DNA of 64,000 nt from positions 1,507,501-1,571,500 of the forward strand of contig NC_014623.1 of the NCBI RefSeq assembly GCF_000165485.1. The letters are read 5' to 3'. A program made the translations under genes and the position numbers. The first letter of the stretch is position 1. Each line of letters begins with the position of its first letter. Positions 1 to 64,000 of the stretch are shown here, in pieces. A model generated the notes under the pieces. That model ran no database searches and was not told the origin of the DNA. It saw only the letters and a program-made list of their open reading frames with translations. The DNA is from Stigmatella aurantiaca DW4/3-1 (GTDB lineage Bacteria; Myxococcota; Myxococcia; Myxococcales; Myxococcaceae).

Positions 1-1011
1 GTCCCGGCAGCGGGTGTGGAACTCTTGTCCTTGAGGGCGGTGTCGATGCCGAAGAGGGCCCCGCCAGCGGCCAGCAGGGCCCCGCCGGCAATCATGATGA
101 GCTTGCCGTTCTTGCGCTGAGACTCACCGTCCTCGCGGAGTTGAATCAATCCGGGGAGTTCGTCTCGCGTGGGGAGATTGCCTTCCGCAAAGGCTTGGTT
201 GAAATCCTTGGCCTTCGAGTCAGCACCGAGCAAGAAGGCGGTTGCGACGCCCAGCCCCACGATGCCGGCACCTCCGGCGGCGATACCCGCGGGCGTCATC
301 CAGGTGCGTCCCCGGGGGCGAGGTGGGGGGGGCGGCTCGGCCTTCAGGGGCGGTGCCGCAGGCGTAGGCTGAGCGACGGTAGGCGCGGGATCCGGTTCAA
401 TGGGCTTGTCCGTGAGCGATTGGGGGATGAACTCCGGCTCGGGAGGCCGGGTCGTTTCGAGCTGGTCGAGGAGCTGCGAGACCGCCGAGCGGACAAGCTC
501 AGGCTCGGGAGGGATGGGGGAAGAGAGAATCAGGTCCTTGAGCTTCTCCTCGATGAGCTTCCCGGAAGCATCCACCGCCCGCCCGGTGATGCGAGTGCCC
601 TTGAGGGCGCCTCGGACGTAGGTGAACTGGATGCTCAGGTAGAGGGAGCGAGCAGCCTGGGTGGTAGAGGCAAGGCGACCGAGGCAGGCATCACGTTCCT
701 TGAGGAGCTTCTTGGAGGCACAGGAGACAGCGGCCTCCTTTTTCTTCCCCTTCTTGGGCTTGTCCTTCGCCTTCTCCTCCTCGAAGAAGGCATTGACCTC
801 CGTGGAGGGAACGAAGTCGATGTTGTCGCGGACGGCGGCGGTGACGCAGGCAAGCTGAAGGTCGGAAGCGGAAGCCTTCTTGTTTCCGGTGATGACGCAG
901 GGGTGGAGGGCGATGCGCTCTCGCGCGGCGGCCTGAGCCCCCGCCACGGGGAACAGGAGGGCAGCGGAGAGGGCAAGCAGGAGGCCGTGTGAAGAGAGGC
1001 GATTCAGCATG
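1..1011 (-). CDS. Secreted/membrane-anchored protein, C-terminus beyond window edge
   Basis: An uninterrupted minus-strand frame runs from ATG at 1011 to the window edge (337 codons, no stop), so the 3' end is missing. GAGGG lies 5 nt before the ATG. The N-terminus is a signal peptide (MLNRLSSHGLLLALSAALLF...), followed by a domain with paired cysteines (LHPCV, QLAC, SCASK, DACLG) interrupted by a Lys/Glu-rich stretch. A Pro-rich linker leads to two hydrophobic segments near residues 239-257 and 300-318. Export with a periplasmic N-terminal domain and membrane attachment is inferred. No family is recognised. It is divergent from the lipoprotein gene at 1133. Confidence 0.75.
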
Positions 1012-1044
1012 GGTGCCCTCGTGTCGGGCGTGAGAAAGAGGAGG

Positions 1045-1065
1045 GGTTGAGGTGGTGTCTCAACC
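1045..1065. promoter_or_regulatory. 7-bp perfect inverted repeat in divergent intergenic region
   Basis: GGTTGAG (1045-1051) and CTCAACC (1059-1065) form a perfect inverted repeat around a 7-nt spacer, between the divergent genes starting at 1011 (-) and 1133 (+). It could be an operator or an RNA hairpin. The three T that follow are too few for a convincing intrinsic terminator. Confidence 0.3.
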
Positions 1066-1132
1066 TTTCGTGAACAGGGGGCCCATGGTATCCACCAGCG
1101 GTGGGCCGTCAAAAGGTTTGGGGAGATCAGTG

Positions 1133-3319
1133 ATGTGGCGAAAACTCCTGAGCACAGCGCTTCTGGTGGGGGCGCTGGCCGCATGCACCGAGTTCAAGGA
1201 CATAACGTGTGTCACGGATGCTGACTGCGTCTCCAACGGAGTGTGTGAAGTAATCGACGGGCAAGGGTACTGCCGCAAAAAGCCGGATGTCACTGAGCCA
1301 GATCAGTGCACGCCCGCATGCCAGGCGTATGAAGCGTGCACCACGGAGGGATGCAAGCCGCGTTTCTCTGCTTTGAAGATCAAGGAACCCGCCAATGGCG
1401 CTTCGCTGAATGGTGGATCCATTTCCATCGTCGCGGAACTGACGGAGCAATATGCCACCTCCGCAGAGTGGCCTGCCCTCGTGTTCACTGCGATAAGGGG
1501 AGGTGGCGGCCCAGCGGGTTCGGTCCCAGCCCCAACGCGAAACGGTAACACGTACACGGCGCTGTGGACGGTCCCCAACCTGGATGAGCAGATCACCGTG
1601 ACAGCGGCCTACCCTGAGGCCAACCTCAGAGACACGGTGACGGTTGATGTCGATACCTTGGCTCCAACGCTCACCATCAGCTTCTCGAACCCACCTACGC
1701 GTGCTCCTGGAAGCCAAGGCGTTCAGGCGGAGCAGAGGGACCAAACGCCAGGGTACGAGGGTGCGTTCCGGAGAGATGAACCCGTCACGGTGACGGTCTC
1801 CTCTAACGACGAGACGGTGACAAAGGCTGAATTGACAGTCATTGGGATTGGCGCGGGAGGGGCCCCTGGCCGGGCGGAGCCTGTCGTCACGGTTGATTTG
1901 CAGCCAAGAACTTCGTGCCCAAGTGGGCAGCCCGTTTGTGGCGAGAAGATTGTGGACCTCTCCGTTCCGGAGATGAGCGACTTTCGAGGAGCCATGCGGT
2001 TCCAGGCGAGTGGTCAGGATCGTGCTGGCAACTCGGGAACGTCCGCAGAGGCGCAACTTAGGGTGACGCGTTGGAAGTGGGCGTTCGAGGCAGACGGGAA
2101 AATCGAAGGTACTCCTGCGCTTGGTAATCTAGGGCTCATCTACTTTGGTACAAACTCAGGTGTTAGGAAAGGGAAAGCGTTCGGCGTTGATTGGATGGGT
2201 GGCAAAAAGTGGACGTTTGATTTTGATGCCACACCACCTCCGGTTCCGGCAGACAATTCAGGCGATGTGACGGGAAGCCTTGCGGTAGGGGCCCTGAATG
2301 GCAACGAAGAGTATGTATATGTTGCCGCGAGAGGTCTTAGCAATTCATGGCTCTATGCGCTTAGAAGCAACGGTACAGAAAAATCTAAATGCTCCTACAC
2401 TGGCAGCATAGATATTTCGAGCGCTATCGCTGTCGGCATAGTTGGAGGCCTTGAGACGGCTGTCACCATCTATAACAGCAGTCCGCAAGCACGCATCATC
2501 CGCATCCGTCCTGATGCACCTGCTGGTACTGAGTGCTTCGAGACCGCCGCCTCTTCAATTCCTCGTGGTATTTCAGGAGCAGTGGCTTTGAAGGACCAGA
2601 ATGTGTTCTATGGGACGGCTGATGCCATGCTTACCAGCTATGACATTTCGACCGATACCAATACAGCGCGTTCTGGATGGCCGCAATCCCTAGCGACCTC
2701 AGCTAGAAGTCTCGCGGTTGTGGCTGATAGTATCTATGGCAGTGTGAGCGATAGTGGTAATCCGGCTACTGGAAATATCTTCAAAGTCTCGATCAATGGA
2801 GGAAATACTGCGCCCGTTTACCCGGTGGCTGGTGCTTCGCGTGTTTTCAATTTCGCGATTGGGAATGGAGAAGTTGCTTATTTTGGTGCGGAGAGCACTG
2901 CAAGCAAGGACTTCTACTCTCTTCAGTTGGGAGCTAGCGCATCAGCAACAATGATCGGTTCAGCAGTCGGTACTTTGAGAGGAGCCCCCGTCGTGGGTCG
3001 TAACGGGAACCTATACACGGTGAATACGGACGGGTACGTGCGGGCTTGGGCTCCAAGTTCTCCGACGCCTCTGTGGCGTGTCGATCTCGCGCAGGGGGCA
3101 GGTGATGCGAACATTTCGCCGACCCTCGATTGTCTCCGCAGTACATCGGCTGAGGCGAACTCTCGCCTGGGAGTCCTGTACGTGGCTGCGGAAGCCACAC
3201 TCCACGCCTTCATCGTCGACAGCCCAGGCATGGACCCCGCCGCGCCCTGGCCCAAGTACCAGCATGACGCGCGCAACACCGGCAACCCGGCCACCCCCAT
3301 CACCAACTGTCAGCAGTAG
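1133..3319 (+). CDS. Outer-membrane-type lipoprotein with PQQ-like beta-propeller
   Basis: The start at ATG 1133 is chosen because GGGGAG lies a few bases upstream and translation begins with a clean lipoprotein signal (MWRKLLSTALLVGALAAC, Cys18, lipobox LAAC). An upstream in-frame start at 1052 would bury that signal. Residues 20-75 hold a Cys-rich motif with CVTDADC and NGVCEV. Residues about 80-310 look like Ig-type beta domains. The rest has PQQ/WD-like blades, for example GLIYFGTNSG, LYALRSNG and GNLYTVNTDG, and ends with WPKYQHDARNTG, a motif common in myxobacterial propeller lipoproteins. Role unknown, probably surface binding or scaffolding. About 2090-2960 is clearly more A/T-rich than either end, suggesting a mosaic origin. 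Confidence 0.85.
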   Translation: MWRKLLSTALLVGALAACTEFKDITCVTDADCVSNGVCEVIDGQGYCRKKPDVTEPDQCTPACQAYEACTTEGCKPRFSALKIKEPANGASLNGGSISIVAELTEQYATSAEWPALVFTAIRGGGGPAGSVPAPTRNGNTYTALWTVPNLDEQITVTAAYPEANLRDTVTVDVDTLAPTLTISFSNPPTRAPGSQGVQAEQRDQTPGYEGAFRRDEPVTVTVSSNDETVTKAELTVIGIGAGGAPGRAEPVVTVDLQPRTSCPSGQPVCGEKIVDLSVPEMSDFRGAMRFQASGQDRAGNSGTSAEAQLRVTRWKWAFEADGKIEGTPALGNLGLIYFGTNSGVRKGKAFGVDWMGGKKWTFDFDATPPPVPADNSGDVTGSLAVGALNGNEEYVYVAARGLSNSWLYALRSNGTEKSKCSYTGSIDISSAIAVGIVGGLETAVTIYNSSPQARIIRIRPDAPAGTECFETAASSIPRGISGAVALKDQNVFYGTADAMLTSYDISTDTNTARSGWPQSLATSARSLAVVADSIYGSVSDSGNPATGNIFKVSINGGNTAPVYPVAGASRVFNFAIGNGEVAYFGAESTASKDFYSLQLGASASATMIGSAVGTLRGAPVVGRNGNLYTVNTDGYVRAWAPSSPTPLWRVDLAQGAGDANISPTLDCLRSTSAEANSRLGVLYVAAEATLHAFIVDSPGMDPAAPWPKYQHDARNTGNPATPITNCQQ

Positions 3320-3410
3320 CGCGGACCGTTGAACGCAGGACACAGCCACGTGCCGAAATTGGAAACACTGCGTCAAAAACACGGGTAGTCTGTGGCCTTC
3401 GTCTCGTCGT

Positions 3411-3443
3411 AGGGTCCCCCCGGACCCTTTCCACTCCTTTTTT
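3411..3443 (+). terminator. Hairpin plus T-rich tract in the leader of the next gene
   Basis: AGGGTCC (3411-3417), loop CCCC, GGACCCT (3422-3428) is a perfect 7-bp stem, followed by TTCCACTCCTTTTTT. This is the best intrinsic-terminator-like signal in the first 10 kb. It lies 91 bases after the previous stop but only 30 bases before the next ATG. It may therefore end the upstream transcript or attenuate the downstream gene. Confidence 0.5.
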
Positions 3444-3458
3444 CCTAAGGATGCGTAC

Positions 3459-4190
3459 ATGAGCCTGAAGTCCCGCCTCCTCGCCGCCTTCGCCGTCCTC
3501 TCGCTGGTTGCCGTCGCCTGTGCGACCGGTCAGCAGAAAGCTCCTACCCAGGCGGGTGGATCTTCCACGGTCGAGGAACTCCCCGAGGAGGGCGCTCCTG
3601 CCGCCGGTCCCGACGCCCCGGCTCCGGCCGCTCAGGCCCAGGCCATCGGGGGCCCGGAGAAGGGCTTCACCGTGAAGATGCCGGGCGCCCCCCAGTCCAC
3701 CAGCAACAAGATCACCATCGCCTCGGGCGACATTCTCATCGAGACCCTGAGCAGCGAGGTCGATGGGATTACCTACTCCCTGCTCACCTATGACTACCCC
3801 GTGAAGTTCGTGGCGGCCCGCTCCCCCGAGGCCCTCCTCAACAGCGATGGCCGTGACGCGCTCATCAACCAGGTCAAGGGCACGCTGAAGAGCGAGGAGC
3901 CCATCGTTCTGGATGGTTACCCCGGCAAGGCCTTCGTCATGGGCTCGGACCGGGGCGATGTGCGGGTCCGCACCTACCTCGTCGGATCGCGCCTCTACAC
4001 CCTGCTGGGCGTCTACAACCCCGGCATCCCCTCGCCCAGCGTCGATGAGTTCCTCCAGTCCCTGACCCTCATCAACCCCCCGCCCAAGGTGGAGCGCGCC
4101 ACCCGCGCCCCCGGCACCCCCAGCGCGTCGGATGCCGGCACGCCGGGCCCGACCGACGCGGGCATCCCCGCGAACGACGCCGGACGCTGA
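3459..4190 (+). CDS. Lipoprotein, function unknown
   Basis: The 243-residue product starts with a lipoprotein-type signal (MSLKSRLLAAFAVLSLVAVAC, Cys21) preceded by AAGGA 8 nt before the ATG. A Pro/Ala/Gln-rich linker (residues 25-65) precedes a folded domain of about 140 residues, with KGFTVKMPG near its start and alternating beta-type sequence up to about residue 208. The C-terminal 35 residues are Ala/Gly/Pro/Asp-rich. The domain resembles small envelope proteins that carry a PsbP/DUF1795-like beta fold, but this is only an impression. It is probably monocistronic, since a hairpin lies just upstream and a 148-bp gap follows. Confidence 0.8.
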   Translation: MSLKSRLLAAFAVLSLVAVACATGQQKAPTQAGGSSTVEELPEEGAPAAGPDAPAPAAQAQAIGGPEKGFTVKMPGAPQSTSNKITIASGDILIETLSSEVDGITYSLLTYDYPVKFVAARSPEALLNSDGRDALINQVKGTLKSEEPIVLDGYPGKAFVMGSDRGDVRVRTYLVGSRLYTLLGVYNPGIPSPSVDEFLQSLTLINPPPKVERATRAPGTPSASDAGTPGPTDAGIPANDAGR

Positions 4191-4230
4191 CCGCACCCCG
4201 CGCTCCCGGCTGACCCAGAGGTGGGTGGCT

Positions 4231-4247
4231 GTCGTCCTGTAGACGAC
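4231..4247 (+). terminator. Short hairpin after lipoprotein gene
   Basis: GTCGTC-CTGTA-GACGAC is a perfect 6-bp stem starting 41 bases after the stop at 4190. Only short T groups follow, so this is a weak terminator candidate. Confidence 0.25.
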
Positions 4248-4338
4248 CCTTCGTTATCCCTAGGTACACTTCCTCTGTTGTCCGTCTTGCTCCCCCATCC
4301 TTAGGTTCCTTCGGGATCTGGCTGGGAGGGACAAGGGG

Positions 4339-6129
4339 ATGATCGGAACGACCACGGCCCTGCTCGCGACGGTGCTGCTCGCGAGCGGGACGCCATTGAT
4401 TTCAGTCGGTGCAGGCAACGCGCTCACGCTGCCCGCGCAGCGGCACGCGGTGAGAATCGACCTCGGTTCAGGCAAAGCGCCCGTCTGGCTCCTGGCGCTC
4501 CAACAAGCGGGGGTCGAAGGGCGGGGGCTCTCGTTGTTCCGCTCGGACAACGGCGCCAAGAGCTTTCGCTACATCGCCCCCATTCAGCCGGACACGAGCC
4601 ATCATGACCGGGCCGAGTTGCTCGCCGTGGGCCGGGATGTGGCGGTGGTCTACTCCTACGAGTCCTCGTCCCTCGGCCCCTCCAGCCGGCACGATGTCTG
4701 GTTTCAATGGTGGCGCTACCAGTCCTCATCGGACACGTGGATGCCCGAGCCCGCCGTGCGCGTCTTTGACGCTCCGAATGACAAAATTGCCTACTCCCGG
4801 GCCTTGCTCGCGCGGGATTCCCAGGGGCGGCTGTGGATCCAGGCGTTCCGGCTCGAGCAGAACGGGCGCTCCACGGCCGTCATCTCGGTGTCCACGAACA
4901 ACGGGAGCAGCTTCAAGGCCCAGCCCGAGCTCGACCAGGTGCGGAAGCGGGGCGGCGGGCGGCTCCTGAGCGTGGGGAGCAAGCTCGTCTTCGTCTACGG
5001 CATGCATGACGGTTTCGAGCCCGCCCGCATGCGCATCCGCAAGGACAGCGATCCCCTGGACACGTGGGGCCCCGTGCGCGAGGCGTTCTCGGAGGGCATC
5101 TATCACGGGGCAGCCCTCAGCGCGGTGGCGGACGGGCAGGGGGGCATGCACTTCGTCTACAAGGACGAGACCGAGCGGCTCTACTACCGGCGCTTTGACG
5201 GGAATGCCTTCGGGCCGAGGACCCTGGTGGAGGACACGCGGGACTGGGCCATGCAGCCGGCCACCACCCGGGTGGGCGACACGCTGTACATCTTCTACAA
5301 CCGCATGCGGTCCTCCTCCAGCTACGAGCTGCGGGCCCGGGTACTGAAGAACGGCACCTTCAGCGCCCCCGTGGTGCTGGACTCGCAGACGACCTTCAAA
5401 GGCTACCTCAATGCCGTGGAGGCGCTGCCGGCGGGAAGCCAGGAGGTGCCCTGCTTCTTCGGAAACGCCGCCAATGCCAGTGTCCAGGGGACGGTGTCGC
5501 GCGTGGCGCTGCCCATCGACAGCGACGGAGAAGACGAGCCGTCGCCGCCGCCAGACGAGGAGGACCCGCCCACGCCCGGCGCCCTGCTCTTCGAGGATGA
5601 CTTCGCGGTGCCCGTGACCCGAGGACTGGGGTCCGCGTGGACGGTGAAGGGGCTGTGGTACGCGAAGAGTGGACGGGCGATCAGCGATCTGGATGGAGAG
5701 GACCTGGCGCTGGCCATTCCCGCGAGCTGCGCGGACTGCCGGGTGGAGGCGCAGGTGCAGCACTTCGCGGAGGAAGAGGCGGGGCTGGTCCTGCGAGCAC
5801 AAGGCAACGCGCGCTACAGCCTCATGTACTTGGAGAACGGACGGCTTCAGGTCCGCAGGGAGGTGGGCGGGTCGGTGAAGGTCCTGGGAGAGGCCTCCAG
5901 TGGTCTTGCCTCCTCCTGGGATGCCGTGACGCTCGCGTTCTCCACGCGAGGGGCGGGACCGGTGGAACTCGTGGCCTCCGTGAATGGCCAGGTGCGCCTC
6001 ACGGTGGTGGACTCCAGCTCCTCGGCGCTCAAGGGGCCAGGGACGGCGGGCCTGGCCACGCCCATCGCGGGCGTCTGGTTCGACCACTTCGAGGTCCGCG
6101 TGCTGGAGACGCAAGACGCCCAGCCCTGA
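4339..6129 (+). CDS. Secreted BNR/sialidase-fold propeller with C-terminal LamG-like domain
   Basis: The 596-residue exported protein has a short N-terminal hydrophobic signal (MIGTTTALLATVLLASGTP) preceded by GGAGGGACAAGGGG. Residues about 25-390 look like a six-bladed propeller of the BNR/sialidase fold, with repeated strands such as SLFRSDNGAKSF and SVSTNNGSSF, and each blade having the S-x-D/N-x-G turn of Asp-box repeats. An acidic Asp/Glu/Pro linker (395-420) leads to a concanavalin/LamG-like domain (420-590), starting LLFEDDF and ending VWFDHFEVR. No complete set of sialidase catalytic residues was identified, so carbohydrate binding is as likely as hydrolysis. It converges with the gene at 6136, six bases away. 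Confidence 0.8.
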   Translation: MIGTTTALLATVLLASGTPLISVGAGNALTLPAQRHAVRIDLGSGKAPVWLLALQQAGVEGRGLSLFRSDNGAKSFRYIAPIQPDTSHHDRAELLAVGRDVAVVYSYESSSLGPSSRHDVWFQWWRYQSSSDTWMPEPAVRVFDAPNDKIAYSRALLARDSQGRLWIQAFRLEQNGRSTAVISVSTNNGSSFKAQPELDQVRKRGGGRLLSVGSKLVFVYGMHDGFEPARMRIRKDSDPLDTWGPVREAFSEGIYHGAALSAVADGQGGMHFVYKDETERLYYRRFDGNAFGPRTLVEDTRDWAMQPATTRVGDTLYIFYNRMRSSSSYELRARVLKNGTFSAPVVLDSQTTFKGYLNAVEALPAGSQEVPCFFGNAANASVQGTVSRVALPIDSDGEDEPSPPPDEEDPPTPGALLFEDDFAVPVTRGLGSAWTVKGLWYAKSGRAISDLDGEDLALAIPASCADCRVEAQVQHFAEEEAGLVLRAQGNARYSLMYLENGRLQVRREVGGSVKVLGEASSGLASSWDAVTLAFSTRGAGPVELVASVNGQVRLTVVDSSSSALKGPGTAGLATPIAGVWFDHFEVRVLETQDAQP

Positions 6130-6142
6130 GCGAACTCAGGGC
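6123..6142. terminator. Bidirectional hairpin containing both convergent stop codons
   Basis: GCCCTGAG-CGAA-CTCAGGGC is a perfect 8-bp stem with a 4-base loop. The plus-strand stop TGA (6127-6129) is in the left arm and the minus-strand stop (complement of TCA, 6136-6138) is in the right arm. The two genes converge with a 6-bp gap, so one hairpin would form at the end of both transcripts. There is no T tract on either side, so it may act as a 3'-end stabiliser or with Rho rather than as a classical terminator. Confidence 0.55.
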
Positions 6143-8157
6143 GCGCGGGGCCAGTGGAAGACCCTTCCCTTGTCACCGACGACCCAGATGTCCTCGGGGC
6201 TGGTCCCGGCGATGTCGTTCAGGGGTTGGGTCTCGCTCGACAGGTACGGGGTCCACCCCGTTCCATTGTAGCGATACACCTTGCCGCTTTCGGCCGTGAC
6301 GTAGACGGAGTTGCGGCCGAAGGCCAGGACGGCGGTGAGGGTCTCGGTGGGGGTTGGGAAGTCCACCTGCTCCCATCGGCCGTCGTCCCAGCGCAGGACG
6401 GCGCCTCTTTCCCCCACGGCATAGGCAAGTGTCCCATTCACCACCCAGACACCTCTCAAGACTCTGAGATCGGGAAAGTCGTCCTCGATGTTAGTCGTCT
6501 GCCATTGACTGGCACTGGCGTCGAAGCGGTAGATGCGGGACGAACCAGGGGGGCCTCCCACGGCGAAGAGCCGGTCCCGTGAAATCCCATGGATGTCATA
6601 CAAGGTCCCGTCGATGTTCGTGGACCCGAAACGCACCTCGGTTCCTGTCCAGACGAAGGTCTTGCGGTTGGCTGTGCCATCCTGGCCGACCCCATGAACT
6701 TCAAAGCCATCTCCAGAGGGCAAGCCCATCAATCCGTAAATCCGATCGATTTCGATCGCTGTGGTGTTGCAGTTGTCCTGGGTTGGAGGTTGGCCGCCCC
6801 CCCGCTGATTGTCTGCGCCGATGTAAGCGAACCCTGTTTCGGGTGCTGCCCACACACTGATCCAATTCCCATCGCAGTTGGTGGTCTTCACCGGCTCAAA
6901 GGCGGCGTTGCCGGCTGGGCGTACGGCGCGGCGGCCTTCATCCCCAACGATCCAGACGCCCCCATCTCGCCAGAGTGAGATGGAGTTCCAATCTTTGTTA
7001 TCGCTGTTGAGCGAGGGGATGAGGGCCCACGAAGGGGTTCCCCCATCGCAGACGCCAGCGGGTTCTGTCGCTCCGTCGCAATCGTTGTCCACCGCGTCGC
7101 ACAGTTCGGGTGCATCGCCATGGATGAAGGGGTTTCCATCGTCGCAGTCGGTATGGCTGGAGACGTAACCCTGGGGAATGGAAGTGCAGTAGGGGACGCC
7201 TTCCTGGTCTGCTCGGCCGTCTCCATCACCGTCGTCATCCGTGTAGTAGAGGGTTGGAGGTGGGGTCACCTTGCAATCGAACTCACCGCTGCTGGAGCAG
7301 GTGAGTACCCCGGTGCATCCGCCTGACGAAGGGCATTGGTCGCCAATTCCCGGGATCCCCTCGTCCGGGGTGTCATTGCAATTGTCGTCCACGCCGTTGC
7401 AGCGTTCCACGGCCCCCGGAAAGCGCCGGTCATCGGCGTCATCGCAATCGCGGTTGTTGTCGGCGTAGCCCGCTCCGGGGGGGGCGCAGAAAGACTCAGC
7501 CACCGCAGCCTTCGAGCCAAACGTGTCGTTGTCGGCGTCCCGGTACCAGATCGTGGGGGATGGTGTGCGGCAAAACAGGGGCTTGCCGGATTCACAGGCC
7601 CAAGTGCCCCCCGGGCAGCCACCGGCGATCTCGCAGGCCTGTCCCTGGAGCACGGCTTCCGTTTTCCCATCGCAGTCGTTGTCTTTCGCGTCACAGAGCT
7701 CGGGAGCATTTTTGTAGACCGCTGGGTCTCGATCGTCACAGTCGGAGCCCTTGTCCGCCGTATCAACGAAGCCATCCCGGTCCACGTCTCGGGCCGCCAG
7801 GGCCAAGCTCAGTTCCTGAACACGGCCGTCCTCCACGAGCGTGGTTTGTTCCTGCTGGGCGACGGCGGTTCCCGAACAGGCGCCCTCGAATGCCCAGGCC
7901 TCGATCTTCATCCGCGAGCCCCAGCCCTGGCCACGGAAGACGGCCACGGTGAGCGCGCCATCGTAGACACCGGGCTTGGGCTCCAGGTCCTTGGGCTCCG
8001 CGGCCTGCATGCTGTCGGCGTCCTGGGCAAGGATGCGGATGCAGCCAGGGCGGAAGCCCCTATAGGAAACGGTGAGCTTCACCGCGCCCTCCGTGGGAGT
8101 GCTCTCCTTGCACCCCACCATCACGAGGAGCGGGAGGACCAGTCGCATGTGTCGCAT
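6136..8157 (-). CDS. MopE-like metal-binding-repeat lipoprotein with propeller domain
   Basis: The start at 8157 is chosen because AGTAGG is spaced about 9 nt before it; in-frame starts at 8166 and 8148 have worse spacing. The product (673 aa) begins MRHMRLVLPLLVMVGC, a lipoprotein signal with Cys16. Three copies of the MopE/PF11617-type motif lie near residues 138, 237 and 336: DCDDRDP with CDAKDNDCDG, DCDDADD with CNGVDDNCND, and DCDDGNP with CDAVDNDCDG. This Asp/Cys pattern is associated with divalent metal, especially calcium or copper, in the family. The C-terminal 300 residues are a propeller with blades such as IHGISRDRLFAVGG and IAGTSPEDIWVVGD. It is 52 bp downstream of the 2H phosphodiesterase gene on the same strand. 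An extracellular location is inferred. Confidence 0.85.
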   Translation of the reverse strand: MRHMRLVLPLLVMVGCKESTPTEGAVKLTVSYRGFRPGCIRILAQDADSMQAAEPKDLEPKPGVYDGALTVAVFRGQGWGSRMKIEAWAFEGACSGTAVAQQEQTTLVEDGRVQELSLALAARDVDRDGFVDTADKGSDCDDRDPAVYKNAPELCDAKDNDCDGKTEAVLQGQACEIAGGCPGGTWACESGKPLFCRTPSPTIWYRDADNDTFGSKAAVAESFCAPPGAGYADNNRDCDDADDRRFPGAVERCNGVDDNCNDTPDEGIPGIGDQCPSSGGCTGVLTCSSSGEFDCKVTPPPTLYYTDDDGDGDGRADQEGVPYCTSIPQGYVSSHTDCDDGNPFIHGDAPELCDAVDNDCDGATEPAGVCDGGTPSWALIPSLNSDNKDWNSISLWRDGGVWIVGDEGRRAVRPAGNAAFEPVKTTNCDGNWISVWAAPETGFAYIGADNQRGGGQPPTQDNCNTTAIEIDRIYGLMGLPSGDGFEVHGVGQDGTANRKTFVWTGTEVRFGSTNIDGTLYDIHGISRDRLFAVGGPPGSSRIYRFDASASQWQTTNIEDDFPDLRVLRGVWVVNGTLAYAVGERGAVLRWDDGRWEQVDFPTPTETLTAVLAFGRNSVYVTAESGKVYRYNGTGWTPYLSSETQPLNDIAGTSPEDIWVVGDKGRVFHWPRAP

Positions 8158-8209
8158 GAAACACATCCTACTGGAGGGAGGCGGTGGGACGAAGTTTGCG
8201 GAGTATCCC

Positions 8210-8764
8210 TTACGGTGCTTCTCCCAGAGGGAATTCCAGCCGGGGCAGATACCGGCCTGCCTTGCTCTCGAAGAGGGTGAAGTGCTCCACGCGCGCTTCT
8301 CCCCAGTGGCGCCCCTCCAGCGCCCGCACGCAGGTCACGAAGGCCGGGTCTCCCTTGGGGTCCTTGGATCGCGCCAGGGTCAGGTGCGCGGTGTACAGGC
8401 GCTTGTCCCGGGGAAAGCCCAAGGGCTCCAGGGCGGCCGCCATGTCTTGCTGGAGTGCCTCCAGCGTGGCGGTTTCGCCCCCCACGCCCGCCCACAGCAC
8501 ATGGGGGTGGCGAGGGGGCCCGAAACTTCCCCCTCCCTCGATGCTGAGCGTGAGGGGCTTGTGCCTCAGGGAAACGGGGTGCAGCACCTCACCGAGCTCG
8601 GGCAGCCGGGACTCCTCCACCTCACCGAGGAACACCAGCGTGAGGTGGACGCCGTGGGATGGGACCCAACGTGCCCGGGGGGCCAGGGCGTGGAGCCGTT
8701 CGAGGGTGGCCGTGGCGTGGGCCTCGATGGTGCTTCCGAGGGTGACGGCGGTGAAGAGGCGCAT
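8210..8764 (-). CDS. thpR: RNA 2',3'-cyclic phosphodiesterase (2H family, LigT/ThpR)
   Basis: The ATG at 8764 gives 184 residues, the normal length of the family. Longer upstream starts would run into the divergent cyclase gene. The two catalytic HxTx motifs are intact: HLTL at 40-43 and HLTL at 127-130, about 85 residues apart as in LigT/ThpR proteins. The N-terminus MRLFTAVTL and the sequence FGPPRHPHVLWAG are also typical. Family members hydrolyse 2',3'-cyclic phosphate RNA ends or ligate tRNA halves in vitro; the biological substrate is not known. GGGAG lies about 14 nt before the start. Confidence 0.9.
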   Translation of the reverse strand: MRLFTAVTLGSTIEAHATATLERLHALAPRARWVPSHGVHLTLVFLGEVEESRLPELGEVLHPVSLRHKPLTLSIEGGGSFGPPRHPHVLWAGVGGETATLEALQQDMAAALEPLGFPRDKRLYTAHLTLARSKDPKGDPAFVTCVRALEGRHWGEARVEHFTLFESKAGRYLPRLEFPLGEAP

Positions 8765-8890
8765 GGCGCGAGACTCCCGGGCATGACGTCGAAGGCGGCC
8801 ATCTGGGCATAAACCCTCGCGGGGCCGAAAGGCCATCCTGGAGGGGGTTGACTGGCCGTGAGGGAGGCGCTGGATTAACGTGACGAACCT

Positions 8891-10123
8891 GTGCCCCCGC
8901 GCCCCTCCGAGTCTGGCCTCAACGAGTTCCTTCTCCATCGATTGGTGGAGCAGCGCGCCCGGGTGAGCGAGTGGATCAACCGCTTCCGGGTGGGAGGGGT
9001 GCTGGGGTGGCTCCTCTTCGCTGCCGCGTTCGATTGGGGAACGCCCGCGTGGATGCTGGGCGTGTACCTGGCCCTCGCGGGGGCCCTGTGGTGGGGGGCC
9101 CGGCGCCTGCCCGTCTTGAGCGCACACCCTGTCTTGGGGGTGGTGGGCATCGACATGCCCGCCATCTTCGCCATTCAGCTCGTGGCCTTGGCGCACACCT
9201 CCAACGTCATCTCCATGGCCCTGCTTCCCCTGGGCATCTACGTCACGCTGGTGATGGTGGTGGCGATGCTGGAGCTGTCCACGTGGAGCGTGGTGCTGGC
9301 CACCTCGATGGCCATCGCCTGCGAGGCGGTGCTGTGCGACCGGGCCGGCATTCCCCGGGACGCCTATCCCCAGGCCTTGGTGCTGGTGCTGGTGATGGCG
9401 GCGGTGGCGGCCTCATTCGTCAGCCGGCAAGTGCTCGAACTGCTGAAGGCGGTGTCCCATGAGCAGACCCAACGCACGCGCCTGGGCCGCTACTTCTCCC
9501 CGGCAGTGGCCCGCCGCATCGCCGAGATGGGGCCCGGGGCGGACGAAGGCCAGCACCGCGAGGTGACACTGCTGTTCTCCGACATCCGCGGTTTCACCAC
9601 CCTGGCGGACCAGATGGAGAGCCCCCAGGTGGTGGCCCTGCTCAATGGGTACCTCACGCGCATGGTGGAGGTGGTGTTCCGCCACGGGGGCACGCTCGAC
9701 AAGTTCATGGGGGACGGCATCCTCGCGTACTTCGGGGCGCCGCTGGAGCTGGCCTCCCACCCGCAGGCGGCGGTCGAGTGTGGCCTTCGGATGCTGGAGG
9801 CCCTGGAGGCGCTCAATGCCGAGCGCCAGGCGCTGGGGGAGGTGCCGCTGAGCATCGGCATCGGCATTCACACCGGCCGCGTGGTGGTGGGCACCATGGG
9901 ACCGGAGCAGCGGCGCGAGTACACGGTGATTGGAGATGCGGTGAACCTGGCCAGCCGCATCGAGGGGCTGACCAAGAAGGTGGGGGCGCCCATTCTGGTC
10001 TCCGAAGTCACTCGGGCGCGGTGCTCGGGGGACTTCGAGTTCACCGCGGCGGAGCCCCTCCCGGTGGCGGGAAAACCCGCGCCGGTGGTGACCTTCATCC
10101 CCCGGCGCGTTTCGGCTCAGTAG
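8891..10123 (+). CDS. Membrane class III adenylate/guanylate cyclase
   Basis: The 410-residue protein starts at GTG. It has about five to six membrane helices (residues 33-180), then a short linker and a class III cyclase homology domain (about 220-400). Visible signatures are FSDIRGFT (first metal Asp), LDKFMGDG (adenine-selecting Lys plus second metal Asp, near residues 270-276) and [13 protein letters not shown] (Asp of the purine pocket, Asn/Arg of the transition-state site, near 345). This Lys/Asp pair favours ATP over GTP, so cAMP is the likely product. The catalytic set looks complete. The stop overlaps the 3' end of proS by 7 bp. Possible cAMP receivers lie at 46.5-52.1 kb. Confidence 0.9.
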
Positions 10124-11550
10124 GCCCTGGAGAAGACGATGCGGCCCGGCGAGGCGTCTCCGCACACCACGCACACGCCCGGCTCCTGCTTCAGGTCGAA
10201 GGGGCGGCAGCGCGTCGTGGCCGCCACGTCGTTCTTCACCTTCGCCTCGCAGGTGGGCTTCTCGCACCAGTGCGCCAGCATGAAGCCATCCTCCGCCCGG
10301 CGCTTCAGCTCCTCGTAGCTGTTCACCTCGAAGGTGTTCGCGTCCCGGAAGGACTTGGCCTTGGCGAACATCTCCGACTGCATCGCGTCGAGCATCGCCC
10401 GGGCCTTCTCCACCGCCTGCGCCAGCGGCACGAACTCCTTCTGCCGCACGTCGCGGCGCACCATCACGCAGGAGTCCTTGGCCAAGTCCTTGGGCCCCAG
10501 CTCCACGCGCAGGCACGTGCCCACCACCTCGTGCTCGTTGTATTTGAAGCCCGGGCTCTTCGTGTCGTCGTCGTCCACGAGGACGTTCAGCCCCGCGCGG
10601 CGCAGGTCCGCGGCCATCGCGTGCACCTTCTCCAGCACCTGCGTCTTCTCCGCATCCGCGGCCTTGCCGAGGATGGGGATGATGACCACGTGCGTGGGGG
10701 CCAGCCGGGGCGGCACCACGAGCCCCGCGTCATCCGAGTGCGTCATGATGAGGCCGCCGATGAGGCGCGTGGACACGCCCCAGGACGTCTGCCACACGTG
10801 GTGCTGCTTGCCGTCGCGTCCCTGGAACTGGGTGTCGAAGGCCTTGGCGAAGTTCTGCCCCAGGTTGTGGCTGGTGCCCGCCTGGAGCGCCTTCTTGTCC
10901 TGCATCATCGCCTCGATGCTGTAGGTGCGCAGCGCGCCGGCGAACCGCTCCGTCTCGCTCTTGCGCCCGGTGAGCACCGGCATCGCCATGTAGTCCTCGG
11001 CGAACGTCCGGTACACCTCCAGCATCTGCAGCGTCTCCTTCTCCGCGTCAGCCTCCGTCTCGTGGCAGGTGTGGCCCTCCTGCCAGAGGAACTCGGTGGT
11101 GCGCAGGAACAGCCGCGTGCGCATCTCCCAGCGCATCACGTTGGCCCACTGGTTGATGAGCAGGGGCAAGTCCCGGTAGCTCTGGATCCACTTGGCGAAG
11201 CTGCGGTTGATGATGGTCTCGCTGGTGGGCCGGATGACGAGCGGCTCTTCCAGCTTGGCCCCCCCCGCGTGCGTCACCACGGCGAGCTGGGGGTTGAAGC
11301 CCTCCACGTGCTCGGCTTCCTTCTTCAGGTAGCTCTCGGGGATGAGCAGCGGGAAGTAGGCGTTCTTGTGGCCCAGGTCCTTGAACATCTTGTCGAGGAC
11401 CCGCTGCATGTTCTCCCACAGCGCGTAGCCGTTGGGCCGGATGACCATGCAGCCCTTCACGTCCGAATAGTCGGCGAGCTTCGCCTTCAGGACGAGGTCG
11501 ACGTACCACTCGGAAAAACCCTTCTCGCGGGGCAGGAGCTTCTCGGCCAT
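10117..11550 (-). CDS. proS: Prolyl-tRNA synthetase, short archaeal/eukaryal-type (ProS type 3)
   Basis: The ATG at 11550 is preferred because AGAGGG lies about 9 nt upstream; an in-frame TTG three codons earlier has no advantage. The 477-residue enzyme starts [15 protein letters not shown], characteristic of the compact archaeal/eukaryal-like ProRS that lacks the bacterial editing insertion. Class II motifs are visible: motif 2 region [12 protein letters not shown] followed by [21 protein letters not shown], and motif 3 region [20 protein letters not shown]. The C-terminus carries [18 protein letters not shown] and VCVVCGDA, a probable zinc-binding extension of this subfamily. It charges tRNA-Pro in the cytoplasm. 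The 3' end overlaps the cyclase gene by 7 bp. Confidence 0.95.
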
Positions 11551-11700
11551 TGCTAGCAACCCTCTGGGTGGAGCAGTGAGGAGGGCTGCCTACGCTGGGG
11601 CTTGCCAGAAATCAACGGGCACGAGGCGGATGGCCCCCGGGAAAGCGGCCGGGGGCCTGGCCGCCCCAGGCCTGGTTTCAGGCCATGGGGCGGCGGAGGC

Positions 11701-12192
11701 TCACGTCCCCTCGGGAGGGGGCGTGGTAGAGGCTTCCGGACGGGCAATGAGCCCATCGGTGAGGCGGAAGAGCTCCCCCCCCCGGATGGTGAACTGGCGC
11801 TTGCCCAGCCGCTGGTAGCACTCCTCGGAGTCCTTGGGCTGGTAGACCTCCACGTACAGCGCGCCGTTGCCACCCGGCAGGAAGATCTTCCGCTCCGCGC
11901 AGTCTCCGAACAGCGCCATCACTTCGTCCCGCGACTGCCCCTCCTTGAAGTCCTCGGGACCCTGCGCCCCCGCGGCTGTCGCGGAGGGAGCAGGAGCCTC
12001 TGGGGAGGGCGATGCCTCGGCTTCCGCCTCGGCATCGGGCTCGGCCTGCCCCCCAGGGGCAGGCTGGGTGGGAGCCTTCGCGGGGGCCGCCTGGGGAGCC
12101 TTCGCGGGGGCCGGGGCCGGCTCCTTGGAGCAGGCCCCCCCCAGCACGGCCCCCATGAGCGCGGCCACCTTCCATCGTGTCAGCGTTCGCAT
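11701..12192 (-). CDS. Small lipoprotein at the end of the pilY1 operon
   Basis: The 163-residue product starts MRTLTRWKVAALMGAVLGGAC, a lipoprotein-type signal. Residues 22-80 are almost only Ala, Pro, Lys and Glu, a flexible linker. The C-terminal 80 residues form one small domain (GQSRDEVMALFGDCAE, ALYVEVYQ, RQFTIRGGELFRLTDGL) with two cysteines. This arrangement recalls SmpA/BamE-like folds (inference only). It lies 11 bp after pilY1 on the same strand, so it is probably co-transcribed and may assist the pilin/PilY1 assembly. There is no CxxCH, so it is not a cytochrome c like the TfcP protein of one M. xanthus minor-pilin cluster. Confidence 0.75.
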   Translation of the reverse strand: MRTLTRWKVAALMGAVLGGACSKEPAPAPAKAPQAAPAKAPTQPAPGGQAEPDAEAEAEASPSPEAPAPSATAAGAQGPEDFKEGQSRDEVMALFGDCAERKIFLPGGNGALYVEVYQPKDSEECYQRLGKRQFTIRGGELFRLTDGLIARPEASTTPPPEGT

Positions 12193-12203
12193 GTCACGGG
12201 TCT

Positions 12204-15200
12204 CTAGTTGTCGCAGTTCCTGCCTTCGTGGCGGCAGTCATGGGCCTTGCGATCGAGTTCGATCTGGTAGAGCGCCTTGACGGCCGAGTCGCTGGTGGCC
12301 ACCGTCGGCGCCGGGATGCTTCCGTCGTCTCCGTTGACCTTCTTCAGGCCGGGCGCGAGCAGGGGCAGGTCCAGGCTGATCTGGCCGTTGACCATGGTGA
12401 GCCGGGTCGAGAAGGCGGGGGCGGCCGCCACGGTGTTGAACTCGATGAAGCGGGACCACTTGCTGGTCGCGTCATCGAAGAAGCTCGCGGCGCAGTTGGC
12501 GCGGCCCGTGGCGAAGTCCGCCTGGTAGATGCGTGCGATGTTGGAGCCGACCGTCGAGCACACCGCACCGGACGTGCCGCTGGGCTCGAAGGAACTCCAG
12601 ATCATGCACCCATTGGCGAGCGTACCGGTGTTGCCCGTGCGCTCGTTGCCCTGGGGATAGAGGATGAACCAACCCGGCTTGGCCGGATCGACTTCCGTGG
12701 TGTCCGTCTCGTTGCCTTCGGCGTCGAAGGCGGCCGCGGGGTCCAGGTCGTCGATCGTCAGCATCGCACTGTCGAACGCATTGGCCTGATCGTTCTCCGG
12801 ATCCTCGGAGGGCCCCGTCTTGTCGAAGCGGCGGGTCCCGCCGTAGCTGTGGAAGCCGAAGTAGTACTGCGGATAGGGCTGGGCCTCATCAGGGTAGTTG
12901 ATCGTCACCCAGTTGTTCTGCGGCTCCGTGCAAGACCAAGTGCTGGAAGTGCCCGAGCACGCATACCGGATGGACCCACTGCTGTTGTAGTCGCAGGTTC
13001 CGGAGTAGCTCCAGTCCACCTTGGCCTCGACGCTGCCGCAAGCGCTCAGCGCGTTCGTCTTGATGCTCTTGGCCTGCGCGGTGTTGAGGTGGCCGTTCGT
13101 GTAGGGGGCGGTGGACTGCCAGGCGAGCGTGTTTCCACGCTTGATGGAGATGGTGTTGTTCATCGTGCAGCCCTGGACCGCGCAGCCGTGCGGATTGGAG
13201 AGCCGGCAGACCGAGCCCCGGTCGTAGAGGTTCTGGCTGTCACTGGTGCCAATGAAGGTCCGCATGTATCCGGTGCCAGGCTGAATGGTGTTGATGGCCA
13301 TGGTGGTGAACGGAGCCCGGACGTCCTCGACGACCGCGGCGCTGGCATTGGGGGCGGCGCGGAAGCTGCGGGCGGCATGCCAGTTACCGATCTGCTTCGA
13401 GGCGGAATCCCACTTGCCGGGCTTCCAGAAGCGGAAGACCCAGAACTGGCCACCGAAATCGCCCACCGTGGCGGTGTCCATCAGCGTGTCGGCGTCCTGG
13501 TACGGCTTGACGGCTTCCCCGATGTCCTGCGTGGTGATGCCGGCGGCGAACGGGTAGAGCAGGTGCTCGGCGCGGTTCTTGGTGTCACCGTGGAAGAAGC
13601 TCCACATGGTGTGGCCGCTCGTCATGTCCACCATGGCGAAACCGCGGCCACGGCTCAGGTAGGGGTCATAGCCGCCGTTGAACAGCACCACCCAGCGCTC
13701 CCGGGCTTCCTCGTTGGCGATCCGGAGGGGCTGGTCGGGCTGAGGGTTGCCTGCCATGCCCGAGAGCGTGGCCAGCTCATTGTCCGCGGCGGGCGACACG
13801 GCCACGGGGACGATGGGAGGCGGCGTCGGGGCATAGTTGGTGAAGCTTTCGCCCACCTGCAGCGACAGCTCGTCGCAGGGCTGCGGCCACATCCACCGGA
13901 AGACCCCTTCCTTCTGGAAGGTGGGGGCGACCTTGTTGGGATTGGCGATGAAGTCTTCGGCCAGCAGCGTCGTGAGGTCCAGCGCGAAGCGGTGCACGCC
14001 ACCCCGGCCCGAGCCCACCACCGCGATGGTGCGGTACTCGTCCCACTGCTTCTTGGCGTCCCGCTGCGGCACTTCCGTGCCCGTGCCGTCCATCCACACG
14101 TCGCGCACCATCGGGGTGCCGTCGGAGAAGTAGGCGTGCTTGCCCATGTTGGCGCGCATCTTGGGCAGCATGTCCGGCGGGACGAAGGCCCACAGCTCCT
14201 TGCCCGTGCCCGCGTTGTAGGTGCCAATGCCCGTGTAGGGGTCCTCCGACTCCCACTTGCCGTTGTGGAAGGCGTGGATCATTCCGCCGTTGGAGCCCAC
14301 GAGGATGATCTTGTCGCGCTTGCCGGCCTTCTGGGCATACGTGTCATAGGCATCCCGGGCTGGGTCATCTCCTTGGGCAGGGTACTGCGCATTCCGGGCC
14401 CCGACGTTGCTGAACAGGGTCTGTGTGCACTGCGCGGAGAACGAGCAGAAGAACTTGGAGATCGGCGGATCCACGCTCACGGGCGCGGAGTGGAAGATGT
14501 CCTGCAGCAGGAACGGCCGGTCATAGGGCCACCGGGCCGGATCCGAGTGAAGGACGTTCGCGCCGCGGTACCACTTGATGACGAGCGCGGCGCACTCATC
14601 GGGGTACAGGTGGGCAAGGCCCAGCTGGGCCTTCAGGTCATCACACTCGTGCGTGTTCTCGCTGATGCCCAGGTACTCCCGCAGCTGGGCGGCGTTGTTC
14701 TCGTGGAACTCGATCGGGCGGTCCTTGAAGTCGAGCTTTCCATCGTTGTTCGTATCGATGACGGTGAAGATCTTCCGCTGGGTCCAGCCCGTCGTCTTGT
14801 TGGCGGGATTGTCGGGATCGTCCGGGTTCTCCGTCGGCTGCTTGAGCACCCGGCCCGCTTCCCAGAACGGCTCGCCCGGGACGTTGGGCGCCGCGCTCTT
14901 CACGAAGTCTCCCTGCTCGTTCTCGATGACGGCATCCCCGGCCTGGTCGATGAGGTGCGTGTCATTGCAGTCCCCGTCGCGGTTGAGATCGCCCGGGATG
15001 GGAGGCGTGGTGCCCGGGATGCAGCCGAGGACCTTCTCCGACGCCAGCTCGAAGCGGTAGAGGAAGCCCTGCCAGGGCGAGTTCTTGTTCCGGGCGGGCT
15101 TGAAGCGCGGGACCACGGTGGCGCCGCCGCTGCGCACCTGCAGGCTGCTGGAGGCCACGGCGGAGAAGGACGTGGAGCGCGTCTGCACGTTGTTGATGAT

Positions 15201-16664
15201 CGCCAGGAGGGCGGCCTTGAGCGCGGCGGCGTCCTCGGCCGTGTAGTAGAGGCCTCCGCCCACGTCCGCGGTGTTCTTGAGCAGGTTGCTGTTGATGCCG
15301 AAGCCGACGGTGTACACGTTCACGGTCTGCTGATTGCTGGTGTTCAGCTCTCCCACGACGGGCGGCGTGTTGCGCTGCAGGTCGCTCGTGTAGAGCAGCT
15401 TCGCCACGTCATCGAGCAGGTAGTTGGCGTCATTGTTGGTGTTGCCGGTGTTGTCGTTGCACGGCCGCGAGGGCGGGCAATTGACGGGGCCACCGTTGAT
15501 CGCACGGATGCGGGTGACGACATTGGTTCCGAGGCTGTCGTTGGTGGGCTCACCGTCGGTGATCATGATGATCGATGAGCTCTGGCACCCCCAGCACACC
15601 GTGCGGGTCTCCGAGGTCAAGGCATCGTTCTTGAAGTCGGCGGGATAGGAGTAGCCCGTGAGCGGATTCGCGTTGCCGAAACCAAACCCCCCATCGGTCG
15701 TGTCCCGGTAGACGCCCTGGTGCGAGGTGAAGTAGTAGCCCGCGTTGAGCAAGGAGCGCGCCAGGGGCGTGGAGGTGTTGAAGACCAGCGAGTTGATCTT
15801 CGCGATGTAGTCGGCGCGATCGTCGGCGAAGGCCTCGGGGTTGGAGAGGATCTCCTGGCAGGCGGGATTCATCTTCTGCACGTTCGTCGAGGCCGTCGCG
15901 TTGAAGGTGCTGAAGCCGACGCGCACCCGGCGCAGGTCCTTGATGACCTGCTTGAGCACGGCTTTGGCGGTCACGTACTTGGGCGGGTTGAAGTTGAGGA
16001 AGCGGCCCCAGAGGATGAAGTTCTGGTTGGTGCGCTGGCTGGAGGTGGTGTTGTACACCTTGAAGTAGCCCTTGGTGCTGAGGCACGACAGGCACTTGAC
16101 GTACTGGGCCGCACCCGCGCCGTTGTTCCAGTTGGGCACCTGCTGCTGGCAGGCCGCTTCGCGCGTGTTCCAGGTCGGGGTGGGGTTGCTCTGGTTACCC
16201 CAGAACCCCATGGCGTAGTACTTGTTGTCCTGGAAGAGGTTGTTGAAGCCGGTGTCCGAGCCAATGCCCGTGCCCGGATCCGGAACGGGATACACGGTGG
16301 ACGGGTTCCAGCTGTGGCTGTCGGAGAACGCTTGCAACCGGGGGTTCGTACACCCGTTCACGGTGGCGTCGTAGAACTCCTTGTAGTCACTGTTGATGAT
16401 CTGCGGCAGCTCCTCCATGGAGCCCGAGACGTCGATGATGAAGTGGATGTTGGGTGGCGCGCCATCGGCGCTGAAGAAGCGCTCGTCGCCCGACGGATCA
16501 TTGCCGCGCAGCACATCCTGGATGAGGGAGGTGGTGAGCTGGCAGCAAGCGGGCGAGTCGGGGGTGGTGGTGCCGTCTCCGAGCTTCGCGGAGGCAGCGC
16601 CCGCCACGCCGAGCAGGGCGAGGCCGGTGAAGAGACGGCGCAAATGGGGGGTCCAGGAGTGCAT
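12204..16664 (-). CDS. pilY1: PilY1: vWA-containing pilus tip adhesin/assembly factor
   Basis: The 1486-residue secreted protein starts at an ATG with AAGGAG about 7 nt upstream and has a signal peptide ending near ASA (residues 24-26). A von Willebrand A domain follows with the metal site DVSGS at 78-82 and a later MITDGEP segment. EF-hand-like calcium loops are visible near residue 554 (DLNRDGDCND) and near 637 (DTNNDGKLD). The PilC/PilY1 C-terminal propeller starts near 780 (ILVGSNGGMIHAFHNG). PilY1 proteins cap and prime type IVa pili and act in adhesion or surface sensing, with calcium-dependent function in other bacteria. It is the fifth gene after fimU-pilV-pilW-pilX, 24 bp after pilX. 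Confidence 0.95.
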   Translation of the reverse strand: MHSWTPHLRRLFTGLALLGVAGAASAKLGDGTTTPDSPACCQLTTSLIQDVLRGNDPSGDERFFSADGAPPNIHFIIDVSGSMEELPQIINSDYKEFYDATVNGCTNPRLQAFSDSHSWNPSTVYPVPDPGTGIGSDTGFNNLFQDNKYYAMGFWGNQSNPTPTWNTREAACQQQVPNWNNGAGAAQYVKCLSCLSTKGYFKVYNTTSSQRTNQNFILWGRFLNFNPPKYVTAKAVLKQVIKDLRRVRVGFSTFNATASTNVQKMNPACQEILSNPEAFADDRADYIAKINSLVFNTSTPLARSLLNAGYYFTSHQGVYRDTTDGGFGFGNANPLTGYSYPADFKNDALTSETRTVCWGCQSSSIIMITDGEPTNDSLGTNVVTRIRAINGGPVNCPPSRPCNDNTGNTNNDANYLLDDVAKLLYTSDLQRNTPPVVGELNTSNQQTVNVYTVGFGINSNLLKNTADVGGGLYYTAEDAAALKAALLAIINNVQTRSTSFSAVASSSLQVRSGGATVVPRFKPARNKNSPWQGFLYRFELASEKVLGCIPGTTPPIPGDLNRDGDCNDTHLIDQAGDAVIENEQGDFVKSAAPNVPGEPFWEAGRVLKQPTENPDDPDNPANKTTGWTQRKIFTVIDTNNDGKLDFKDRPIEFHENNAAQLREYLGISENTHECDDLKAQLGLAHLYPDECAALVIKWYRGANVLHSDPARWPYDRPFLLQDIFHSAPVSVDPPISKFFCSFSAQCTQTLFSNVGARNAQYPAQGDDPARDAYDTYAQKAGKRDKIILVGSNGGMIHAFHNGKWESEDPYTGIGTYNAGTGKELWAFVPPDMLPKMRANMGKHAYFSDGTPMVRDVWMDGTGTEVPQRDAKKQWDEYRTIAVVGSGRGGVHRFALDLTTLLAEDFIANPNKVAPTFQKEGVFRWMWPQPCDELSLQVGESFTNYAPTPPPIVPVAVSPAADNELATLSGMAGNPQPDQPLRIANEEARERWVVLFNGGYDPYLSRGRGFAMVDMTSGHTMWSFFHGDTKNRAEHLLYPFAAGITTQDIGEAVKPYQDADTLMDTATVGDFGGQFWVFRFWKPGKWDSASKQIGNWHAARSFRAAPNASAAVVEDVRAPFTTMAINTIQPGTGYMRTFIGTSDSQNLYDRGSVCRLSNPHGCAVQGCTMNNTISIKRGNTLAWQSTAPYTNGHLNTAQAKSIKTNALSACGSVEAKVDWSYSGTCDYNSSGSIRYACSGTSSTWSCTEPQNNWVTINYPDEAQPYPQYYFGFHSYGGTRRFDKTGPSEDPENDQANAFDSAMLTIDDLDPAAAFDAEGNETDTTEVDPAKPGWFILYPQGNERTGNTGTLANGCMIWSSFEPSGTSGAVCSTVGSNIARIYQADFATGRANCAASFFDDATSKWSRFIEFNTVAAAPAFSTRLTMVNGQISLDLPLLAPGLKKVNGDDGSIPAPTVATSDSAVKALYQIELDRKAHDCRHEGRNCDN

Positions 16665-16688
16665 AGGGGCTCCTTGAAGGGGCGAGGG

Positions 16689-17216
16689 CTACAAGCCCAC
16701 CTTGACGAGGAATTCGATCTCGCGCTCGGGGTCGGTGACGCCTGCGTCCGATGCCTCTCGGCACAGGGCGGTGATGCGGTAGGTTTCGGAGAGGGCCGTG
16801 CGGCCCGGGGTGTTGTCGATGCCCATGATCTGGGTCCGGTCCGCCAGGGCGCCGGCCCGCGTCTTGTTGATGTTCTCGACGGAGATGATCTCGGTGCCGG
16901 GCACGCCGCCGTCGGGGACGGCGTTCCTGGCGGAGCCGGTGAAGTGCGAGGTGGAGATGCGCACGCCGTTGACCTCGTCATCCATGCGGACGAACTCCAC
17001 GCTGGAGGGCGTGATGGGCCTCATGCGGGAGACGAACAGGTTGCGTGCCGCCAGCGCGCACGTGGACATGGTGTCCTCCTGCGTCTGGATCTCCGCGGCG
17101 GCACGCTCGGTGCCGGTGAAGGAGATGGCGCCCGCGACGAGCAGCGTGATGAGAACGACGACGATCATGGCGATGACGAGGACCATGCCGCGGGGAGAGT
17201 GTTTGAGGGGTGTCAT
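16689..17216 (-). CDS. pilX: PilX-type minor pilin
   Basis: The 175-residue prepilin-like protein has a short leader ending RG, then MVLVIAMIVVVLITLLVAGA, the hydrophobic N-terminal helix of type IV pilins. There is no Glu at mature position 5, as in PilX/GspK-like tip subunits. ATG 17216 has GGCGG about 8 nt upstream; a TTG at 17222 that overlaps the pilW stop is the alternative. It continues with CALAARNLFVSRMRPITPSS and a Cys-containing C-terminal beta part. It sits between pilW and pilY1, the order known from minor-pilin operons, and should join the priming complex in the inner membrane. Confidence 0.85.
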   Translation of the reverse strand: MTPLKHSPRGMVLVIAMIVVVLITLLVAGAISFTGTERAAAEIQTQEDTMSTCALAARNLFVSRMRPITPSSVEFVRMDDEVNGVRISTSHFTGSARNAVPDGGVPGTEIISVENINKTRAGALADRTQIMGIDNTPGRTALSETYRITALCREASDAGVTDPEREIEFLVKVGL

Positions 17217-17218
17217 GA

Positions 17219-18484
17219 TCAACCGCCGTCTTGGGTGGTGGCGATGAACTGCGAGTTGAGTTGAATGTTCTTGGGGGTGATGGACTCCCGCAGAATCACG
17301 CGGTAGAAGCCGCCCCCTTGGGGGGTGAAATCGCCCGCGTTCGCGGCGACCCCGGTCACGCTCAGGTTCTCGAGCTGACGCCAGGGAACGGTCGTCCCGA
17401 TGGCCTCCCCCTCGTGTGCGAGCATGAGGTTGTCTCCCTGGTGCTGGGGATCCGGATTGGAGCTGCGAGAGACCACGGTGATGCGCAGCTGCCGGATGTT
17501 CACGGGGCTGTCTTCCTCGCGCGCGGGCTTTTCCAGATCATTGAGGACCAGCGTGTACCACTGAGGAATCCTGCGGTCAGGGCCCACCATCTGGGGGGGA
17601 ATCATGGTCTGCCACTGCTCGCCATAGTGGTCTGCCGTGGTGGATTCATTGACGCCCAGCACCCGTGGGATGGTGGTTCCCAGGCTGTTGAGGATGTAGG
17701 CCACCTGAAGCTGTTCGATTCCCTCGGCGACCGGGACGGCGTCGCTGGGTCCGATGGTGCCATCCTCGTCGAGATCGAGTCCCTGATGCATCATGAGGTA
17801 GGGCGTGCGCACGTTGGGGCTGCCGGGCTCATCGAAGGCGGCGACGTAGAAGGCGGCGCGGTTGATCTTCACGATCTGAGCCTTGTCGTAGCAGCCATTC
17901 CCATCCAGGAGGGCTTGCTCGTGGAAGAGCCGTCCGGGCATGGCCGTGGGGGCATTGGGGGCAGCGGTGGGGTCGGTGGTGTCGAGGAGGATCTCCGTGC
18001 TGTTTTCCACCTTCTGGCTCACGGTGACGAAGGCATGGTGCTGAGTGGTGGTGATGTTGCCGTTGTTGCGGCACAGGACCAGGAGGATCTGTCCCCGCTG
18101 CAGCAGCGGGATCGGCGCCGTCACGACCAGCCTGTTGGAGCTGGCTGAGTCCACATCGCGGCGGAACAGCAGATCCCGTGAGTGCACAACGACCGCGTCC
18201 GGGAAGCCGGGCTGGGAGGGGGAGTTCGGATCGGAGGCGTTGAACGAGTCATAAGCGAGGACGGTGCGGTCCGGATCCACGCCGTACCCGGCGGACCGGA
18301 TGTGCCGGCTCATGAAGGACATCGCTTGACGGGCGTTGGACTGGATGGCCCGGCGGCTGGCGTGCGTCTGGTATTGGCGTGCCTGGGAAATGAAGGTGAG
18401 GCTGATGCCGAGCAGCACCACCGAGCCGACGGCTCCGCCAACGAGTAACTCAATCAGGGTGAATCCACGGCGGGAGGGGCGCAT
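17219..18484 (-). CDS. pilW: PilW-type minor pilin
   Basis: The 421-residue protein has the classic type III signal MRPSRRGFTLIELLVGGAVGS, with cleavage after Gly7 and Glu at mature position 5. The long C-terminal domain (about 380 residues) is the usual size of PilW/GspJ-like minor pilins. It contains SNARQAMSFMSRHIRSAGYG, a segment common to PilW proteins, and EQLQVAYIL. The stop is inside the beginning of pilX and the start is 3 bp after the pilV stop, which indicates one transcript and translational coupling. Confidence 0.92.
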   Translation of the reverse strand: MRPSRRGFTLIELLVGGAVGSVVLLGISLTFISQARQYQTHASRRAIQSNARQAMSFMSRHIRSAGYGVDPDRTVLAYDSFNASDPNSPSQPGFPDAVVVHSRDLLFRRDVDSASSNRLVVTAPIPLLQRGQILLVLCRNNGNITTTQHHAFVTVSQKVENSTEILLDTTDPTAAPNAPTAMPGRLFHEQALLDGNGCYDKAQIVKINRAAFYVAAFDEPGSPNVRTPYLMMHQGLDLDEDGTIGPSDAVPVAEGIEQLQVAYILNSLGTTIPRVLGVNESTTADHYGEQWQTMIPPQMVGPDRRIPQWYTLVLNDLEKPAREEDSPVNIRQLRITVVSRSSNPDPQHQGDNLMLAHEGEAIGTTVPWRQLENLSVTGVAANAGDFTPQGGGFYRVILRESITPKNIQLNSQFIATTQDGG

Positions 18485-18487
18485 GGC

Positions 18488-19099
18488 TCAAATCTCCAGG
18501 TCATTGCATTGGGTGCCAGAGCAGACTTGATCTGGGACGTATTTGATGGTCCAGAAATTGATCTGGCGGAAGCCGCCGGTGGTGGGGAAGCGGACCATGA
18601 TGAGGATGCGCAGGGAGTCCTTCTTGCCGCGCTCCGACTCGATCTCGCCCGTGTTGGGCACGAGCACCGAGCGCCAGGCGACCGTGTAGAACTCCTCCTG
18701 GGTCTGCGCGTTCAGCCCCTCGGCGACCCGGATGGCATCCGCCGCACTGATCAACGGGCGCTCGCCCGCGGGGGCGATGACATTCTTCAGGAAGATGAGC
18801 TTCGTCGTGTTCTCCATGTCATCGAAGCCACCGGGTTGGCCAAAGGTGTCCAGGGACATCTCGCTGTCGACGAAGGCCGCATGTTGGTAAGGCAGACGCT
18901 CGAAGGCGTCCGCCAGATCGCGGGCGATGCGACTCGCGGTGGTTTGATGGAGGGCCAGGTTGTTTTGGCCGCTGGCCAGCACGTTCATCTGCATCACGCC
19001 AAGGATGCCGACGACGAAGACCAGCATGGCGGCCATGGCTTCGATGATCGTGGTGCCGCGAGGGGAAGGGCGGAAGGCGCGCATGGCGGAGGTTCTCAT
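18488..19099 (-). CDS. pilV: PilV-type minor pilin
   Basis: The 203-residue product has a prepilin leader with cleavage after Gly (PSPRG/TTIIEAMAAMLVFVVGILGV) and Glu at mature position 5. TTIIEAMAA...GILG is typical for PilV/GspI. The domain after the helix has QTTASRIARDLADAFERLPY. The ATG overlaps the fimU stop by 4 bp. Two cysteines lie at the extreme C-terminus (CSGTQC), a possible disulfide. Confidence 0.9.
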   Translation of the reverse strand: MRTSAMRAFRPSPRGTTIIEAMAAMLVFVVGILGVMQMNVLASGQNNLALHQTTASRIARDLADAFERLPYQHAAFVDSEMSLDTFGQPGGFDDMENTTKLIFLKNVIAPAGERPLISAADAIRVAEGLNAQTQEEFYTVAWRSVLVPNTGEIESERGKKDSLRILIMVRFPTTGGFRQINFWTIKYVPDQVCSGTQCNDLEI

Positions 19100-19872
19100 G
19101 GCGAGAAGACCCGGGTGACACCTGCAGGAGTGGAAATGACGAGCATCTTGTAGCCGGTGTCCTTGCCCTCCGCGGTGTTGCTCATGAAGGAGAGCAGGCC
19201 CCCGGGCAACCGCGTGGGGTTGGGGCCGCCCGTCATCATCGTCACCGTGCCGTCGGCGTTGAAGCGGATGACGCCGTACTCGGCTCCGCCTCCGTTGATG
19301 CAGAAGGTGCAGCCCGCGAGCAGCTCAGTGGTCGGCTCATTGAGCGCGGGGGGATTGAACGCGGTGGTGGGGATGATTGCCGAGAAGGGGGCGGGCAGGG
19401 TCCGGATGACGCCGTCCGCATCGGGATCCAGGAAGTTGATGCCGCCTTCATCGGGGCCAGAGCCTGAAGCAAGCGTGATGGTGTCGCGCTCGATGGCCCT
19501 CGTGTTGGTGACCACCCCCGTATCGGGGTCGGTCACGTTGAAGGCCAGCGCGGCCCCGAGCCCGTTGGTGAAATCGAGGTTATCCCAGGTGATGTTGCCG
19601 TCGTCGGGGATCTGCCGCTCGACGAGCGACGCGCGAAGGCGCGTCTGGTTGAGGCGGTAGATGACGAGGTAATGAGGTGTTCCGTGGCTGATGGCGCGAA
19701 GCTGGCCCACGGAGATGAGGGCGGAGAGATCGAACAGCGTGTTGCTCACGCGCGCGCGGCCCATGCCGTAGAAAATGGCTGTGGACGCCAGCGCCGCCAT
19801 GACGCCAAGGATGGCAACCACGGTCAGCACTTCGATCATCGTGAAACCGCGGCTTCGGGGTCGAATCGGCAA
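19096..19872 (-). CDS. fimU: FimU/GspH-type minor pilin, first gene of the operon
   Basis: The start is placed at TTG 19872 because a perfect AGGAGG (19884-19879) lies 6 nt upstream. An in-frame TTG at 19905 would put the ribosome site inside the gene. From there the product (258 aa) starts MPIRPRSRGFTMIEVLTVVA, a textbook prepilin signal with Gly/Phe cleavage and Glu5. The remainder matches GspH/FimU: LFDLSALISVGQLRAISHG, then a long variable beta domain with CTFCING. FimU links the minor-pilin complex to the major pilin in other species. The 250-bp gap upstream should hold the operon promoter. Confidence 0.88.
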   Translation of the reverse strand: MPIRPRSRGFTMIEVLTVVAILGVMAALASTAIFYGMGRARVSNTLFDLSALISVGQLRAISHGTPHYLVIYRLNQTRLRASLVERQIPDDGNITWDNLDFTNGLGAALAFNVTDPDTGVVTNTRAIERDTITLASGSGPDEGGINFLDPDADGVIRTLPAPFSAIIPTTAFNPPALNEPTTELLAGCTFCINGGGAEYGVIRFNADGTVTMMTGGPNPTRLPGGLLSFMSNTAEGKDTGYKMLVISTPAGVTRVFSP

Positions 19873-19878
19873 GGCAGG

Positions 19879-19884
19879 CCTCCT
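19879..19884 (-). promoter_or_regulatory. Strong ribosome binding site that decides the fimU start
   Basis: On the minus strand AGGAGG is followed by CCTGCC and then TTG. The perfect anti-Shine-Dalgarno match and 6-nt spacing identify an unusual TTG start for fimU. Confidence 0.75.
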
Positions 19885-19993
19885 GCGATGCCGCGAGTAT
19901 TGCAAAGTCCAGCCCTCGCCCGGGAAGGCGGCAAGCCCTGAGAATCACAGCGCTTGAGCCCTGGGCTGCTGTCAGCCCGCACCGTTCTGCGTG

Positions 19994-20024
19994 CCGCAAA
20001 GTTTGCGCCTCGCAAAGTTTGCGG
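19994..20024. promoter_or_regulatory. Two tandem near-palindromes, operator-like
   Basis: CGCAAAGTTTGCG occurs at 19995-20007 and again at 20011-20023, 16 bp apart. Each 13-mer is a perfect palindrome around its central G (CGCAAA/TTTGCG). The pair is also one larger inverted repeat, with 14-nt arms, one central mismatch and a CCT loop. It lies between divergent fimU and the DUF218 gene. There is no T tract, so an operator or two adjacent protein sites is more likely than a terminator. An 11-bp part (AAGTTTGCGGA) recurs at 8192-8202. Confidence 0.55.
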
Positions 20025-20121
20025 ACCCGCACCGGGGCAGAGGTGGGCGCCCTGTATACCTGGGGACGGGGCCGCGAAACCCCGTGAGGGTGGGGCGGGG
20101 GCAGCCTACCCTGGAGGGGCC

Positions 20122-20754
20122 ATGAGGCCTTCCTCCCTCCGCGCCAGTTCGGGTGCCCTGCGGCGCCTTCTTCTCGCCCTGCTGGGAGGGCTGACGTGTG
20201 GGGTGTTTGGGCTGGCGTGGCGTGTGGACCGCTTCGGCCAACAGGAGCGGGCGGCCCCAGCGGATGTGCTGGTGGTGTTGGGGGCCCGGGTGCTCCCGGG
20301 CGGCGTTCCCTCGGGGGCGTTGCTCGCCCGGGTGGAGAAGGCCGTGGCGCTCTACCATCAAGGGCTGGCGTCCCGGCTCCTGTTCTCCGGAGGGGTGGGG
20401 GTGAATCCTCCCTCCGAGGCGCAGGTCATGCGCGCGCTGGCGGTGCGGCTCGGGGTCCCAGCGGAGGCGTGCTTCTTGGAGGAGCAGAGCCACTCCACGG
20501 AGCAGAATGCCCGCTTCAGCGCCCAGGTGTTGCGCGCCCTGGGGGCCGAGCGTGTGGTGGTGGTCTCGGATCCCTATCACCTGCTGCGGGCGCGTCAGTA
20601 CTTCCGGCTGGAGGGGTGGGAGGTGGCCACCAGCCCCGCGCTCCTTACCGAGCGCAACCTCCACGCGGCGGATCGCTTCTACTGGACGGTGCGAGAGGCC
20701 TTCGCCTTGCTCCTGCATCCCCGGGTGCTGCTGGCCCGGAGCCCCTCACGCTGA
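20122..20754 (+). CDS. YdcF/SanA-like DUF218 membrane protein
   Basis: The ATG at 20122 has GGAGGGG immediately upstream and begins a 210-residue protein with one N-terminal membrane helix (RRLLLALLGGLTCGVFGLAW). The DUF218 domain follows with its typical segments: DVLVVLGARVL, RVEKAVALYHQG, LLFSGG, EEQSHSTEQNARFS and VVVVSDPYHLLRARQYF. Family members (YdcF, SanA, ElyC) act in envelope or undecaprenyl-carrier homeostasis, with unproven chemistry. The family's conserved Glu and Ser/His positions look present. The stop overlaps the MarR gene by 9 bp, convergent. Confidence 0.88.
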   Translation: MRPSSLRASSGALRRLLLALLGGLTCGVFGLAWRVDRFGQQERAAPADVLVVLGARVLPGGVPSGALLARVEKAVALYHQGLASRLLFSGGVGVNPPSEAQVMRALAVRLGVPAEACFLEEQSHSTEQNARFSAQVLRALGAERVVVVSDPYHLLRARQYFRLEGWEVATSPALLTERNLHAADRFYWTVREAFALLLHPRVLLARSPSR

Positions 20755-21246
20755 CTCCTCTTCCGGGGCCTGCGGCTCCGGGGACGTGTCGAGCCTGCGG
20801 ACGAGCTTCTCGATGATCCGGAACAAGGCCTTGCGGTCGCTGCCGTCCAGCATCTCCAGCAACTGGCTCAGGGCTTGGTTCACCAGTTGGTGAAGCTGCT
20901 GGAAGGTTTGCTGGCCAGAGCCGGTCAGGCGGCAGCGGACGACCCGGCGATCCTCGTGGACCCGTTCGCGCTGAAGGTGGCCCTCGCGCTCGAGGCGATC
21001 GACGACCCCCGTCACCGTCTTCTCGGTGATGCCCAGCCGCCGGGCCAGCTCCCCCATGGTCAGTGGGCCGTCCTGGCCCAGCCACAGCAGGGCATGGACC
21101 TGAGGCGGCGTGAACTGGAACTGCTCGCAGAGACCCGCGATGGGATCACGGAGCGAACGGCGGCGGCCCAGCCTGTACATCAGCTGTAAGAGCCGCGACA
21201 CTTCGCTGGCAGGGGCTTCCTCTGGATCCGGGATATTCCGTGACAC
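20746..21246 (-). CDS. MarR-family transcriptional regulator
   Basis: The 166-residue protein has the MarR winged helix: FTPPQVHALLWLGQDGPLTM, then ELARRLGITEKTVTGVVDRL as the recognition helix, and the wing REGHLQRERVHEDRRVVRCRLT. The flanking helices (residues 15-40 and 115-150) would form the dimer interface. It is divergent from the type III PKS operon, with 229 bp between starts. MarR proteins usually repress neighbouring genes and release DNA on binding phenolic or lipophilic ligands, which would suit feedback by a phenolic lipid (inference). A palindrome at 21360-21375 is a candidate site. Confidence 0.9.
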   Translation of the reverse strand: MSRNIPDPEEAPASEVSRLLQLMYRLGRRRSLRDPIAGLCEQFQFTPPQVHALLWLGQDGPLTMGELARRLGITEKTVTGVVDRLEREGHLQRERVHEDRRVVRCRLTGSGQQTFQQLHQLVNQALSQLLEMLDGSDRKALFRIIEKLVRRLDTSPEPQAPEEESA

Positions 21247-21359
21247 GGAGTTTCAGATTTATCGGGCGCCCCTGAGCGGGTCAACGGATTCGCAGAAGGG
21301 CCTCGTGCTTCAAGGTCCCTTGCCCTCCAGGCGGCAGTGTCGGCCGGGAGAAAATTGTC

Positions 21360-21375
21360 TGTCATCCTGAGGACA
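21360..21375. promoter_or_regulatory. Imperfect 16-bp palindrome, candidate MarR operator
   Basis: TGTCATCCTGAGGACA matches its own reverse complement at 12 of 16 positions, including the TGTC/GACA ends. It lies between the divergent MarR and PKS genes, just after an A/T-rich AAAATTG. Size and symmetry fit MarR sites, but no binding data exist. Confidence 0.35.
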
Positions 21376-21393
21376 TCGGGGCGGGACAGGGGG

Positions 21394-21422
21394 GCAGGGG
21401 GCGCCAATGTTTGTCCCCCTGC
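21394..21422 (+). promoter_or_regulatory. GC-rich stem-loop in PKS operon leader
   Basis: GCAGGGGG (21394-21401) and CCCCCTGC (21415-21422) form a perfect 8-bp stem around 13 nt, starting 82 bases before the PKS start. It could be a leader hairpin; its role is unknown. Confidence 0.3.
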
Positions 21423-21475
21423 GTCACCAGCGGTGATGTCTTGGGGCGACAGCCCCTCCCTTCCGCGGGAACCCC

Positions 21476-22561
21476 ATGCACAGCGCACCCTCCTTGGCCT
21501 CAGTTCCTTTCCTCCGAGCGGTTGGGCGCGGCCTTCCGCCCCATTACGCCCAACAGGAGCAGCTCATCGGGTCCTTGCGCGCCTTGTGGGCCCAGAAGCA
21601 CTTCAACCTCGAGCGGCTGGAGGATCTTCACCGCGCGGTGAGTGTGTCGGGCCGCTTTCTGGCCCTGCCCCTCGAGGAGTACCCCGCGCTGGCCACCTTC
21701 CAGCAGCGCAACGATGCGTGGATTCGTTGTGCGGCGGAGCTGGGCGAGAAGGTGGTGGCCCAGGCCTTGGAGAAGGCGGGGCTCGCCCCCCAGGACATCG
21801 ACCACATCTTCTTCGTGACGGTGACGGGGCTGGCCACGCCCAGCATCGAGGCGCGGTTGGCCAACCAGCTGGGGTTTCGCTCCGACATCAAACGCACCCC
21901 CATTTTTGGCTTGGGGTGCGTGGCCGGTGCGGCGGGGCTGGCCCGGGCGGCCGACTACCTGCGGGCCTTTCCTGGCCACACGGCGGTGGTGCTCTCCGTG
22001 GAGCTGTGCTCGCTGACGTTGCAGCGGGAGGACCTGTCCATTCCCAACATCATTGCCTCGGGCCTCTTCGGGGATGGGGCCGCGTGTGTGGTGTTGCAGG
22101 GGGCAGAGGCGGGTCCCCGGCGCCCCTCTCCCCGCGTGGTGGCCTCGCGGTCGGTGTTCTACCCCGACACCGAGCGCATCATGGGGTGGGACATCGTCGA
22201 TACGGGCTTCAAGGTGGTGCTGTCGGCCAAGGTGCCGCAGCTCGTGAAAGAGCACATCCGCGGCGATGTGGATTCGTTCCTCGCCGCGCACCGGCTGAGC
22301 CGCGCCGACATCCGGCATTGGATCGCCCATACCGGGGGGCCCAAGGTGCTCCAAGCGTTCGAGGAGGGTTTGGAGCTGCCCGAGGGGGCTATTGCGCGTT
22401 CCTGGGCGTCGTTGAAGGAGGTGGGCAATCTGTCCTCCGCCTCGGTTCTCTTCGTGCTGGGGGAGACGCTGGAGTCCCAGGCGCCTCGCGAGGGCGACTG
22501 GGGGGTGGTGATGGCGATGGGGCCCGGGTTCTGCTCCGAACTGGTGCTGCTGCGATGGTGA
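21476..22561 (+). CDS. Type III polyketide synthase (chalcone synthase family)
   Basis: The 361-residue protein carries the complete type III PKS catalytic triad: Cys148 in FGLGCVAGAAG, His285 in IAHTGGPK and Asn318 in GNLSSAS. Other landmarks are FVTVTGLATPS, LFGDGAA and VMAMGPGF. Such homodimers extend an acyl starter with malonyl-CoA and cyclise the chain. It is first in an operon with a methyltransferase, ACP, FAAL and FAD hydroxylase, where each gene overlaps the next by a few bases. That setting resembles the Streptomyces srsABC phenolic-lipid operon and suggests a long-chain acyl starter giving an alkylresorcinol, alkylpyrone or quinone precursor. The exact product cannot be read from sequence. 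Confidence 0.93.
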   Translation: MHSAPSLASVPFLRAVGRGLPPHYAQQEQLIGSLRALWAQKHFNLERLEDLHRAVSVSGRFLALPLEEYPALATFQQRNDAWIRCAAELGEKVVAQALEKAGLAPQDIDHIFFVTVTGLATPSIEARLANQLGFRSDIKRTPIFGLGCVAGAAGLARAADYLRAFPGHTAVVLSVELCSLTLQREDLSIPNIIASGLFGDGAACVVLQGAEAGPRRPSPRVVASRSVFYPDTERIMGWDIVDTGFKVVLSAKVPQLVKEHIRGDVDSFLAAHRLSRADIRHWIAHTGGPKVLQAFEEGLELPEGAIARSWASLKEVGNLSSASVLFVLGETLESQAPREGDWGVVMAMGPGFCSELVLLRW

Positions 22562-23130
22562 GCCCCTCGCAGGCGGTGTTTCTGGGCTACATGGGGGCGC
22601 TCGCCGCCGAGCGGCTCGTTGAGCTGGTGCTCTCGCGGCGGAATGCCGCCCGCGCGTTTGCGCAGGGGGGGCTCGAGCGGGGGCAAGGCCACTACCGGGT
22701 GATGGTGGTCTTCCACTCGCTCTTTCTCGTGGCGTGCGTGGCGGAGGTCTTCGTGCTGCGACGGCCTTTTCCGGGCGCGCTGGGGTGGGCCGCATTGGGG
22801 GCCGCGGTGATGGCCCAGGCGTTGCGCTACTGGGCCATCGCGACGCTCGGCGAGCGGTGGAACTCTCGCATCATCGTCATCCCCGGGCTGCCGCCCGTGA
22901 CAGGGGGGCCGTACCGCTTTCTGCGCCACCCCAACTATGTGGCGGTGGTGCTGGAGTTGCTCGCGGTGCCGCTCATCCACGGGGCGTGGTTGACGGCCCT
23001 GGTGTTCACCGTGGGCAACGCCGCGCTGCTCTATGTGCGCATCCGAGCGGAGGAGCAGGCGCTTGGAGAGGTGTATGCGCAAGCGTTCGTTCACCATCCC
23101 CGCTTCATCCCAGAGGTGCGCCGTGGTTGA
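22555..23130 (+). CDS. ICMT-like membrane methyltransferase (SrsB-type)
   Basis: The 191-residue protein starts inside the end of the PKS gene (ATGGTGA, 7-bp overlap). It has about four to five membrane helices (residues 5-22, 50-66, 75-95, 140-165) and the isoprenylcysteine-methyltransferase signature RHPNYVAVVLELLAVPL with the later RIRAEEQALGEVY. In the family these residues bind S-adenosylmethionine at the membrane face. In srsABC-like operons the equivalent enzyme O-methylates a phenolic lipid, so an alkylated phenol or quinol is the probable substrate here. Confidence 0.87.
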   Translation: MVSPSQAVFLGYMGALAAERLVELVLSRRNAARAFAQGGLERGQGHYRVMVVFHSLFLVACVAEVFVLRRPFPGALGWAALGAAVMAQALRYWAIATLGERWNSRIIVIPGLPPVTGGPYRFLRHPNYVAVVLELLAVPLIHGAWLTALVFTVGNAALLYVRIRAEEQALGEVYAQAFVHHPRFIPEVRRG

Positions 23131-23389
23131 GCTGGAACAGGAAGTCGTGGTGGAGATCCGCCGCATCGCCATCGAGGAGCTGGAGTGGAAGGGGTCGGTG
23201 GAGCCCAACCACGATCTGCTGAAGGACTTGCAGCTCGACAGCTTGGGGCTGACGGTGATGGCCGTGGGGCTGGAGAACCGCTTCCGGGTGAAGCTGTCCG
23301 AGGAGGACGCGGCGGGCCTTCACACCGTGGCGGATCTTGCCCGGCTGGTGGCCGTCCGGGTCAGCTCGGCGGGAGAGGTGCGGACATGA
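23123..23389 (+). CDS. Acyl carrier protein
   Basis: The GTG at 23123 (with AGAGG 6-8 nt before it, inside the end of the methyltransferase gene) gives an 88-residue ACP. The phosphopantetheine site is Ser40 in LQLDSLGL. Three-helix ACP features follow (VMAVGLENRFRVKLSEEDA, HTVADLARLV). An ATG earlier in the same frame would add 30 Arg-rich residues and is rejected. Placed directly before a FAAL, it is the likely acceptor of the activated fatty acid. The stop overlaps the FAAL start (ATGA). Confidence 0.9.
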   Translation: MVELEQEVVVEIRRIAIEELEWKGSVEPNHDLLKDLQLDSLGLTVMAVGLENRFRVKLSEEDAAGLHTVADLARLVAVRVSSAGEVRT

Positions 23390-25143
23390 AGGGGCCTGCC
23401 TTGTCCCCGGTGAAGTACGCCACCCTCCCGGAGATGCTCGAGGCCACGTCGCGCACGGCGCTGGGGCTCACCTTCGTGGATGCCTCCGAGCAGGAGGTTT
23501 CGCTGTCCTGGGCGGAAGTGTACCGCCGGGCCCGGCAGACGGCCGCGGGGCTGCAGCGCGTGGGGGTGAAGCCCGGGGAGGCCGTGGCCATCCTCTTGCC
23601 GACGTCTCCGGGGTTCATGGATGCCTTCTTCGGGGTGCTGCTGGCCGGTGCGGTGCCCGTGCCGCTCTATCCGCCGGTGCGGCTGGGACGGATGGAGGAA
23701 TACCACCGCGCCACGGCGCGAATGCTGAGCGTCTCGGAGGCGGTGCTGGTGCTCACCGAGACGCGGTTGAAGCTGCTTCTGGGCGCCTCGGTGGAAGCGG
23801 CGCGTCCGAGGTTCGGTTGCCGGACGGTGGAGGAGCTCTCTCGCGGTGACGGGGCGCTGTCCGTGGCCGTGTCTCCCCAGTCCCTGGGCCTCATCCAGTT
23901 CTCCTCGGGATCGACCGTTGCCCCCAAGCCGGTGGTGCTCACCCAGGCGGCCTTGATGGCGCAGATGGCCGCGCTCGAAGCCTCCCTTCCTTCGCCTTCA
24001 GGAGGCGTGCCCGTGGGGGTGTCGTGGCTGCCGCTGTACCACGACATGGGGCTCATCGGGTGCTTGCTCTCGGCACTGTATTACCCGGGCAACCTGGTGC
24101 TGCTGCCACCGGAGGTCTTTCTCGCGCGGCCCGCGCTGTGGCTCCGTGCGCTTTCGCGCCACAAGGGGTTCGTCTCTCCCGCACCCAACTTCGCCTATGG
24201 CCTGTGCCTCAAGCGGGTGAAGGATGAGGAACTGCAAGGGGTGGACCTGTCGGGCTGGAAGCATGCGCTCAATGGGGCGGAGCCTGTCTCTGCCGAGACG
24301 CTGCGCCGCTTCGTCTCGCGCTTCTCCCGGTACGGCTTCTCCGGGGAGGCGCTGCGGCCGGTCTACGGGTTGTCCGAGGCGGCCTTGGCCGTCACCTTTC
24401 CGCCCAGTGGGAGGGGGCTGCGCTCACGGAGCGTGGACGCGGGCGTGCTGGCCCGGGAGGGCCGTGCGGTCGGTGGAGCGCGCGAACTGGTGTCCGTGGG
24501 CAGTCCGGTCCCGGGCTTCGAGGTGGTGGTTCGGAATGAACTCGGCGTCGAGTTGCCCGAACTGCGGACCGGGCGTGTCTATGCGCGGGGCCCCTCCTTG
24601 ATGAAGGGATACCACGGTGATGGGGACGGCACCGCGCGGGTCCTGGGGGCCGATGGATGGCTGGACACAGGGGACCTGGGGTTCGTGGCGGAGGGCGAGC
24701 TGTACCTCACCGGGCGTGCGAAGGATCTGGTCATCATCCGGGGCGCGAACCATGCGCCTCAGGCCTTCGAGGAGTGCGTGCAGACCGTGGAGGGAGTGCG
24801 CTTGGGATGTGCGGTGGCGCTCGGCTTCACCCCCGAGGGCAGCGAGGACGAGGCATTGCTCATCCTCGCGGAGCGCGCGGGTTCGCCCGACGACGACGGG
24901 CAGGTGGAGGCGCAGGTGAGTGCCGCCATCGTGCAGGGCACGGGAATCCGGCCGCACACGGTGCGCCTGCTGAAGCCGGGGACGTTGCCGCGCACCTCCA
25001 GCGGCAAGCTGCGCCGGGGCGAGGCGCTGCGGCAGTTCCTGGCAGGGGAGCTGCTGCCTCCGAAGCGGGTGGGGGCGGTGAGCATCATGGTGGAGATGGC
25101 GAAGGGCGCGTTGGCGCTGGCCCGGACGGGGCGGGAGGGATGA
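23386..25143 (+). CDS. Fatty-acyl-AMP ligase (FAAL)
   Basis: The 585-residue adenylating enzyme has an ATP loop LIQFSSGSTVAPKPVVL near 168-184, the FAAL-like segment FAYGLCLKRVKDEELQG...LNGAEPV, YGLSEAALAVTFPP, and GWLDTGDLGFVAEGELYLTGR near 423-443. Unlike acyl-CoA ligases, FAALs hand the acyl-adenylate to an ACP or PKS. The ACP gene directly upstream (4-bp overlap) supports this. The catalytic C-terminal Lys is expected in RTSSGKLRRGEAL. It would supply the starter chain for the type III PKS. A CoA-ligase activity cannot be excluded without structural modelling of the FAAL insertion. Confidence 0.92.
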   Translation: MKGPALSPVKYATLPEMLEATSRTALGLTFVDASEQEVSLSWAEVYRRARQTAAGLQRVGVKPGEAVAILLPTSPGFMDAFFGVLLAGAVPVPLYPPVRLGRMEEYHRATARMLSVSEAVLVLTETRLKLLLGASVEAARPRFGCRTVEELSRGDGALSVAVSPQSLGLIQFSSGSTVAPKPVVLTQAALMAQMAALEASLPSPSGGVPVGVSWLPLYHDMGLIGCLLSALYYPGNLVLLPPEVFLARPALWLRALSRHKGFVSPAPNFAYGLCLKRVKDEELQGVDLSGWKHALNGAEPVSAETLRRFVSRFSRYGFSGEALRPVYGLSEAALAVTFPPSGRGLRSRSVDAGVLAREGRAVGGARELVSVGSPVPGFEVVVRNELGVELPELRTGRVYARGPSLMKGYHGDGDGTARVLGADGWLDTGDLGFVAEGELYLTGRAKDLVIIRGANHAPQAFEECVQTVEGVRLGCAVALGFTPEGSEDEALLILAERAGSPDDDGQVEAQVSAAIVQGTGIRPHTVRLLKPGTLPRTSSGKLRRGEALRQFLAGELLPPKRVGAVSIMVEMAKGALALARTGREG

Positions 25144-26234
25144 AGACATACGACGTGGCCATCTCCGGAGGTGGCCCCGCGGGACTGGCGGTGGCCATCA
25201 CCGCGGCCCAGCGGGGGTTGGCCACGGTGGTGTTGGAGCGGGCCTCCTGGCCCGTGGACAAGGCCTGCGGGGAGGGTTTGATGCCCGCGGGGCTGGACGT
25301 GCTGGAGCGGCTGGGCGCACGGACCCTGCTGGATGGCCGGGGATGTTCGCCCTTCGTGGGGATCCGCTATGTCCAGGAGGACGGCAGCGTGGCGGAGGGG
25401 TTGTTGCCGGCTCCTGGGGGGCTGGGCGTGCGGCGGGTGGCGCTGGCCACCGCGCTGGGCGAGCGGGCCCGCGCGGTGGGGGTGGAGCTTCGTGAGCGGA
25501 CGGTGGTGCAGAGCCATCGGCGCACGGGGAGGGGCCTGGAGCTGGAGACCTCCGAGGGGCTCGTCTCGGCACGCTTCCTCGTGGCGGCGGATGGGTTGAG
25601 TTCTCCCCTGCGGCGTGCGGAAGGGCTGGAGGTGGAGGTGACGGGGCCCCGGCGCTTCGGGTTGCGCCAGCACTTCAAGGTGGTGCCTTGGACGCCCTTC
25701 GTGGAAGTGCATTTTGCATCGGGGGTGGAGGCTTATGTGACGCCCGCGGGGTCCGAGCGGGTAGGGCTTGCGTTCCTGTGGGAGAACGGTTCGTTGGAGC
25801 ACGTCTCCTTCGAGGAGCTGCTCTCGCGCTTTCCCGCGCTCGCGGAGCGGCTTGGCTCAGCGGAGCCGGACTCGAAGGTTCGGGGCGCGGGACCCCTGGA
25901 GCGCTCGGCTCGGGCGCGGGTGGCGGACCGCTTTGCGCTGGTGGGTGATGCGGCGGGCTACGTGGACGCGGTGACAGGAGAGGGGCTCTCCCTGGCCTTC
26001 ACGTGCGCGGAGGCGCTGGGCCAACTCCTGCCGGAGGCGTTGGTGAAGGGGGCCGCGCGTGAGACGTTGCTTCCCTATGAGCGCACCTTTCAGCGCGCCT
26101 TCCGCAAGTATGCATGGATGGCGCGGGCGCTGCTGATGCTCGCGCGGCGCCCCCGACTGCGCAGGCCCGTGGTGCGCGGACTGGGCCGCTCGCCGTGGCT
26201 GTTCGAGCACATCCTCGGCTTCGCGGTGAAGTAG
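25140..26234 (+). CDS. FAD-dependent monooxygenase/hydroxylase (geranylgeranyl-reductase-like fold)
   Basis: The 364-residue flavoprotein starts in the FAAL stop (ATGA). Visible FAD motifs are SGGGPAGLAVAI (residues 9-20) with VVLERASWPVDKACGEGLMPAG, and the second FAD site ALVGDAAGYVDAVTGEGL near 266-283. The CGEGLMP segment is typical of the geranylgeranyl reductase/PHBH superfamily. As the last gene of the operon it corresponds to SrsC in srsABC and would hydroxylate the alkylated ring, allowing quinone formation. Reduction of a double bond is an alternative activity of this fold. Confidence 0.87.
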   Translation: MKTYDVAISGGGPAGLAVAITAAQRGLATVVLERASWPVDKACGEGLMPAGLDVLERLGARTLLDGRGCSPFVGIRYVQEDGSVAEGLLPAPGGLGVRRVALATALGERARAVGVELRERTVVQSHRRTGRGLELETSEGLVSARFLVAADGLSSPLRRAEGLEVEVTGPRRFGLRQHFKVVPWTPFVEVHFASGVEAYVTPAGSERVGLAFLWENGSLEHVSFEELLSRFPALAERLGSAEPDSKVRGAGPLERSARARVADRFALVGDAAGYVDAVTGEGLSLAFTCAEALGQLLPEALVKGAARETLLPYERTFQRAFRKYAWMARALLMLARRPRLRRPVVRGLGRSPWLFEHILGFAVK

Positions 26235-26241
26235 CGGGGCC

Positions 26242-26271
26242 AGGATTTCTCCATCTTCGACGGGAAATCCT
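26242..26271 (+). terminator. Hairpin after the PKS operon
   Basis: AGGATTTC (26242-26249) pairs perfectly with GAAATCCT (26264-26271) around a 14-nt loop, starting 8 bases after the hydroxylase stop. No T tract follows, so it could be Rho-assisted or a 3'-end stabiliser. Confidence 0.35.
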
Positions 26272-26346
26272 CTGAGGGTAGTATGGAGCCCAGCATTCCG
26301 CGGAAGGTCGAGATTGGAACACCCGCCTAGGTCAGGTTCGGAAAGC

Positions 26347-28371
26347 ATGCGCGGTTCCTTGGCTCATGCGCGAGCGTGGTTTCGCGTGCAAGTAGGGCAA
26401 TTTGGAAAGACCAGCGACCAAGAAAAGATTGGTCAGATTGCAGAGGGCGTAGCGGCAAGCGGATTTGCGACTCAGTACACGGAACAGTTTCGGACGTGGT
26501 CAGAGTCGTTAGGGATTTTGGCACAAACCCTGTCCATGTTGACCGCCAAGCACGCCCCAGCGGCTGAATGGACTTTGTTGTTAGAATACCCGATTCCACG
26601 CCGACAGAAACGGATTGATACGGTCATTCTGGCCGGATCTGTGATTCTGGTTATAGAGTTTAAGGTGGGAGCGAAGCTCTTTGCCCGGTCAGACATGTGG
26701 CAGGTCGAGGACTATGCGTTGGACCTGCGCGATTTTCATGAGGCCAGCCGTAACCGGCTGATTGTTCCTATCCTGGTAGCGACGGATGCACCTGGCCCTC
26801 TGGGGGAGAACTCCTGGGATGGCAGTTTTAAAGTGCATAGGGCAAACCGGGAGACATTGCCGCTCGTCATATTGGAGGTCGTGCAGCGGACCGCTGGCCC
26901 GGTTTCACGGTCCATCGATCCAGCGTATTGGGAGGCAGCTTCCTATCGTCCCACGCCAACTATTGTTGAGGCGGCTCAACATCTTTTTGCTGGGAACACG
27001 GTCCGGAATCTCTCTCATGCGTATGCTGATAACCTCACGACAACGGTGGATGCGCTTGCTGCCGAGGTGCGTGCTGCCAAAGAGAAATCTTCGCGGACTG
27101 TCTGTTTTGTAACCGGTGTGCCAGGGGCTGGCAAGACACTGGCGGGACTTGCTGCTGTGCATGATCCTTCTGTGTCAGACGGGACGGAGGGACAAGCTGC
27201 TTTCATGTCGGGCAATGGACCTCTGGTCCGAATACTGCGTGAGGCGATCGTCCGGAACCGGCTTCAGCGTGGAGGGCGCCGGGGTGAGCTTGAGCGGCAG
27301 TCCGAATTGCTCATCCAAAATGTTCACGAGTTCATCGAAGAGTATGGCGTCCAACGTCGAGATGGTTTCCCTCATGAACACGTCATCGTCTTCGACGAGG
27401 CCCAGCGGGCTTGGCATGCGGACAAGGTCCGTACCCGGCATAAGGAAGTCCAGAAGTCCGAACCTGCAATGGTCTTGGAGAGCATGGCCAGGGTACCTAA
27501 TTGGTGCGTCGTCATCGCACTCGTTGGGGGCGGACAAGAGATTCATAGTGGTGAAGCAGGCTTAGAAGAGTGGGGCCGTGCTCTTCAGGAGTCCCCCATC
27601 CCATGGCGGGTGGTGGTCTCGCCTGAGGTATTGTCTGGAGGAACTGCTGTTGCGCAACGCTTCTTATTTGACGCGGCGCCTTCCCCGCACTTGCATGTCG
27701 TTCCTGCGCCCAGCATGCATCTTTCGGTCAGTGTCCGAAGTCCCCGGGCGCTGCACATCGCGGAATGGGTGAACGCGGTGCTGGCTCTGGATGAGAAGCG
27801 GGCCCGCGATGCGATACAAGAAATTTCCGGGTTTCGAGTAGCGCTCACGAGAGACCTGTCCATTGCGCGCGCTTGGCTTAGAGATTCTTCTCGAGACGAG
27901 CGTCGGCCAGGGCTGTTGGCAAGTTCAGGAAGCCTTCGACATCGCGCATACGGGTTAGAACTAACCCCGGCCTTTCTTGATGCATATCCAGTTGAGAACT
28001 GGTTTCTGGATGATGCGAAGGACATTCGGTCATCGCATTGTTTGGAAGTTGCGATGACCGAGTTTAAGTGCCAAGGGTTGGAGTTGGACTTTGTGGGTTT
28101 GTGTTGGGGAGATGATCTCACACTCCAGGAGTCCCACATGGGGTGGGACATGCGTGCCTTTCAGGGCAATGGCTGGAAGCAAGTGAAGAAAGAAATCTCC
28201 CGGCAGTACCTGCTGAACAAGTACCGGGTCTTGCTGACCCGGGCTCGTGAGGGACTGGTCATCTGGGTGCCGCCTGGAAGTTCGAAGGATCCGACAAGGG
28301 ACCCTTCGAGGCTTGATCGAACTGCCGCTTTTCTAGAGCGCTGTGGGCTGCCTCTTTTGCAGCCCGGTTAG
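26347..28371 (+). CDS. PD-(D/E)XK nuclease fused to a DUF2075/SF1-type NTPase
   Basis: The start at ATG 26347 has GGAAAG just upstream; an in-frame TTG at 26314 is weaker. The product has 674 residues. The N-terminus carries a PD-(D/E)XK-like signature, Asp near residue 89 and EFK near 103 (RRQKRIDTV...VILVIEFKVG). A Walker A loop (TGVPGAGKT, near 256), a DEAQ box (VIVFDEAQRAW, near 348) and a helicase-like motif VI (NKYRVLLTRAREGLVIW) belong to the DUF2075/Schlafen-like NTPase family. Such nuclease-helicase proteins occur in defence islands. Base composition is clearly lower in G/C than the neighbours, and an insertion element starts 3 bases after the stop. Horizontal origin and a defence role are inferred. 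Confidence 0.85.
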   Translation: MRGSLAHARAWFRVQVGQFGKTSDQEKIGQIAEGVAASGFATQYTEQFRTWSESLGILAQTLSMLTAKHAPAAEWTLLLEYPIPRRQKRIDTVILAGSVILVIEFKVGAKLFARSDMWQVEDYALDLRDFHEASRNRLIVPILVATDAPGPLGENSWDGSFKVHRANRETLPLVILEVVQRTAGPVSRSIDPAYWEAASYRPTPTIVEAAQHLFAGNTVRNLSHAYADNLTTTVDALAAEVRAAKEKSSRTVCFVTGVPGAGKTLAGLAAVHDPSVSDGTEGQAAFMSGNGPLVRILREAIVRNRLQRGGRRGELERQSELLIQNVHEFIEEYGVQRRDGFPHEHVIVFDEAQRAWHADKVRTRHKEVQKSEPAMVLESMARVPNWCVVIALVGGGQEIHSGEAGLEEWGRALQESPIPWRVVVSPEVLSGGTAVAQRFLFDAAPSPHLHVVPAPSMHLSVSVRSPRALHIAEWVNAVLALDEKRARDAIQEISGFRVALTRDLSIARAWLRDSSRDERRPGLLASSGSLRHRAYGLELTPAFLDAYPVENWFLDDAKDIRSSHCLEVAMTEFKCQGLELDFVGLCWGDDLTLQESHMGWDMRAFQGNGWKQVKKEISRQYLLNKYRVLLTRAREGLVIWVPPGSSKDPTRDPSRLDRTAAFLERCGLPLLQPG

Positions 28372-28373
28372 AA

Positions 28374-28398
28374 CTCCTAACAAAAATAAGGTTTGAGG
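28374..28398 (+). repeat. Left terminal inverted repeat of the IS element
   Basis: The 25-bp end starts CTCCTAACAAAAATAAGG and ends GGTTTGAGG. It matches the reverse complement of 31339-31363 exactly. Confidence 0.9.
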
Positions 28399-28593
28399 TT
28401 CCGGAAGAAGATGAGGCAGCCGCTCAAAACAAGGTCCAGGCGCGCCAGCGTTGATGGGCTGAGGCGTCGAGTGCTTCTGGCTGCGTCATCCAGGAGAAGA
28501 GAGGGAGAGTCTCCCAAGCAGGGCAAGCTCCCCCCACCCTGTCAGCCCCAGGTGATGTGATGGCCTTGCCTGAAACAAGGAGGGGGGCGGGAC

Positions 28594-29724
28594 ATGGAAT
28601 GGGTGGGGCTCGTCGGACGAGTGGAGCAGGACCTGGAGCGGATGATTTCGCAAGGCCTGCTGCCCCAGGACGGCTTTCTTCCCTCGGAAAACTCGCTGGC
28701 CAAGCACTACGGCCTTTCACGCAGCACCGTCCGTGAAGCACTGAAGCGCCTGGCCGCCAGAGCGTTGATTGAGCAGCACCCGGGCCGCCGCAGCCGAGCC
28801 CTCCCCTTGGAGGGGGCGGTGACCCTGGAGAACCTGGGAGTGGTGCTGGAGGGCCCGGGCGCCGCTCAACCGGAGAGAAGGAAGCTGCTGGAGGGCTTTC
28901 TGGCCCTCAAGCGAGAGACGGCAGTGGAACTGCTGGCGGCGTGTTGCCAGCAGGCCTCTGCCAGAGACTTGGACACGCTGGCAGGCCTGTGCTTCGAGTT
29001 GGCGGAGGCGGCCCGTTGGGACGACAACCCCGGCAGGTGGGTGGAACTGGAGTTCGCGTTGCTGAGGCAGGCGGCCCGCGCGGTGGAGCGTCCTGGACAG
29101 GCGCTGCTGCTGCAGTCGCTGGAGCGCTCGTACCGAGGAATGGCCCGGCGGCTGGTGCCGCACCTGAATGCGCAGGCCACTCGGCAGTGGGCACTCTGTG
29201 CGCTGCACGCCCTGGCAGGTAAGGATGCGCAGCCCCTGCGCCAGGCACTGCCCGCCTTGCTCCAGGCGAGCGATGAGCACCTGCTGGCCAGCCTCCCAAC
29301 CCCGCAGGAACCAAGGGGGTCGTCACTGCCCCCACCGTGCGCAGACACCGCCCCCTCTCACCCCACCCCGGAGCATGGGGAGGCCACGGAGAGGCTGTCG
29401 GAGGCGAATGGTCCCATCCTGTCTGCTTGCCCTACAGGTTCGAGCCAACGGCCACCCACGGGTAGCCCCCCACCCGAGGCGCCCTTCTCTGACTCACACG
29501 ACCCTCTGGTAGGCGGGGCGCCCGGCGCGGAGGTGCCTCGGGGCCAAGAAGCGTCGCGAAGGGTTCCGCTTGGCCTCCAGAAGCGTCCGACCCAGGCTCT
29601 GAGTGGCTCGGGCACTGGGGGTGAGTTCTTGGGCAGGCAGAGCGGACACCTCCTCCTGGATGGAACGAAGGAGAACGAACCTGGTGGAGCGTGTACGGCT
29701 GTCTTTGGAGACGCGGACACTTGA
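28594..29724 (+). CDS. GntR-family regulator carried by the IS element
   Basis: The 376-residue protein starts with a complete GntR winged helix (DLERMISQGLLPQDGFLPS, then LAKHYGLSRSTVREALKRLA and the wing ARALIEQHPGRRSRALP). An all-helical effector domain similar to FadR/FCD follows (residues about 85-225). The last 140 residues are Pro/Ser/Gly-rich and look disordered; part may be out-of-family read-through. An AAGGAGG lies about 12 nt before the ATG. It may control the transposase or host genes near insertion sites; both are inference. A cargo regulator is unusual for this kind of IS. Confidence 0.75.
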   Translation: MEWVGLVGRVEQDLERMISQGLLPQDGFLPSENSLAKHYGLSRSTVREALKRLAARALIEQHPGRRSRALPLEGAVTLENLGVVLEGPGAAQPERRKLLEGFLALKRETAVELLAACCQQASARDLDTLAGLCFELAEAARWDDNPGRWVELEFALLRQAARAVERPGQALLLQSLERSYRGMARRLVPHLNAQATRQWALCALHALAGKDAQPLRQALPALLQASDEHLLASLPTPQEPRGSSLPPPCADTAPSHPTPEHGEATERLSEANGPILSACPTGSSQRPPTGSPPPEAPFSDSHDPLVGGAPGAEVPRGQEASRRVPLGLQKRPTQALSGSGTGGEFLGRQSGHLLLDGTKENEPGGACTAVFGDADT

Positions 29725-29830
29725 CTCTCTCCCACAACGTGTCCGGTACGAGGTCGCGAGCTACGAGGCTCAGGTGCTCATGGCCCTCCCGTCCGTCCAT
29801 CCCTGATTCCACCCCTCAAACCCACCCCTT

Positions 29831-31216
29831 TCAAGATGTTGAATCAATGCGCCCGGAGGCGAGGACTCGAGCCGTGGCGACGTGCTGACGTGCAGTGCGT
29901 CCTGAGACGTAGCCCTTCTTCGTTTTCTTTTTGGGCCCCCGCGGGTGCTTGCGCAGACGCTTGGGCTGAGCGTGCTGCGCAATGCGGATGAGGGTTCGAC
30001 TGAGTTGGAGAGGAGACTGCTCGTCGAAGGCGGTCCAAACGTCATCCCCCACAGCAATCATCCTCCCGCCATAGGTGGCCTGCACTTCGGTAGCAACGAA
30101 GAAGGGGGAAAGTTCAATGCCCTCGGCCTTGGCCTCGGGGTGCGCTGCCTCGACTGCCGCCTGGATGACCGCCAGGATGTTGTAGGCCACCACGGCAGTC
30201 CCGAATGCGAGCAGCGCCGCTCGTGGATGACCCAGCGTCCGCACCTCACTATGGAGCGCAGACTCCAAGCTCTGAAACATGCCTTCGATGCTCCACCGTT
30301 TGCGGTACAAACACGCTACCTTCTCGGCGGAGAGCTTTTCTTTGGGAGCGTTGGTGAGCAGACGAATGAGGGGCTCCCCCTCCTCGGTGGGCTCATCCAG
30401 CTGAAGTTCGATGCGACGCAGCGTGAGCAGGCGCCCACCGTCGTCCTCCACCTGGACGGGCTGCTCGAAGACAACGCCCGTTTCCACACGGCCCACCCTC
30501 TTTCGCTTCCCCACCTCTGTAGGGCTGGGCGTGCGTCCATGCTCTCGGATGATGAAGGCGGCGTGCCTGTCCTCCAGGCCAAAGACAATCCGAGTCGTGG
30601 AGAAGTTCCTATCGGCTATCCACAAGTCGCCCTGCTGGGCGTGCTCCAGCACAGCAGCCACCAGCGTCCGCTCCTGAGCGTGTGCGTCCTCACACGGCAC
30701 CACGTCCACCACCAAGCCCTGCTCCGGGGCGTACACTACCAGCGAGTGTCCGGGCAGGGCGGCGCCTCGAAACTCACGCAGCGGCTTGAGCCTTTTCTCG
30801 CTGGCAGGCAGATGATTGCCGTCTATGACTCGGACGCGATAGCCCTCTGCCCAGGGCTTCTCCCCTGTCCTCAGCGGCTGGACTACAGGCTCCAGTCGTT
30901 GGGCGCTGCCACGGACCAGAGCTCGCACCAAGTCCGGCTCCATTCGATTCACCTTCTCGTAGAGCGCAGCGATCGAGGTGCCTCCCTCTGTGGCCTTGGC
31001 GCCCGCATGCAGCGAGGGTCGCAGCCCCATGGCCACCACGGACATCAACTCCACCACGGTGGAGAACAGCAACTCCCGGGTGTACTGCCTCTTCCGATGC
31101 GCCTCGAACAGTGAGTCCATCCACTCCGCGCTGACGGCACGCTGCAGCACCAGCCGGGCCATGACACTGACCGGGCTGTTTTTCACGAACCGCTCAAGGA
31201 TTGCATCGAAGGCCAT
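29831..31216 (-). CDS. IS4-family DDE transposase
   Basis: The ATG at 31216 (GGAGAGG upstream; GTG one codon earlier is possible) gives 461 residues, normal for IS4. The catalytic residues are visible: first Asp in RVRVIDGNHLP, second Asp in LWIADRNFST, and Glu in YRKRWSIEGMFQSLE, which matches the Y-(2)-R-(3)-E-(6)-K-like IS4 signature in form. No frameshift or internal stop was found, so the enzyme appears intact. The C-terminus is basic (KHPRGPKKKTKKG). Confidence 0.93.
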   Translation of the reverse strand: MAFDAILERFVKNSPVSVMARLVLQRAVSAEWMDSLFEAHRKRQYTRELLFSTVVELMSVVAMGLRPSLHAGAKATEGGTSIAALYEKVNRMEPDLVRALVRGSAQRLEPVVQPLRTGEKPWAEGYRVRVIDGNHLPASEKRLKPLREFRGAALPGHSLVVYAPEQGLVVDVVPCEDAHAQERTLVAAVLEHAQQGDLWIADRNFSTTRIVFGLEDRHAAFIIREHGRTPSPTEVGKRKRVGRVETGVVFEQPVQVEDDGGRLLTLRRIELQLDEPTEEGEPLIRLLTNAPKEKLSAEKVACLYRKRWSIEGMFQSLESALHSEVRTLGHPRAALLAFGTAVVAYNILAVIQAAVEAAHPEAKAEGIELSPFFVATEVQATYGGRMIAVGDDVWTAFDEQSPLQLSRTLIRIAQHAQPKRLRKHPRGPKKKTKKGYVSGRTARQHVATARVLASGRIDSTS

Positions 31217-31338
31217 CACACCTCTCCAGTCGCAGAGGCCTCCTTGATTCGCCGCAGCAGTCCTCTATTCCCTCGGGCGCGCGCAGGGCGCTCATTTCCT
31301 GCTTTCTCTTGGTTTATAGACACCTTGAAAGGGGTGCC

Positions 31339-31363
31339 CCTCAAACCTTATTTTTGTTAGGAG
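31339..31363 (-). repeat. Right terminal inverted repeat of the IS element
   Basis: Exact 25-bp inverse of 28374-28398, ending TTTTTGTTAGGAG on the plus strand, about 120 bp upstream of the transposase start. Confidence 0.9.
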
Positions 31364-31386
31364 CTCTTAGACTGGGACGAGGAAGG

Positions 31387-32124
31387 TTACAGCTTCATCC
31401 GCTTGAAGATCCCCTCGGGGATGGTGCGGACAATGAGCATGATGAGTGCCCAGAAGCCCGGGACATAGACCTCGTTCTTGCGCCCGTCCGCCGCGCGGAG
31501 GACGCCGCGGGCCACCTGCTCCGGCGAGGCGAACAGCTTGTTCTTCGCCACGTGCGCCGTCATGGGCGTGTCGACGAAGCCGGGCTTCACCGTCACCACC
31601 GCCACCCCAGAGGGGGCCAGCCGGTTGCGCAGCCCTTGCAGGAAGACGGTCAGCGCTCCCTTGGAGGCGCCGTACACGTAGTTGCTCTGCCGGCCCCGGT
31701 CTCCCGCCACCGAGGAGATGACCACCAGGGTGCCGGACTTCTGGGCTTCGAAGCGATTGGCCAACACCGTCAGCAGAGAGGCCGCGCTCAGGAAGTTGGT
31801 GCGCAGCACCTTCTCCGATTCCGTCCAGGAGCGCTCACAGGCCTTCTGCTCTCCGAGCACGCCGTGGGCGATGAGTGCACCGTCCAGCCCCCCGAGGGAT
31901 TGGAACGCCCGGTCCACCAGCGATTCGTGCGCGGTGGTGTCATCCAGGTCCAGGGACTGTTGCTCCACCTTGGCGGCGCCGCGGGTGGCCGCGTCCTTCG
32001 CCACGGCATCGAGGTTCGCGGCGTTGCGGCCCACGAGGTACAGCGCGGCTCCCCGTGCGGCGAGCAGCCTCACCGTGGCCTGGGCGATGGCGCTCGTGGC
32101 GCCGAGGATGAGGACCTTCTTCAT
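31387..32124 (-). CDS. DprE2-like short-chain dehydrogenase/reductase
   Basis: The 245-residue SDR begins MKKVLILGATSAIAQATVRL, the NAD(P) loop form typical of DprE2-type enzymes. It has the catalytic Ser (VVISSVAGDRG) and Tyr-x3-Lys (YGASK). The C-terminus is hydrophobic (FWALIMLIVRTIPEGIFK), as in membrane-associated DprE2. In mycobacteria DprE2 reduces the keto intermediate made by DprE1, converting polyprenyl-phosphoryl ribose to arabinose. The DprE1-like gene is 60 bp upstream on the same strand. The IS element ends 24 bp beyond its stop. Confidence 0.87.
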   Translation of the reverse strand: MKKVLILGATSAIAQATVRLLAARGAALYLVGRNAANLDAVAKDAATRGAAKVEQQSLDLDDTTAHESLVDRAFQSLGGLDGALIAHGVLGEQKACERSWTESEKVLRTNFLSAASLLTVLANRFEAQKSGTLVVISSVAGDRGRQSNYVYGASKGALTVFLQGLRNRLAPSGVAVVTVKPGFVDTPMTAHVAKNKLFASPEQVARGVLRAADGRKNEVYVPGFWALIMLIVRTIPEGIFKRMKL

Positions 32125-32184
32125 AGAAATAGAGGGATGCTCGTGTGGAGGAGGCGTGGGGCTTTCGACCTGTACCCCGCGTTC

Positions 32185-33504
32185 CTACGGATTCATGCGG
32201 CGCCAGAAGGAAGAGGAGAAGGCAGGGTCGATGTAGGACTTGAAGCGTTCGAGCTGGGGGAAGTAGGCGGCGAAATTCTCCGGGCTCATCCCCGCATCCT
32301 TCGCCGGGTACACCGCGCCTCCCGCCTGGCGGGTCAGGTGGTCCAGCTCCGCCACGAGCTTCATCGTCCGCTCGCCCCGGTTGGCGAAGTCCAGGGCCAG
32401 CGTCACCCCGGGTCGCGGGAAGGACATCCATCCGGGCGAGGGGGTGTCCCCGAACGTCTTCAGCACGGTCAGCGGGCTGGGAACGTCCCGCGCGCTGCGC
32501 TCCATGATCTCCCGCAGGGCCTCTCGCGCGGTGGAGAAGGGCACCACGCATTGGAACTGGAAGAAGCCTTTCCGTCCGTAGACGCGGTTCCAGCGGTGCA
32601 CCTTGTCCAGCGGGTAGAAGAAAGGATCGTAGTGCTGAAGGCGGGGGCCTCGCCGCAGGAGGTTCGCCCGGTAGAAGAACCAGTTGAAGACGGCCACCGA
32701 CAGCCAGTTGAGGCTGATGCCAGGCAGGTTGAAGGGGACTGCCAGCGCCGAGCCATGGCTCAGGTGGCTCTTCACCAGCGGCAGCCCATCGAAGCGGGGC
32801 GGGGCGAAGTTGCCACGGAAGAAGAGTCCTCGGCCCAGCCTGCGTCCCAGCGCCAGGCTGTCCACCCAGGCCACCGTCAGCTCGTAGTCCTGTTCCGATT
32901 CGCGGGAGATCCTGAAGAAATCCTCGAGGTCCGCCATCGGCACCGTCTCCGTGATGACGAACGGATTGTGGATGGGGCGCATCTGCACGTCGGCCCAGAG
33001 GATGAGGCCCGTGAGCCCCAGGCCCCCAATGGTGGCCTCGTACCAGTCCGGGTTCTCTTCCGGAGAGCACACCTTCCGGCTGCCATCCGAGCGCAGCAGT
33101 TCGAACCGGCGCACATATCGCCCGAACGTCCCGGCGCGGTGGTGGTTCTTGCCGTGCACGTCGTTGGCGATGGCGCCCCCGACGCTGACGAACTTGGTGC
33201 CCGGGGTGACGGGCAAGAACCAGCCGCGGGGCACCGTCAACTTCAGCAGCGTCTCCAGCGTGGTGCCCGCCTCACAGCGCACCACCCCCGTGGCCGCGTC
33301 GAAGTCCAGCAGCCGGTCCAGCGAATGGGTGGTGATCAGCGTGCCGTTCTCATTGAGGCACGAGTCCCCATAGCTGCGCCCCTGTCCATAGGGCAGCAGC
33401 GAGGTGCCCGAGGCGGGAATCGCGTCCGTCTGCCAGGAGAGCGCGCGCGGTGTCTGCCGCGTGGCGAGTGGAAAGCGTCCCCAGGATTGAAGATCGTTTG
33501 TCAT
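32185..33504 (-). CDS. DprE1-like FAD-dependent oxidase
   Basis: The 439-residue FAD-binding (PCMH/VAO-type) oxidase has the segment YGQGRSYGDSCLNENG and HGKNHHRAGTFGRYV, which closely resembles the DprE1 flavin site, plus TPGTKFVSVGGAIANDVHG. The C-terminal ALO-like cap is present. DprE1 oxidises the 2'-hydroxyl of decaprenyl-phosphoryl-ribose. A start with GGAAGCGGAG upstream and a 12-bp gap to the UbiA-HAD gene indicate an operon. The lipid carrier in this Gram-negative is unknown. Confidence 0.9.
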   Translation of the reverse strand: MTNDLQSWGRFPLATRQTPRALSWQTDAIPASGTSLLPYGQGRSYGDSCLNENGTLITTHSLDRLLDFDAATGVVRCEAGTTLETLLKLTVPRGWFLPVTPGTKFVSVGGAIANDVHGKNHHRAGTFGRYVRRFELLRSDGSRKVCSPEENPDWYEATIGGLGLTGLILWADVQMRPIHNPFVITETVPMADLEDFFRISRESEQDYELTVAWVDSLALGRRLGRGLFFRGNFAPPRFDGLPLVKSHLSHGSALAVPFNLPGISLNWLSVAVFNWFFYRANLLRRGPRLQHYDPFFYPLDKVHRWNRVYGRKGFFQFQCVVPFSTAREALREIMERSARDVPSPLTVLKTFGDTPSPGWMSFPRPGVTLALDFANRGERTMKLVAELDHLTRQAGGAVYPAKDAGMSPENFAAYFPQLERFKSYIDPAFSSSFWRRMNP

Positions 33505-33516
33505 CTCCGCTTCCTC

Positions 33517-34965
33517 TCAAGCGGCTGCCAGCAGCACCAGCACCGCCACCAGACCCACCCCGTAGCTCACCTTGTCTCGCAGTGCAAAGACGAGCGGGTC
33601 CTCGTTCACTTGGCCCCGGTGGGCCAGCAGCCACACCCGGCTTATCCAGTACATCATCACAGGGCATAGCAGCCACAGCCGCTCGTGCGCGTCATAGAGG
33701 ACCGTCACTTCCTTGCTGGTGATGTACAGGGCCAGCACCAGCACGGAGATATAGCCCGAGGCCACGCCCAGGCTGGCCAGCAGCTCGTAGTCGCTGGCCA
33801 GGTAGCCCCGGCCCGGTGCTGCCTCCGCGTTGGAGAGCCGCAGCCGACGCACTTCGGACAGCCGCTTCACCAGCGCCAGTGACAGGAACAGGAACATGGA
33901 GAAGGTGAAGAGCCAGCTCGAGGTCGGGACGCCCACCGCCAACGAGCCGCCGAAGATGCGCACCGTGTACAGGCTCGCCAGCACCAGGACGTCCAGCACC
34001 ATCACCTGCTTGAGGTACAGCGAGTAGGCGAGGGTCACCGCATAGTACGTGGCCAGCAGCGCCGCGAAGGAGGGCGGGAGGAGCAGCGACACGGCGAAGC
34101 CGGCCGTGAGCAACACCGGGGCCAGCACCGCCCCCGTCCGCACGGGCAAGTCCCCCGAGGCGAAGGGCCGGCGGCGCTTGGAGGGATGTTGCCGGTCCGC
34201 GTCCAGGTCCAGCAAGTCGTTCAGCATGTAGACGCTGGAGGCACACAGGCTGAAGGCCACGAAGCCCAGCCCCGCCTGGAGCAGCAACCGGGCGTCCAGC
34301 ACCTTGTGGGCCGCCAGCATCGGAATGAAGACGAGGATGTTCTTGGCCCACTGGTGGATGCGCAGCGCCTTCACCCAGGCACGCACCCCCACGCGGGGCC
34401 GCTCGAAGACGTGCACCTCTCCCCGGCCCAGCGCCCGCACCCGGCGCTCCAGGCTGGGAGGGCTGTGGACCAACACGGACCTGCGCGCTTCGCGCCACAG
34501 CGTCAGGTCCACCTCGCCGTCCCCGGCATAGTCGAAGGCGGTGTGCTCTTGCTTGAGCCGCTCCAGCTTGTGCGCACCTGAGAGGTTCACCTTTCCGTCG
34601 CTGGCGTACACCTCGGAGAACAGGCCCAGGTGGGAGGCCACGGCGTCGGCGATGGTCTGGTCCGCCGCGGTGGCCAGCACGAGCCTGCGTCCTCGCGCCC
34701 GCTCTTCCTTGAGAAAGGCCAGCAGGGGCTCGCTGTAGGGCAGGCGCGCCACGTCCAGGTTCACCCGCCGGCCCACCTCCGCCTTGAAGAAGGCTTTCCC
34801 CCGGAGCATCCACAGGGCCGCGAGCACGAGCAGCAGCGGATTGCGCTTGAAGAGCACCAGGAGGCTCTCGTGCAGTGTGTCCGTTCGCACGAGGGTCCCG
34901 TCCAGATCAACGGCCAGAGGGGGCTCAGCGGAGGGCGGGGACTCGATGGGAGAGGACGTCTGCAC
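33517..34965 (-). CDS. HAD phosphatase-UbiA prenyltransferase fusion (DPPR synthase-like)
   Basis: The 482-residue protein starts at GTG. Residues 18-200 are a HAD phosphatase: nucleophile motif DLDGT at 20-24, LVLATAAD, and GDGEVDL. Residues about 205-482 are a polytopic UbiA prenyltransferase with NDLLDLDADRQHPSKRRRPF, which closely matches the Asp motif of decaprenyl-phosphate phosphoribosyltransferases. Expected chemistry: transfer of phosphoribose from PRPP to a polyprenyl phosphate, then removal of the 5-phosphate by the fused HAD domain. With DprE1 and DprE2 genes following, it would complete a route to polyprenyl-phosphoryl-arabinofuranose. Confidence 0.88.
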   Translation of the reverse strand: MQTSSPIESPPSAEPPLAVDLDGTLVRTDTLHESLLVLFKRNPLLLVLAALWMLRGKAFFKAEVGRRVNLDVARLPYSEPLLAFLKEERARGRRLVLATAADQTIADAVASHLGLFSEVYASDGKVNLSGAHKLERLKQEHTAFDYAGDGEVDLTLWREARRSVLVHSPPSLERRVRALGRGEVHVFERPRVGVRAWVKALRIHQWAKNILVFIPMLAAHKVLDARLLLQAGLGFVAFSLCASSVYMLNDLLDLDADRQHPSKRRRPFASGDLPVRTGAVLAPVLLTAGFAVSLLLPPSFAALLATYYAVTLAYSLYLKQVMVLDVLVLASLYTVRIFGGSLAVGVPTSSWLFTFSMFLFLSLALVKRLSEVRRLRLSNAEAAPGRGYLASDYELLASLGVASGYISVLVLALYITSKEVTVLYDAHERLWLLCPVMMYWISRVWLLAHRGQVNEDPLVFALRDKVSYGVGLVAVLVLLAAA

Positions 34966-35048
34966 GGCGCGTGAAGGTAATACAGCACAAGGCCCGTTGC
35001 GTGGGCCGTGATGCTGGGGCGGCCCGCCGGGGAGCCGGCCGGATGCCG

Positions 35049-36095
35049 TTACTCCGGCCGGGCGAGGATGAGCGTCTGCAAGGGCAGGTGGCGCACGGGC
35101 TGGGTCTTGGTGATGCGGAAGCCCGCGTCGCTCAGGAAGCCCTCCATTTCGGCGGGGGAGTAGGCCGTGGCCCGCGAGGTGAGGAAGTAGTGCAGGCCGA
35201 TGAGGGCCGCGGAGCTCGGAGGCCCCTCCGCGTCCTCGCTCAGGTACTCCAGGACGGCCAGCGTGCCCCGGGGCGCCAGCGCGGCGCGCACCCGGCGCAG
35301 CAGGGCCACGTTCTGGGCAGGCGACAGGTGGTGCATCACCTGGAAGACGAGCACTCCATCATAGGGGCCGCCCAACTCGGCGGTGAGCAGGTTGCCTTCC
35401 TGGTGCGCCACCACGTGGGACAGGCCCGCCGAGGCAATGATTTCCCGGCCCACGCGCACGCTGCCTTCCAGGTCCAGCACCGTGGCCTTCAGCCCCCGGT
35501 GGCGCTGGCACAGCTCCGCCGAGAACCAGCCGTGGGCCCCGCCCAGGTCCAGGATGTGCCGGGCGCCCCGGGGCAGGGAGATGGCGGACGCCACCTCGGG
35601 GGCCGACAGCAGCGCCAACTGGTGCATGCCGTGGATGTAGTCCCGCCAGCGCCGGTCCTCGGGATCGAACCCGTGAATCTCCACCGGTTGCCCGCTGCGC
35701 ACCACGCTCTCGAGTTGCCCCCACCAGTCCCACTGGGCGTAGTTGAATTCCAGGAAGCCGCCCATGTACCGGGGCGAGCGCGGGTCCAGCCAGCGCCGGG
35801 ACCGGCTGTCGAGCTGGTAGCGGCCCCGCTTGCGCGTCACCGCCTCGCAGGACACCAGGGCCTCCAGCAACGCGCGCGTCCCCGCGGGGGACAGTTTCAG
35901 CCGCTCGGCCAGGGCCTCGGCCGTGGTGGGCCCCTCTGCGAGCGCCGCATACACCCCCAGCCGCACCCCGGCCATCAGCGTGCGCGCCGCCATCATCCCG
36001 AAGAAGGACTGCACCACGGGCCGGGGAGCCAGGTTGAGCCAGTCCGCCACGCGCTCCAGCAGGTTGTCCGCCTTGAAGCCCAGCTGCATCCGCAT
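35049..36095 (-). CDS. SAM-dependent O-methyltransferase
   Basis: The 348-residue enzyme has an N-terminal winged-helix dimerisation domain (residues about 25-105, GVYAALAEGPTTAEALAERL) and a Rossmann methyltransferase domain with ILDLGGAHGWFSAELCQRH (SAM loop) and VFQVMHHLSP. This is the layout of small-molecule O-methyltransferases such as those acting on polyketides or hydroxyindoles. The substrate is unknown. The start directly follows the stop of the small gene upstream (TAG-ATG), so the two are co-translated. It lies 83 bp upstream of the UbiA-HAD gene on the same strand. Confidence 0.87.
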   Translation of the reverse strand: MRMQLGFKADNLLERVADWLNLAPRPVVQSFFGMMAARTLMAGVRLGVYAALAEGPTTAEALAERLKLSPAGTRALLEALVSCEAVTRKRGRYQLDSRSRRWLDPRSPRYMGGFLEFNYAQWDWWGQLESVVRSGQPVEIHGFDPEDRRWRDYIHGMHQLALLSAPEVASAISLPRGARHILDLGGAHGWFSAELCQRHRGLKATVLDLEGSVRVGREIIASAGLSHVVAHQEGNLLTAELGGPYDGVLVFQVMHHLSPAQNVALLRRVRAALAPRGTLAVLEYLSEDAEGPPSSAALIGLHYFLTSRATAYSPAEMEGFLSDAGFRITKTQPVRHLPLQTLILARPE

Positions 36096-36461
36096 CTACC
36101 CCTTCCGGCGCCAGAGCGCCGCCAACCCCAGTCCCGTCAGCATCAACGCCGCCTCGGGCCCCACCAGGCACCCCACGCGCTCCGCCTCGCGAATGCCGGT
36201 GTACTGGCACTTGCCCTGCTGGCATCGGAAGCGGGGTGAGCAGTCACTGCTGCTGTGGCAGTTGATGACGACCCGTCCCACGCCGTCCTCGCCCTCGGGG
36301 TTGTCGCGATCGGCCCCGCCCTCGCCCACCGAGGCATCCGGCACGGGTGCGACTTCCCCCCCGTCCATCCCACCATCCTCGGCATGGCCTGGAAGGGGCA
36401 GGGCAAGGCCCACACACCACAGGAGAAGCCACGGGCCAGGACGAAGGAACGAGCGAATCAC
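36096..36461 (-). CDS. Small secreted protein with C-terminal anchor
   Basis: The 121-residue product starts at GTG with a signal peptide ending near GHA. An acidic region (DGGMDGG... DNPEGEDG) leads to a compact Cys motif, CHSSSDC and FRCQQGKCQ. A hydrophobic helix and basic end follow (EAALMLTGLGLAALWRRKG), resembling the myxobacterial GlyGly/MYXO-CTERM style of C-terminal sorting tail, though the Gly-Cys/MYXO motif itself is only approximate (VGCLVGP). The Shine-Dalgarno is poor, so the start is uncertain. Function unknown. Confidence 0.7.
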   Translation of the reverse strand: MIRSFLRPGPWLLLWCVGLALPLPGHAEDGGMDGGEVAPVPDASVGEGGADRDNPEGEDGVGRVVINCHSSSDCSPRFRCQQGKCQYTGIREAERVGCLVGPEAALMLTGLGLAALWRRKG

Positions 36462-36568
36462 GGGGGCGCGACCCTACCCGCCTCTTGGGCCGGATGCACC
36501 CTCCTCCTCTTCGGAGGGCCAACAGTTTCCTGATCCTGTCGCCAGCTTTTGCTAGGTTACCCCCCCCG

Positions 36569-37894
36569 ATGGCCCCGCGAATCCTGGTGGTGGACGACAA
36601 TCCAGAGCTCCTCTCTCTCCTCACGCAGCTGTTCGAGGACGCGGGCTACGAGGTCAGTGGCGCCAGCAGGGGCAAGCAAGCCATCGAGAGCGCCCGGACC
36701 CACCCCCCGGCCGCCGCGGTGCTCGACATCCTCTTGCCCGACATGATGGGCTACCACCTGGCTGACACGCTGCGTCGAGAGCAGCCCCAGCTGCCGCTGC
36801 TCTTCATCACGGGCGTCTTCAAGGGGGGCAAGCACGCCATCGAAGCGCGCCAGAAGTACGCGGCGGCGGGCTACTTCGAGAAGCCTTTCGAGGCGCAGAA
36901 GCTGCTGGAGGCTGTTGCCAAGCTGGTGCCGCCAGAGAAGAAGTCGCCTCCGGCCGAGTCGCTCCAGGACGCCTTCGAGGTGGAGCTGGACATCGATGTG
37001 GAGGAGGAGGGGCCCCAGGATGTGATGGAGCTCACCGGGCGCATCAAGGTGACCGGCGGGGGCAACCTCTCGGCGGAGATCCGGGGCGCCAACCTCACGG
37101 CGAGCCCCCTGCAGAAGGCGCCCGCGACGGTGGTGCGCCCTCCGGTCCCGGGCCGGCCGGCCACCCCACTGCCCGTGGGCGCCGGGGGCCCTGGCATGCG
37201 CCGGGGCGAGCTGAAGGACAACCTGCCCTCGCTCATCACCGCCTTCTACCTGTCGCGGGAGACAGGGGAGCTGGGCGTGCAGCGCGGCAAGGTGAAGAAG
37301 GTGGTGTACTTCGAGCGCGGCACGCCGGTGTTCGCCCTGTCCAACCTGCTGGCGGACCGCTTCGGGCAGTTCCTGGTGCGTGTCGGCAAGATTCGCCCCG
37401 AGCAGCTCCAGGACGCGACCGGGGTGGCCACGCAGAGCCAGCGCCGCACGGGGGATGTGCTCGTGGAGCGCGGCCTGCTCAAGGACACCGAGCGGCTCTA
37501 CTACGTGGGGCAGCAGGTCAAGGCCATCATCTATTCGCTCTTCTCGTGGGACGAAGGCACCTACGTGATGAGCTTCATGGAGAAGGCGGCCGCGGAGTCC
37601 ATCAAGCTGGAGCTCCACCCGGCCAACCTCATCGTCCGGGGCGTGAAGAAGCTCTACAAGCCCGAGCGGTTGCGGCGGCTGCTCCAGCCGGAGGACCGGC
37701 TCATTCCGGCGGTGGCGCCCTCCTATCAGCTCAACGAGGTGGAGCTGGAGCGGTGGGAGGCGGAGCTATTGCCGCGCATCGATGGAAACCGCACGGTGGC
37801 GGAGCTGCTGGCGTACGCCAACCGCCCCGAGCATGTCGTCTATGGCTTCCTCGTGGCGATGATGTCGCTGGGCATCCTGGACCGGCAAACGTAG
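36569..37894 (+). CDS. Response regulator with DUF4388 (PatA-like) domain
   Basis: The ATG at 36569 starts a 441-residue protein directly with a receiver domain: acidic pair Asp9-Asp10, phosphorylation Asp53 (VLDILLPDMMG), Thr81 and Lys105 (YFEKPFE), a complete set. A Pro-rich linker with KVTGGGNLSAEIRG follows. The DUF4388 domain is at about 215-380 (LPSLITAFYLSRETGELGV, YFERGTPVFALSNLL, RFGQFLVRVGKI). In delta-proteobacteria this combination is used for motility or developmental signalling. There is no DNA-binding domain, so it probably acts through protein contacts. It converges with the NiCoT gene 7 bp away. Confidence 0.88.
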   Translation: MAPRILVVDDNPELLSLLTQLFEDAGYEVSGASRGKQAIESARTHPPAAAVLDILLPDMMGYHLADTLRREQPQLPLLFITGVFKGGKHAIEARQKYAAAGYFEKPFEAQKLLEAVAKLVPPEKKSPPAESLQDAFEVELDIDVEEEGPQDVMELTGRIKVTGGGNLSAEIRGANLTASPLQKAPATVVRPPVPGRPATPLPVGAGGPGMRRGELKDNLPSLITAFYLSRETGELGVQRGKVKKVVYFERGTPVFALSNLLADRFGQFLVRVGKIRPEQLQDATGVATQSQRRTGDVLVERGLLKDTERLYYVGQQVKAIIYSLFSWDEGTYVMSFMEKAAAESIKLELHPANLIVRGVKKLYKPERLRRLLQPEDRLIPAVAPSYQLNEVELERWEAELLPRIDGNRTVAELLAYANRPEHVVYGFLVAMMSLGILDRQT

Positions 37895-37901
37895 GAGCCG
37901 G

Positions 37902-38537
37902 TCAGAGCCGGGAGCCGATCCAGAACAGCCCCAGCGCCCCCGAGCCCACCGCCACGGCGCGCTGGAGCCATGAGACGAGACCCGCGCCCAGCCGGGAGAT
38001 GCCCTCGGCGAACAGCAGGCCCACCGCGCCCATGCCAATGAGGATGCCCAGGGCAAACCCGGGCAGGTACGTCCACGCCGCCAGGCTCATGCTGCCACCC
38101 ATGAGCAGCGGGGGCAGGGCGAGCAGCAGCGAGCGCACGCCACTGACGGCCATGAAGGCCCCCGCGGCGGTGCTCACGTGCTTGTGCATGTGGGGCTCGT
38201 GGGTGTGGCCGGGCAGGTGGGGGTGGCCGTGGTTCAGGCTGTTGGGGAAGAGCAGGGCGGTGACGGCCAGGGCCACCAGCACGACGCCGCCGAAGACCTC
38301 GGCCCAGCGCTCGAAGGCCTCGGACAGGCCCACCCCCGCCAGCAGACAGAAGGCCGCCACCCCGCCGAGCATGGCGGCGTGCCCACAGGCAAAGCGGACC
38401 GCGGTCATGACCGCGGCCCGGCGGCGGCCGCCCCCCAGGGTACCGAGCGTGGCCATGGCGGCACAGTGGTCGGGCCCTACGGCATGGAGCAGCCCCTGGC
38501 CCAGACCGACAAGGAATGCGAAGAGGACGGGAGGCAC
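37902..38537 (-). CDS. Nickel/cobalt transporter (NiCoT/RcnA-like)
   Basis: The GTG at 38537 gives 211 residues with about six membrane helices. The NiCoT metal motif HX4DH is at 18-24 (HAVGPDH), followed by LGGGRRRAAVMTAVRFACGHAAML. A His-rich loop, NHGHPHLPGHTHEPHMHKH, lies between helices and is typical of RcnA or metal-binding loops. Import or efflux cannot be decided from sequence. A longer ATG start at 38606 would overlap the start of the divergent lipoprotein gene. Confidence 0.82.
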   Translation of the reverse strand: MPPVLFAFLVGLGQGLLHAVGPDHCAAMATLGTLGGGRRRAAVMTAVRFACGHAAMLGGVAAFCLLAGVGLSEAFERWAEVFGGVVLVALAVTALLFPNSLNHGHPHLPGHTHEPHMHKHVSTAAGAFMAVSGVRSLLLALPPLLMGGSMSLAAWTYLPGFALGILIGMGAVGLLFAEGISRLGAGLVSWLQRAVAVGSGALGLFWIGSRL

Positions 38538-38588
38538 GTGGGCGACCCTAGTCCCCCCCGGTCCGCATGGCCAGCACAGGAGCGCTTC

Positions 38589-39083
38589 ATGTCTTCCAGT
38601 TTCCATCCTCTCCCGCTTGTCACGATTCTTCTGCTGGGACTGCTCCTGGGGGCAGGCTGTGACAAGGGGGCGAAGCAACTCCAGCAGGCCGAGGCGCAGT
38701 ACGCGGATCTCGTCCAGCGAGGGGTGCCTCCCAGGGACCCGGCCTACGATGCGGTGATTGCCGCCTTCGAGGCCGTGCCGAAGGACGCGAAGGGCCGGGC
38801 AGAGGCCGAGCGGCGGCTTGCGGCGATCCGCTCGCTCCGGGGCACCCTGCCGCCCCGGCCCTTGGCGACGCCGGGCGCATCCGGGCCGGGAGCGGACGCG
38901 GTGGATGCCCAACGTGCCGTCTGTGAGGCCCTGGCCCAGGAGCTGGGCGTGGCCGGAGAGGCACGGCGCGAGGAGGTGAAGAAGGCGCTCGTGGAGTGCC
39001 AGGCGAAGCTGGTTCGGCTCGAGGCGACTTCGCACCCGCCCGGCGAGGAAGTCGACGCGCACGGGCCCGAAGGAGGGCATTGA
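38589..39083 (+). CDS. Small lipoprotein, helical
   Basis: The 164-residue product starts MSSSFHPLPLVTILLLGLLLGAGC with a good lipobox (LGAGC). The rest is mostly Ala/Glu/Arg-rich helix (KQLQQAEAQYADLVQRG, RAEAERRLAAIRSL) with two cysteines in the C-terminal helices (AVCEALAQ, VECQAKL), a possible disulfide. The length and helix pattern suggest a periplasmic coiled-coil. Function unknown. It is divergent from the NiCoT gene, and the ATG overlaps the longer possible NiCoT start. Confidence 0.75.
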   Translation: MSSSFHPLPLVTILLLGLLLGAGCDKGAKQLQQAEAQYADLVQRGVPPRDPAYDAVIAAFEAVPKDAKGRAEAERRLAAIRSLRGTLPPRPLATPGASGPGADAVDAQRAVCEALAQELGVAGEARREEVKKALVECQAKLVRLEATSHPPGEEVDAHGPEGGH

Positions 39084-39110
39084 GCCTCGGAGAAGACACA
39101 TCCAAGGAAG

Positions 39111-39137
39111 CAGGTCACCTCTGGGGCATGTGACCTG
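39111..39137. promoter_or_regulatory. Perfect 8-bp inverted repeat upstream of bcp
   Basis: CAGGTCAC (39111-39118) and GTGACCTG (39130-39137) are exact reverse complements with an 11-nt spacer, 48 bp before the peroxiredoxin ATG. The symmetrical GTGA/TCAC halves suggest a dimeric regulator site; a hairpin ending the upstream lipoprotein transcript is the alternative. No T tract follows. Confidence 0.5.
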
Positions 39138-39184
39138 GAAAGTCGTGCTTGCGTCCGCCCCGGGGACGGGGTTAGCAGGGCGGC

Positions 39185-39706
39185 ATGCCCATTCCTCAAG
39201 AAGGTAGCGTGGCCCCCGGCTTCCAACTCCCGGACCAGAACGGGAACACGGTGTCGCTCGCCCAGTTCGCGGGAAAGCACGTCGTGCTTTACTTCTACCC
39301 GAAGGACGACACCCCCGGTTGCACGACGGAGGCGTGTGACTTTCGCGATGAGTCTTCCGCGCTCACGAAGGCAGGCGCGGTGGTGCTGGGCGTGTCACCG
39401 GACGACACGAAGCGGCACCAGAAGTTCGCCGCCAAGTTCAACCTGCCGTTTTCCCTGCTGGCGGACACGGAGCACGAAGCCGCCGAGGCGTACGGGGTCT
39501 GGGGCGAGAAGACCAACTACGGCCGCACCTTCATGGGCATTACGCGGACCACCTTCCTCATCGATCCGCAGGGCAAGGTGAAGCGTGTCTGGCCCAAGGT
39601 GAAGGTCGCGGGCCACGTGAAAGAGGTGCTTGCCGCGCTGGGCGGCGAGGAGCCTGCCCCGGCGAAGAAGGCCCTGGCGAAGAAGGCCCCCGCATCGCGG
39701 CGCTGA
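39185..39706 (+). CDS. bcp: Thioredoxin-dependent peroxiredoxin (Bcp/PrxQ)
   Basis: The 173-residue protein has the PrxQ motif DDTPGCTTEACDFRD with peroxidatic Cys46 and resolving Cys51 five residues later, as in Bcp. Thr43 and Arg in ITRTTFLID complete the active site. It reduces hydroperoxides with electrons from thioredoxin. The C-terminus has an added Lys/Ala/Pro tail (EEPAPAKKALAKKAPASRR) not found in E. coli Bcp. It is probably regulated through the inverted repeat upstream, by inference. Confidence 0.95.
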   Translation: MPIPQEGSVAPGFQLPDQNGNTVSLAQFAGKHVVLYFYPKDDTPGCTTEACDFRDESSALTKAGAVVLGVSPDDTKRHQKFAAKFNLPFSLLADTEHEAAEAYGVWGEKTNYGRTFMGITRTTFLIDPQGKVKRVWPKVKVAGHVKEVLAALGGEEPAPAKKALAKKAPASRR

Positions 39707-39786
39707 CCGTGTGCCTGGGCTGAGCTGGTACCATCCTCCCCTTCTGGAAGGCAGGGCTGGAGACGGAATGTCCCGAGGAGAAGTGC

Positions 39787-42700
39787 ATGCGGGGGATCAC
39801 CGGGTACGAGGTTGAGACCCAGCTCCATAGAAGCACGCGGACCCTGGTGTACCGGGGGCGTCGGCGGGTAGATGGGTTGCCCGTGGTGCTCAAGCTGTTG
39901 GGAGAGGAGTACCCCAGCCTCGAGGAGGCGACCCGCTTCAAGCGGGAGTACGAGATCGGCCGCAAGGTCTCGGGAGCAGGGGCCGTGGTGGTGCTCGGCC
40001 TGGCGCCTGCTGGAAACAGCTGGGCGATCGTGATGGAGGATCTCGGGGCGCGGCCGTTGCGCGACGTCCTGGACGAGCGCCGGCTGTCCCTGGAGGAAGT
40101 GCTCCGGCTGGGCATCCGGTTGGCCTCCGCGCTCGCCGCGGTTCACCGGCGCGGGGTGATCCACAAGGACATCAACCCCTCCAACATCGTCTTGGAGCCT
40201 TCCCTGGGGCGGGTTCAGCTCATCGACTTCGGTCTGGCCTCGGTGCTGGCCCGGGAGAGCCCGAGCCTCGTCCATCCCCACCAGTTGGAGGGGACCGTGC
40301 GGTACATCTCGCCCGAGCAGACGGGGCGGATGAACCGCGTCGTTGATCACCGCTCGGACCTCTACTCCCTGGGCGCGACGCTCTACGAGATGCTGACGGG
40401 GCGGGCGCTCTTTGCGTCCTCGGACATGGTCGAGCTCGTCCACCTGCACATCGCGCAGCGGCCGGTGCCGCCCCGGGAGGTGGATCCCTCCATTCCCCAG
40501 CCCGTCTCGGACGTGGTGATGAAGCTGCTCGCCAAGACGGCGGAGGACCGGTACCAGAGCGCGCTCGGGTTGAGGGCGGATCTCGAGCTGTGTCTGGAGG
40601 CATGGACTGCGGGGGCTCAGGACCCCGGGCTGGGCTTGCAGGGCTTTCTTCCTGGCCAGAAAGACCTCTCTCACGGGTTTCAGCTCTCGCAGAAGCTTTA
40701 CGGACGAGCGCCGCAGGTGGATGGCCTCCTGAAGGCCTTGGACCGCGTGGCGGGGGGCCGGGCCGAGCTGGTGCTGGTGCGCGGTGAGTCCGGCATGGGC
40801 AAGAGCATGCTGGCCCATGAGGTGCAGCAGCCCGCCCTGGAGCGGCGCGCGCACTTCGTGGCGGGGAAGTGCGAGCAGCTCCTTCGCGACGTGCCCTATG
40901 CCCCGTGGCTTCAGGGGCTCTCCGATTTCGTCCGGCGGCTCCTGACGATGAGCGAGACGGAGCTGGGCCTCTGGAGACAGCGGTTGGCCGAAGCCCTGGG
41001 AGAGAACGCTCAGGTGATGGCCGACGTGCTTCCCTTGCTCGCGCAGGTCATCGGGCCACAGTCGTTGGTGCCGGAGTTGCCCGTTCAGGAGTCCTCCCTC
41101 CGGTTCAACCTCACCTTCCAGCGCTTCGTGGGCGCCCTCGTTTCAGAGCAGCACCCGCTGGTCCTCTTCCTGGATGACTTGCAATGGGCGGATCTTCCCT
41201 CCCTCCAGTTCATCCAGATGCTCATGACGGAGTCGAAGCTCCAGCACCTGCTCATCGTCGGCGCTTACCGGGAGGAGGAGGTGGGGCCCGCGCACCCCTT
41301 GCGCGCGATGAAGAGTTCCCTGGAGGCGGCGGGGGCGCAGGTCACCGCCCTGGACTTGGGTCCGCTCGAGCCACGCCATGTCGAGCAGCTGGTCGCGGAC
41401 ACCTTCCGGTGTGTTCCCAGCCGCTCGGCGCCTTTGGCGCGGCTGCTCTGGGATCGCTCCGGGGGCAATCCCTTCTTCATTGGGCAGCTCCTGCGTGCGC
41501 TGTACGAAGAGGGGCTGATCGACTTCGCCCAGGATGCGGCCGAGTGGACCTGGGACTTCGAAGCCATTCGCGCTCGTGGGCTGACCGACAACGTCGTCGA
41601 GCTGATGATGTCCAAGCTCCAGCGGCTTCCAGAGGCGACGCAGCGGGTGTTGGAGCTGGCCGCCAGCCTGGGCAGCCGGTTTCAGCTCGCTTCCCTGTCC
41701 ACCGTGCTCGGATGTGGGTTTGCCGAGGTGGCCGCCAGGTTGATGCCCGCCATCGAAGAGGACCTCATCCTCCCACTGGACAGCCGCTGGCGGCTGGCGG
41801 AGCAGGGGGGGGACACGGACATTCCGTACCGGTTCTTTCACGACCGGGTCCAGCAGGCCGCCTACGCCCTCATCCCGGAGGGGGACCGGGCGGCGCTGCA
41901 CCTGCGGGTGGGCCGGATGCTGCTGGCCAGCGCGGGGCCAGAGCCGTGGGACGCACACCTCATCGAGCGGGTCCACCAGCTCAACCTGGGAAGCTCCCTC
42001 GTCACGGATGAAGACGAGCGCTGCGAGCTGGCGAGGCTCAACCTCCTCGCGGGCCGCAAGGCCAAGTCCTCCGCCGCTTTCGCGCCCGCCCTGAGATATT
42101 TCTCCGTGGGATGTTCGCTGCTTCCAGCGGATGCGTGGACCCGGCACTACCTGCTCTGCCGGGATCTGCACATGGAAGCCATGGAAGCGGAGTACCTCAA
42201 TGCCCGCCTCGAGCGGGGGGATGAACTCTCGGAGCTTCTCCTGGCCTGGGTTCGAGAGCCGGTCGAGAAGGTGCAGGTGTACGAGATCCGCATCTCCTCC
42301 TCCGCGATGAGGCAGGATCTCCACTGGACCATCGAGGACGGGTACCGGGCCCTGGCGCTGATGGGGCTGGAGCCGCCGAGGAACGTGGAGCTTCCCGTTT
42401 TGCTGGAAGCCCTGGGGCGGGTTGAGGAGTTGATCGCGGGCCGCGGCAAGGACGAACTCTTGAACCTGCCGCCCATGACGGATCCCGGTTGTCTGGCACT
42501 CTGTCAGCTGTCCATGACGGTGATCTCGAGCCTGTATGTGCAGAACGCGCTCTCCGCGCTGGCCGTCTCGATGGAGATGCTGAAGCTCTGCCTGCGTCAT
42601 GGCAACGCGCCGGAGGCCTCGGCCTTCTATGCCGACTATGGCATCGTCTATGCCTCCATTCTGGGAGACATGGACCGGGCCAATGAGTACGGCGATCTGG

Positions 42701-45153
42701 TCATCGCGCTGCAGGAGCGGATGAACCTGAAGCGGCTCAAGTGCAAGACATACCTGGCTGTGGCCTGCACCATCCTTCACTGGAAGAAGCACCTTCGGGA
42801 GACCCTGGCGCCTCTTCAGGCGGCGGTCGAGGCGGGCCTGGAGACAGGAGACGTGGAGCACATGTCGTACGCCTCCGGCTACTTCTCCATGCACCAGTTC
42901 TACGTGGGCCAAGGGCTCGACGAGGTGATTCAGCAGAACGAGCGCTCTTTGCAGTGGCTGACGCCCCGGAAGCTGAAGGCGGGTACCTTCATGGTCCGGG
43001 TCATCCGGCAGACCAGCCTCAACCTGATGGGCCGCTCCCCGGAGTCCACGCGCCTGATCGGCGCGTCCTTCCATGAAGACGGGGAGATTGCCGAGCTCCA
43101 GGAGGGGGGATACAGCTGGGGCCTGTCGTTGCTCTATCTCCAGAAGACCCTGCTGGCGTGCTTCTTCCGGGACAAGCCCCTGGCGGTGGCCATGTCGGAG
43201 GCGGGAGAGCCGTATGTGATGACCATGGTCGGCCAGTTCCCCTTTCTGATGCACCACTTCTTCCAGTCGTTGGCGCTGCTCTCCGCGCATGACGGGGCAT
43301 CCGAGTCAGACCGGGCGCGCTTCCTGGCCAAGGTCGAGAAGAACCAGGCGAGCATGAAGCAATGGGCGGACTACGCGCCGATGAACTCACTGCACCGCTA
43401 CCAGCTCGTGGAGGCAGAGCGGGCGCGCGTGCGGGGCGATTCGCTGGGCGCGGTCCGGCTCTATGAAGAGGCCGCCGCGAGGGCCAGGACGCACGGGTAC
43501 TTGCACGAGGAGGCCTTTTGCCACGAGCTTGCCGGGGAGTTCCTGTTCTCCATCGGGCGGGACCGGCTGGCGCGCGACAGCATTCTGGATGCAGCGGCCG
43601 CCTACCGCCGCTGGGGGGCCGAGGCCAAGGTGGCTGACCTGGAGAAGCGCTATCCGGAGGCGTTCACGCGGCTCCGGGCTTCCTCCGGCAGCAGTTGGAA
43701 CTCCGTGGCCAGCACCTCCTCCAGTGCCCGGGGAGGCGAGCTGCTCGACCTGGCCACCGTCATCAAGGCGGCGCAGGCCATCTCGGGCGAGCTGTTGCTG
43801 GATCCCTTGTTGGCGCGGCTGATGCGGATCGTCCTCGAGAACGCGGGGGCGCAGCGGGGCCTGCTCATCCTGGTGAGGGACGGCAAGCTGGTCATCGAGG
43901 CCGAGCAGGAGGTGGGGCCGACGGCCGCGGCCCGGCTCTCGTCTCCGGTGGAGGGCAGCCCGCTGCTGTCCCCCGCCATCGTGCACTTCGTGGCACGCAC
44001 GCGGGAGAGTGTCGTGCTGGATGATGCCTCGGCGGAGGGGCTGTTCACCCAGGACCCCTACGTGGTCAAGCACCGACCGCGCTCCGTGCTCTGCGCGCCA
44101 TTGATGAGCCAGGGCAAGCTGGTGGCCCTCCTCTACCTGGAGAACAACCACGTCGTGGGCGCTTTTACCGAGGGGCGGCTGGAGGTGTTGCGCCTGCTCT
44201 CCGCGCAAGCCTCCCTGTCGCTCCAGAACGCGCTCCTCTTTGCTCAGATGGAAGAGTACAGCCGCACGCTCGAGCAGCGCGTGGAGGAGCGCACGTGCGA
44301 GCTTCGGTCCAAGAACGAAGAGCTGGGCCGGGCGATGAGGCACCTGAGGGACACCCAGAAGCAGCTCGTGGCCCAGGAGAAGCTGGCCTCCCTGGGCACG
44401 CTCACCGCGGGCATCGCCCACGAGCTGAAGAATCCCCTCAACTTCATCAACAACTTCGCGGAACTCTCCTTGGAGTTCACGCAGGATCTGGCGAGCGCCC
44501 TGGCCTCGCCGCCCACGCCCGAGCTCCGGGAGGAGCAGGAAAGGATGCTCGAAAACCTCGAGCAGAACGTGTCGAAGATCCGCGACCACGGCCACCGGGC
44601 GAATCAGATCATCAATGGAATGCTGATGCACTCGCGGGAGCTGTCGGGACGGCGTGCCGCCGCGCCCCTCAACACCGTGCTCGCGGAGAGCGTGGACCAT
44701 GGCTACCTCGGCTTTTGCGCCAAGACGCCGGGCTTCGAGGTGGACATCCAGGCGGACTACGATCCCGAGGTGGACGACGTGGACATGGTCGTCCCGGAGC
44801 TCAGCCGGGTCTTCATCAACGCCGTGGACAATGCCTGCTATGCGCTGCGCAAGAAGAAGAACGCGCTGGGGGGGGGCTTCTCACCGCAACTGGCCGTGCG
44901 CACCCGGAGCCGGGGGGACCTCGTGGAGGTCCGGCTTCGGGACAACGGCACGGGAATTCCCCAGGACTTGCTCGGCAAAGTGTTCAGCCCCTTTTTCACC
45001 ACCAAGCCGGCCGGCGAGGGAACGGGGCTCGGACTCTCGCTCAGCCATGACATCGTCGTGGGCGGCCACCAGGGCCATATCCGCCTGGAATCCATGGAAG
45101 GAGAGTTCGCCGAGCTCATCATCGAGCTGCCCAAGCGCGCGCCAACACTTTGA
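39787..45153 (+). CDS. Trifunctional Ser/Thr kinase - AAA-type ATPase - GAF - histidine kinase
   Basis: The 1788-residue signalling giant starts after GAGGAG. Residues 1-270 are a Hanks-type kinase with Lys37, catalytic HKDINPSN near 125-132 and DFG (LIDFGLAS). Residues 310-700 are an ATPase with Walker A GESGMGKSML (near 331) and Walker B LVLFLDDLQW. A long helical-repeat region follows, then GAF (about 1330-1480), a coiled coil, HisKA with GIAHELKNPLNF (His near 1545) and HATPase (DNGTGIPQDLLGKVFSPFFTT). This matches the fungal/bacterial PKN-ATPase-HK hybrid family. There is no receiver domain, so it needs a partner regulator. No transmembrane helix is seen, so it is probably cytoplasmic. 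Confidence 0.93.
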   Translation: MRGITGYEVETQLHRSTRTLVYRGRRRVDGLPVVLKLLGEEYPSLEEATRFKREYEIGRKVSGAGAVVVLGLAPAGNSWAIVMEDLGARPLRDVLDERRLSLEEVLRLGIRLASALAAVHRRGVIHKDINPSNIVLEPSLGRVQLIDFGLASVLARESPSLVHPHQLEGTVRYISPEQTGRMNRVVDHRSDLYSLGATLYEMLTGRALFASSDMVELVHLHIAQRPVPPREVDPSIPQPVSDVVMKLLAKTAEDRYQSALGLRADLELCLEAWTAGAQDPGLGLQGFLPGQKDLSHGFQLSQKLYGRAPQVDGLLKALDRVAGGRAELVLVRGESGMGKSMLAHEVQQPALERRAHFVAGKCEQLLRDVPYAPWLQGLSDFVRRLLTMSETELGLWRQRLAEALGENAQVMADVLPLLAQVIGPQSLVPELPVQESSLRFNLTFQRFVGALVSEQHPLVLFLDDLQWADLPSLQFIQMLMTESKLQHLLIVGAYREEEVGPAHPLRAMKSSLEAAGAQVTALDLGPLEPRHVEQLVADTFRCVPSRSAPLARLLWDRSGGNPFFIGQLLRALYEEGLIDFAQDAAEWTWDFEAIRARGLTDNVVELMMSKLQRLPEATQRVLELAASLGSRFQLASLSTVLGCGFAEVAARLMPAIEEDLILPLDSRWRLAEQGGDTDIPYRFFHDRVQQAAYALIPEGDRAALHLRVGRMLLASAGPEPWDAHLIERVHQLNLGSSLVTDEDERCELARLNLLAGRKAKSSAAFAPALRYFSVGCSLLPADAWTRHYLLCRDLHMEAMEAEYLNARLERGDELSELLLAWVREPVEKVQVYEIRISSSAMRQDLHWTIEDGYRALALMGLEPPRNVELPVLLEALGRVEELIAGRGKDELLNLPPMTDPGCLALCQLSMTVISSLYVQNALSALAVSMEMLKLCLRHGNAPEASAFYADYGIVYASILGDMDRANEYGDLVIALQERMNLKRLKCKTYLAVACTILHWKKHLRETLAPLQAAVEAGLETGDVEHMSYASGYFSMHQFYVGQGLDEVIQQNERSLQWLTPRKLKAGTFMVRVIRQTSLNLMGRSPESTRLIGASFHEDGEIAELQEGGYSWGLSLLYLQKTLLACFFRDKPLAVAMSEAGEPYVMTMVGQFPFLMHHFFQSLALLSAHDGASESDRARFLAKVEKNQASMKQWADYAPMNSLHRYQLVEAERARVRGDSLGAVRLYEEAAARARTHGYLHEEAFCHELAGEFLFSIGRDRLARDSILDAAAAYRRWGAEAKVADLEKRYPEAFTRLRASSGSSWNSVASTSSSARGGELLDLATVIKAAQAISGELLLDPLLARLMRIVLENAGAQRGLLILVRDGKLVIEAEQEVGPTAAARLSSPVEGSPLLSPAIVHFVARTRESVVLDDASAEGLFTQDPYVVKHRPRSVLCAPLMSQGKLVALLYLENNHVVGAFTEGRLEVLRLLSAQASLSLQNALLFAQMEEYSRTLEQRVEERTCELRSKNEELGRAMRHLRDTQKQLVAQEKLASLGTLTAGIAHELKNPLNFINNFAELSLEFTQDLASALASPPTPELREEQERMLENLEQNVSKIRDHGHRANQIINGMLMHSRELSGRRAAAPLNTVLAESVDHGYLGFCAKTPGFEVDIQADYDPEVDDVDMVVPELSRVFINAVDNACYALRKKKNALGGGFSPQLAVRTRSRGDLVEVRLRDNGTGIPQDLLGKVFSPFFTTKPAGEGTGLGLSLSHDIVVGGHQGHIRLESMEGEFAELIIELPKRAPTL

Positions 45154-45246
45154 GATCCTGGGCGACTGGGCTACCAATACCTCCCAGCCTGGGCCGGACC
45201 CGGCCCTTTCCCCCAGCCAAGGCGCTGGGCTCCAGGGAGAACACCG

Positions 45247-45681
45247 ATGGCCGATCACAATGCAGACAGCACGCCCGATGGCAAGAAGCTGAGGCGCCCC
45301 GTGGAAGTGGTCCGCGCCGAGCTGCTGGCCGACAAGGACGTGAAGGAGCAAGCGCGGCTGCTGCAGCTTCCGGTGGAAGCGTACGTGGAGAAGATCCTCG
45401 ACTACGCCCTCCACCCCCAGAAGCCGCCGCAGATCCAGATCGTCCCGGACGAGGCCCTCAAGGCCCAGGACCCCTCCATCCCCACCGTGGCGGAGATCCA
45501 GACCCACCTGGAGAAGGTCATCAGCGGGGAGATCGTCATCAGCCCCGCGCAGATGCGGGACGGCTTCAGCGATGATCGCACCCGCGAGCGCTACCAGTCG
45601 GCGCTCGGGACGGCCAACGATCAGCAGGGCACGCCCGTCGATCCCTCCACGGTCAAAAAGCCGCCCTCCTCCCAGTCCTGA
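45247..45681 (+). CDS. Conserved hypothetical protein, 144 aa
   Basis: The ATG with GGGAGAA upstream starts a hydrophilic protein without signal or membrane segments. It has two helical parts (VEVVRAELLADKDVKEQARL, VEAYVEKILDY) and a C-terminal low-complexity tail (VKKPPSSQS). It begins 93 bp after the large kinase and could be co-transcribed with it. I do not recognise the family. Confidence 0.7.
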   Translation: MADHNADSTPDGKKLRRPVEVVRAELLADKDVKEQARLLQLPVEAYVEKILDYALHPQKPPQIQIVPDEALKAQDPSIPTVAEIQTHLEKVISGEIVISPAQMRDGFSDDRTRERYQSALGTANDQQGTPVDPSTVKKPPSSQS

Positions 45682-45837
45682 GCCCCCCTGGGTGCCAAGC
45701 CCTTGAATTCAGGGGGCTTGAAGGGACAAATGGGATTTTAATTCCGGCAAGCAACCGATCAGCGGTGGGTTCGATAATCCTTTTGTAAGCCTCACTTGAG
45801 GGCCGCACGGCGGCTCTCCATGAAAAGGACATCAACC

Positions 45838-46239
45838 ATGGGTGGCATCGGCAAGGCTCTCGGCAAGGTCATCGACGTCGTTAAGCCGTTCATCGCTGCG
45901 GTCAATCCGATCGCGGGTCTGGCGCTGGGCCTCGCCGGCGACCTGATGCAGGGCAAGAACCCCCTGCAGTCGCTGCTCGGCGCGGCGACGGACCTCATCC
46001 CGGGCGGCGGCGTGCTGAAGAACGCCCTGGGCGCCTTCGGCGGCTCCGGCCTCCTGGATGGCGCGGGCGGCAACAGCCTGCTCAGCGGCGCGCTGAACCT
46101 CGCCACGGGCAAGGGCAAGTTCACCGACATCCTCGGCGACTTCGTGAAGGGCGCCGGCTCCGGCGGCCTGAGCCAGCTCGGCCTGGGCAACGCGGCGGAG
46201 CTGACCGCGCAGCGGTTCGCCTCCACGCTGCTCTCGTAA
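45838..46239 (+). CDS. Small Gly-rich amphipathic protein, possibly secreted or membrane-active
   Basis: The ATG at 45838 is preferred, with AAGGA spaced about 8 nt; upstream in-frame ATG at 45820 lacks such a site. The 133-residue product has no classical signal peptide. It is composed of hydrophobic and Gly-rich stretches (VIDVVKPFIAAVNPIAGLALG, LIPGGGVLKNALGAF, LGDFVKGAGSGGL) that can form Gly-zipper helices. It has its own leader and a very strong hairpin at its end (46263-46294), which suggests an abundant single-gene transcript. A bacteriocin-like or structural role is only a possibility. Confidence 0.7.
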   Translation: MGGIGKALGKVIDVVKPFIAAVNPIAGLALGLAGDLMQGKNPLQSLLGAATDLIPGGGVLKNALGAFGGSGLLDGAGGNSLLSGALNLATGKGKFTDILGDFVKGAGSGGLSQLGLGNAAELTAQRFASTLLS

Positions 46240-46262
46240 TCCAGAACAGCGGTTTCACCCCG

Positions 46263-46294
46263 CGGGCCCGGGAGGACATTCCTCTCCGGGCCCG
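46263..46294 (+). terminator. Strong GC-rich hairpin after the Gly-rich protein gene
   Basis: CGGGCCCGG (46263-46271) pairs exactly with CCGGGCCCG (46286-46294). Inside, GAGG pairs with CCTC around ACATT, giving a 13-bp stem with one bulged base, starting 24 bases after the stop. A short TTT follows nearby. It is the most stable hairpin seen in the window. Confidence 0.6.
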
Positions 46295-46518
46295 TGGTGC
46301 TTTGCGGGGCCGTGCGGAAGCGGACCTGGGGTTCCGCTTGGTTGCTTGGCCGGCGGGGCGCAGAGGCGGTGTACGGGGCCCTCTCCCGGGAGAGCGGACG
46401 AGCTGCCGAGCGCCGCGTCCCCTGCTGTTTCACCCCTGTGGGAGCAAGGGGACATCACCACCCTGTGGGTACGCCAGCGCGTGCGAGGGCGATTCTGGAT
46501 GTTCCACAGGTACCCACC

Positions 46519-47904
46519 ATGCTGCATGACTCCATTGATGCCACGCTGTTGCCCGTGCTCCCCCCAGATGTGCTCGAGGAAGTGAAGCAGGAGGGGCACG
46601 CCCGCACGTTTCAGCCGGGCGAGCCTCTTTTCGTCGAGGGCATGCTGGATTACGACTTCTTCGTCCTCCTCTCGGGGGAGGTTCGCATCTCCCAGCGGGT
46701 GGGCGACGAGGACCAGATTCTGGGCGTGTACCGGCGGGGCGAGTTCGTTGGAGAGCTCTCCTTGCTCTCGGGTGGGCCCGCCCGGGTGACCGGCCGGGCG
46801 GTGGGCATGGTCCGGACGCTCCAGGTGAAGGCGGACACGTTCCGCCAGATGATGGCCCAGTGCTCACCCCTGGCGAAGTTCGCCGTGCAGGGCATGGTGG
46901 CGCGCCGGCAGGAGGTGGAGGCGCAGGTCCGCCAGCACGAGAAGCTGGCCATGCTTGGACGCATGGCCGCGGGGTTGGCGCACGAGTTGAGCAACCCGGC
47001 GGCGGCGGCGCGGCGCTCGGCCGAGCAACTCCGGGAGAAGAGCCTGGCCGCCCACCATCAAGCCCTGACCTACGACAGCCGGCTCACGGATCCGCAACGC
47101 GAGGCGCTCCTCGAACTGGTGAGCGAGCTTCAGGCCTCGCCGCCCAAGCCGCTGGATGCGCTCTCCCAGAGCGATCTGGAGGATGCCCTGCTCGAGTGGC
47201 TCGGCATTCATGGCATGAGCCAGGCCTATGGCCGGGCCGCGACCTTCGCGGCCGCGGGGGTGGACCTGCCGCACCTGGAAGTGCTGGGCGCCTCGTTGGA
47301 GGGAGCCGTCCTCGCCGCGGGGCTGGAGTGGCTCGAGACACTCCTGGCGCTGGCGCAACTGGCGGACGTGCTGGAGGCGGGCACGGCCCGGATCTCCTCG
47401 CTCGTGTCCGCGGTGAGCCAGTACACGTATGTGGATCGCGAGGTGCCCCAGGAGGTGGATGTGCACACCGGCCTGGAGGCCACGCTGGCCATGTTTGCCC
47501 ATCGCTTGCGCGGCGGCGTGACGGTGACGCGCGACTACGACACCTCGCTGCCGAAGCTGTGGGCGCACGGTGGGGAGCTCAATCAGGTGTGGTCCAACCT
47601 CATCGAGAATGCCCTGGATGCGATGCAGGACCGGGGCATCCTGCGCGTGAGCACCCGCCGGCGGGGGGACGAGGTGCATGTGGAGATTGGCGACGACGGG
47701 CCTGGAATCCCCGGGGACATCCTGGCGCGGATCTGGGAGCCCTTCTTCACGACCAAGGCGATGGGGCAGGGCACCGGGCTGGGGCTGGACATCGTCCTGC
47801 GCATCATCGAGCGCCGCCACGGCGGGCGCATTCACGTCGAGTCGGTGCCGGGCAACACCTTCTTCCGCGTCGAGTTGCCCGTGAAGCCCGAGCTGCCCCA
47901 CTGA
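46519..47904 (+). CDS. Cyclic-nucleotide-binding histidine kinase
   Basis: The ATG at 46519 starts a 461-residue protein. Residues about 10-130 are a CAP-like cNMP domain (FQPGEPLFVEGMLDYDFFVLL, GEFVGELSLLSGGPARVTG). HisKA follows (GRMAAGLAHELSNPAAAARR, His near 153), then HATPase with NQVWSNLIENALDAM and DDGPGIPGDILARIWEPFFTT. No transmembrane helix or receiver domain. It would couple a cyclic nucleotide or redox-type signal to phosphorelay. It follows the Gly-rich gene after 279 bp containing the hairpin and no other gene. Confidence 0.9.
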   Translation: MLHDSIDATLLPVLPPDVLEEVKQEGHARTFQPGEPLFVEGMLDYDFFVLLSGEVRISQRVGDEDQILGVYRRGEFVGELSLLSGGPARVTGRAVGMVRTLQVKADTFRQMMAQCSPLAKFAVQGMVARRQEVEAQVRQHEKLAMLGRMAAGLAHELSNPAAAARRSAEQLREKSLAAHHQALTYDSRLTDPQREALLELVSELQASPPKPLDALSQSDLEDALLEWLGIHGMSQAYGRAATFAAAGVDLPHLEVLGASLEGAVLAAGLEWLETLLALAQLADVLEAGTARISSLVSAVSQYTYVDREVPQEVDVHTGLEATLAMFAHRLRGGVTVTRDYDTSLPKLWAHGGELNQVWSNLIENALDAMQDRGILRVSTRRRGDEVHVEIGDDGPGIPGDILARIWEPFFTTKAMGQGTGLGLDIVLRIIERRHGGRIHVESVPGNTFFRVELPVKPELPH

Positions 47905-48031
47905 AGACTGCCTGCCTGGGCGGCGGACGGTCTGACGAGGGGCTGGGGAGAGGCTCGATGGGTGGTTGATGGGGCCCAGGGTGCCCATCCCTTGAAGCAA
48001 GAGGGGGCTCGGGTGCTCCCGGGGAGACGGC

Positions 48032-48487
48032 ATGAACCGCAAAGGCTTTCGTCGGTGGGTGGGGTTGGGAGGACTGGTCACGGCAACGCTGCTGGGCGTG
48101 GGGTGCGGGGGCCTTCCAGAGTCAGGCGGCAAGCAGCCCGATGAGCCCAAGATGAATGTCTTCAAGGGACCCCTCCGCCACGTTCCCGACACCTTCTACA
48201 GCGATTACCAGTTCTCGCGGGATCGGGGCATCAACGGCACCATCGCCAACATCGGCTCGAGCATCGATCCCCGGACGCCCCAGGCGGCGGGCACCCCGGG
48301 CCGCTCCCGCCTGGAGGATGTGACGGGGCGCCCCGCGCCGAGCACCACCCTGGAGCAAGGCATGGGCGGAAGCGGCAACGCGGGGCGGGGCGACAGCACC
48401 AGTGACATGGGCTGGCGGGCCCGCCGGGGGGACGAGATCCCCGCGTTCAATGACTTTGGCAGCTACACCCTTCCGTTCCAGCCCTGA
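48032..48487 (+). CDS. Small lipoprotein (first of a similar pair)
   Basis: The 151-residue product starts MNRKGFRRWVGLGGLVTATLLGVGC, with GGGGAGA upstream and a lipobox ending GVGC. The mature part is polar and Gly/Pro/Ser-rich with few aromatic residues (TFYSDYQFSRDRG, FGSYTLPFQP), probably flexible. It stands in tandem with a similarly organised lipoprotein 47 bp downstream. Function unknown. Confidence 0.72.
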   Translation: MNRKGFRRWVGLGGLVTATLLGVGCGGLPESGGKQPDEPKMNVFKGPLRHVPDTFYSDYQFSRDRGINGTIANIGSSIDPRTPQAAGTPGRSRLEDVTGRPAPSTTLEQGMGGSGNAGRGDSTSDMGWRARRGDEIPAFNDFGSYTLPFQP

Positions 48488-48534
48488 GGCGGAAACGGGA
48501 GGCTCACACGGAGCGTGAACCGGGGAGATGGGTC

Positions 48535-48930
48535 ATGAACGGCAACGGCATTCAACGGTGGGTCCTTCTGGGCGCGCTGGCTTCGGCCGCGGCGTTGACC
48601 TCCGCCTGCGAGCAGAAGGGGATACCGAAGGACAGCAGCGTCTACGAAGGCGCCGCCAACGAAGGCAAGGGGAGCGATGCCGTGGGGGAACCGCCCGCCA
48701 CGGGAGGTTCCGGTATGGCCGAGCCACCACCTTCCTCCATCCGGCCCGCCACGCCTGACAAGGCGAGCGGGGCTCAGGGAAACCAGAGCGGAATCGGTGC
48801 GCCTGGCTATTCCACCCCCCGGGAGGGCACGGAGACCTCGGACCTGTACCGCCAAGAACCCGTGAAGGGAGAGTCGCTCGGCGAGCGTCACGCCCCGGAC
48901 AAGACAGAGCTCCCCGCCGGGGCGCATTGA
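48535..48930 (+). CDS. Small lipoprotein (second of a similar pair)
   Basis: The 131-residue product starts MNGNGIQRWVLLGALASAAALTSAC. The N-terminal layout MNxxGxxRWVxLGxL matches the gene upstream, and the mature part is also low-complexity (Gly, Pro, Ser, Thr) with no folded core visible. The two may have arisen by duplication and share an envelope role. The gene converges with nagZ, 10 bp apart. Confidence 0.68.
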   Translation: MNGNGIQRWVLLGALASAAALTSACEQKGIPKDSSVYEGAANEGKGSDAVGEPPATGGSGMAEPPPSSIRPATPDKASGAQGNQSGIGAPGYSTPREGTETSDLYRQEPVKGESLGERHAPDKTELPAGAH

Positions 48931-48940
48931 GGCAAGGCGG

Positions 48941-50041
48941 CTACGCCCGCCATTCGGTCGGATCTTTGCCAGCGACATGACTGGCGAGCCCCTCGGCCAG
49001 CGCCCGGTGGGCGCTGTCGCCGAGCGTGGCCAGCCGGTCTTCCGCCGCGTGGGCGAAGCGGGCCTCCAACCGGCCCAGCCGCTGGTGCGCCTCGGCGATG
49101 CGCGCGCGGGGCACCCGGCCGGACTCGACGGCCTTCACCAGCGCCTCGATGGCCCGCCGCTGGACCTCCGCGCTGTGGCACACCAGGAAGAGATCCACGC
49201 CCGCCAGCGTGCCCTGCACGGCGGCCTCTTCCACCGAGTAATGGTTCGCGATGGCCTTCATCTCCAGGTCATCGCTGACGAGCACCCCCTCGAAGCCCAA
49301 CTCCTGGCGCAGCAACCCGTGAAGCACCCGGGGGCTCATCGTGGCGGGCAGGTCGGGCTCGATGGCCTCGAACAGCACGTGGGCCGTCATGAGCGAGGCG
49401 AGCCCCGCCTGGGCGAAGGCTTGGAAGGGGACCAGCTCCACGCGGCGCAGCCGCTCCAGGTCATGCGGCAGGCGGGGCAGGGTGTGGTGGCTGTCGGTGG
49501 TGGTGTCCCCGTGGCCTGGAAAGTGTTTGCCACACGAGGCCACGCCGCCTGCTTCCAACCCTCGCGCGAGCGCCACGGCCAGCCGGGCCACCGCTTGGGC
49601 GTGCTGGCTGAAGCTGCGGTCGCCGATGACAGGGTTGGCGGGGTTGGTGTCCACATCCAGCACGGGCGCGAAATCCCAGTCGAAGCCCACGGCCCGCAGC
49701 TCATGGGCCAACAGCCGTCCGGTCTGGGTGGCCAGGGCTTCATCCCCCCGCTCCCCCAGCTCGCGCATGGAAGGCAAGGTGGTGAAGGGTGCGCCTCGAA
49801 GGCGGGCCACGCGTCCCCCTTCTTGGTCCACCGAGAGAATGAAGGGTCTGCCAGCGCGCGTTTTGATGTCGTGGCAGAGGAGGGCGGTCTGCTGGGCGGA
49901 GCCCACATTTCGTTTGAAGAGAATGGCGCCGAAAATGCCGTCCTTCATGAGGGCGGCGAAATCCGCGTCCACCTGGGGTCCGGGGAATCCCACCATGAAG
50001 AGGCGGGCACAGTCGCGATACAGGGGTGATGAGAGCGTCAC
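48941..50041 (-). CDS. nagZ: Beta-N-acetylhexosaminidase NagZ (GH3)
   Basis: The 366-residue protein starts at GTG with AAAGGA about 8 nt upstream. It has the GH3 signature KHFPGHGDTTTDSHHTLP near 168-185 (Asp/His general-acid dyad) and the nucleophile Asp in LVSDDLEMKAI near 255. Also typical are FILSVDQEGGRVARL and DFAPVLDVDTNP. NagZ removes N-acetylglucosamine from muropeptides in the cytoplasm during peptidoglycan recycling. A C-terminal extension of about 30 residues is present. It stands alone between convergent and divergent neighbours. Confidence 0.95.
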   Translation of the reverse strand: MTLSSPLYRDCARLFMVGFPGPQVDADFAALMKDGIFGAILFKRNVGSAQQTALLCHDIKTRAGRPFILSVDQEGGRVARLRGAPFTTLPSMRELGERGDEALATQTGRLLAHELRAVGFDWDFAPVLDVDTNPANPVIGDRSFSQHAQAVARLAVALARGLEAGGVASCGKHFPGHGDTTTDSHHTLPRLPHDLERLRRVELVPFQAFAQAGLASLMTAHVLFEAIEPDLPATMSPRVLHGLLRQELGFEGVLVSDDLEMKAIANHYSVEEAAVQGTLAGVDLFLVCHSAEVQRRAIEALVKAVESGRVPRARIAEAHQRLGRLEARFAHAAEDRLATLGDSAHRALAEGLASHVAGKDPTEWRA

Positions 50042-50182
50042 ATCCGCATCCTTTCAGTCGTACCGGATGGTTGGGGCTGTGAGCCGGCTCACAGCCAAGC
50101 GCGGAAAAAGCGAGCACACTTTGCTGACTAAAGCCCGTAATGGGTTTGGGAGGCACATCGTAGAGCTGACGGGGGAGACACG

Positions 50183-51430
50183 ATGAAGGACACGCTGCGC
50201 CAGTACAAGAACAGGGCCGCCGAGCTCTTCTCCCAGGGAAACTTGGAAGGAGCGCTCTCGGAGTACCAGAGTGTCATGGAGTCGGCACCAGATGACGCGA
50301 CCAGCCGGCAGCGTGTGGCCGAGCTGCTTCAGATGCTGGGCCGCCGTCAGGAGTCCCTGGCCACCTATGAAGTCCTGGCGACCGTGTGGGCCAAGCGCGG
50401 CTGGGTGCTGCGCGCGCTGGCCTTGTGCAAGGTCATTCTTCAGATCGATCCCACCCATGAGCGGACCCAACAATTGCTTGCGACCTTGCATGCCCAGCTG
50501 CTCGAGACCCCTTCGGCACAGGTGGCCCCGCCCAAGCCGCTGGAGCCGCGTCCTGCCCCCTTGGCGTCTCCTCCCTCGCTGGGCAGGACGCCGCGCATCC
50601 CCATCTTCTCGCAGCTCAGCGGCAGCGAGTTCCTGTCGTTGATTGGAGACCTGGAACTGCGTGTCTTCGCCACGGGGGAGACCCTCGTCGAGCAGGGACA
50701 AGCCTCCAGCTCCATGTTCGCCATCGTGGAAGGAAGCGTGGGGCTCATCCGGCACCTGAAGTCCGGCGGGCAGCGCACGGTGGCGTTCATGGGGGAGGGG
50801 GACCTGTTTGGTGAGCTGGCGCTCGTCACGGATGGGCCGAGCCGCTCGAGCGTCAAGGCCCTGGAGCGCACGGTGGTGCTGGAGTTGACCTCGGACCGGG
50901 TCGCCCAGCTCATCCGGCGCACCCCGTCCGTGGGGCAGATGTTGCAGACCTTCCACCGGGAGCGCCTGCTGTCGCAGACGATCAGCACCCACGCCCTGTT
51001 TCGCGGGCTCTCCCGGGAGCAGAAGGAGGCGATGACGCGCGACTTCCAGCTCTGCTCGGTGCCCGTGGGCAAGACCCTCGTCGAGCAGGGGCAGCCGGTG
51101 GATGCCCTGTACCTGCTGCTGAATGGCCACTGCCAGGTGGTGCTCGATGAGGACACGGAGCGTGCGAGCCCCCTGCCCGCGCTGGAAGAAGGAGACGTGT
51201 TCGGGGAGATCTCCATGCTGCTGAACGTGCCGGCGACGGTCACCGTCCGGGCGGACTCCCGCTGCACGCTGTTGCGGCTGGACCGCGAGGCCTGCGAGCG
51301 GCACCTGTTCCATCAGCCCGGGCTGCGCGAGCTGCTCACACGGCTGGCCGCCGAGCGCCTCCATCGCACGTCCCGCGCCCACTTCAGCGCTCCGCAGGCC
51401 GGTGGGGGTGGGGGCGCTCCGGGCCCCTGA
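50183..51430 (+). CDS. TPR protein with two cyclic-nucleotide-binding domains
   Basis: The 415-residue protein begins with two to three TPR-like repeats (YKNRAAELFSQGNLEGAL, LGRRQESLATYEVLATVW, ALALCKVILQIDPTHERT; residues 5-110). A Pro-rich linker leads to two CAP-like cNMP domains at about 140-260 and 270-390 (GEGDLFGELALV, EEGDVFGEISMLL). It has no HTH, so it is a sensor or scaffold. It ends with a Gly-rich tail and converges with the Crp gene. Divergent from nagZ, with 141 bp between starts. Confidence 0.87.
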   Translation: MKDTLRQYKNRAAELFSQGNLEGALSEYQSVMESAPDDATSRQRVAELLQMLGRRQESLATYEVLATVWAKRGWVLRALALCKVILQIDPTHERTQQLLATLHAQLLETPSAQVAPPKPLEPRPAPLASPPSLGRTPRIPIFSQLSGSEFLSLIGDLELRVFATGETLVEQGQASSSMFAIVEGSVGLIRHLKSGGQRTVAFMGEGDLFGELALVTDGPSRSSVKALERTVVLELTSDRVAQLIRRTPSVGQMLQTFHRERLLSQTISTHALFRGLSREQKEAMTRDFQLCSVPVGKTLVEQGQPVDALYLLLNGHCQVVLDEDTERASPLPALEEGDVFGEISMLLNVPATVTVRADSRCTLLRLDREACERHLFHQPGLRELLTRLAAERLHRTSRAHFSAPQAGGGGGAPGP

Positions 51431-51439
51431 GCGGCGGCC

Positions 51440-52120
51440 CTATCCCTGCTCCCGGACGAACAGCTCCGGTTTCAGCAGGGTGATCTGTCCCGCCTCGTAG
51501 GAGAGCATCCCCTCCCGCACATAGAAGCGGAGCCACTTGTTGGTGCTCTCCCGGGTCAGGCCGCACAGGTTGGCCAGCTCGGACTGGGTGAGCCGCTGCC
51601 GGATGGCGACGCCCTGGCCCCGGGGCTCGCCCTGGTTCCGGGACAGGTCCAGCAGGACACGGACCAAGCGGGTGCGCGCATCGAGGAAGGTGGCGTCATG
51701 GACGTGCTGGGTCACCCGCCGCACCAACCGGCTCAAGGTGGCGAGCAGGCTTCGGGCCACCTGAGGGCGCGTGTCCAGGAACCGGTGGAAGTCCTCCCGG
51801 CGCAGGCTCAGCAGGACGGTCTCCTCCCGGGCCACGGCGTGGGTGGAGCGCGGCTCCCCATCCAGCAGCGACAGCTCGCCGAAGACTTCCCCGCTGCCCA
51901 GCAGGGTGAGGATGACCTCCTTGCCCTCGGGAGAATGCAAGCGGATGGCCACCTGGCCCGCCCGGACGATGTAGAGGTCCGCCCCCTCATCGCCCTGCTG
52001 GAAGATGACATCCCCCTTGGCGCAGTGCCGCGTGTGCAAGAGGGTGGACAGGTGCTCGAGGTCCTCGGCTTGAAGGTTCTCAAAAAGGGGAATCCGAGCC
52101 AGCAGCGGTGCGTGCGACAA
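51440..52120 (-). CDS. Crp/Fnr-family transcriptional regulator
   Basis: The 226-residue protein starts at TTG with GAGGAG about 8 nt upstream. A cNMP-binding domain (residues 10-125, IFQQGDEGADLYIVRAGQV, GSGEVFGELSLLDGEPRS) and a long dimer helix precede a Crp-type HTH (LTQSELANLCGLTRESTNKWL) and wing. The PRS in place of the Arg-Ser-Thr pair of E. coli Crp means ligand specificity is open. It could respond to cAMP from the cyclase at 8.9 kb. Ligand not proven. Confidence 0.9.
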   Translation of the reverse strand: MSHAPLLARIPLFENLQAEDLEHLSTLLHTRHCAKGDVIFQQGDEGADLYIVRAGQVAIRLHSPEGKEVILTLLGSGEVFGELSLLDGEPRSTHAVAREETVLLSLRREDFHRFLDTRPQVARSLLATLSRLVRRVTQHVHDATFLDARTRLVRVLLDLSRNQGEPRGQGVAIRQRLTQSELANLCGLTRESTNKWLRFYVREGMLSYEAGQITLLKPELFVREQG

Positions 52121-52282
52121 CGGACGTCTCCTCAGCCCACAGCCCTGCGTTTCCCAGGAAGTCTAGCACGTCTCCTGTCTTGGCCAGGCGGGCGTGCAGG
52201 GGATCCCCTTCTCTGGAGCCCTTCTTGCCGCCAGGAGAAGATAAGGGGGGGCTTGCGCAGATCGCCCCGTTTCCGGTCCGGC

Positions 52283-53818
52283 ATGGTAAATAACCAGGCC
52301 AGCATGCACGAAGCGCTCCAGGTCCTTCTTACCGATGGCGTGATTGATGATGTGGCCGCCCGCCTCAAGAGTGGCAAGGAGGCCGACGTCTATATTGTCA
52401 CCCAGGGTGGCCAGTACGTCGCGGCAAAGATCTACAAGGAGCGCAACCAGCGCAACTTCAAGAACAACGCGGGCTACAAGGAAGGGCGTCTTGTCCGCAA
52501 TAGCCGCACCCAGCGGGCGATGGACAAGGGCAGCCGCTTTGGGCAGGCCGCCGCCGAGGAGGAGTGGAAGGCGACCGAGTCCGAGGCGCTCTCCAAGCTG
52601 TTCGCGGCGGGCGTGCGGGTGCCCTCGCCGGTGATGTTCTATGAGGGCGTGTTGCTGATGGAGCTGGTGGTGGACGCCGAGGGCCAGCCCGCCCCGCGCC
52701 TGGTGGATGCCACGTTCAGCAACGCCGAGGCCGCGGAGGACTACTACCGGGATCTGCGGCAGCAGGCCGTGCGGATGCTCTGCTGCGACATCATTCATGG
52801 CGACCTGAGCGCGTACAACATCCTGCTGGGGGCCCATGGGCCCACCATCATCGACTTCCCGCAGATCGTCTCCGCGGCGGCCAACAGCCGGGCGGAGTTC
52901 TTCTTCAAGCGCGACCTGGAGAACCTCCGCCAGTTCTTCGCCGGCTTTGCTCCCAGCCTGAACGGACGGGCCGGTGATTCGACGGAGATCTGGAAGGCCT
53001 ATGTGCGGCGCGAGCTGACGCCGGACTACGAGCCCAGTGGCCGCGTGGCGCCCGAGTTCCGGGGCTCGCGCGAGGGGGGGCGTCCGGGAGGCCGTCCTCC
53101 CCGAGAGGGTGGACGCCCCCCGCCTTTCCGGGACCGTCGTCCCGCGCCCGTGCAGCAGGCCGCCGCCTCCGTGCCCGCGCCTGCTCCCGCCGAGGTGGAG
53201 GACGAGTTCGCGCTCCTGAGGCAGGGCGGCGGCGAACGGCCCAAGGTGGCCCAGGGCGCACGGAACGGGAAGGGTGGCGAGCGGCCGCACCGGCAGGGCC
53301 CTGGAGGCCCCCGGGGAGGCCCCCCAGGCCGCTCCCATGCGCAGCACCGGCCCCACGAACCGCGTCCGCCGGGCAATGCCCCGCATCGGCCCCGTGAGGC
53401 CCGTCCCGCGGGAGGCCCCCCTCGGCGTCCCCCGGAGTCCCGCCCTGCCGGAGCCCCTCCCGCGGAGGCTGGGGCTTTCCGGTCCGGGGAGGGACGCGGG
53501 CCCCGGGGCGACCGCCGCTCTCCTTCCCATGGCTCGGGCCGCTCATCGAGTCCTCAGGCCGGAGGCCGTCCTCCCCCTCCCGCTCAGGGAGGAGGGCGTC
53601 CCGCGCACGCGGGTTCCCATGGAGGGCGTCCCGCGCACGTGGGTCCCCATGGAGGGCGTCCCGCGCACGCGGGGCAAGAGCCCCGGGGCGAGCGCTCCCA
53701 GGGGGCTTTTCCTCCCTCTCGCCAGGCAGGGCAGGGCCGGCGCGGTGCCTCTCCCGCGGTGTCCTATGTGTCCCGCGTGGCGGAATCCGCTTCGGACGGC
53801 TCCTCCGAGGAGTCCTGA
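52283..53818 (+). CDS. RIO-family atypical protein kinase with long disordered tail
   Basis: The 511-residue product starts at ATG 52283; ATG 52304 is possible. The kinase core (residues about 8-255) has GKEADVYIVTQGG, Lys49, IIHGDLSAYNIL (catalytic Asp near 173) and IIDFPQIV in place of DFG, the RIO form. The tail (about 255-511) is Arg/Gly/Pro-rich with three 10-residue repeats (GGRPAHAGSH type), unusual for bacterial RIO proteins and resembling RNA-binding RGG tails. Bacterial RIO function is unclear; ribosome or RNA work is a family-based guess. Its last 55 bp overlap the histidine kinase gene on the other strand. Confidence 0.88.
   Translation: MVNNQASMHEALQVLLTDGVIDDVAARLKSGKEADVYIVTQGGQYVAAKIYKERNQRNFKNNAGYKEGRLVRNSRTQRAMDKGSRFGQAAAEEEWKATESEALSKLFAAGVRVPSPVMFYEGVLLMELVVDAEGQPAPRLVDATFSNAEAAEDYYRDLRQQAVRMLCCDIIHGDLSAYNILLGAHGPTIIDFPQIVSAAANSRAEFFFKRDLENLRQFFAGFAPSLNGRAGDSTEIWKAYVRRELTPDYEPSGRVAPEFRGSREGGRPGGRPPREGGRPPPFRDRRPAPVQQAAASVPAPAPAEVEDEFALLRQGGGERPKVAQGARNGKGGERPHRQGPGGPRGGPPGRSHAQHRPHEPRPPGNAPHRPREARPAGGPPRRPPESRPAGAPPAEAGAFRSGEGRGPRGDRRSPSHGSGRSSSPQAGGRPPPPAQGGGRPAHAGSHGGRPAHVGPHGGRPAHAGQEPRGERSQGAFPPSRQAGQGRRGASPAVSYVSRVAESASDGSSEES
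53591..53674 (+). repeat. 30-bp tandem repeat inside the RIO kinase tail
   Basis: About 2.8 copies of a 30-bp unit starting GGAGGGCGTCCCGCGCACG lie at 53591, 53621 and 53651. They encode the in-frame 10-residue repeat GRPAHAGSHG, GRPAHVGPHG, GRPAHAGQE. The unit length keeps the reading frame, so copy number can vary without breaking the protein. Confidence 0.8.
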
Positions 53819-56676
53819 GCGGCGCTCTCCCCAGGCGTGAGGGGGAGCGCGAGGGTGAAGGTGGCGCCCTCGCCCAGCACACTCTCGGCGTGGATGCTTC
53901 CGCCCATGGCTTCCACGATGGTGCGGGTGATGTAGAGCCCCAGGCCCAGGCCGCCATAGTGGCGCTCGGACACGGCGCGCTCGAAGCGGCCGAAGATGCT
54001 CGACAGGTATTGCGGCGCGATGCCGATGCCTTCGTCCCGGACGTGCAGCCAGGCCTGGTTCTCGCGGGTGTGCAGGCCGACGTGGATGGGTTTGCCAGCC
54101 CCGTACTTGATGGCGTTGTCCACGAGGTTGGTGATGACCTGCTCCAACCGGAGCCGGTCCCAGTGGCCTTCGACGGACCCCTGGAGTTCGAGTTGCAGGC
54201 GCGAGCCCAACCGGGCGGCCTCGGGCTCGTAGCGCGCGGCCACCTCGCGGATGAGCAGGTCCAGCGTCACGGGCTCGGGCTCCAACCGGAGCCGCCCTCC
54301 GGCAATGCGCGTCACGTCCAGCAGGTCGCTCACCAGCTCGGACAGCTTCTTCACCTGACGCGTCCCGATGACGATGTAGTCTTCCACCGAGCGCCGCAGG
54401 GGGGAGTCGGGTTGGCGCTTCACCTCCCGTGAGAGCATTTGTAGCTTCAGGCTCAGCGGGGTCAGGGGCGTCTTCAGTTCGTGGCTGGCGATGGAGAGGA
54501 ACTCGTCGCGCAGCCGGATGGCCTCCTGGGCCTCGCGGTACAACCGCGCGTTCTCGACGGAGAGCGCCATGCGGTGTGCCAACTCCTCGAGGAACGTCAG
54601 GTCCCGGGCCGTGTAACGCCGGCCCGAACGGGTGGAGAAGAAGCTGAGCACGCCGAAGGCCCGGCCCCGTTCCACCAACGGCACGGCGATGAAGGAGAGG
54701 GGCTGGAGGGTCCGGATCAGCCGTGTGTGCTCATCGCTCCGGGCGTTCTCGAGGAAGCGCTCGAGGTGGATCTGCTCGATGAGGACCGGTTGTTGCCGGA
54801 GGAACGCCTGCGCGGACGGATGGGCGCTGTATTTTTCGAGGTCGAGGTGGATGTTCTTTACCTGCCGCGCGAACTCGGCGTCCTCCGGGACGGCGGTGGC
54901 CACCGCGACGCGGCGGAAAGGCTCCCCCGGTGGTTTCAGGTCCACGGTGCACCAGTCGGCCAGCTCGGGGACGGTGAGCCGGGCCACGTTGCTCAGGGTG
55001 TTTTCGTAGTCCAGCGAGGAGGACAGCACGGCGCTGGCCTCGGCGAGAAACCGCGTGCTGGCCTCCGTGCGCCGCCGCTCCGAGACATCCAGCACCGTGC
55101 CGGTGAAACGCACGGCCCGCGCCTGCTCGTTGAAGAAGGCCCGCCCGTGCACCGACACCCAGCGCGCCACGCCATCCTCGGTGCCGAGCGTGCGGTACTC
55201 GATGCGGAAGTCGCCCCCGCTCGATGGGGTGAAGGCGCGCGCGAGCTCCCGCTCGAAGCGCTCCAGATCCTCTGGGTACACGCCCGAGCGGATGGCATCG
55301 ATGCGCAGGGAGACCGCCGTGGACAGGCCGAAGAGTTGCCGGCACCGCTCGTCACATTGGTAGGCCCCCGTGACCAGGTTCAAATCCCAGGTGCCGATGG
55401 CGGCCGAGTTCACCGCGATGCGCAGCCGCTCCTCGCTGTGGCGCAGTGCCTCCTCGGCCCGCCGTTGCTCGGTCACGTCGCGCTGGGTGCCCCAGGCCGA
55501 GACCAGGTGCTCCTTCTCGATGACTCCGACGAGGTTGTTGATGAACACCCGGGGACGTCCGTCGTGGGTGGCTTCGTGGGACTCCGCCTCCTCCAGCCGG
55601 TAGCCGCCGCGGATGAAGGCCTTGATGGACTCTTGGTTGTGCGGATCCTCCCGCACGAGCAGCTTTCCCAGCCGGGTTCCCGTCAGGGCCGCCGCGCTCT
55701 CCAGACCATACATCCGTGCCATCGCGTCGTTGCACTCGGCGATGTACCCGTGCTCCAGGATGGCGTCCACCTGCGCTTGCACCGGCTGCGCGATGGGCAG
55801 GGGCTGGTGGGTCTCGAGGCGGAAGATGCCCTCGGTGCTCTGGCTGACGAAGCCCTGGTACTGCTCCTTGCTTCGCTTCAGCGCGGTATTCAGTTCCTCC
55901 ATTCGCTGGCGCGCGAGGACCGACTCGGAGCGATCGAAGGCGAAGCAGGCCACGCCGTCGATCCGGCCGTGCACATCCCGGATGGGCTGGAGGACGAGGT
56001 CCAGGACGTAGGTCTTCGTCGAGCCGTCTGCCTGGAGGAAGCTCCAGGAGGTCTCCTGGCCCGTGTAGGGCGCTCCGGCCGAATAGACGCGGTCCATGAG
56101 CGCGAGGAAGCCCTGGGGCGCCAGCTCGGGCACGGACTCCCGCAGGGGCTTGCCCAGGAGCGCCCGCTGCCCGAGCAGCGCGGTGCTCAGCGGGTTGGAC
56201 AGGGTCAAGACGTGGTCCGCTCCCTGAAAGAGGGCCACGATGGCGGGGGCCTGCATGAGCAGCGCATGAAAGCGTGCCTGCTCGGTCTCTGCCCGGGCCC
56301 GGGCCAGGCGCTCGCGCTCCAGCAAGACCGCCCGCTCCATGCTCGTCTGGCGCAGCGCGGTGTTCAGCCGGGTCATCAGCAGGGACAGCACGGTGAAGAG
56401 GCTCAGCGCGACCCCGTCGCCCGCGGTCACGCTCAGGGAGTTCGCGGGGGACAGGAAGAAGTGGTCCGCCAACAGGGCCGCGAGCCCGATGCTCAGCAGG
56501 CCTGGCCCCCACCCTCCCCACCAGCCGGAAAACATCACCGCCAGGAAGAAGAACAGAAAGGGGCTGGTGGGCATGAAAGGCCAGGCGGCCTTTTGCAGCA
56601 GCAGGGCCAGCCCGACGCTCAGCACCGCGATGGCGTACCGTCCGGGAGCAGAGGCCGCGAGGCGACGAAGGCTCAT
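53764..56676 (-). CDS. Membrane PAS/GAF sensor histidine kinase
   Basis: ATG 56676 starts a 970-residue sensor. Residues 12-95 are DUF4118-like membrane helices (AVLSVGLALLLQKAAW, FLFFFLAVMFSGWWGGWGP). PAS domains follow (ADHVLTLSNPLSTALLGQRAL, ECNDAMARMYGLESAAALTG, AIGTWDLNLVTGAYQCDE), then GAF (about 560-715), HisKA with SIASHELKTPLTPL (His near 731) and HATPase (NLVDNAIKYGAG, DEGIGIAPQYLSSIFGRFERA). No receiver. An unusual 55-bp overlap with the RIO kinase gene covers both C-termini. Confidence 0.92.
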   Translation of the reverse strand: MSLRRLAASAPGRYAIAVLSVGLALLLQKAAWPFMPTSPFLFFFLAVMFSGWWGGWGPGLLSIGLAALLADHFFLSPANSLSVTAGDGVALSLFTVLSLLMTRLNTALRQTSMERAVLLERERLARARAETEQARFHALLMQAPAIVALFQGADHVLTLSNPLSTALLGQRALLGKPLRESVPELAPQGFLALMDRVYSAGAPYTGQETSWSFLQADGSTKTYVLDLVLQPIRDVHGRIDGVACFAFDRSESVLARQRMEELNTALKRSKEQYQGFVSQSTEGIFRLETHQPLPIAQPVQAQVDAILEHGYIAECNDAMARMYGLESAAALTGTRLGKLLVREDPHNQESIKAFIRGGYRLEEAESHEATHDGRPRVFINNLVGVIEKEHLVSAWGTQRDVTEQRRAEEALRHSEERLRIAVNSAAIGTWDLNLVTGAYQCDERCRQLFGLSTAVSLRIDAIRSGVYPEDLERFERELARAFTPSSGGDFRIEYRTLGTEDGVARWVSVHGRAFFNEQARAVRFTGTVLDVSERRRTEASTRFLAEASAVLSSSLDYENTLSNVARLTVPELADWCTVDLKPPGEPFRRVAVATAVPEDAEFARQVKNIHLDLEKYSAHPSAQAFLRQQPVLIEQIHLERFLENARSDEHTRLIRTLQPLSFIAVPLVERGRAFGVLSFFSTRSGRRYTARDLTFLEELAHRMALSVENARLYREAQEAIRLRDEFLSIASHELKTPLTPLSLKLQMLSREVKRQPDSPLRRSVEDYIVIGTRQVKKLSELVSDLLDVTRIAGGRLRLEPEPVTLDLLIREVAARYEPEAARLGSRLQLELQGSVEGHWDRLRLEQVITNLVDNAIKYGAGKPIHVGLHTRENQAWLHVRDEGIGIAPQYLSSIFGRFERAVSERHYGGLGLGLYITRTIVEAMGGSIHAESVLGEGATFTLALPLTPGESAAQDSSEEPSEADSATRDT

Positions 56677-56863
56677 CGGCTTCGAGTGGGGTGGGGGGAG
56701 GTGTTCGTGCCGACGCACGGTGCCGGACTCCAGACCACCGGCATAGCATCCTCGGTTGCCTCTGCCGGAGAGGCATTCTCGCAAGAGACAACTTGTCGAC
56801 GCCTTCCGGGGGAGGCAACCCAAAGGCGAGAAGGCTCGGCGGGCGACTCGTCCTGCGGCAGGG

Positions 56864-58962
56864 CTAGTTGCGCAGCAGCGTGCCCTCCAGGAAGAAGGCC
56901 GCGCAGGCGGCGACGATGAGCCAGGTCCACAGGGGGACCTTGGGCCGCTCCGCCTCCCCGCTGGAGGTGGTCACCGTCTCTTCTCCGAAGTAGGCGGTGA
57001 GCGTCTCCTCGGGGACGCGGGTCAGGTCGCTCTCCGCCGGATCCAACGTCACCGCGAAGGCGAGCGCGGGCAGCGCCTTTCCATCGGCCCCCAGCACCGT
57101 GTACGTGCCGGGCTCGGCCAGCGGGCCCACGGACACCGCCCCATCCTGCTGCGTCTTCACGGGCACCTCCGTGCCTTCGGGCGAGCGCACCCCGGCGAGG
57201 GTCTGCCCAGTCTCCGGCCGCAGCACGGCGCTCTCCCCCACGCGCACGCGCTGCTCCTGGCGCTCTTCGAGCGAGCCGGTGAGGTACGCGGCGAAGCGCT
57301 GCATCAGGGGCAGGAAGCTGGTGCGGATGGAGAAGTCACTCCAGTCCCGGTCCACGGTGCTGGTGAAGAGGGCCACGCGCCCCTTGCCCCGCCGGGCCAC
57401 CGCCACCGCGGGCGCGCCGTCCTCATAGGTGGCCAGCACCTGGGTGGCGCCAGGAGTGGACGGGCTGTCCGCCTCCAGCAGCATGTACCGGTAGAAGCGC
57501 GCGCCGACCAAGCCCTCTTCGGCACGGCCGGTGAAGGGGGCGAAGAGCGGGTGCTCCACCTCCATCTTCGCCAGCTTCGCGGACTTCGTCTCCGCGTCCG
57601 GATCCTCCCGCTCGGCGCTGGTGCGCACCAGTCGCAGCGGACGGGGCAGCAGCGCCCCCAGCCGGCTGTTGTAGGCCTCCGGGTCCACCCGGTCTCCCAT
57701 GCTCACGAAGAGGCCACCGCCTGCCTCCACGAACGCGGCGAGGCGCTGGGCCTCGTCCGGGCCCGGCGCGGGCACGTTGAGCAGCAGCACCACGTCATAG
57801 GTGGAGAAATCCTCGCGAAGCCCCGCCTCGGTGTCGCGCACCGACACCTCCACGGGCGAGCCCGGGGCGCTCAGGGCCGCCTCCACGAAGAAGGCCTCAT
57901 CCCGGTAGCGGGTGGCGTGGGGGGCGCCGTTCACCACCAGCGCCTTGAGCGCCCGGGGCACGGGCAGCACGAAGCCGCGCCGGTCGTCCTCGGGCAGGGC
58001 GTCCGGCGCCAGCGTCACCGAGCCCTCCACCGTGCCGCCTTGGGCAAAGCGCACCGTGAGCGTCTTCTGCGCGGTGCCGTTGGCCGGCACGTCCACGAAG
58101 CCCTTGGCCAGCACGGTCTCTCCCGTGCGCACCGCCGCCTCCAGGTCCTTCAGGGCCTCCGGGCCATGGTTCTTCACCGTGAAGGTGAACTGGAAGGCGC
58201 GGGGGCCCGCTTGCAGGGCGGGCTCCACCTTGAGGTCCACCAGGGCGTGGTTGGGCAACACTTCCCGGCCTTCCGCCACGTTGCGCAGCACCACCTCGGG
58301 GCGCACCGCCGCGCCCGTGGGGCCCTTCACCGTGGGGGGTGGGGCCTCCAGCCGGAAGGCCGAGGCCGCCATGTCCGAGATGAGCACCAGGCGCTTGCCT
58401 GGCATCGGGTTCTCCTCCAGCGCCCGCGCCGCCAGGTCCATGCAGCGCCCCAGGTCCGCCGGGCCGTAGGTGGGCTTCGCCTCGTCGATCATTCCCCGGA
58501 GCCGCGCCCGGTCGAAGCCCAGCGGCGGGGGCGCCGAGGGCGTCGCCGTGCACAGGAGCACCGTGGAGGGCTCCTCGGGCAGCAAGTCACTGAGCGCATC
58601 GCGCGCTTCGTCCCGTCCGCGCTCGAACAGCGAGGTGCCCTCCGTCCACCGCATGGAGAGCGACGCATCCAGCACCACCGCCGTGGCCGCCGGGCCCTTG
58701 GCCGCCGCGGCCGCCGCGGCCGCGTCCTGCCGCAGCTCCGGCCGCGCCAGGGCCAGCGGGATGGCCAGCAGCACCAGCGTGCGCAGCGCGTACAGCAGCA
58801 GCCGCTTGAGCTTGAGCCGGCTCGCGGTGCGCTTCTGGCTGCGCAGCACGAAGGCCATGGTGGGGAAGGGGTGCGGCCGGGGGCGGCGCCGGTCGAACAG
58901 GTGCACCAGCACGGGAATGAGTGCCCCGAGCGCTCCCAGCAGCATCCACGGGTTGCCGAACG

Positions 58963-58966
<4 letters not shown>
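56864..58966 (-). CDS. BatA-like membrane protein with vWA-type domain
   Basis: The 700-residue protein starts at GTG, overlapping the DUF58 stop (GTGA). Two N-terminal helices (residues 8-24 and about 60-76, with MTFGNPWMLLGALGALIPVLVHLFDRRRP split by a BatA-type RRPRPHPFPTMAF) precede a vWA domain with VVLDASLSMRW (near 95) and VLISDM. The middle has CARDB-like beta domains and a GATase-like part (FVEAGGGLFVSMGDRV). A C-terminal helix (LWTWLIVAACAAFFLEG) closes it. Part of the moxR-DUF58-batA set, which in other bacteria acts in envelope stress or assembly; the exact role is open. Confidence 0.85.
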
Positions 58967-59844
<878 letters not shown>

Positions 59845-59857
59845 GTCCGGGGGGAGC

Positions 59858-60892
59858 CTAGCCCTTCACCGTGGCGATGAGCTGATCCACGAGCTTCACC
59901 GAGGTGATGCCCTCGCTCTCGGCGGTGAAGTTGGGCAGCACGCGGTGGCGGAGCACGGGGCGCGCCAGGGCGCGCACGTCCTCCACCGTGGCCACGAACC
60001 GTCCGGAGAGGATGGCGCGCGCCTTGGCGGCCAGCACCAGGTACTGGCTGGCCCGGGGGCCCGCGCCCCAGGAGACGTTCTTCGCGACGAACTCGGGCAC
60101 GCCCGGCTCCTTGGGCCGCGTGTGGCGCACCAGCTCCACCGCGTAGCGCACCACGTGGTCCGGCACGGGCACCCGGCGGACGAGCTCCTGCAACGCGAGG
60201 ATCTTCTCGGGCGAGAGAATCTTCTCCAGCTTGGGCTGCGCGGTGCCGGTGGTGCTCTTGACGATCTGCACCTCCTCCTCGGCGGTGGGGTAGCCCACGT
60301 CCACCAGGAACATGAACCGGTCGAGCTGCGCCTCGGGCAGCGGGTAGGTGCCCTCCTGCTCGATGGGGTTCTGCGTGGCGAACACGAGGAAGGGCAGGTC
60401 CAGCGGGTACGTCCGCCCGCCCGCCGTCACCCGGTACTCCTGCATGGCTTGCAGGAGCGCCGCCTGCGTCTTGGGCGGGGTGCGGTTCACCTCGTCGGCG
60501 AGGATGATGTTGGCGAACAGCGGCCCCTGCACGAAGCGGAAGGCGCGCCGTCCCGTCGTCTTGTCCTCTTCCAGGATGTCCGTGCCGGTGATGTCCGAGG
60601 GCATCAGGTCCGGCGTGAACTGGATGCGGTTGAAGCTCAGGTTGAGCACGTCCGCCAGCGTGGAGATGAGCAGCGTCTTGGCCAGGCCTGGAACGCCCAC
60701 GAACAGACAGTGGCCCCGGCTGAACAGGGCGATGAGCAGGTGCTCGACGACCTCCCGCTGTCCAACCACGCGCTTTTCAATCTGCTCGACAATCTGCGTG
60801 CGCGCGTGGGCCAGATCCTCGACGGCGCGGAGATCTTCGTCGCTGGCGGATGCGCCCTGCGCGGGCACGGGGGAGGGGGAAGCGCTTTCCAT
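59858..60892 (-). CDS. MoxR-family AAA+ ATPase
   Basis: The 344-residue ATPase has the MoxR Walker [11 protein letters not shown] (near 67), Walker [21 protein letters not shown], sensor 1 [18 protein letters not shown] and arginine-finger region LDRFMF. These are chaperone-type ATPases that act on vWA proteins in complex assembly. It is first in the operon with DUF58 and BatA-like genes. Upstream is 272 bp before the divergent lipoprotein gene, with no gene in it. Confidence 0.93.
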
Positions 60893-61164
60893 AAGTGGAT
60901 TCTCTTAGCCGGGGTGACGGCCTGGGGACCACGGGTTTTCCGCACCCTGTGCCCGATGTAGACGTCAGTGGGCAACCGCCAAGGCAGGCTCCTATTCCTT
61001 GTGGGTGCACCGGCGCCAGGACGCGCTCGGATGCCTGCCCTCCGGGCGGCAAGGAGGCAGGTGGCTGGGGAGGAATGCGTTCCTGGAGACACTGCTTAGT
61101 TTGTCCTGGCCCACTTTTTCCGTTGTGGCTGGCCGGATGCCAAGAGAGGGGGCTTGGAGCTGAC

Positions 61165-62532
61165 ATGGGGCATGAACGACGCGTGGGACTTCGGGGCGTG
61201 TGGGTGGCGGCCTTGATGGGGTGGGGCTTGGGGTGTGGGGGGGCACAGGAGGGGCCCGTGGAGGCCCGGGTAGAAGAGAATCCCGCCACGTCCGCGCCCG
61301 TTCAGCCGGCGCCTCCCGAGCAAGCCCTTCCTCCCCAGGAAGCCCTTCCGGTTCCGCCGCCGGCGATTCCCGAGGCGCCCGCCACGCCCCCTTGGTCTCA
61401 ACGCCAGGGCGGGCCGCAGGACGACACGGGCACGAGCGTGGCCGTGGACGCGTCAGGCGAGGTGGTCTGGGCCTGGGTGTCCACGCCTCGCGAGGACAAG
61501 GATCGCGAACCGGTGGAGGGGCAGCGCCGGGCGATCACCCTGTCCCGGAGCACGGCGGACGGCAGGACGGTGTGGAGCCACGAGTTTCCCCGCAACCACG
61601 TGTCCGAGCTGCGCGTGGGCGTCGCGGGGGATGGGACGTCGTACCTGAGTGGCAACGCGTTCCTGTACGCGGTGGACTTCGGGCTGGGCGCGGCCGATGA
61701 CGGCTTCCTGGTGCACTTCTCGGAGAAGGGCACGCCCCTGTGGCAGCGCCGCGTGGGACAGAAGGTGCACGGGCTGGCCTCGGACGCGACGGGCGATGCG
61801 CTCGTCTCGGGAGAGGACTGGACGGCGCAGACCCATGTGCCGCTGCTCGCCCGCTACGCGGCGGATGGGAGCATCCGGTGGGCGCGCCGGTTCGAGGAGG
61901 CGGGCGAGGGCTCGGAGCCGGGGCCGGTGGCGCTCGCCCCGTCCGGGAGCGCGGTGTTCGCCGGGACCTTCTTCGATGTGCTGGAGGTGGACGGGCACGC
62001 GTTCGGGACGAAGAACGCGCGGAGCCTCGTCATCCTCCAGTTCAATCCGGCGGGGGGCCTCTCGTGGGGGCAGGACCTGCCGGGCGTGGACGGCCACATT
62101 TCGGGCGTGGCGGTGATGCCGGATGGTTCGGTGGTGGTGACGGGCGAGGCGCTGGACCCGGTGAGCTGGGGAGACACCAAGTTGCCCTCGGCGGGCCCCT
62201 TCGTCCTGACGGCGGATGCCCAGGGCCAGCCCCGGTGGCTGCGCCGGCCCGCGTGCGATGACATGTCCTCGCCGCCCTCGGTGGCGGTGGAGCCGGGCGG
62301 CACGGTGGTAACGGCCTGCGGGAGCCGGCTCTCGCTCTATGGCGCGGATGGAGCGCCCCGCGGCGAGCGCACGCTGCAACCCGAGAACTGCACCGAGGGC
62401 GCGTGCACCGTGACGAGCACGGCGGTGGCGCCGACGGGGGGCGGGGAACTGGTGGTGACGGGGAGCCAGCGGCACGGGGTGACCACCGACGGGTGGAACC
62501 AGGACGCGTTCCTGCGCCTTGTGACGCCCTGA
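61165..62532 (+). CDS. Lipoprotein with beta-propeller repeats
   Basis: The ATG at 61165 (GGAG 5 nt upstream) starts a lipoprotein signal ending LGCGG. A Pro-rich linker (residues 27-70) precedes a seven-bladed-like propeller of SBBP/NHL type, with repeated segments such as GTSVAVDASGEVVWA, LASDATGDALVSGEDW, VALAPSGSAVFAGTFF and VAVEPGGTVVTACG. 455 residues. Surface display is likely. Function unknown; long upstream in-frame starts are rejected because they hide the signal peptide. Confidence 0.8.
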   Translation: MGHERRVGLRGVWVAALMGWGLGCGGAQEGPVEARVEENPATSAPVQPAPPEQALPPQEALPVPPPAIPEAPATPPWSQRQGGPQDDTGTSVAVDASGEVVWAWVSTPREDKDREPVEGQRRAITLSRSTADGRTVWSHEFPRNHVSELRVGVAGDGTSYLSGNAFLYAVDFGLGAADDGFLVHFSEKGTPLWQRRVGQKVHGLASDATGDALVSGEDWTAQTHVPLLARYAADGSIRWARRFEEAGEGSEPGPVALAPSGSAVFAGTFFDVLEVDGHAFGTKNARSLVILQFNPAGGLSWGQDLPGVDGHISGVAVMPDGSVVVTGEALDPVSWGDTKLPSAGPFVLTADAQGQPRWLRRPACDDMSSPPSVAVEPGGTVVTACGSRLSLYGADGAPRGERTLQPENCTEGACTVTSTAVAPTGGGELVVTGSQRHGVTTDGWNQDAFLRLVTP

Positions 62533-62608
62533 GCCTCTTTCCGGTCCCGGGGCCGGAGGCGGGGAGAGGTTGTGGACGGGGCCCGAGCCTGCCTGTCATG
62601 TTCGGGCC

Positions 62609-63541
62609 ATGATGAGAAGGGATTCCTTGCTCGCTCTCCTCCTGCTGGGGCTTCCGGCCCCCGCGCTGGCTGCCCCTCCTGCCCCCGCCAAGACCATGTC
62701 CGCGAAGCCGTTGCCTGCCCCCGCTGATCTCGAGACGGAAACGCGTGCCTGGCACGCCGAGCGCATCGCCCGGCTGTCGGCCGAGGATGGCTGGTTGAGC
62801 CTGGTGGCCCTGCACTGGCTGGAGGAGGGAGAGACCCGCCTGGGCTCGGCCCCCAGCAACGCCCTGGTCCTCCCCGCGACGGCCCCGGCCCAGGTGGGGG
62901 TGCTGACCCGCAAGGGGGACACGGTGAGCCTCACCCCCCAGCCGGGCGTTCCCCTCACGGTGGAGGGAAAGCCCTTTAAAGGAGGCGCGCTGCGCACGGA
63001 TGCCTCGGGCAGTCCGGACACGGTGGCCCTGGGCTCTTTGCGCTTCTTCATCATCCGCCGGGGAGACCGGTTGGGCGTCCGGGTGAAGGACTCCGAGGCC
63101 CCCACGCGCAAGGGCTTCCACGGCATTCCCACCTATGCCCCCAACGCCGCGTGGCGTGTGGAGGGCCGCTTCGAGCCGGCCACCACCGAGAAGAAGATCG
63201 CCGTCCCCAACGTGCTGGGCGAGGTGGAGGACATGGTCTCCCCGGGCACCGTCCTCTTCTCCGTGGGCGGCCAGGAGTACCGGCTGTCCCCGGTGGCGGA
63301 GCCTGGCTCGAATCAGTTCTTCTTCATCTTCGGAGACCTGACCAACCGCGACGAGACTTATGGGGCCGGTCGCTTCCTCTACACGGACCTGCCAAAGGAC
63401 GGGAAGGTGGTCATGGACTTCAACCGTGCGTACAACCCGCCGTGTGCCTTCACCCCCTTCGCCACCTGCCCGCTGCCGCCCCCTCAGAACAAGCTCAAGG
63501 TCCGCGTGGAGGCCGGCGAGAAGCGCTTCGGCGACCACTGA
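62609..63541 (+). CDS. DUF1684 family protein, exported
   Basis: The start is one of the paired ATGs at 62609 and 62612. The 310-residue product has a signal peptide (RRDSLLALLLLGLPAPALA). The DUF1684 segments are present: AEDGWLSLVALHWLEEGETRLG, FHGIPTYAPNAAWRVEGRF, and near the end GRFLYTDLPKDGKVVMDFNRAYNPPC...NKLKVRVEAGEKRF. The conserved Asn-Pro-Pro-Cys and Cys-Pro-Leu-Pro motif near the C-terminus is typical. Its biochemical role is unknown. Confidence 0.87.
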   Translation: MMRRDSLLALLLLGLPAPALAAPPAPAKTMSAKPLPAPADLETETRAWHAERIARLSAEDGWLSLVALHWLEEGETRLGSAPSNALVLPATAPAQVGVLTRKGDTVSLTPQPGVPLTVEGKPFKGGALRTDASGSPDTVALGSLRFFIIRRGDRLGVRVKDSEAPTRKGFHGIPTYAPNAAWRVEGRFEPATTEKKIAVPNVLGEVEDMVSPGTVLFSVGGQEYRLSPVAEPGSNQFFFIFGDLTNRDETYGAGRFLYTDLPKDGKVVMDFNRAYNPPCAFTPFATCPLPPPQNKLKVRVEAGEKRFGDH

Positions 63542-63663
63542 GCCTCCGCGCCTGCAAACAGGTGGGATGACGCCGTACATATGCTGAGCGTGTGGCCGAC
63601 CGAGCGAATGAGGGCCCAATAAGGGCTTGAGCCCAGAGCGTGAGGCCGTAACAGTTCCATCCC

Positions 63664-64000
63664 ATGGAACAGGGGCGGCGCGCGACGGACCGGAAGGCCA
63701 TAGGTCTGCTGGTGAAGCTCAAGCATTTGGATGTGGGGAGCTTCGCTGAGGAGTTCGCCACCAACTTGAGCCCTGGCGGGATGTTCATCCGGTCGCGGAC
63801 CCCGCAGCCGGTGGGCACGCCCGTGAAGTTCGAGGTGCAGATCGCCGGTGGCGTGCGGGTGCTGCGCGGCACGGCGGTGGTGCGTTGGGTGCGTGAGACC
63901 GCCACCGCCGAGGGGCCGCCGGGCATGGGGCTCCAGTTCCACGAGTTGGACCCGGTCACCCAGGCGCTGATTGACCGGATGCTCCTCATCAACAAGGCCG
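63664..64000 (+). CDS. PilZ-type (TIGR02266) protein, 3' end beyond window
   Basis: An open frame runs from ATG 63664 to the window edge; an in-frame TAA 15 nt upstream fixes the start limit. At least 112 residues are visible. It has RATDR (an R-x3-R form) near the N-terminus, FATNLSPGGMFIRSRTP (N-x-S-x2-G), and GLQFHELDP, the layout of the PilZ-like domain frequent in Myxococcus proteins. Both c-di-GMP contact motifs are therefore present in form. C-terminal content is unknown. Confidence 0.8.
   Translation, partial: MEQGRRATDRKAIGLLVKLKHLDVGSFAEEFATNLSPGGMFIRSRTPQPVGTPVKFEVQIAGGVRVLRGTAVVRWVRETATAEGPPGMGLQFHELDPVTQALIDRMLLINKA

What the first reader, a model, noticed from the sequence alone, without database searches (positions are those of the whole stretch)
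21476..26234. FAAL-ACP-fed type III PKS operon for a probable phenolic lipid or alkylquinone
Five genes overlap end to end: type III PKS with intact Cys148/His285/Asn318, ICMT-like methyltransferase, ACP (Ser40), fatty-acyl-AMP ligase, FAD hydroxylase. PKS, methyltransferase and hydroxylase correspond to the known Streptomyces srsABC phenolic-lipid enzymes. Here a dedicated FAAL and ACP are added, so the acyl starter would come from an ACP rather than CoA. FAAL-ACP-type III PKS combinations are known in cyanobacterial alkylresorcinol-type pathways, but this five-gene combination with tailoring enzymes in a myxobacterium may be undescribed.
Basis: partly seen in the sequence, partly recalled or inferred. 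Interest (0 to 1): 0.8.

Follow-up and report, generated by a model that had tools for sequence, protein, structure and literature searches.

The report
Known myxobacterial phenolic-lipid gene operon
Five overlapping genes in this soil bacterium encode an assembly line that loads a fatty acid onto a carrier protein and turns it into an oily phenol; a matching gene set has already been worked on in the relative Myxococcus xanthus, so the find is real but ordinary.

Summary
PKS, ICMT-like methyltransferase, ACP, FAAL and FAD enzyme overlap by 4-8 bases, with the named catalytic residues in place. The functional reading is mostly right: the PKS is nearest to Pks11 and splits from THNS, PKS18 and plant types. 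It carries the Trp reported for resorcinol-forming PKSs, and the ligase has a FAAL-type insertion. The claim that the combination may be undescribed is wrong. Hayashi et al. [quoted passage not shown] Another paper draws that cluster as PKS, methyltransferase, AMP-dependent synthetase and monooxygenase. A 2025 survey lists the conserved type III PKS cluster, labelled alkylpyrone, in Stigmatella and six other genera. The same five-gene order is in 63 of 80 class-level loci that I fetched. The product in this strain is untested: alkylresorcylic acid, a tailored phenol or quinone, or alkylpyrone. Remaining interest: why the pathway is so widely kept, and why some lineages lack both tailoring genes.

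The parts
21476..22561 (+). type III polyketide synthase, FtpA/Pks11/SrsA-like; Cys148-His285-Asn318, Trp238
22558..23130 (+). ICMT-like methyltransferase (a role like SrsB is inferred), GTG start
23123..23389 (+). stand-alone acyl carrier protein, phosphopantetheine site Ser40, GTG start
23386..25143 (+). fatty acyl-AMP ligase (FAAL) with FAAL-type insertion
25140..26234 (+). FAD enzyme with the fold of aromatic hydroxylases, flavin halogenases and geranylgeranyl reductases; probable phenol hydroxylase
20746..21246 (-). divergent MarR-family regulator; similar gene found in only 5 of 80 related loci (about 3 kb upstream of the PKS examined), so perhaps a local regulator and not part of the conserved pathway

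Best explanation
This is the counterpart, in a probably Stigmatella myxobacterium, of the Myxococcus xanthus FtpA/FAAL (ftp) operon. The FAAL adenylates a long-chain fatty acid and loads it on the ACP. The type III PKS takes the acyl group, extends it with malonyl- or methylmalonyl-CoA units and closes an alkylresorcylic-acid-type ring. The ICMT-like methyltransferase and the FAD enzyme then tailor it, by methylation (perhaps decarboxylative, as for SrsB) and hydroxylation, to a methylated phenolic lipid or alkylquinone. Shown here: gene content, order, overlaps, catalytic residues, PKS grouping, FAAL insertion, conservation. In print for the M. xanthus relative (seen through citing papers): FAAL involvement, alkylresorcylic acid, oxidation to alkylquinones. 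Inferred: the same chemistry in this strain, the tailoring order, the final product. The orthology alone I hold at about 0.9; the figure below is for the whole chemistry and was lowered on checking, because the active-site Trp is also present in PKS18-like paralogues and FtpA is said to use acyl-CoA starters.
For: Five overlapping ORFs with the right families and residues. Same five-gene order in 63 of 80 class-level loci, FAAL beside the PKS in 77 of 80. Only type III PKS of this genome. PKS nearest to Pks11 among solved chains and split from THNS/PKS18/plant types with SH-aLRT 96. Trp at position 238 in all 147 loci that cover it, of 148, and in Pks11, but not in CylI, 1u0m or PKS18; Trp there is reported for ArsB, FtpA, SrsA, PKS10 and PKS11. 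FAAL-type insertion. Literature: FtpA, FAAL and alkylresorcylic acid, alkylquinones from FtpA.
Against: No product is known for this strain. Hayashi 2011 and Hug 2019 could not be read. Surveys label the conserved cluster alkylpyrone. The Trp is also in the four PKS18-like paralogues and in Pks11, which the PDB names an alpha-pyrone enzyme, so it does not prove the ring type. PMC5916927 says that FtpA uses long-chain acyl-CoA starters, so the ACP need not be the only donor. The FAD enzyme's best fold matches are halogenases. 13 of 80 loci lack an MT hit and 10 an FAD hit near the PKS.
Confidence: 0.7

Rival explanations
1. The operon mainly makes alkylpyrones (alkylpyrone-407/393-like), and MT/FAD act on a pyrone or on a side product.
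For: PMC12766979 assigns the conserved cluster to alkylpyrone BGC0001831 with 20-63% similarity and lists Stigmatella. The FAAL review lists alkylpyrone-407/393 as FAAL products, C18:0. Pks11 is named an alpha-pyrone enzyme in the PDB.
Against: The expressed alkylpyrone cluster came from Cystobacterineae strain MCy9487, not from this operon. FtpA is linked to alkylresorcylic acid. Trp238 is the residue reported for resorcinol formers. MT and FAD are both present here.
Confidence: 0.22
2. The FAD enzyme is a phenol halogenase, so the product is a chlorinated phenolic lipid.
For: Top Foldseek matches are halogenases, among them PltM with phloroglucinol bound (TM by query 0.79-0.81).
Against: Equally high TM to hydroxylases (PnpA 0.82, 3-hydroxybenzoate 6-hydroxylase 0.78). 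The protein has no lysine between residues 42 and 179 and no WxWxIP motif (sequence); both are halogenase hallmarks that I recall, not from a call.
Confidence: 0.05
3. The PKS is a THNS-like or short-chain enzyme fed by CoA, and FAAL/ACP serve another pathway.
For: FtpA is said to use acyl-CoA starters, so CoA feeding is possible in principle; nothing supports a short chain.
Against: PKS split from THNS. FAAL beside the PKS in 77 of 80 loci. Gene overlaps of 4-8 bases.
Confidence: 0.03

Closest known systems
Myxococcus xanthus ftp system (FtpA type III PKS with FAAL; alkylresorcylic acid; Hayashi et al. 2011)
   Same: Type III PKS (stilbene synthase), methyltransferase, AMP-dependent synthetase and monooxygenase are named in the M. 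xanthus DZF1 cluster (figure legend of PMC5006271). FAAL involvement and alkylresorcylic acid are in the 2011 title.
   Different: Different genus; PKS 72-77% identical to the g6 loci; one g6 genome, G041, had no PKS match. Product here untested.
Streptomyces griseus srsABC and mycobacterial pks10 three-gene operons (phenolic lipids, polyketide quinones)
   Same: Lentzea, Saccharothrix and Actinophytocola PKS-MT-FAD loci are in the same large clade.
   Different: No FAAL or ACP hit in those actinobacterial loci. SrsA itself was not in the tree.
Alkylpyrone-407/393 cluster of Cystobacterineae strain MCy9487 (Hug et al. 2019)
   Same: Type III PKS in a myxobacterium; listed as a FAAL product; surveys lump the conserved cluster with it.
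   Different: It was picked by a pentapeptide-repeat resistance gene; a simple motif scan without a positive control found none in this window or the 80 loci.
Cylindrocyclophane cyl pathway (CylA FAAL, ACP, CylI)
   Same: A stand-alone FAAL and ACP feed a pathway with a type III PKS.
   Different: A type I PKS extends the chain in between. CylI is more distant and lacks the Trp.
Cyanobacterial/planctomycetal hidABC-type operons
   Same: Type III PKS, methyltransferase and FAD oxidoreductase in one operon, giving alkylresorcinols.
   Different: Order MT-FAD-PKS; described as a three-gene operon, no FAAL or ACP named in the passages seen.

Membership tests
ftp-type FAAL/ACP-fed type III PKS operon (M. 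xanthus) | type III PKS with intact Cys-His-Asn | tested here: met
   C148, H285, N318; Cys in 148 of 148 loci, His and Asn in 147, the fragment L070 not covering them
ftp-type FAAL/ACP-fed type III PKS operon (M. xanthus) | adjacent FAAL with FAAL-type insertion | tested here: met
   NCBIfam FAAL model best but below its cut-off
ftp-type FAAL/ACP-fed type III PKS operon (M. xanthus) | stand-alone ACP with attachment serine in the operon | tested here: met
   Ser40, PP-binding 37.6 bits against a cut-off of 20.8
ftp-type FAAL/ACP-fed type III PKS operon (M. xanthus) | order PKS-MT-ACP-FAAL-FAD shared with relatives | tested here: met
   63 of 80 loci; M. xanthus itself seen only in a figure legend that does not name the ACP
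ftp-type FAAL/ACP-fed type III PKS operon (M. xanthus) | acyl-ACP accepted by the PKS, alkylresorcylic acid formed | not testable with these tools
   needs enzymes and mass spectrometry
resorcinol-forming type III PKS (SrsA/ArsB/FtpA type) | Trp at the site reported for ArsB and MMAR_2474 (Trp230) | tested here: met
   W238; that it is the printed site is inferred through the Pks11 alignment; not exclusive, since PKS18-like paralogues have it too
THNS-type PKS | groups with THNS in a tree | tested here: not met
   one THNS reference only, a partial chain on a long branch
flavin-dependent halogenase (FAD enzyme) | catalytic Lys after the FAD motif and WxWxIP (recalled motifs) | tested here: not met
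   no Lys between residues 42 and 179, no WxWxIP (read from the sequence)
srsC-like phenol hydroxylase (FAD enzyme) | hydroxylates the alkylresorcinol ring | not testable with these tools
   fold compatible

The most novel reading that the evidence does not exclude
The pathway is a near-core trait of Myxococcia that makes an ACP-primed polyketide quinone or membrane phenol with a physiological role (electron carrier, or spore/cell-envelope lipid). At least two lineages have dropped the methyltransferase and FAD genes together, keep PKS-ACP-FAAL, and so make a different, untailored product. The myxobacterial function is unknown and would be directly testable.
Probability: 0.25. Interest if true: 0.45.

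Novelty: already known. Interest (0 to 1): 0.15.

Why it matters
It stops a published system being reported as new, and it questions a loose label: the conserved myxobacterial cluster that surveys call alkylpyrone fits, by gene content and the active-site Trp, at least as well with the FtpA alkylresorcylic-acid system. The wide conservation (113 of 145 class genomes have such a PKS, own genome included) makes its unknown physiological role a fair question.

Tried and rejected
Rejected: THNS/short-chain PKS; halogenase for the FAD enzyme; a CoA ligase instead of a FAAL; MarR as a conserved part (5 of 80 loci); a pentapeptide-repeat self-resistance gene nearby (simple motif scan without a positive control, none in the window or the 80 loci).

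Led nowhere: independent-pairs tests of joint change of MT with FAD, FAAL with FAD and MT with FAAL were not significant (median p 0.25, 0.25 and 0.5; too few pairs). The promoter/terminator scan was no better than shuffles (0 against 0.2 and 3 against 3.5). A paper search for M. xanthus locus tags and ftp gene names gave mainly unrelated hits. Hayashi 2011, Hug 2019, the mycobacterial quinone paper and the SrsB paper are not held.

Limits: the tree used 134 of 159 rows (24 near-duplicate Myxococcia rows and the fragment L070 left out), a quick search and a simple model; I set THNS, PKS18, the brown-alga PKS, 2-pyrone synthase and the four paralogues as outgroup, and the tool warned that long branches meet. 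SrsA, ArsB and germicidin synthase were not in it. The named set (68 loci) and the unnamed set (80 loci) overlap: several rows are identical, so counts over both are not of independent genomes. Of the 112 other genomes with a PKS match I fetched 80, chosen by hand, mostly the better-scoring matches, not at random; 32 were not fetched. Contig ends can hide genes.

Full report
Observation. The five genes are present at the stated coordinates on the + strand: type III PKS 21476-22561, ICMT-like methyltransferase 22558-23130, ACP 23123-23389, FAAL 23386-25143, FAD enzyme 25140-26234. They overlap by 4, 8, 4 and 4 bases. Pfam assignments of all five are above cut-off. No NCBIfam model reached its own cut-off: best were DpgA (192.7 of 425 bits) for the PKS, fatty acyl-AMP ligase (449.5 of 600) for the ligase and the geranylgeranyl reductase superfamily (125.3 of 158.8) for the FAD enzyme.

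Genome. The window lies in a single-contig genome of 10,260,756 bases. From memory that is the size of Stigmatella aurantiaca DW4/3-1; no call names it. The operon's PKS is its only type III PKS: PF00195 finds one place, and the other hits of the PKS protein search score 21-28 bits.

Distribution. Of 145 genomes drawn from the class, 113 (own included) have a PKS match at E <= 1e-20. I fetched the surroundings of 80 of the other 112. The order PKS-MT-ACP-FAAL-FAD is present in 63 of 80, and one more has it with the FAAL hit in two pieces. In some of these the FAD gene lies apart, up to about 1.6 kb after the FAAL. FAAL lies by the PKS in 77 of 80: the 64 just named, 5 that lack only MT, 7 that lack MT and FAD, and one with PKS, MT, ACP and FAAL without FAD. 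The last three show PKS-MT-FAD, PKS-MT and the PKS alone. Among the 68 named loci of the genome collection, the FAAL is downstream in 23, absent in 36 and not judgeable in 9. Named loci with hits to all five genes in order include Corallococcus (L006, L009, L010, L012, L013), Citreicoccus inhibens (L011), an Anaeromyxobacter MAG (L014) and an Acidobacteria MAG (L020); the ACP was missed in others such as L007. Sorangium cellulosum So ce26 and Lentzea, Saccharothrix and Actinophytocola have PKS-MT-FAD without a FAAL hit. The two sets overlap.

PKS class. The best solved relative is M. tuberculosis Pks11 (330 bits), then CylI (205) and 1u0m (166; called THNS in PMC5916927). In a quick tree of 134 rows the Pks11 chain joins the actinobacterial PKS-MT-FAD loci (SH-aLRT 99), and the window's group lies in the same large clade. 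The branch that splits THNS, PKS18, the brown-alga enzyme, 2-pyrone synthase and four myxobacterial paralogues from the other 126 rows has SH-aLRT 96; I chose these eight as outgroup. Position 238 is Trp in the window, in Pks11 and in all 147 loci that cover it (148 examined), Leu in CylI and PKS18, Tyr in 1u0m; the four PKS18-like paralogues have Trp too. PMC5916927 says that Trp at this site of ArsB is essential for resorcinol products and is conserved in FtpA, SrsA, PKS10 and PKS11 (passages). That the sites correspond is my inference through the alignment.

FAAL and ACP. The 18 best solved matches of the ligase are FAALs, FadD-type ligases or loading domains by name (303 bits for 3pbk); the first 4-coumarate-CoA ligase follows with 118 bits. 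Aligned with homologues of its own genome, it carries the insertion of about 20 residues seen in nine of the ten best FAAL-like paralogues (L165 has a shortened one) and also in L166; the eight CoA-ligase-like ones, L167-L174, lack it or have a much shorter one. Its nearest paralogue in the genome is 39% identical, whereas the FAALs of counterpart operons are 44-90% identical, so the ligase travels with the operon.

FAD enzyme. An AlphaFold2 model (20-row alignment, mean pLDDT 89.9) matches flavin halogenases best by E-value and aromatic hydroxylases about as well by TM-score (PltM 0.79-0.81, PnpA 0.82, 3-hydroxybenzoate 6-hydroxylase 0.78). The halogenase hallmarks I recall, a catalytic Lys and WxWxIP, are not in the sequence. 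Hydroxylase is the better guess.

What is already in print. Hayashi et al. [quoted passage not shown] I saw the title in the reference lists of PMC10896814, PMC5916927, PMC8460268 and PMC5006271; the paper is not held. PMC10896814 (passages) says that M. xanthus oxidises FtpA's alkylresorcinols to alkylquinones. PMC5916927 (passages) says that FtpA uses malonyl- and methylmalonyl-CoA with long-chain acyl-CoA starters. [quoted passage not shown] xanthus DZF1: stilbene synthase, methyltransferase, AMP-dependent synthetase, monooxygenase. PMC8460268 (passages) shows acyl transfer by a M. xanthus FAAL-ACP pair, not stated there to be this one. PMC12766979 (passages, sections 7 and 11) lists a conserved type III PKS cluster, labelled alkylpyrone, in seven genera including Stigmatella. 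PMC11837247 (passages) lists alkylpyrone-407/393 as FAAL products, citing Hug 2019. PMC9231227 (passages) says that Hug's cluster came from Cystobacterineae strain MCy9487 and was expressed in M. xanthus. PMC9684338 and PMC12211065 (passages) report alkylpyrone-like clusters in Myxococcus and Pyxidicoccus genomes. So a FAAL-ACP-type III PKS operon with tailoring genes in a myxobacterium is not new. A search for Stigmatella aurantiaca with type III polyketide listed 14 papers; by title and start of abstract only the conserved-cluster survey touches this, so the product in this strain may be untested.

Mechanism and verdict. FAAL makes acyl-AMP and loads the ACP; the PKS extends and cyclises to alkylresorcylic acid; MT and FAD tailor towards a methylated phenol or quinone (inferred from srsABC and FtpA). 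The rival ring type, alkylpyrone, keeps about a fifth of the probability, and acyl-CoA may also serve as starter. Interest is low because the system is known. What stays open is its role, and the joint absence of MT and FAD: L079-L081 form one group of the tree, and L118, L121, L122 and L126 lie in another, though the independent-pairs test for MT and FAD was not significant.

Noticed in passing
L118, L121, L122, L126 (genus code g10): Convergent to PKS-ACP-FAAL lies a second FAAL (34-36%) and a second type III PKS (30-31%). For L118 its best solved relatives are 7cb3 (a chalcone/stilbene-synthase-like protein) and PKS18. A survey speaks of a gene duplication in Archangium; whether g10 is Archangium is not known, and at this identity it looks like a different PKS class rather than a recent duplicate.
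   Followed up: partly
L079-L081 and L118, L121, L122, L126: Methyltransferase and FAD genes are both missing next to the PKS in two separate parts of the tree, while PKS-ACP-FAAL is kept.
   Followed up: partly
window 26314-28371 (+): Directly downstream lies a lower-GC stretch (about 56-59%) with a Schlafen group 3 helicase-domain gene, followed by a GntR regulator and, on the other strand, a DDE transposase (29831-31219): possibly acquired DNA.
   Followed up: partly
window 12204-19905 (-): A run of reverse-strand genes; two have N-terminal methylation motifs, one of them a PilW similarity below its cut-off, and two (one of 1486 residues) have no Pfam match: perhaps a minor-pilin cluster.
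   Followed up: no
whole genome G000: Eleven further FAAL-like stretches above 150 bits, six of them in open frames above 1000 residues, as in lipopeptide/polyketide assembly lines.
   Followed up: no
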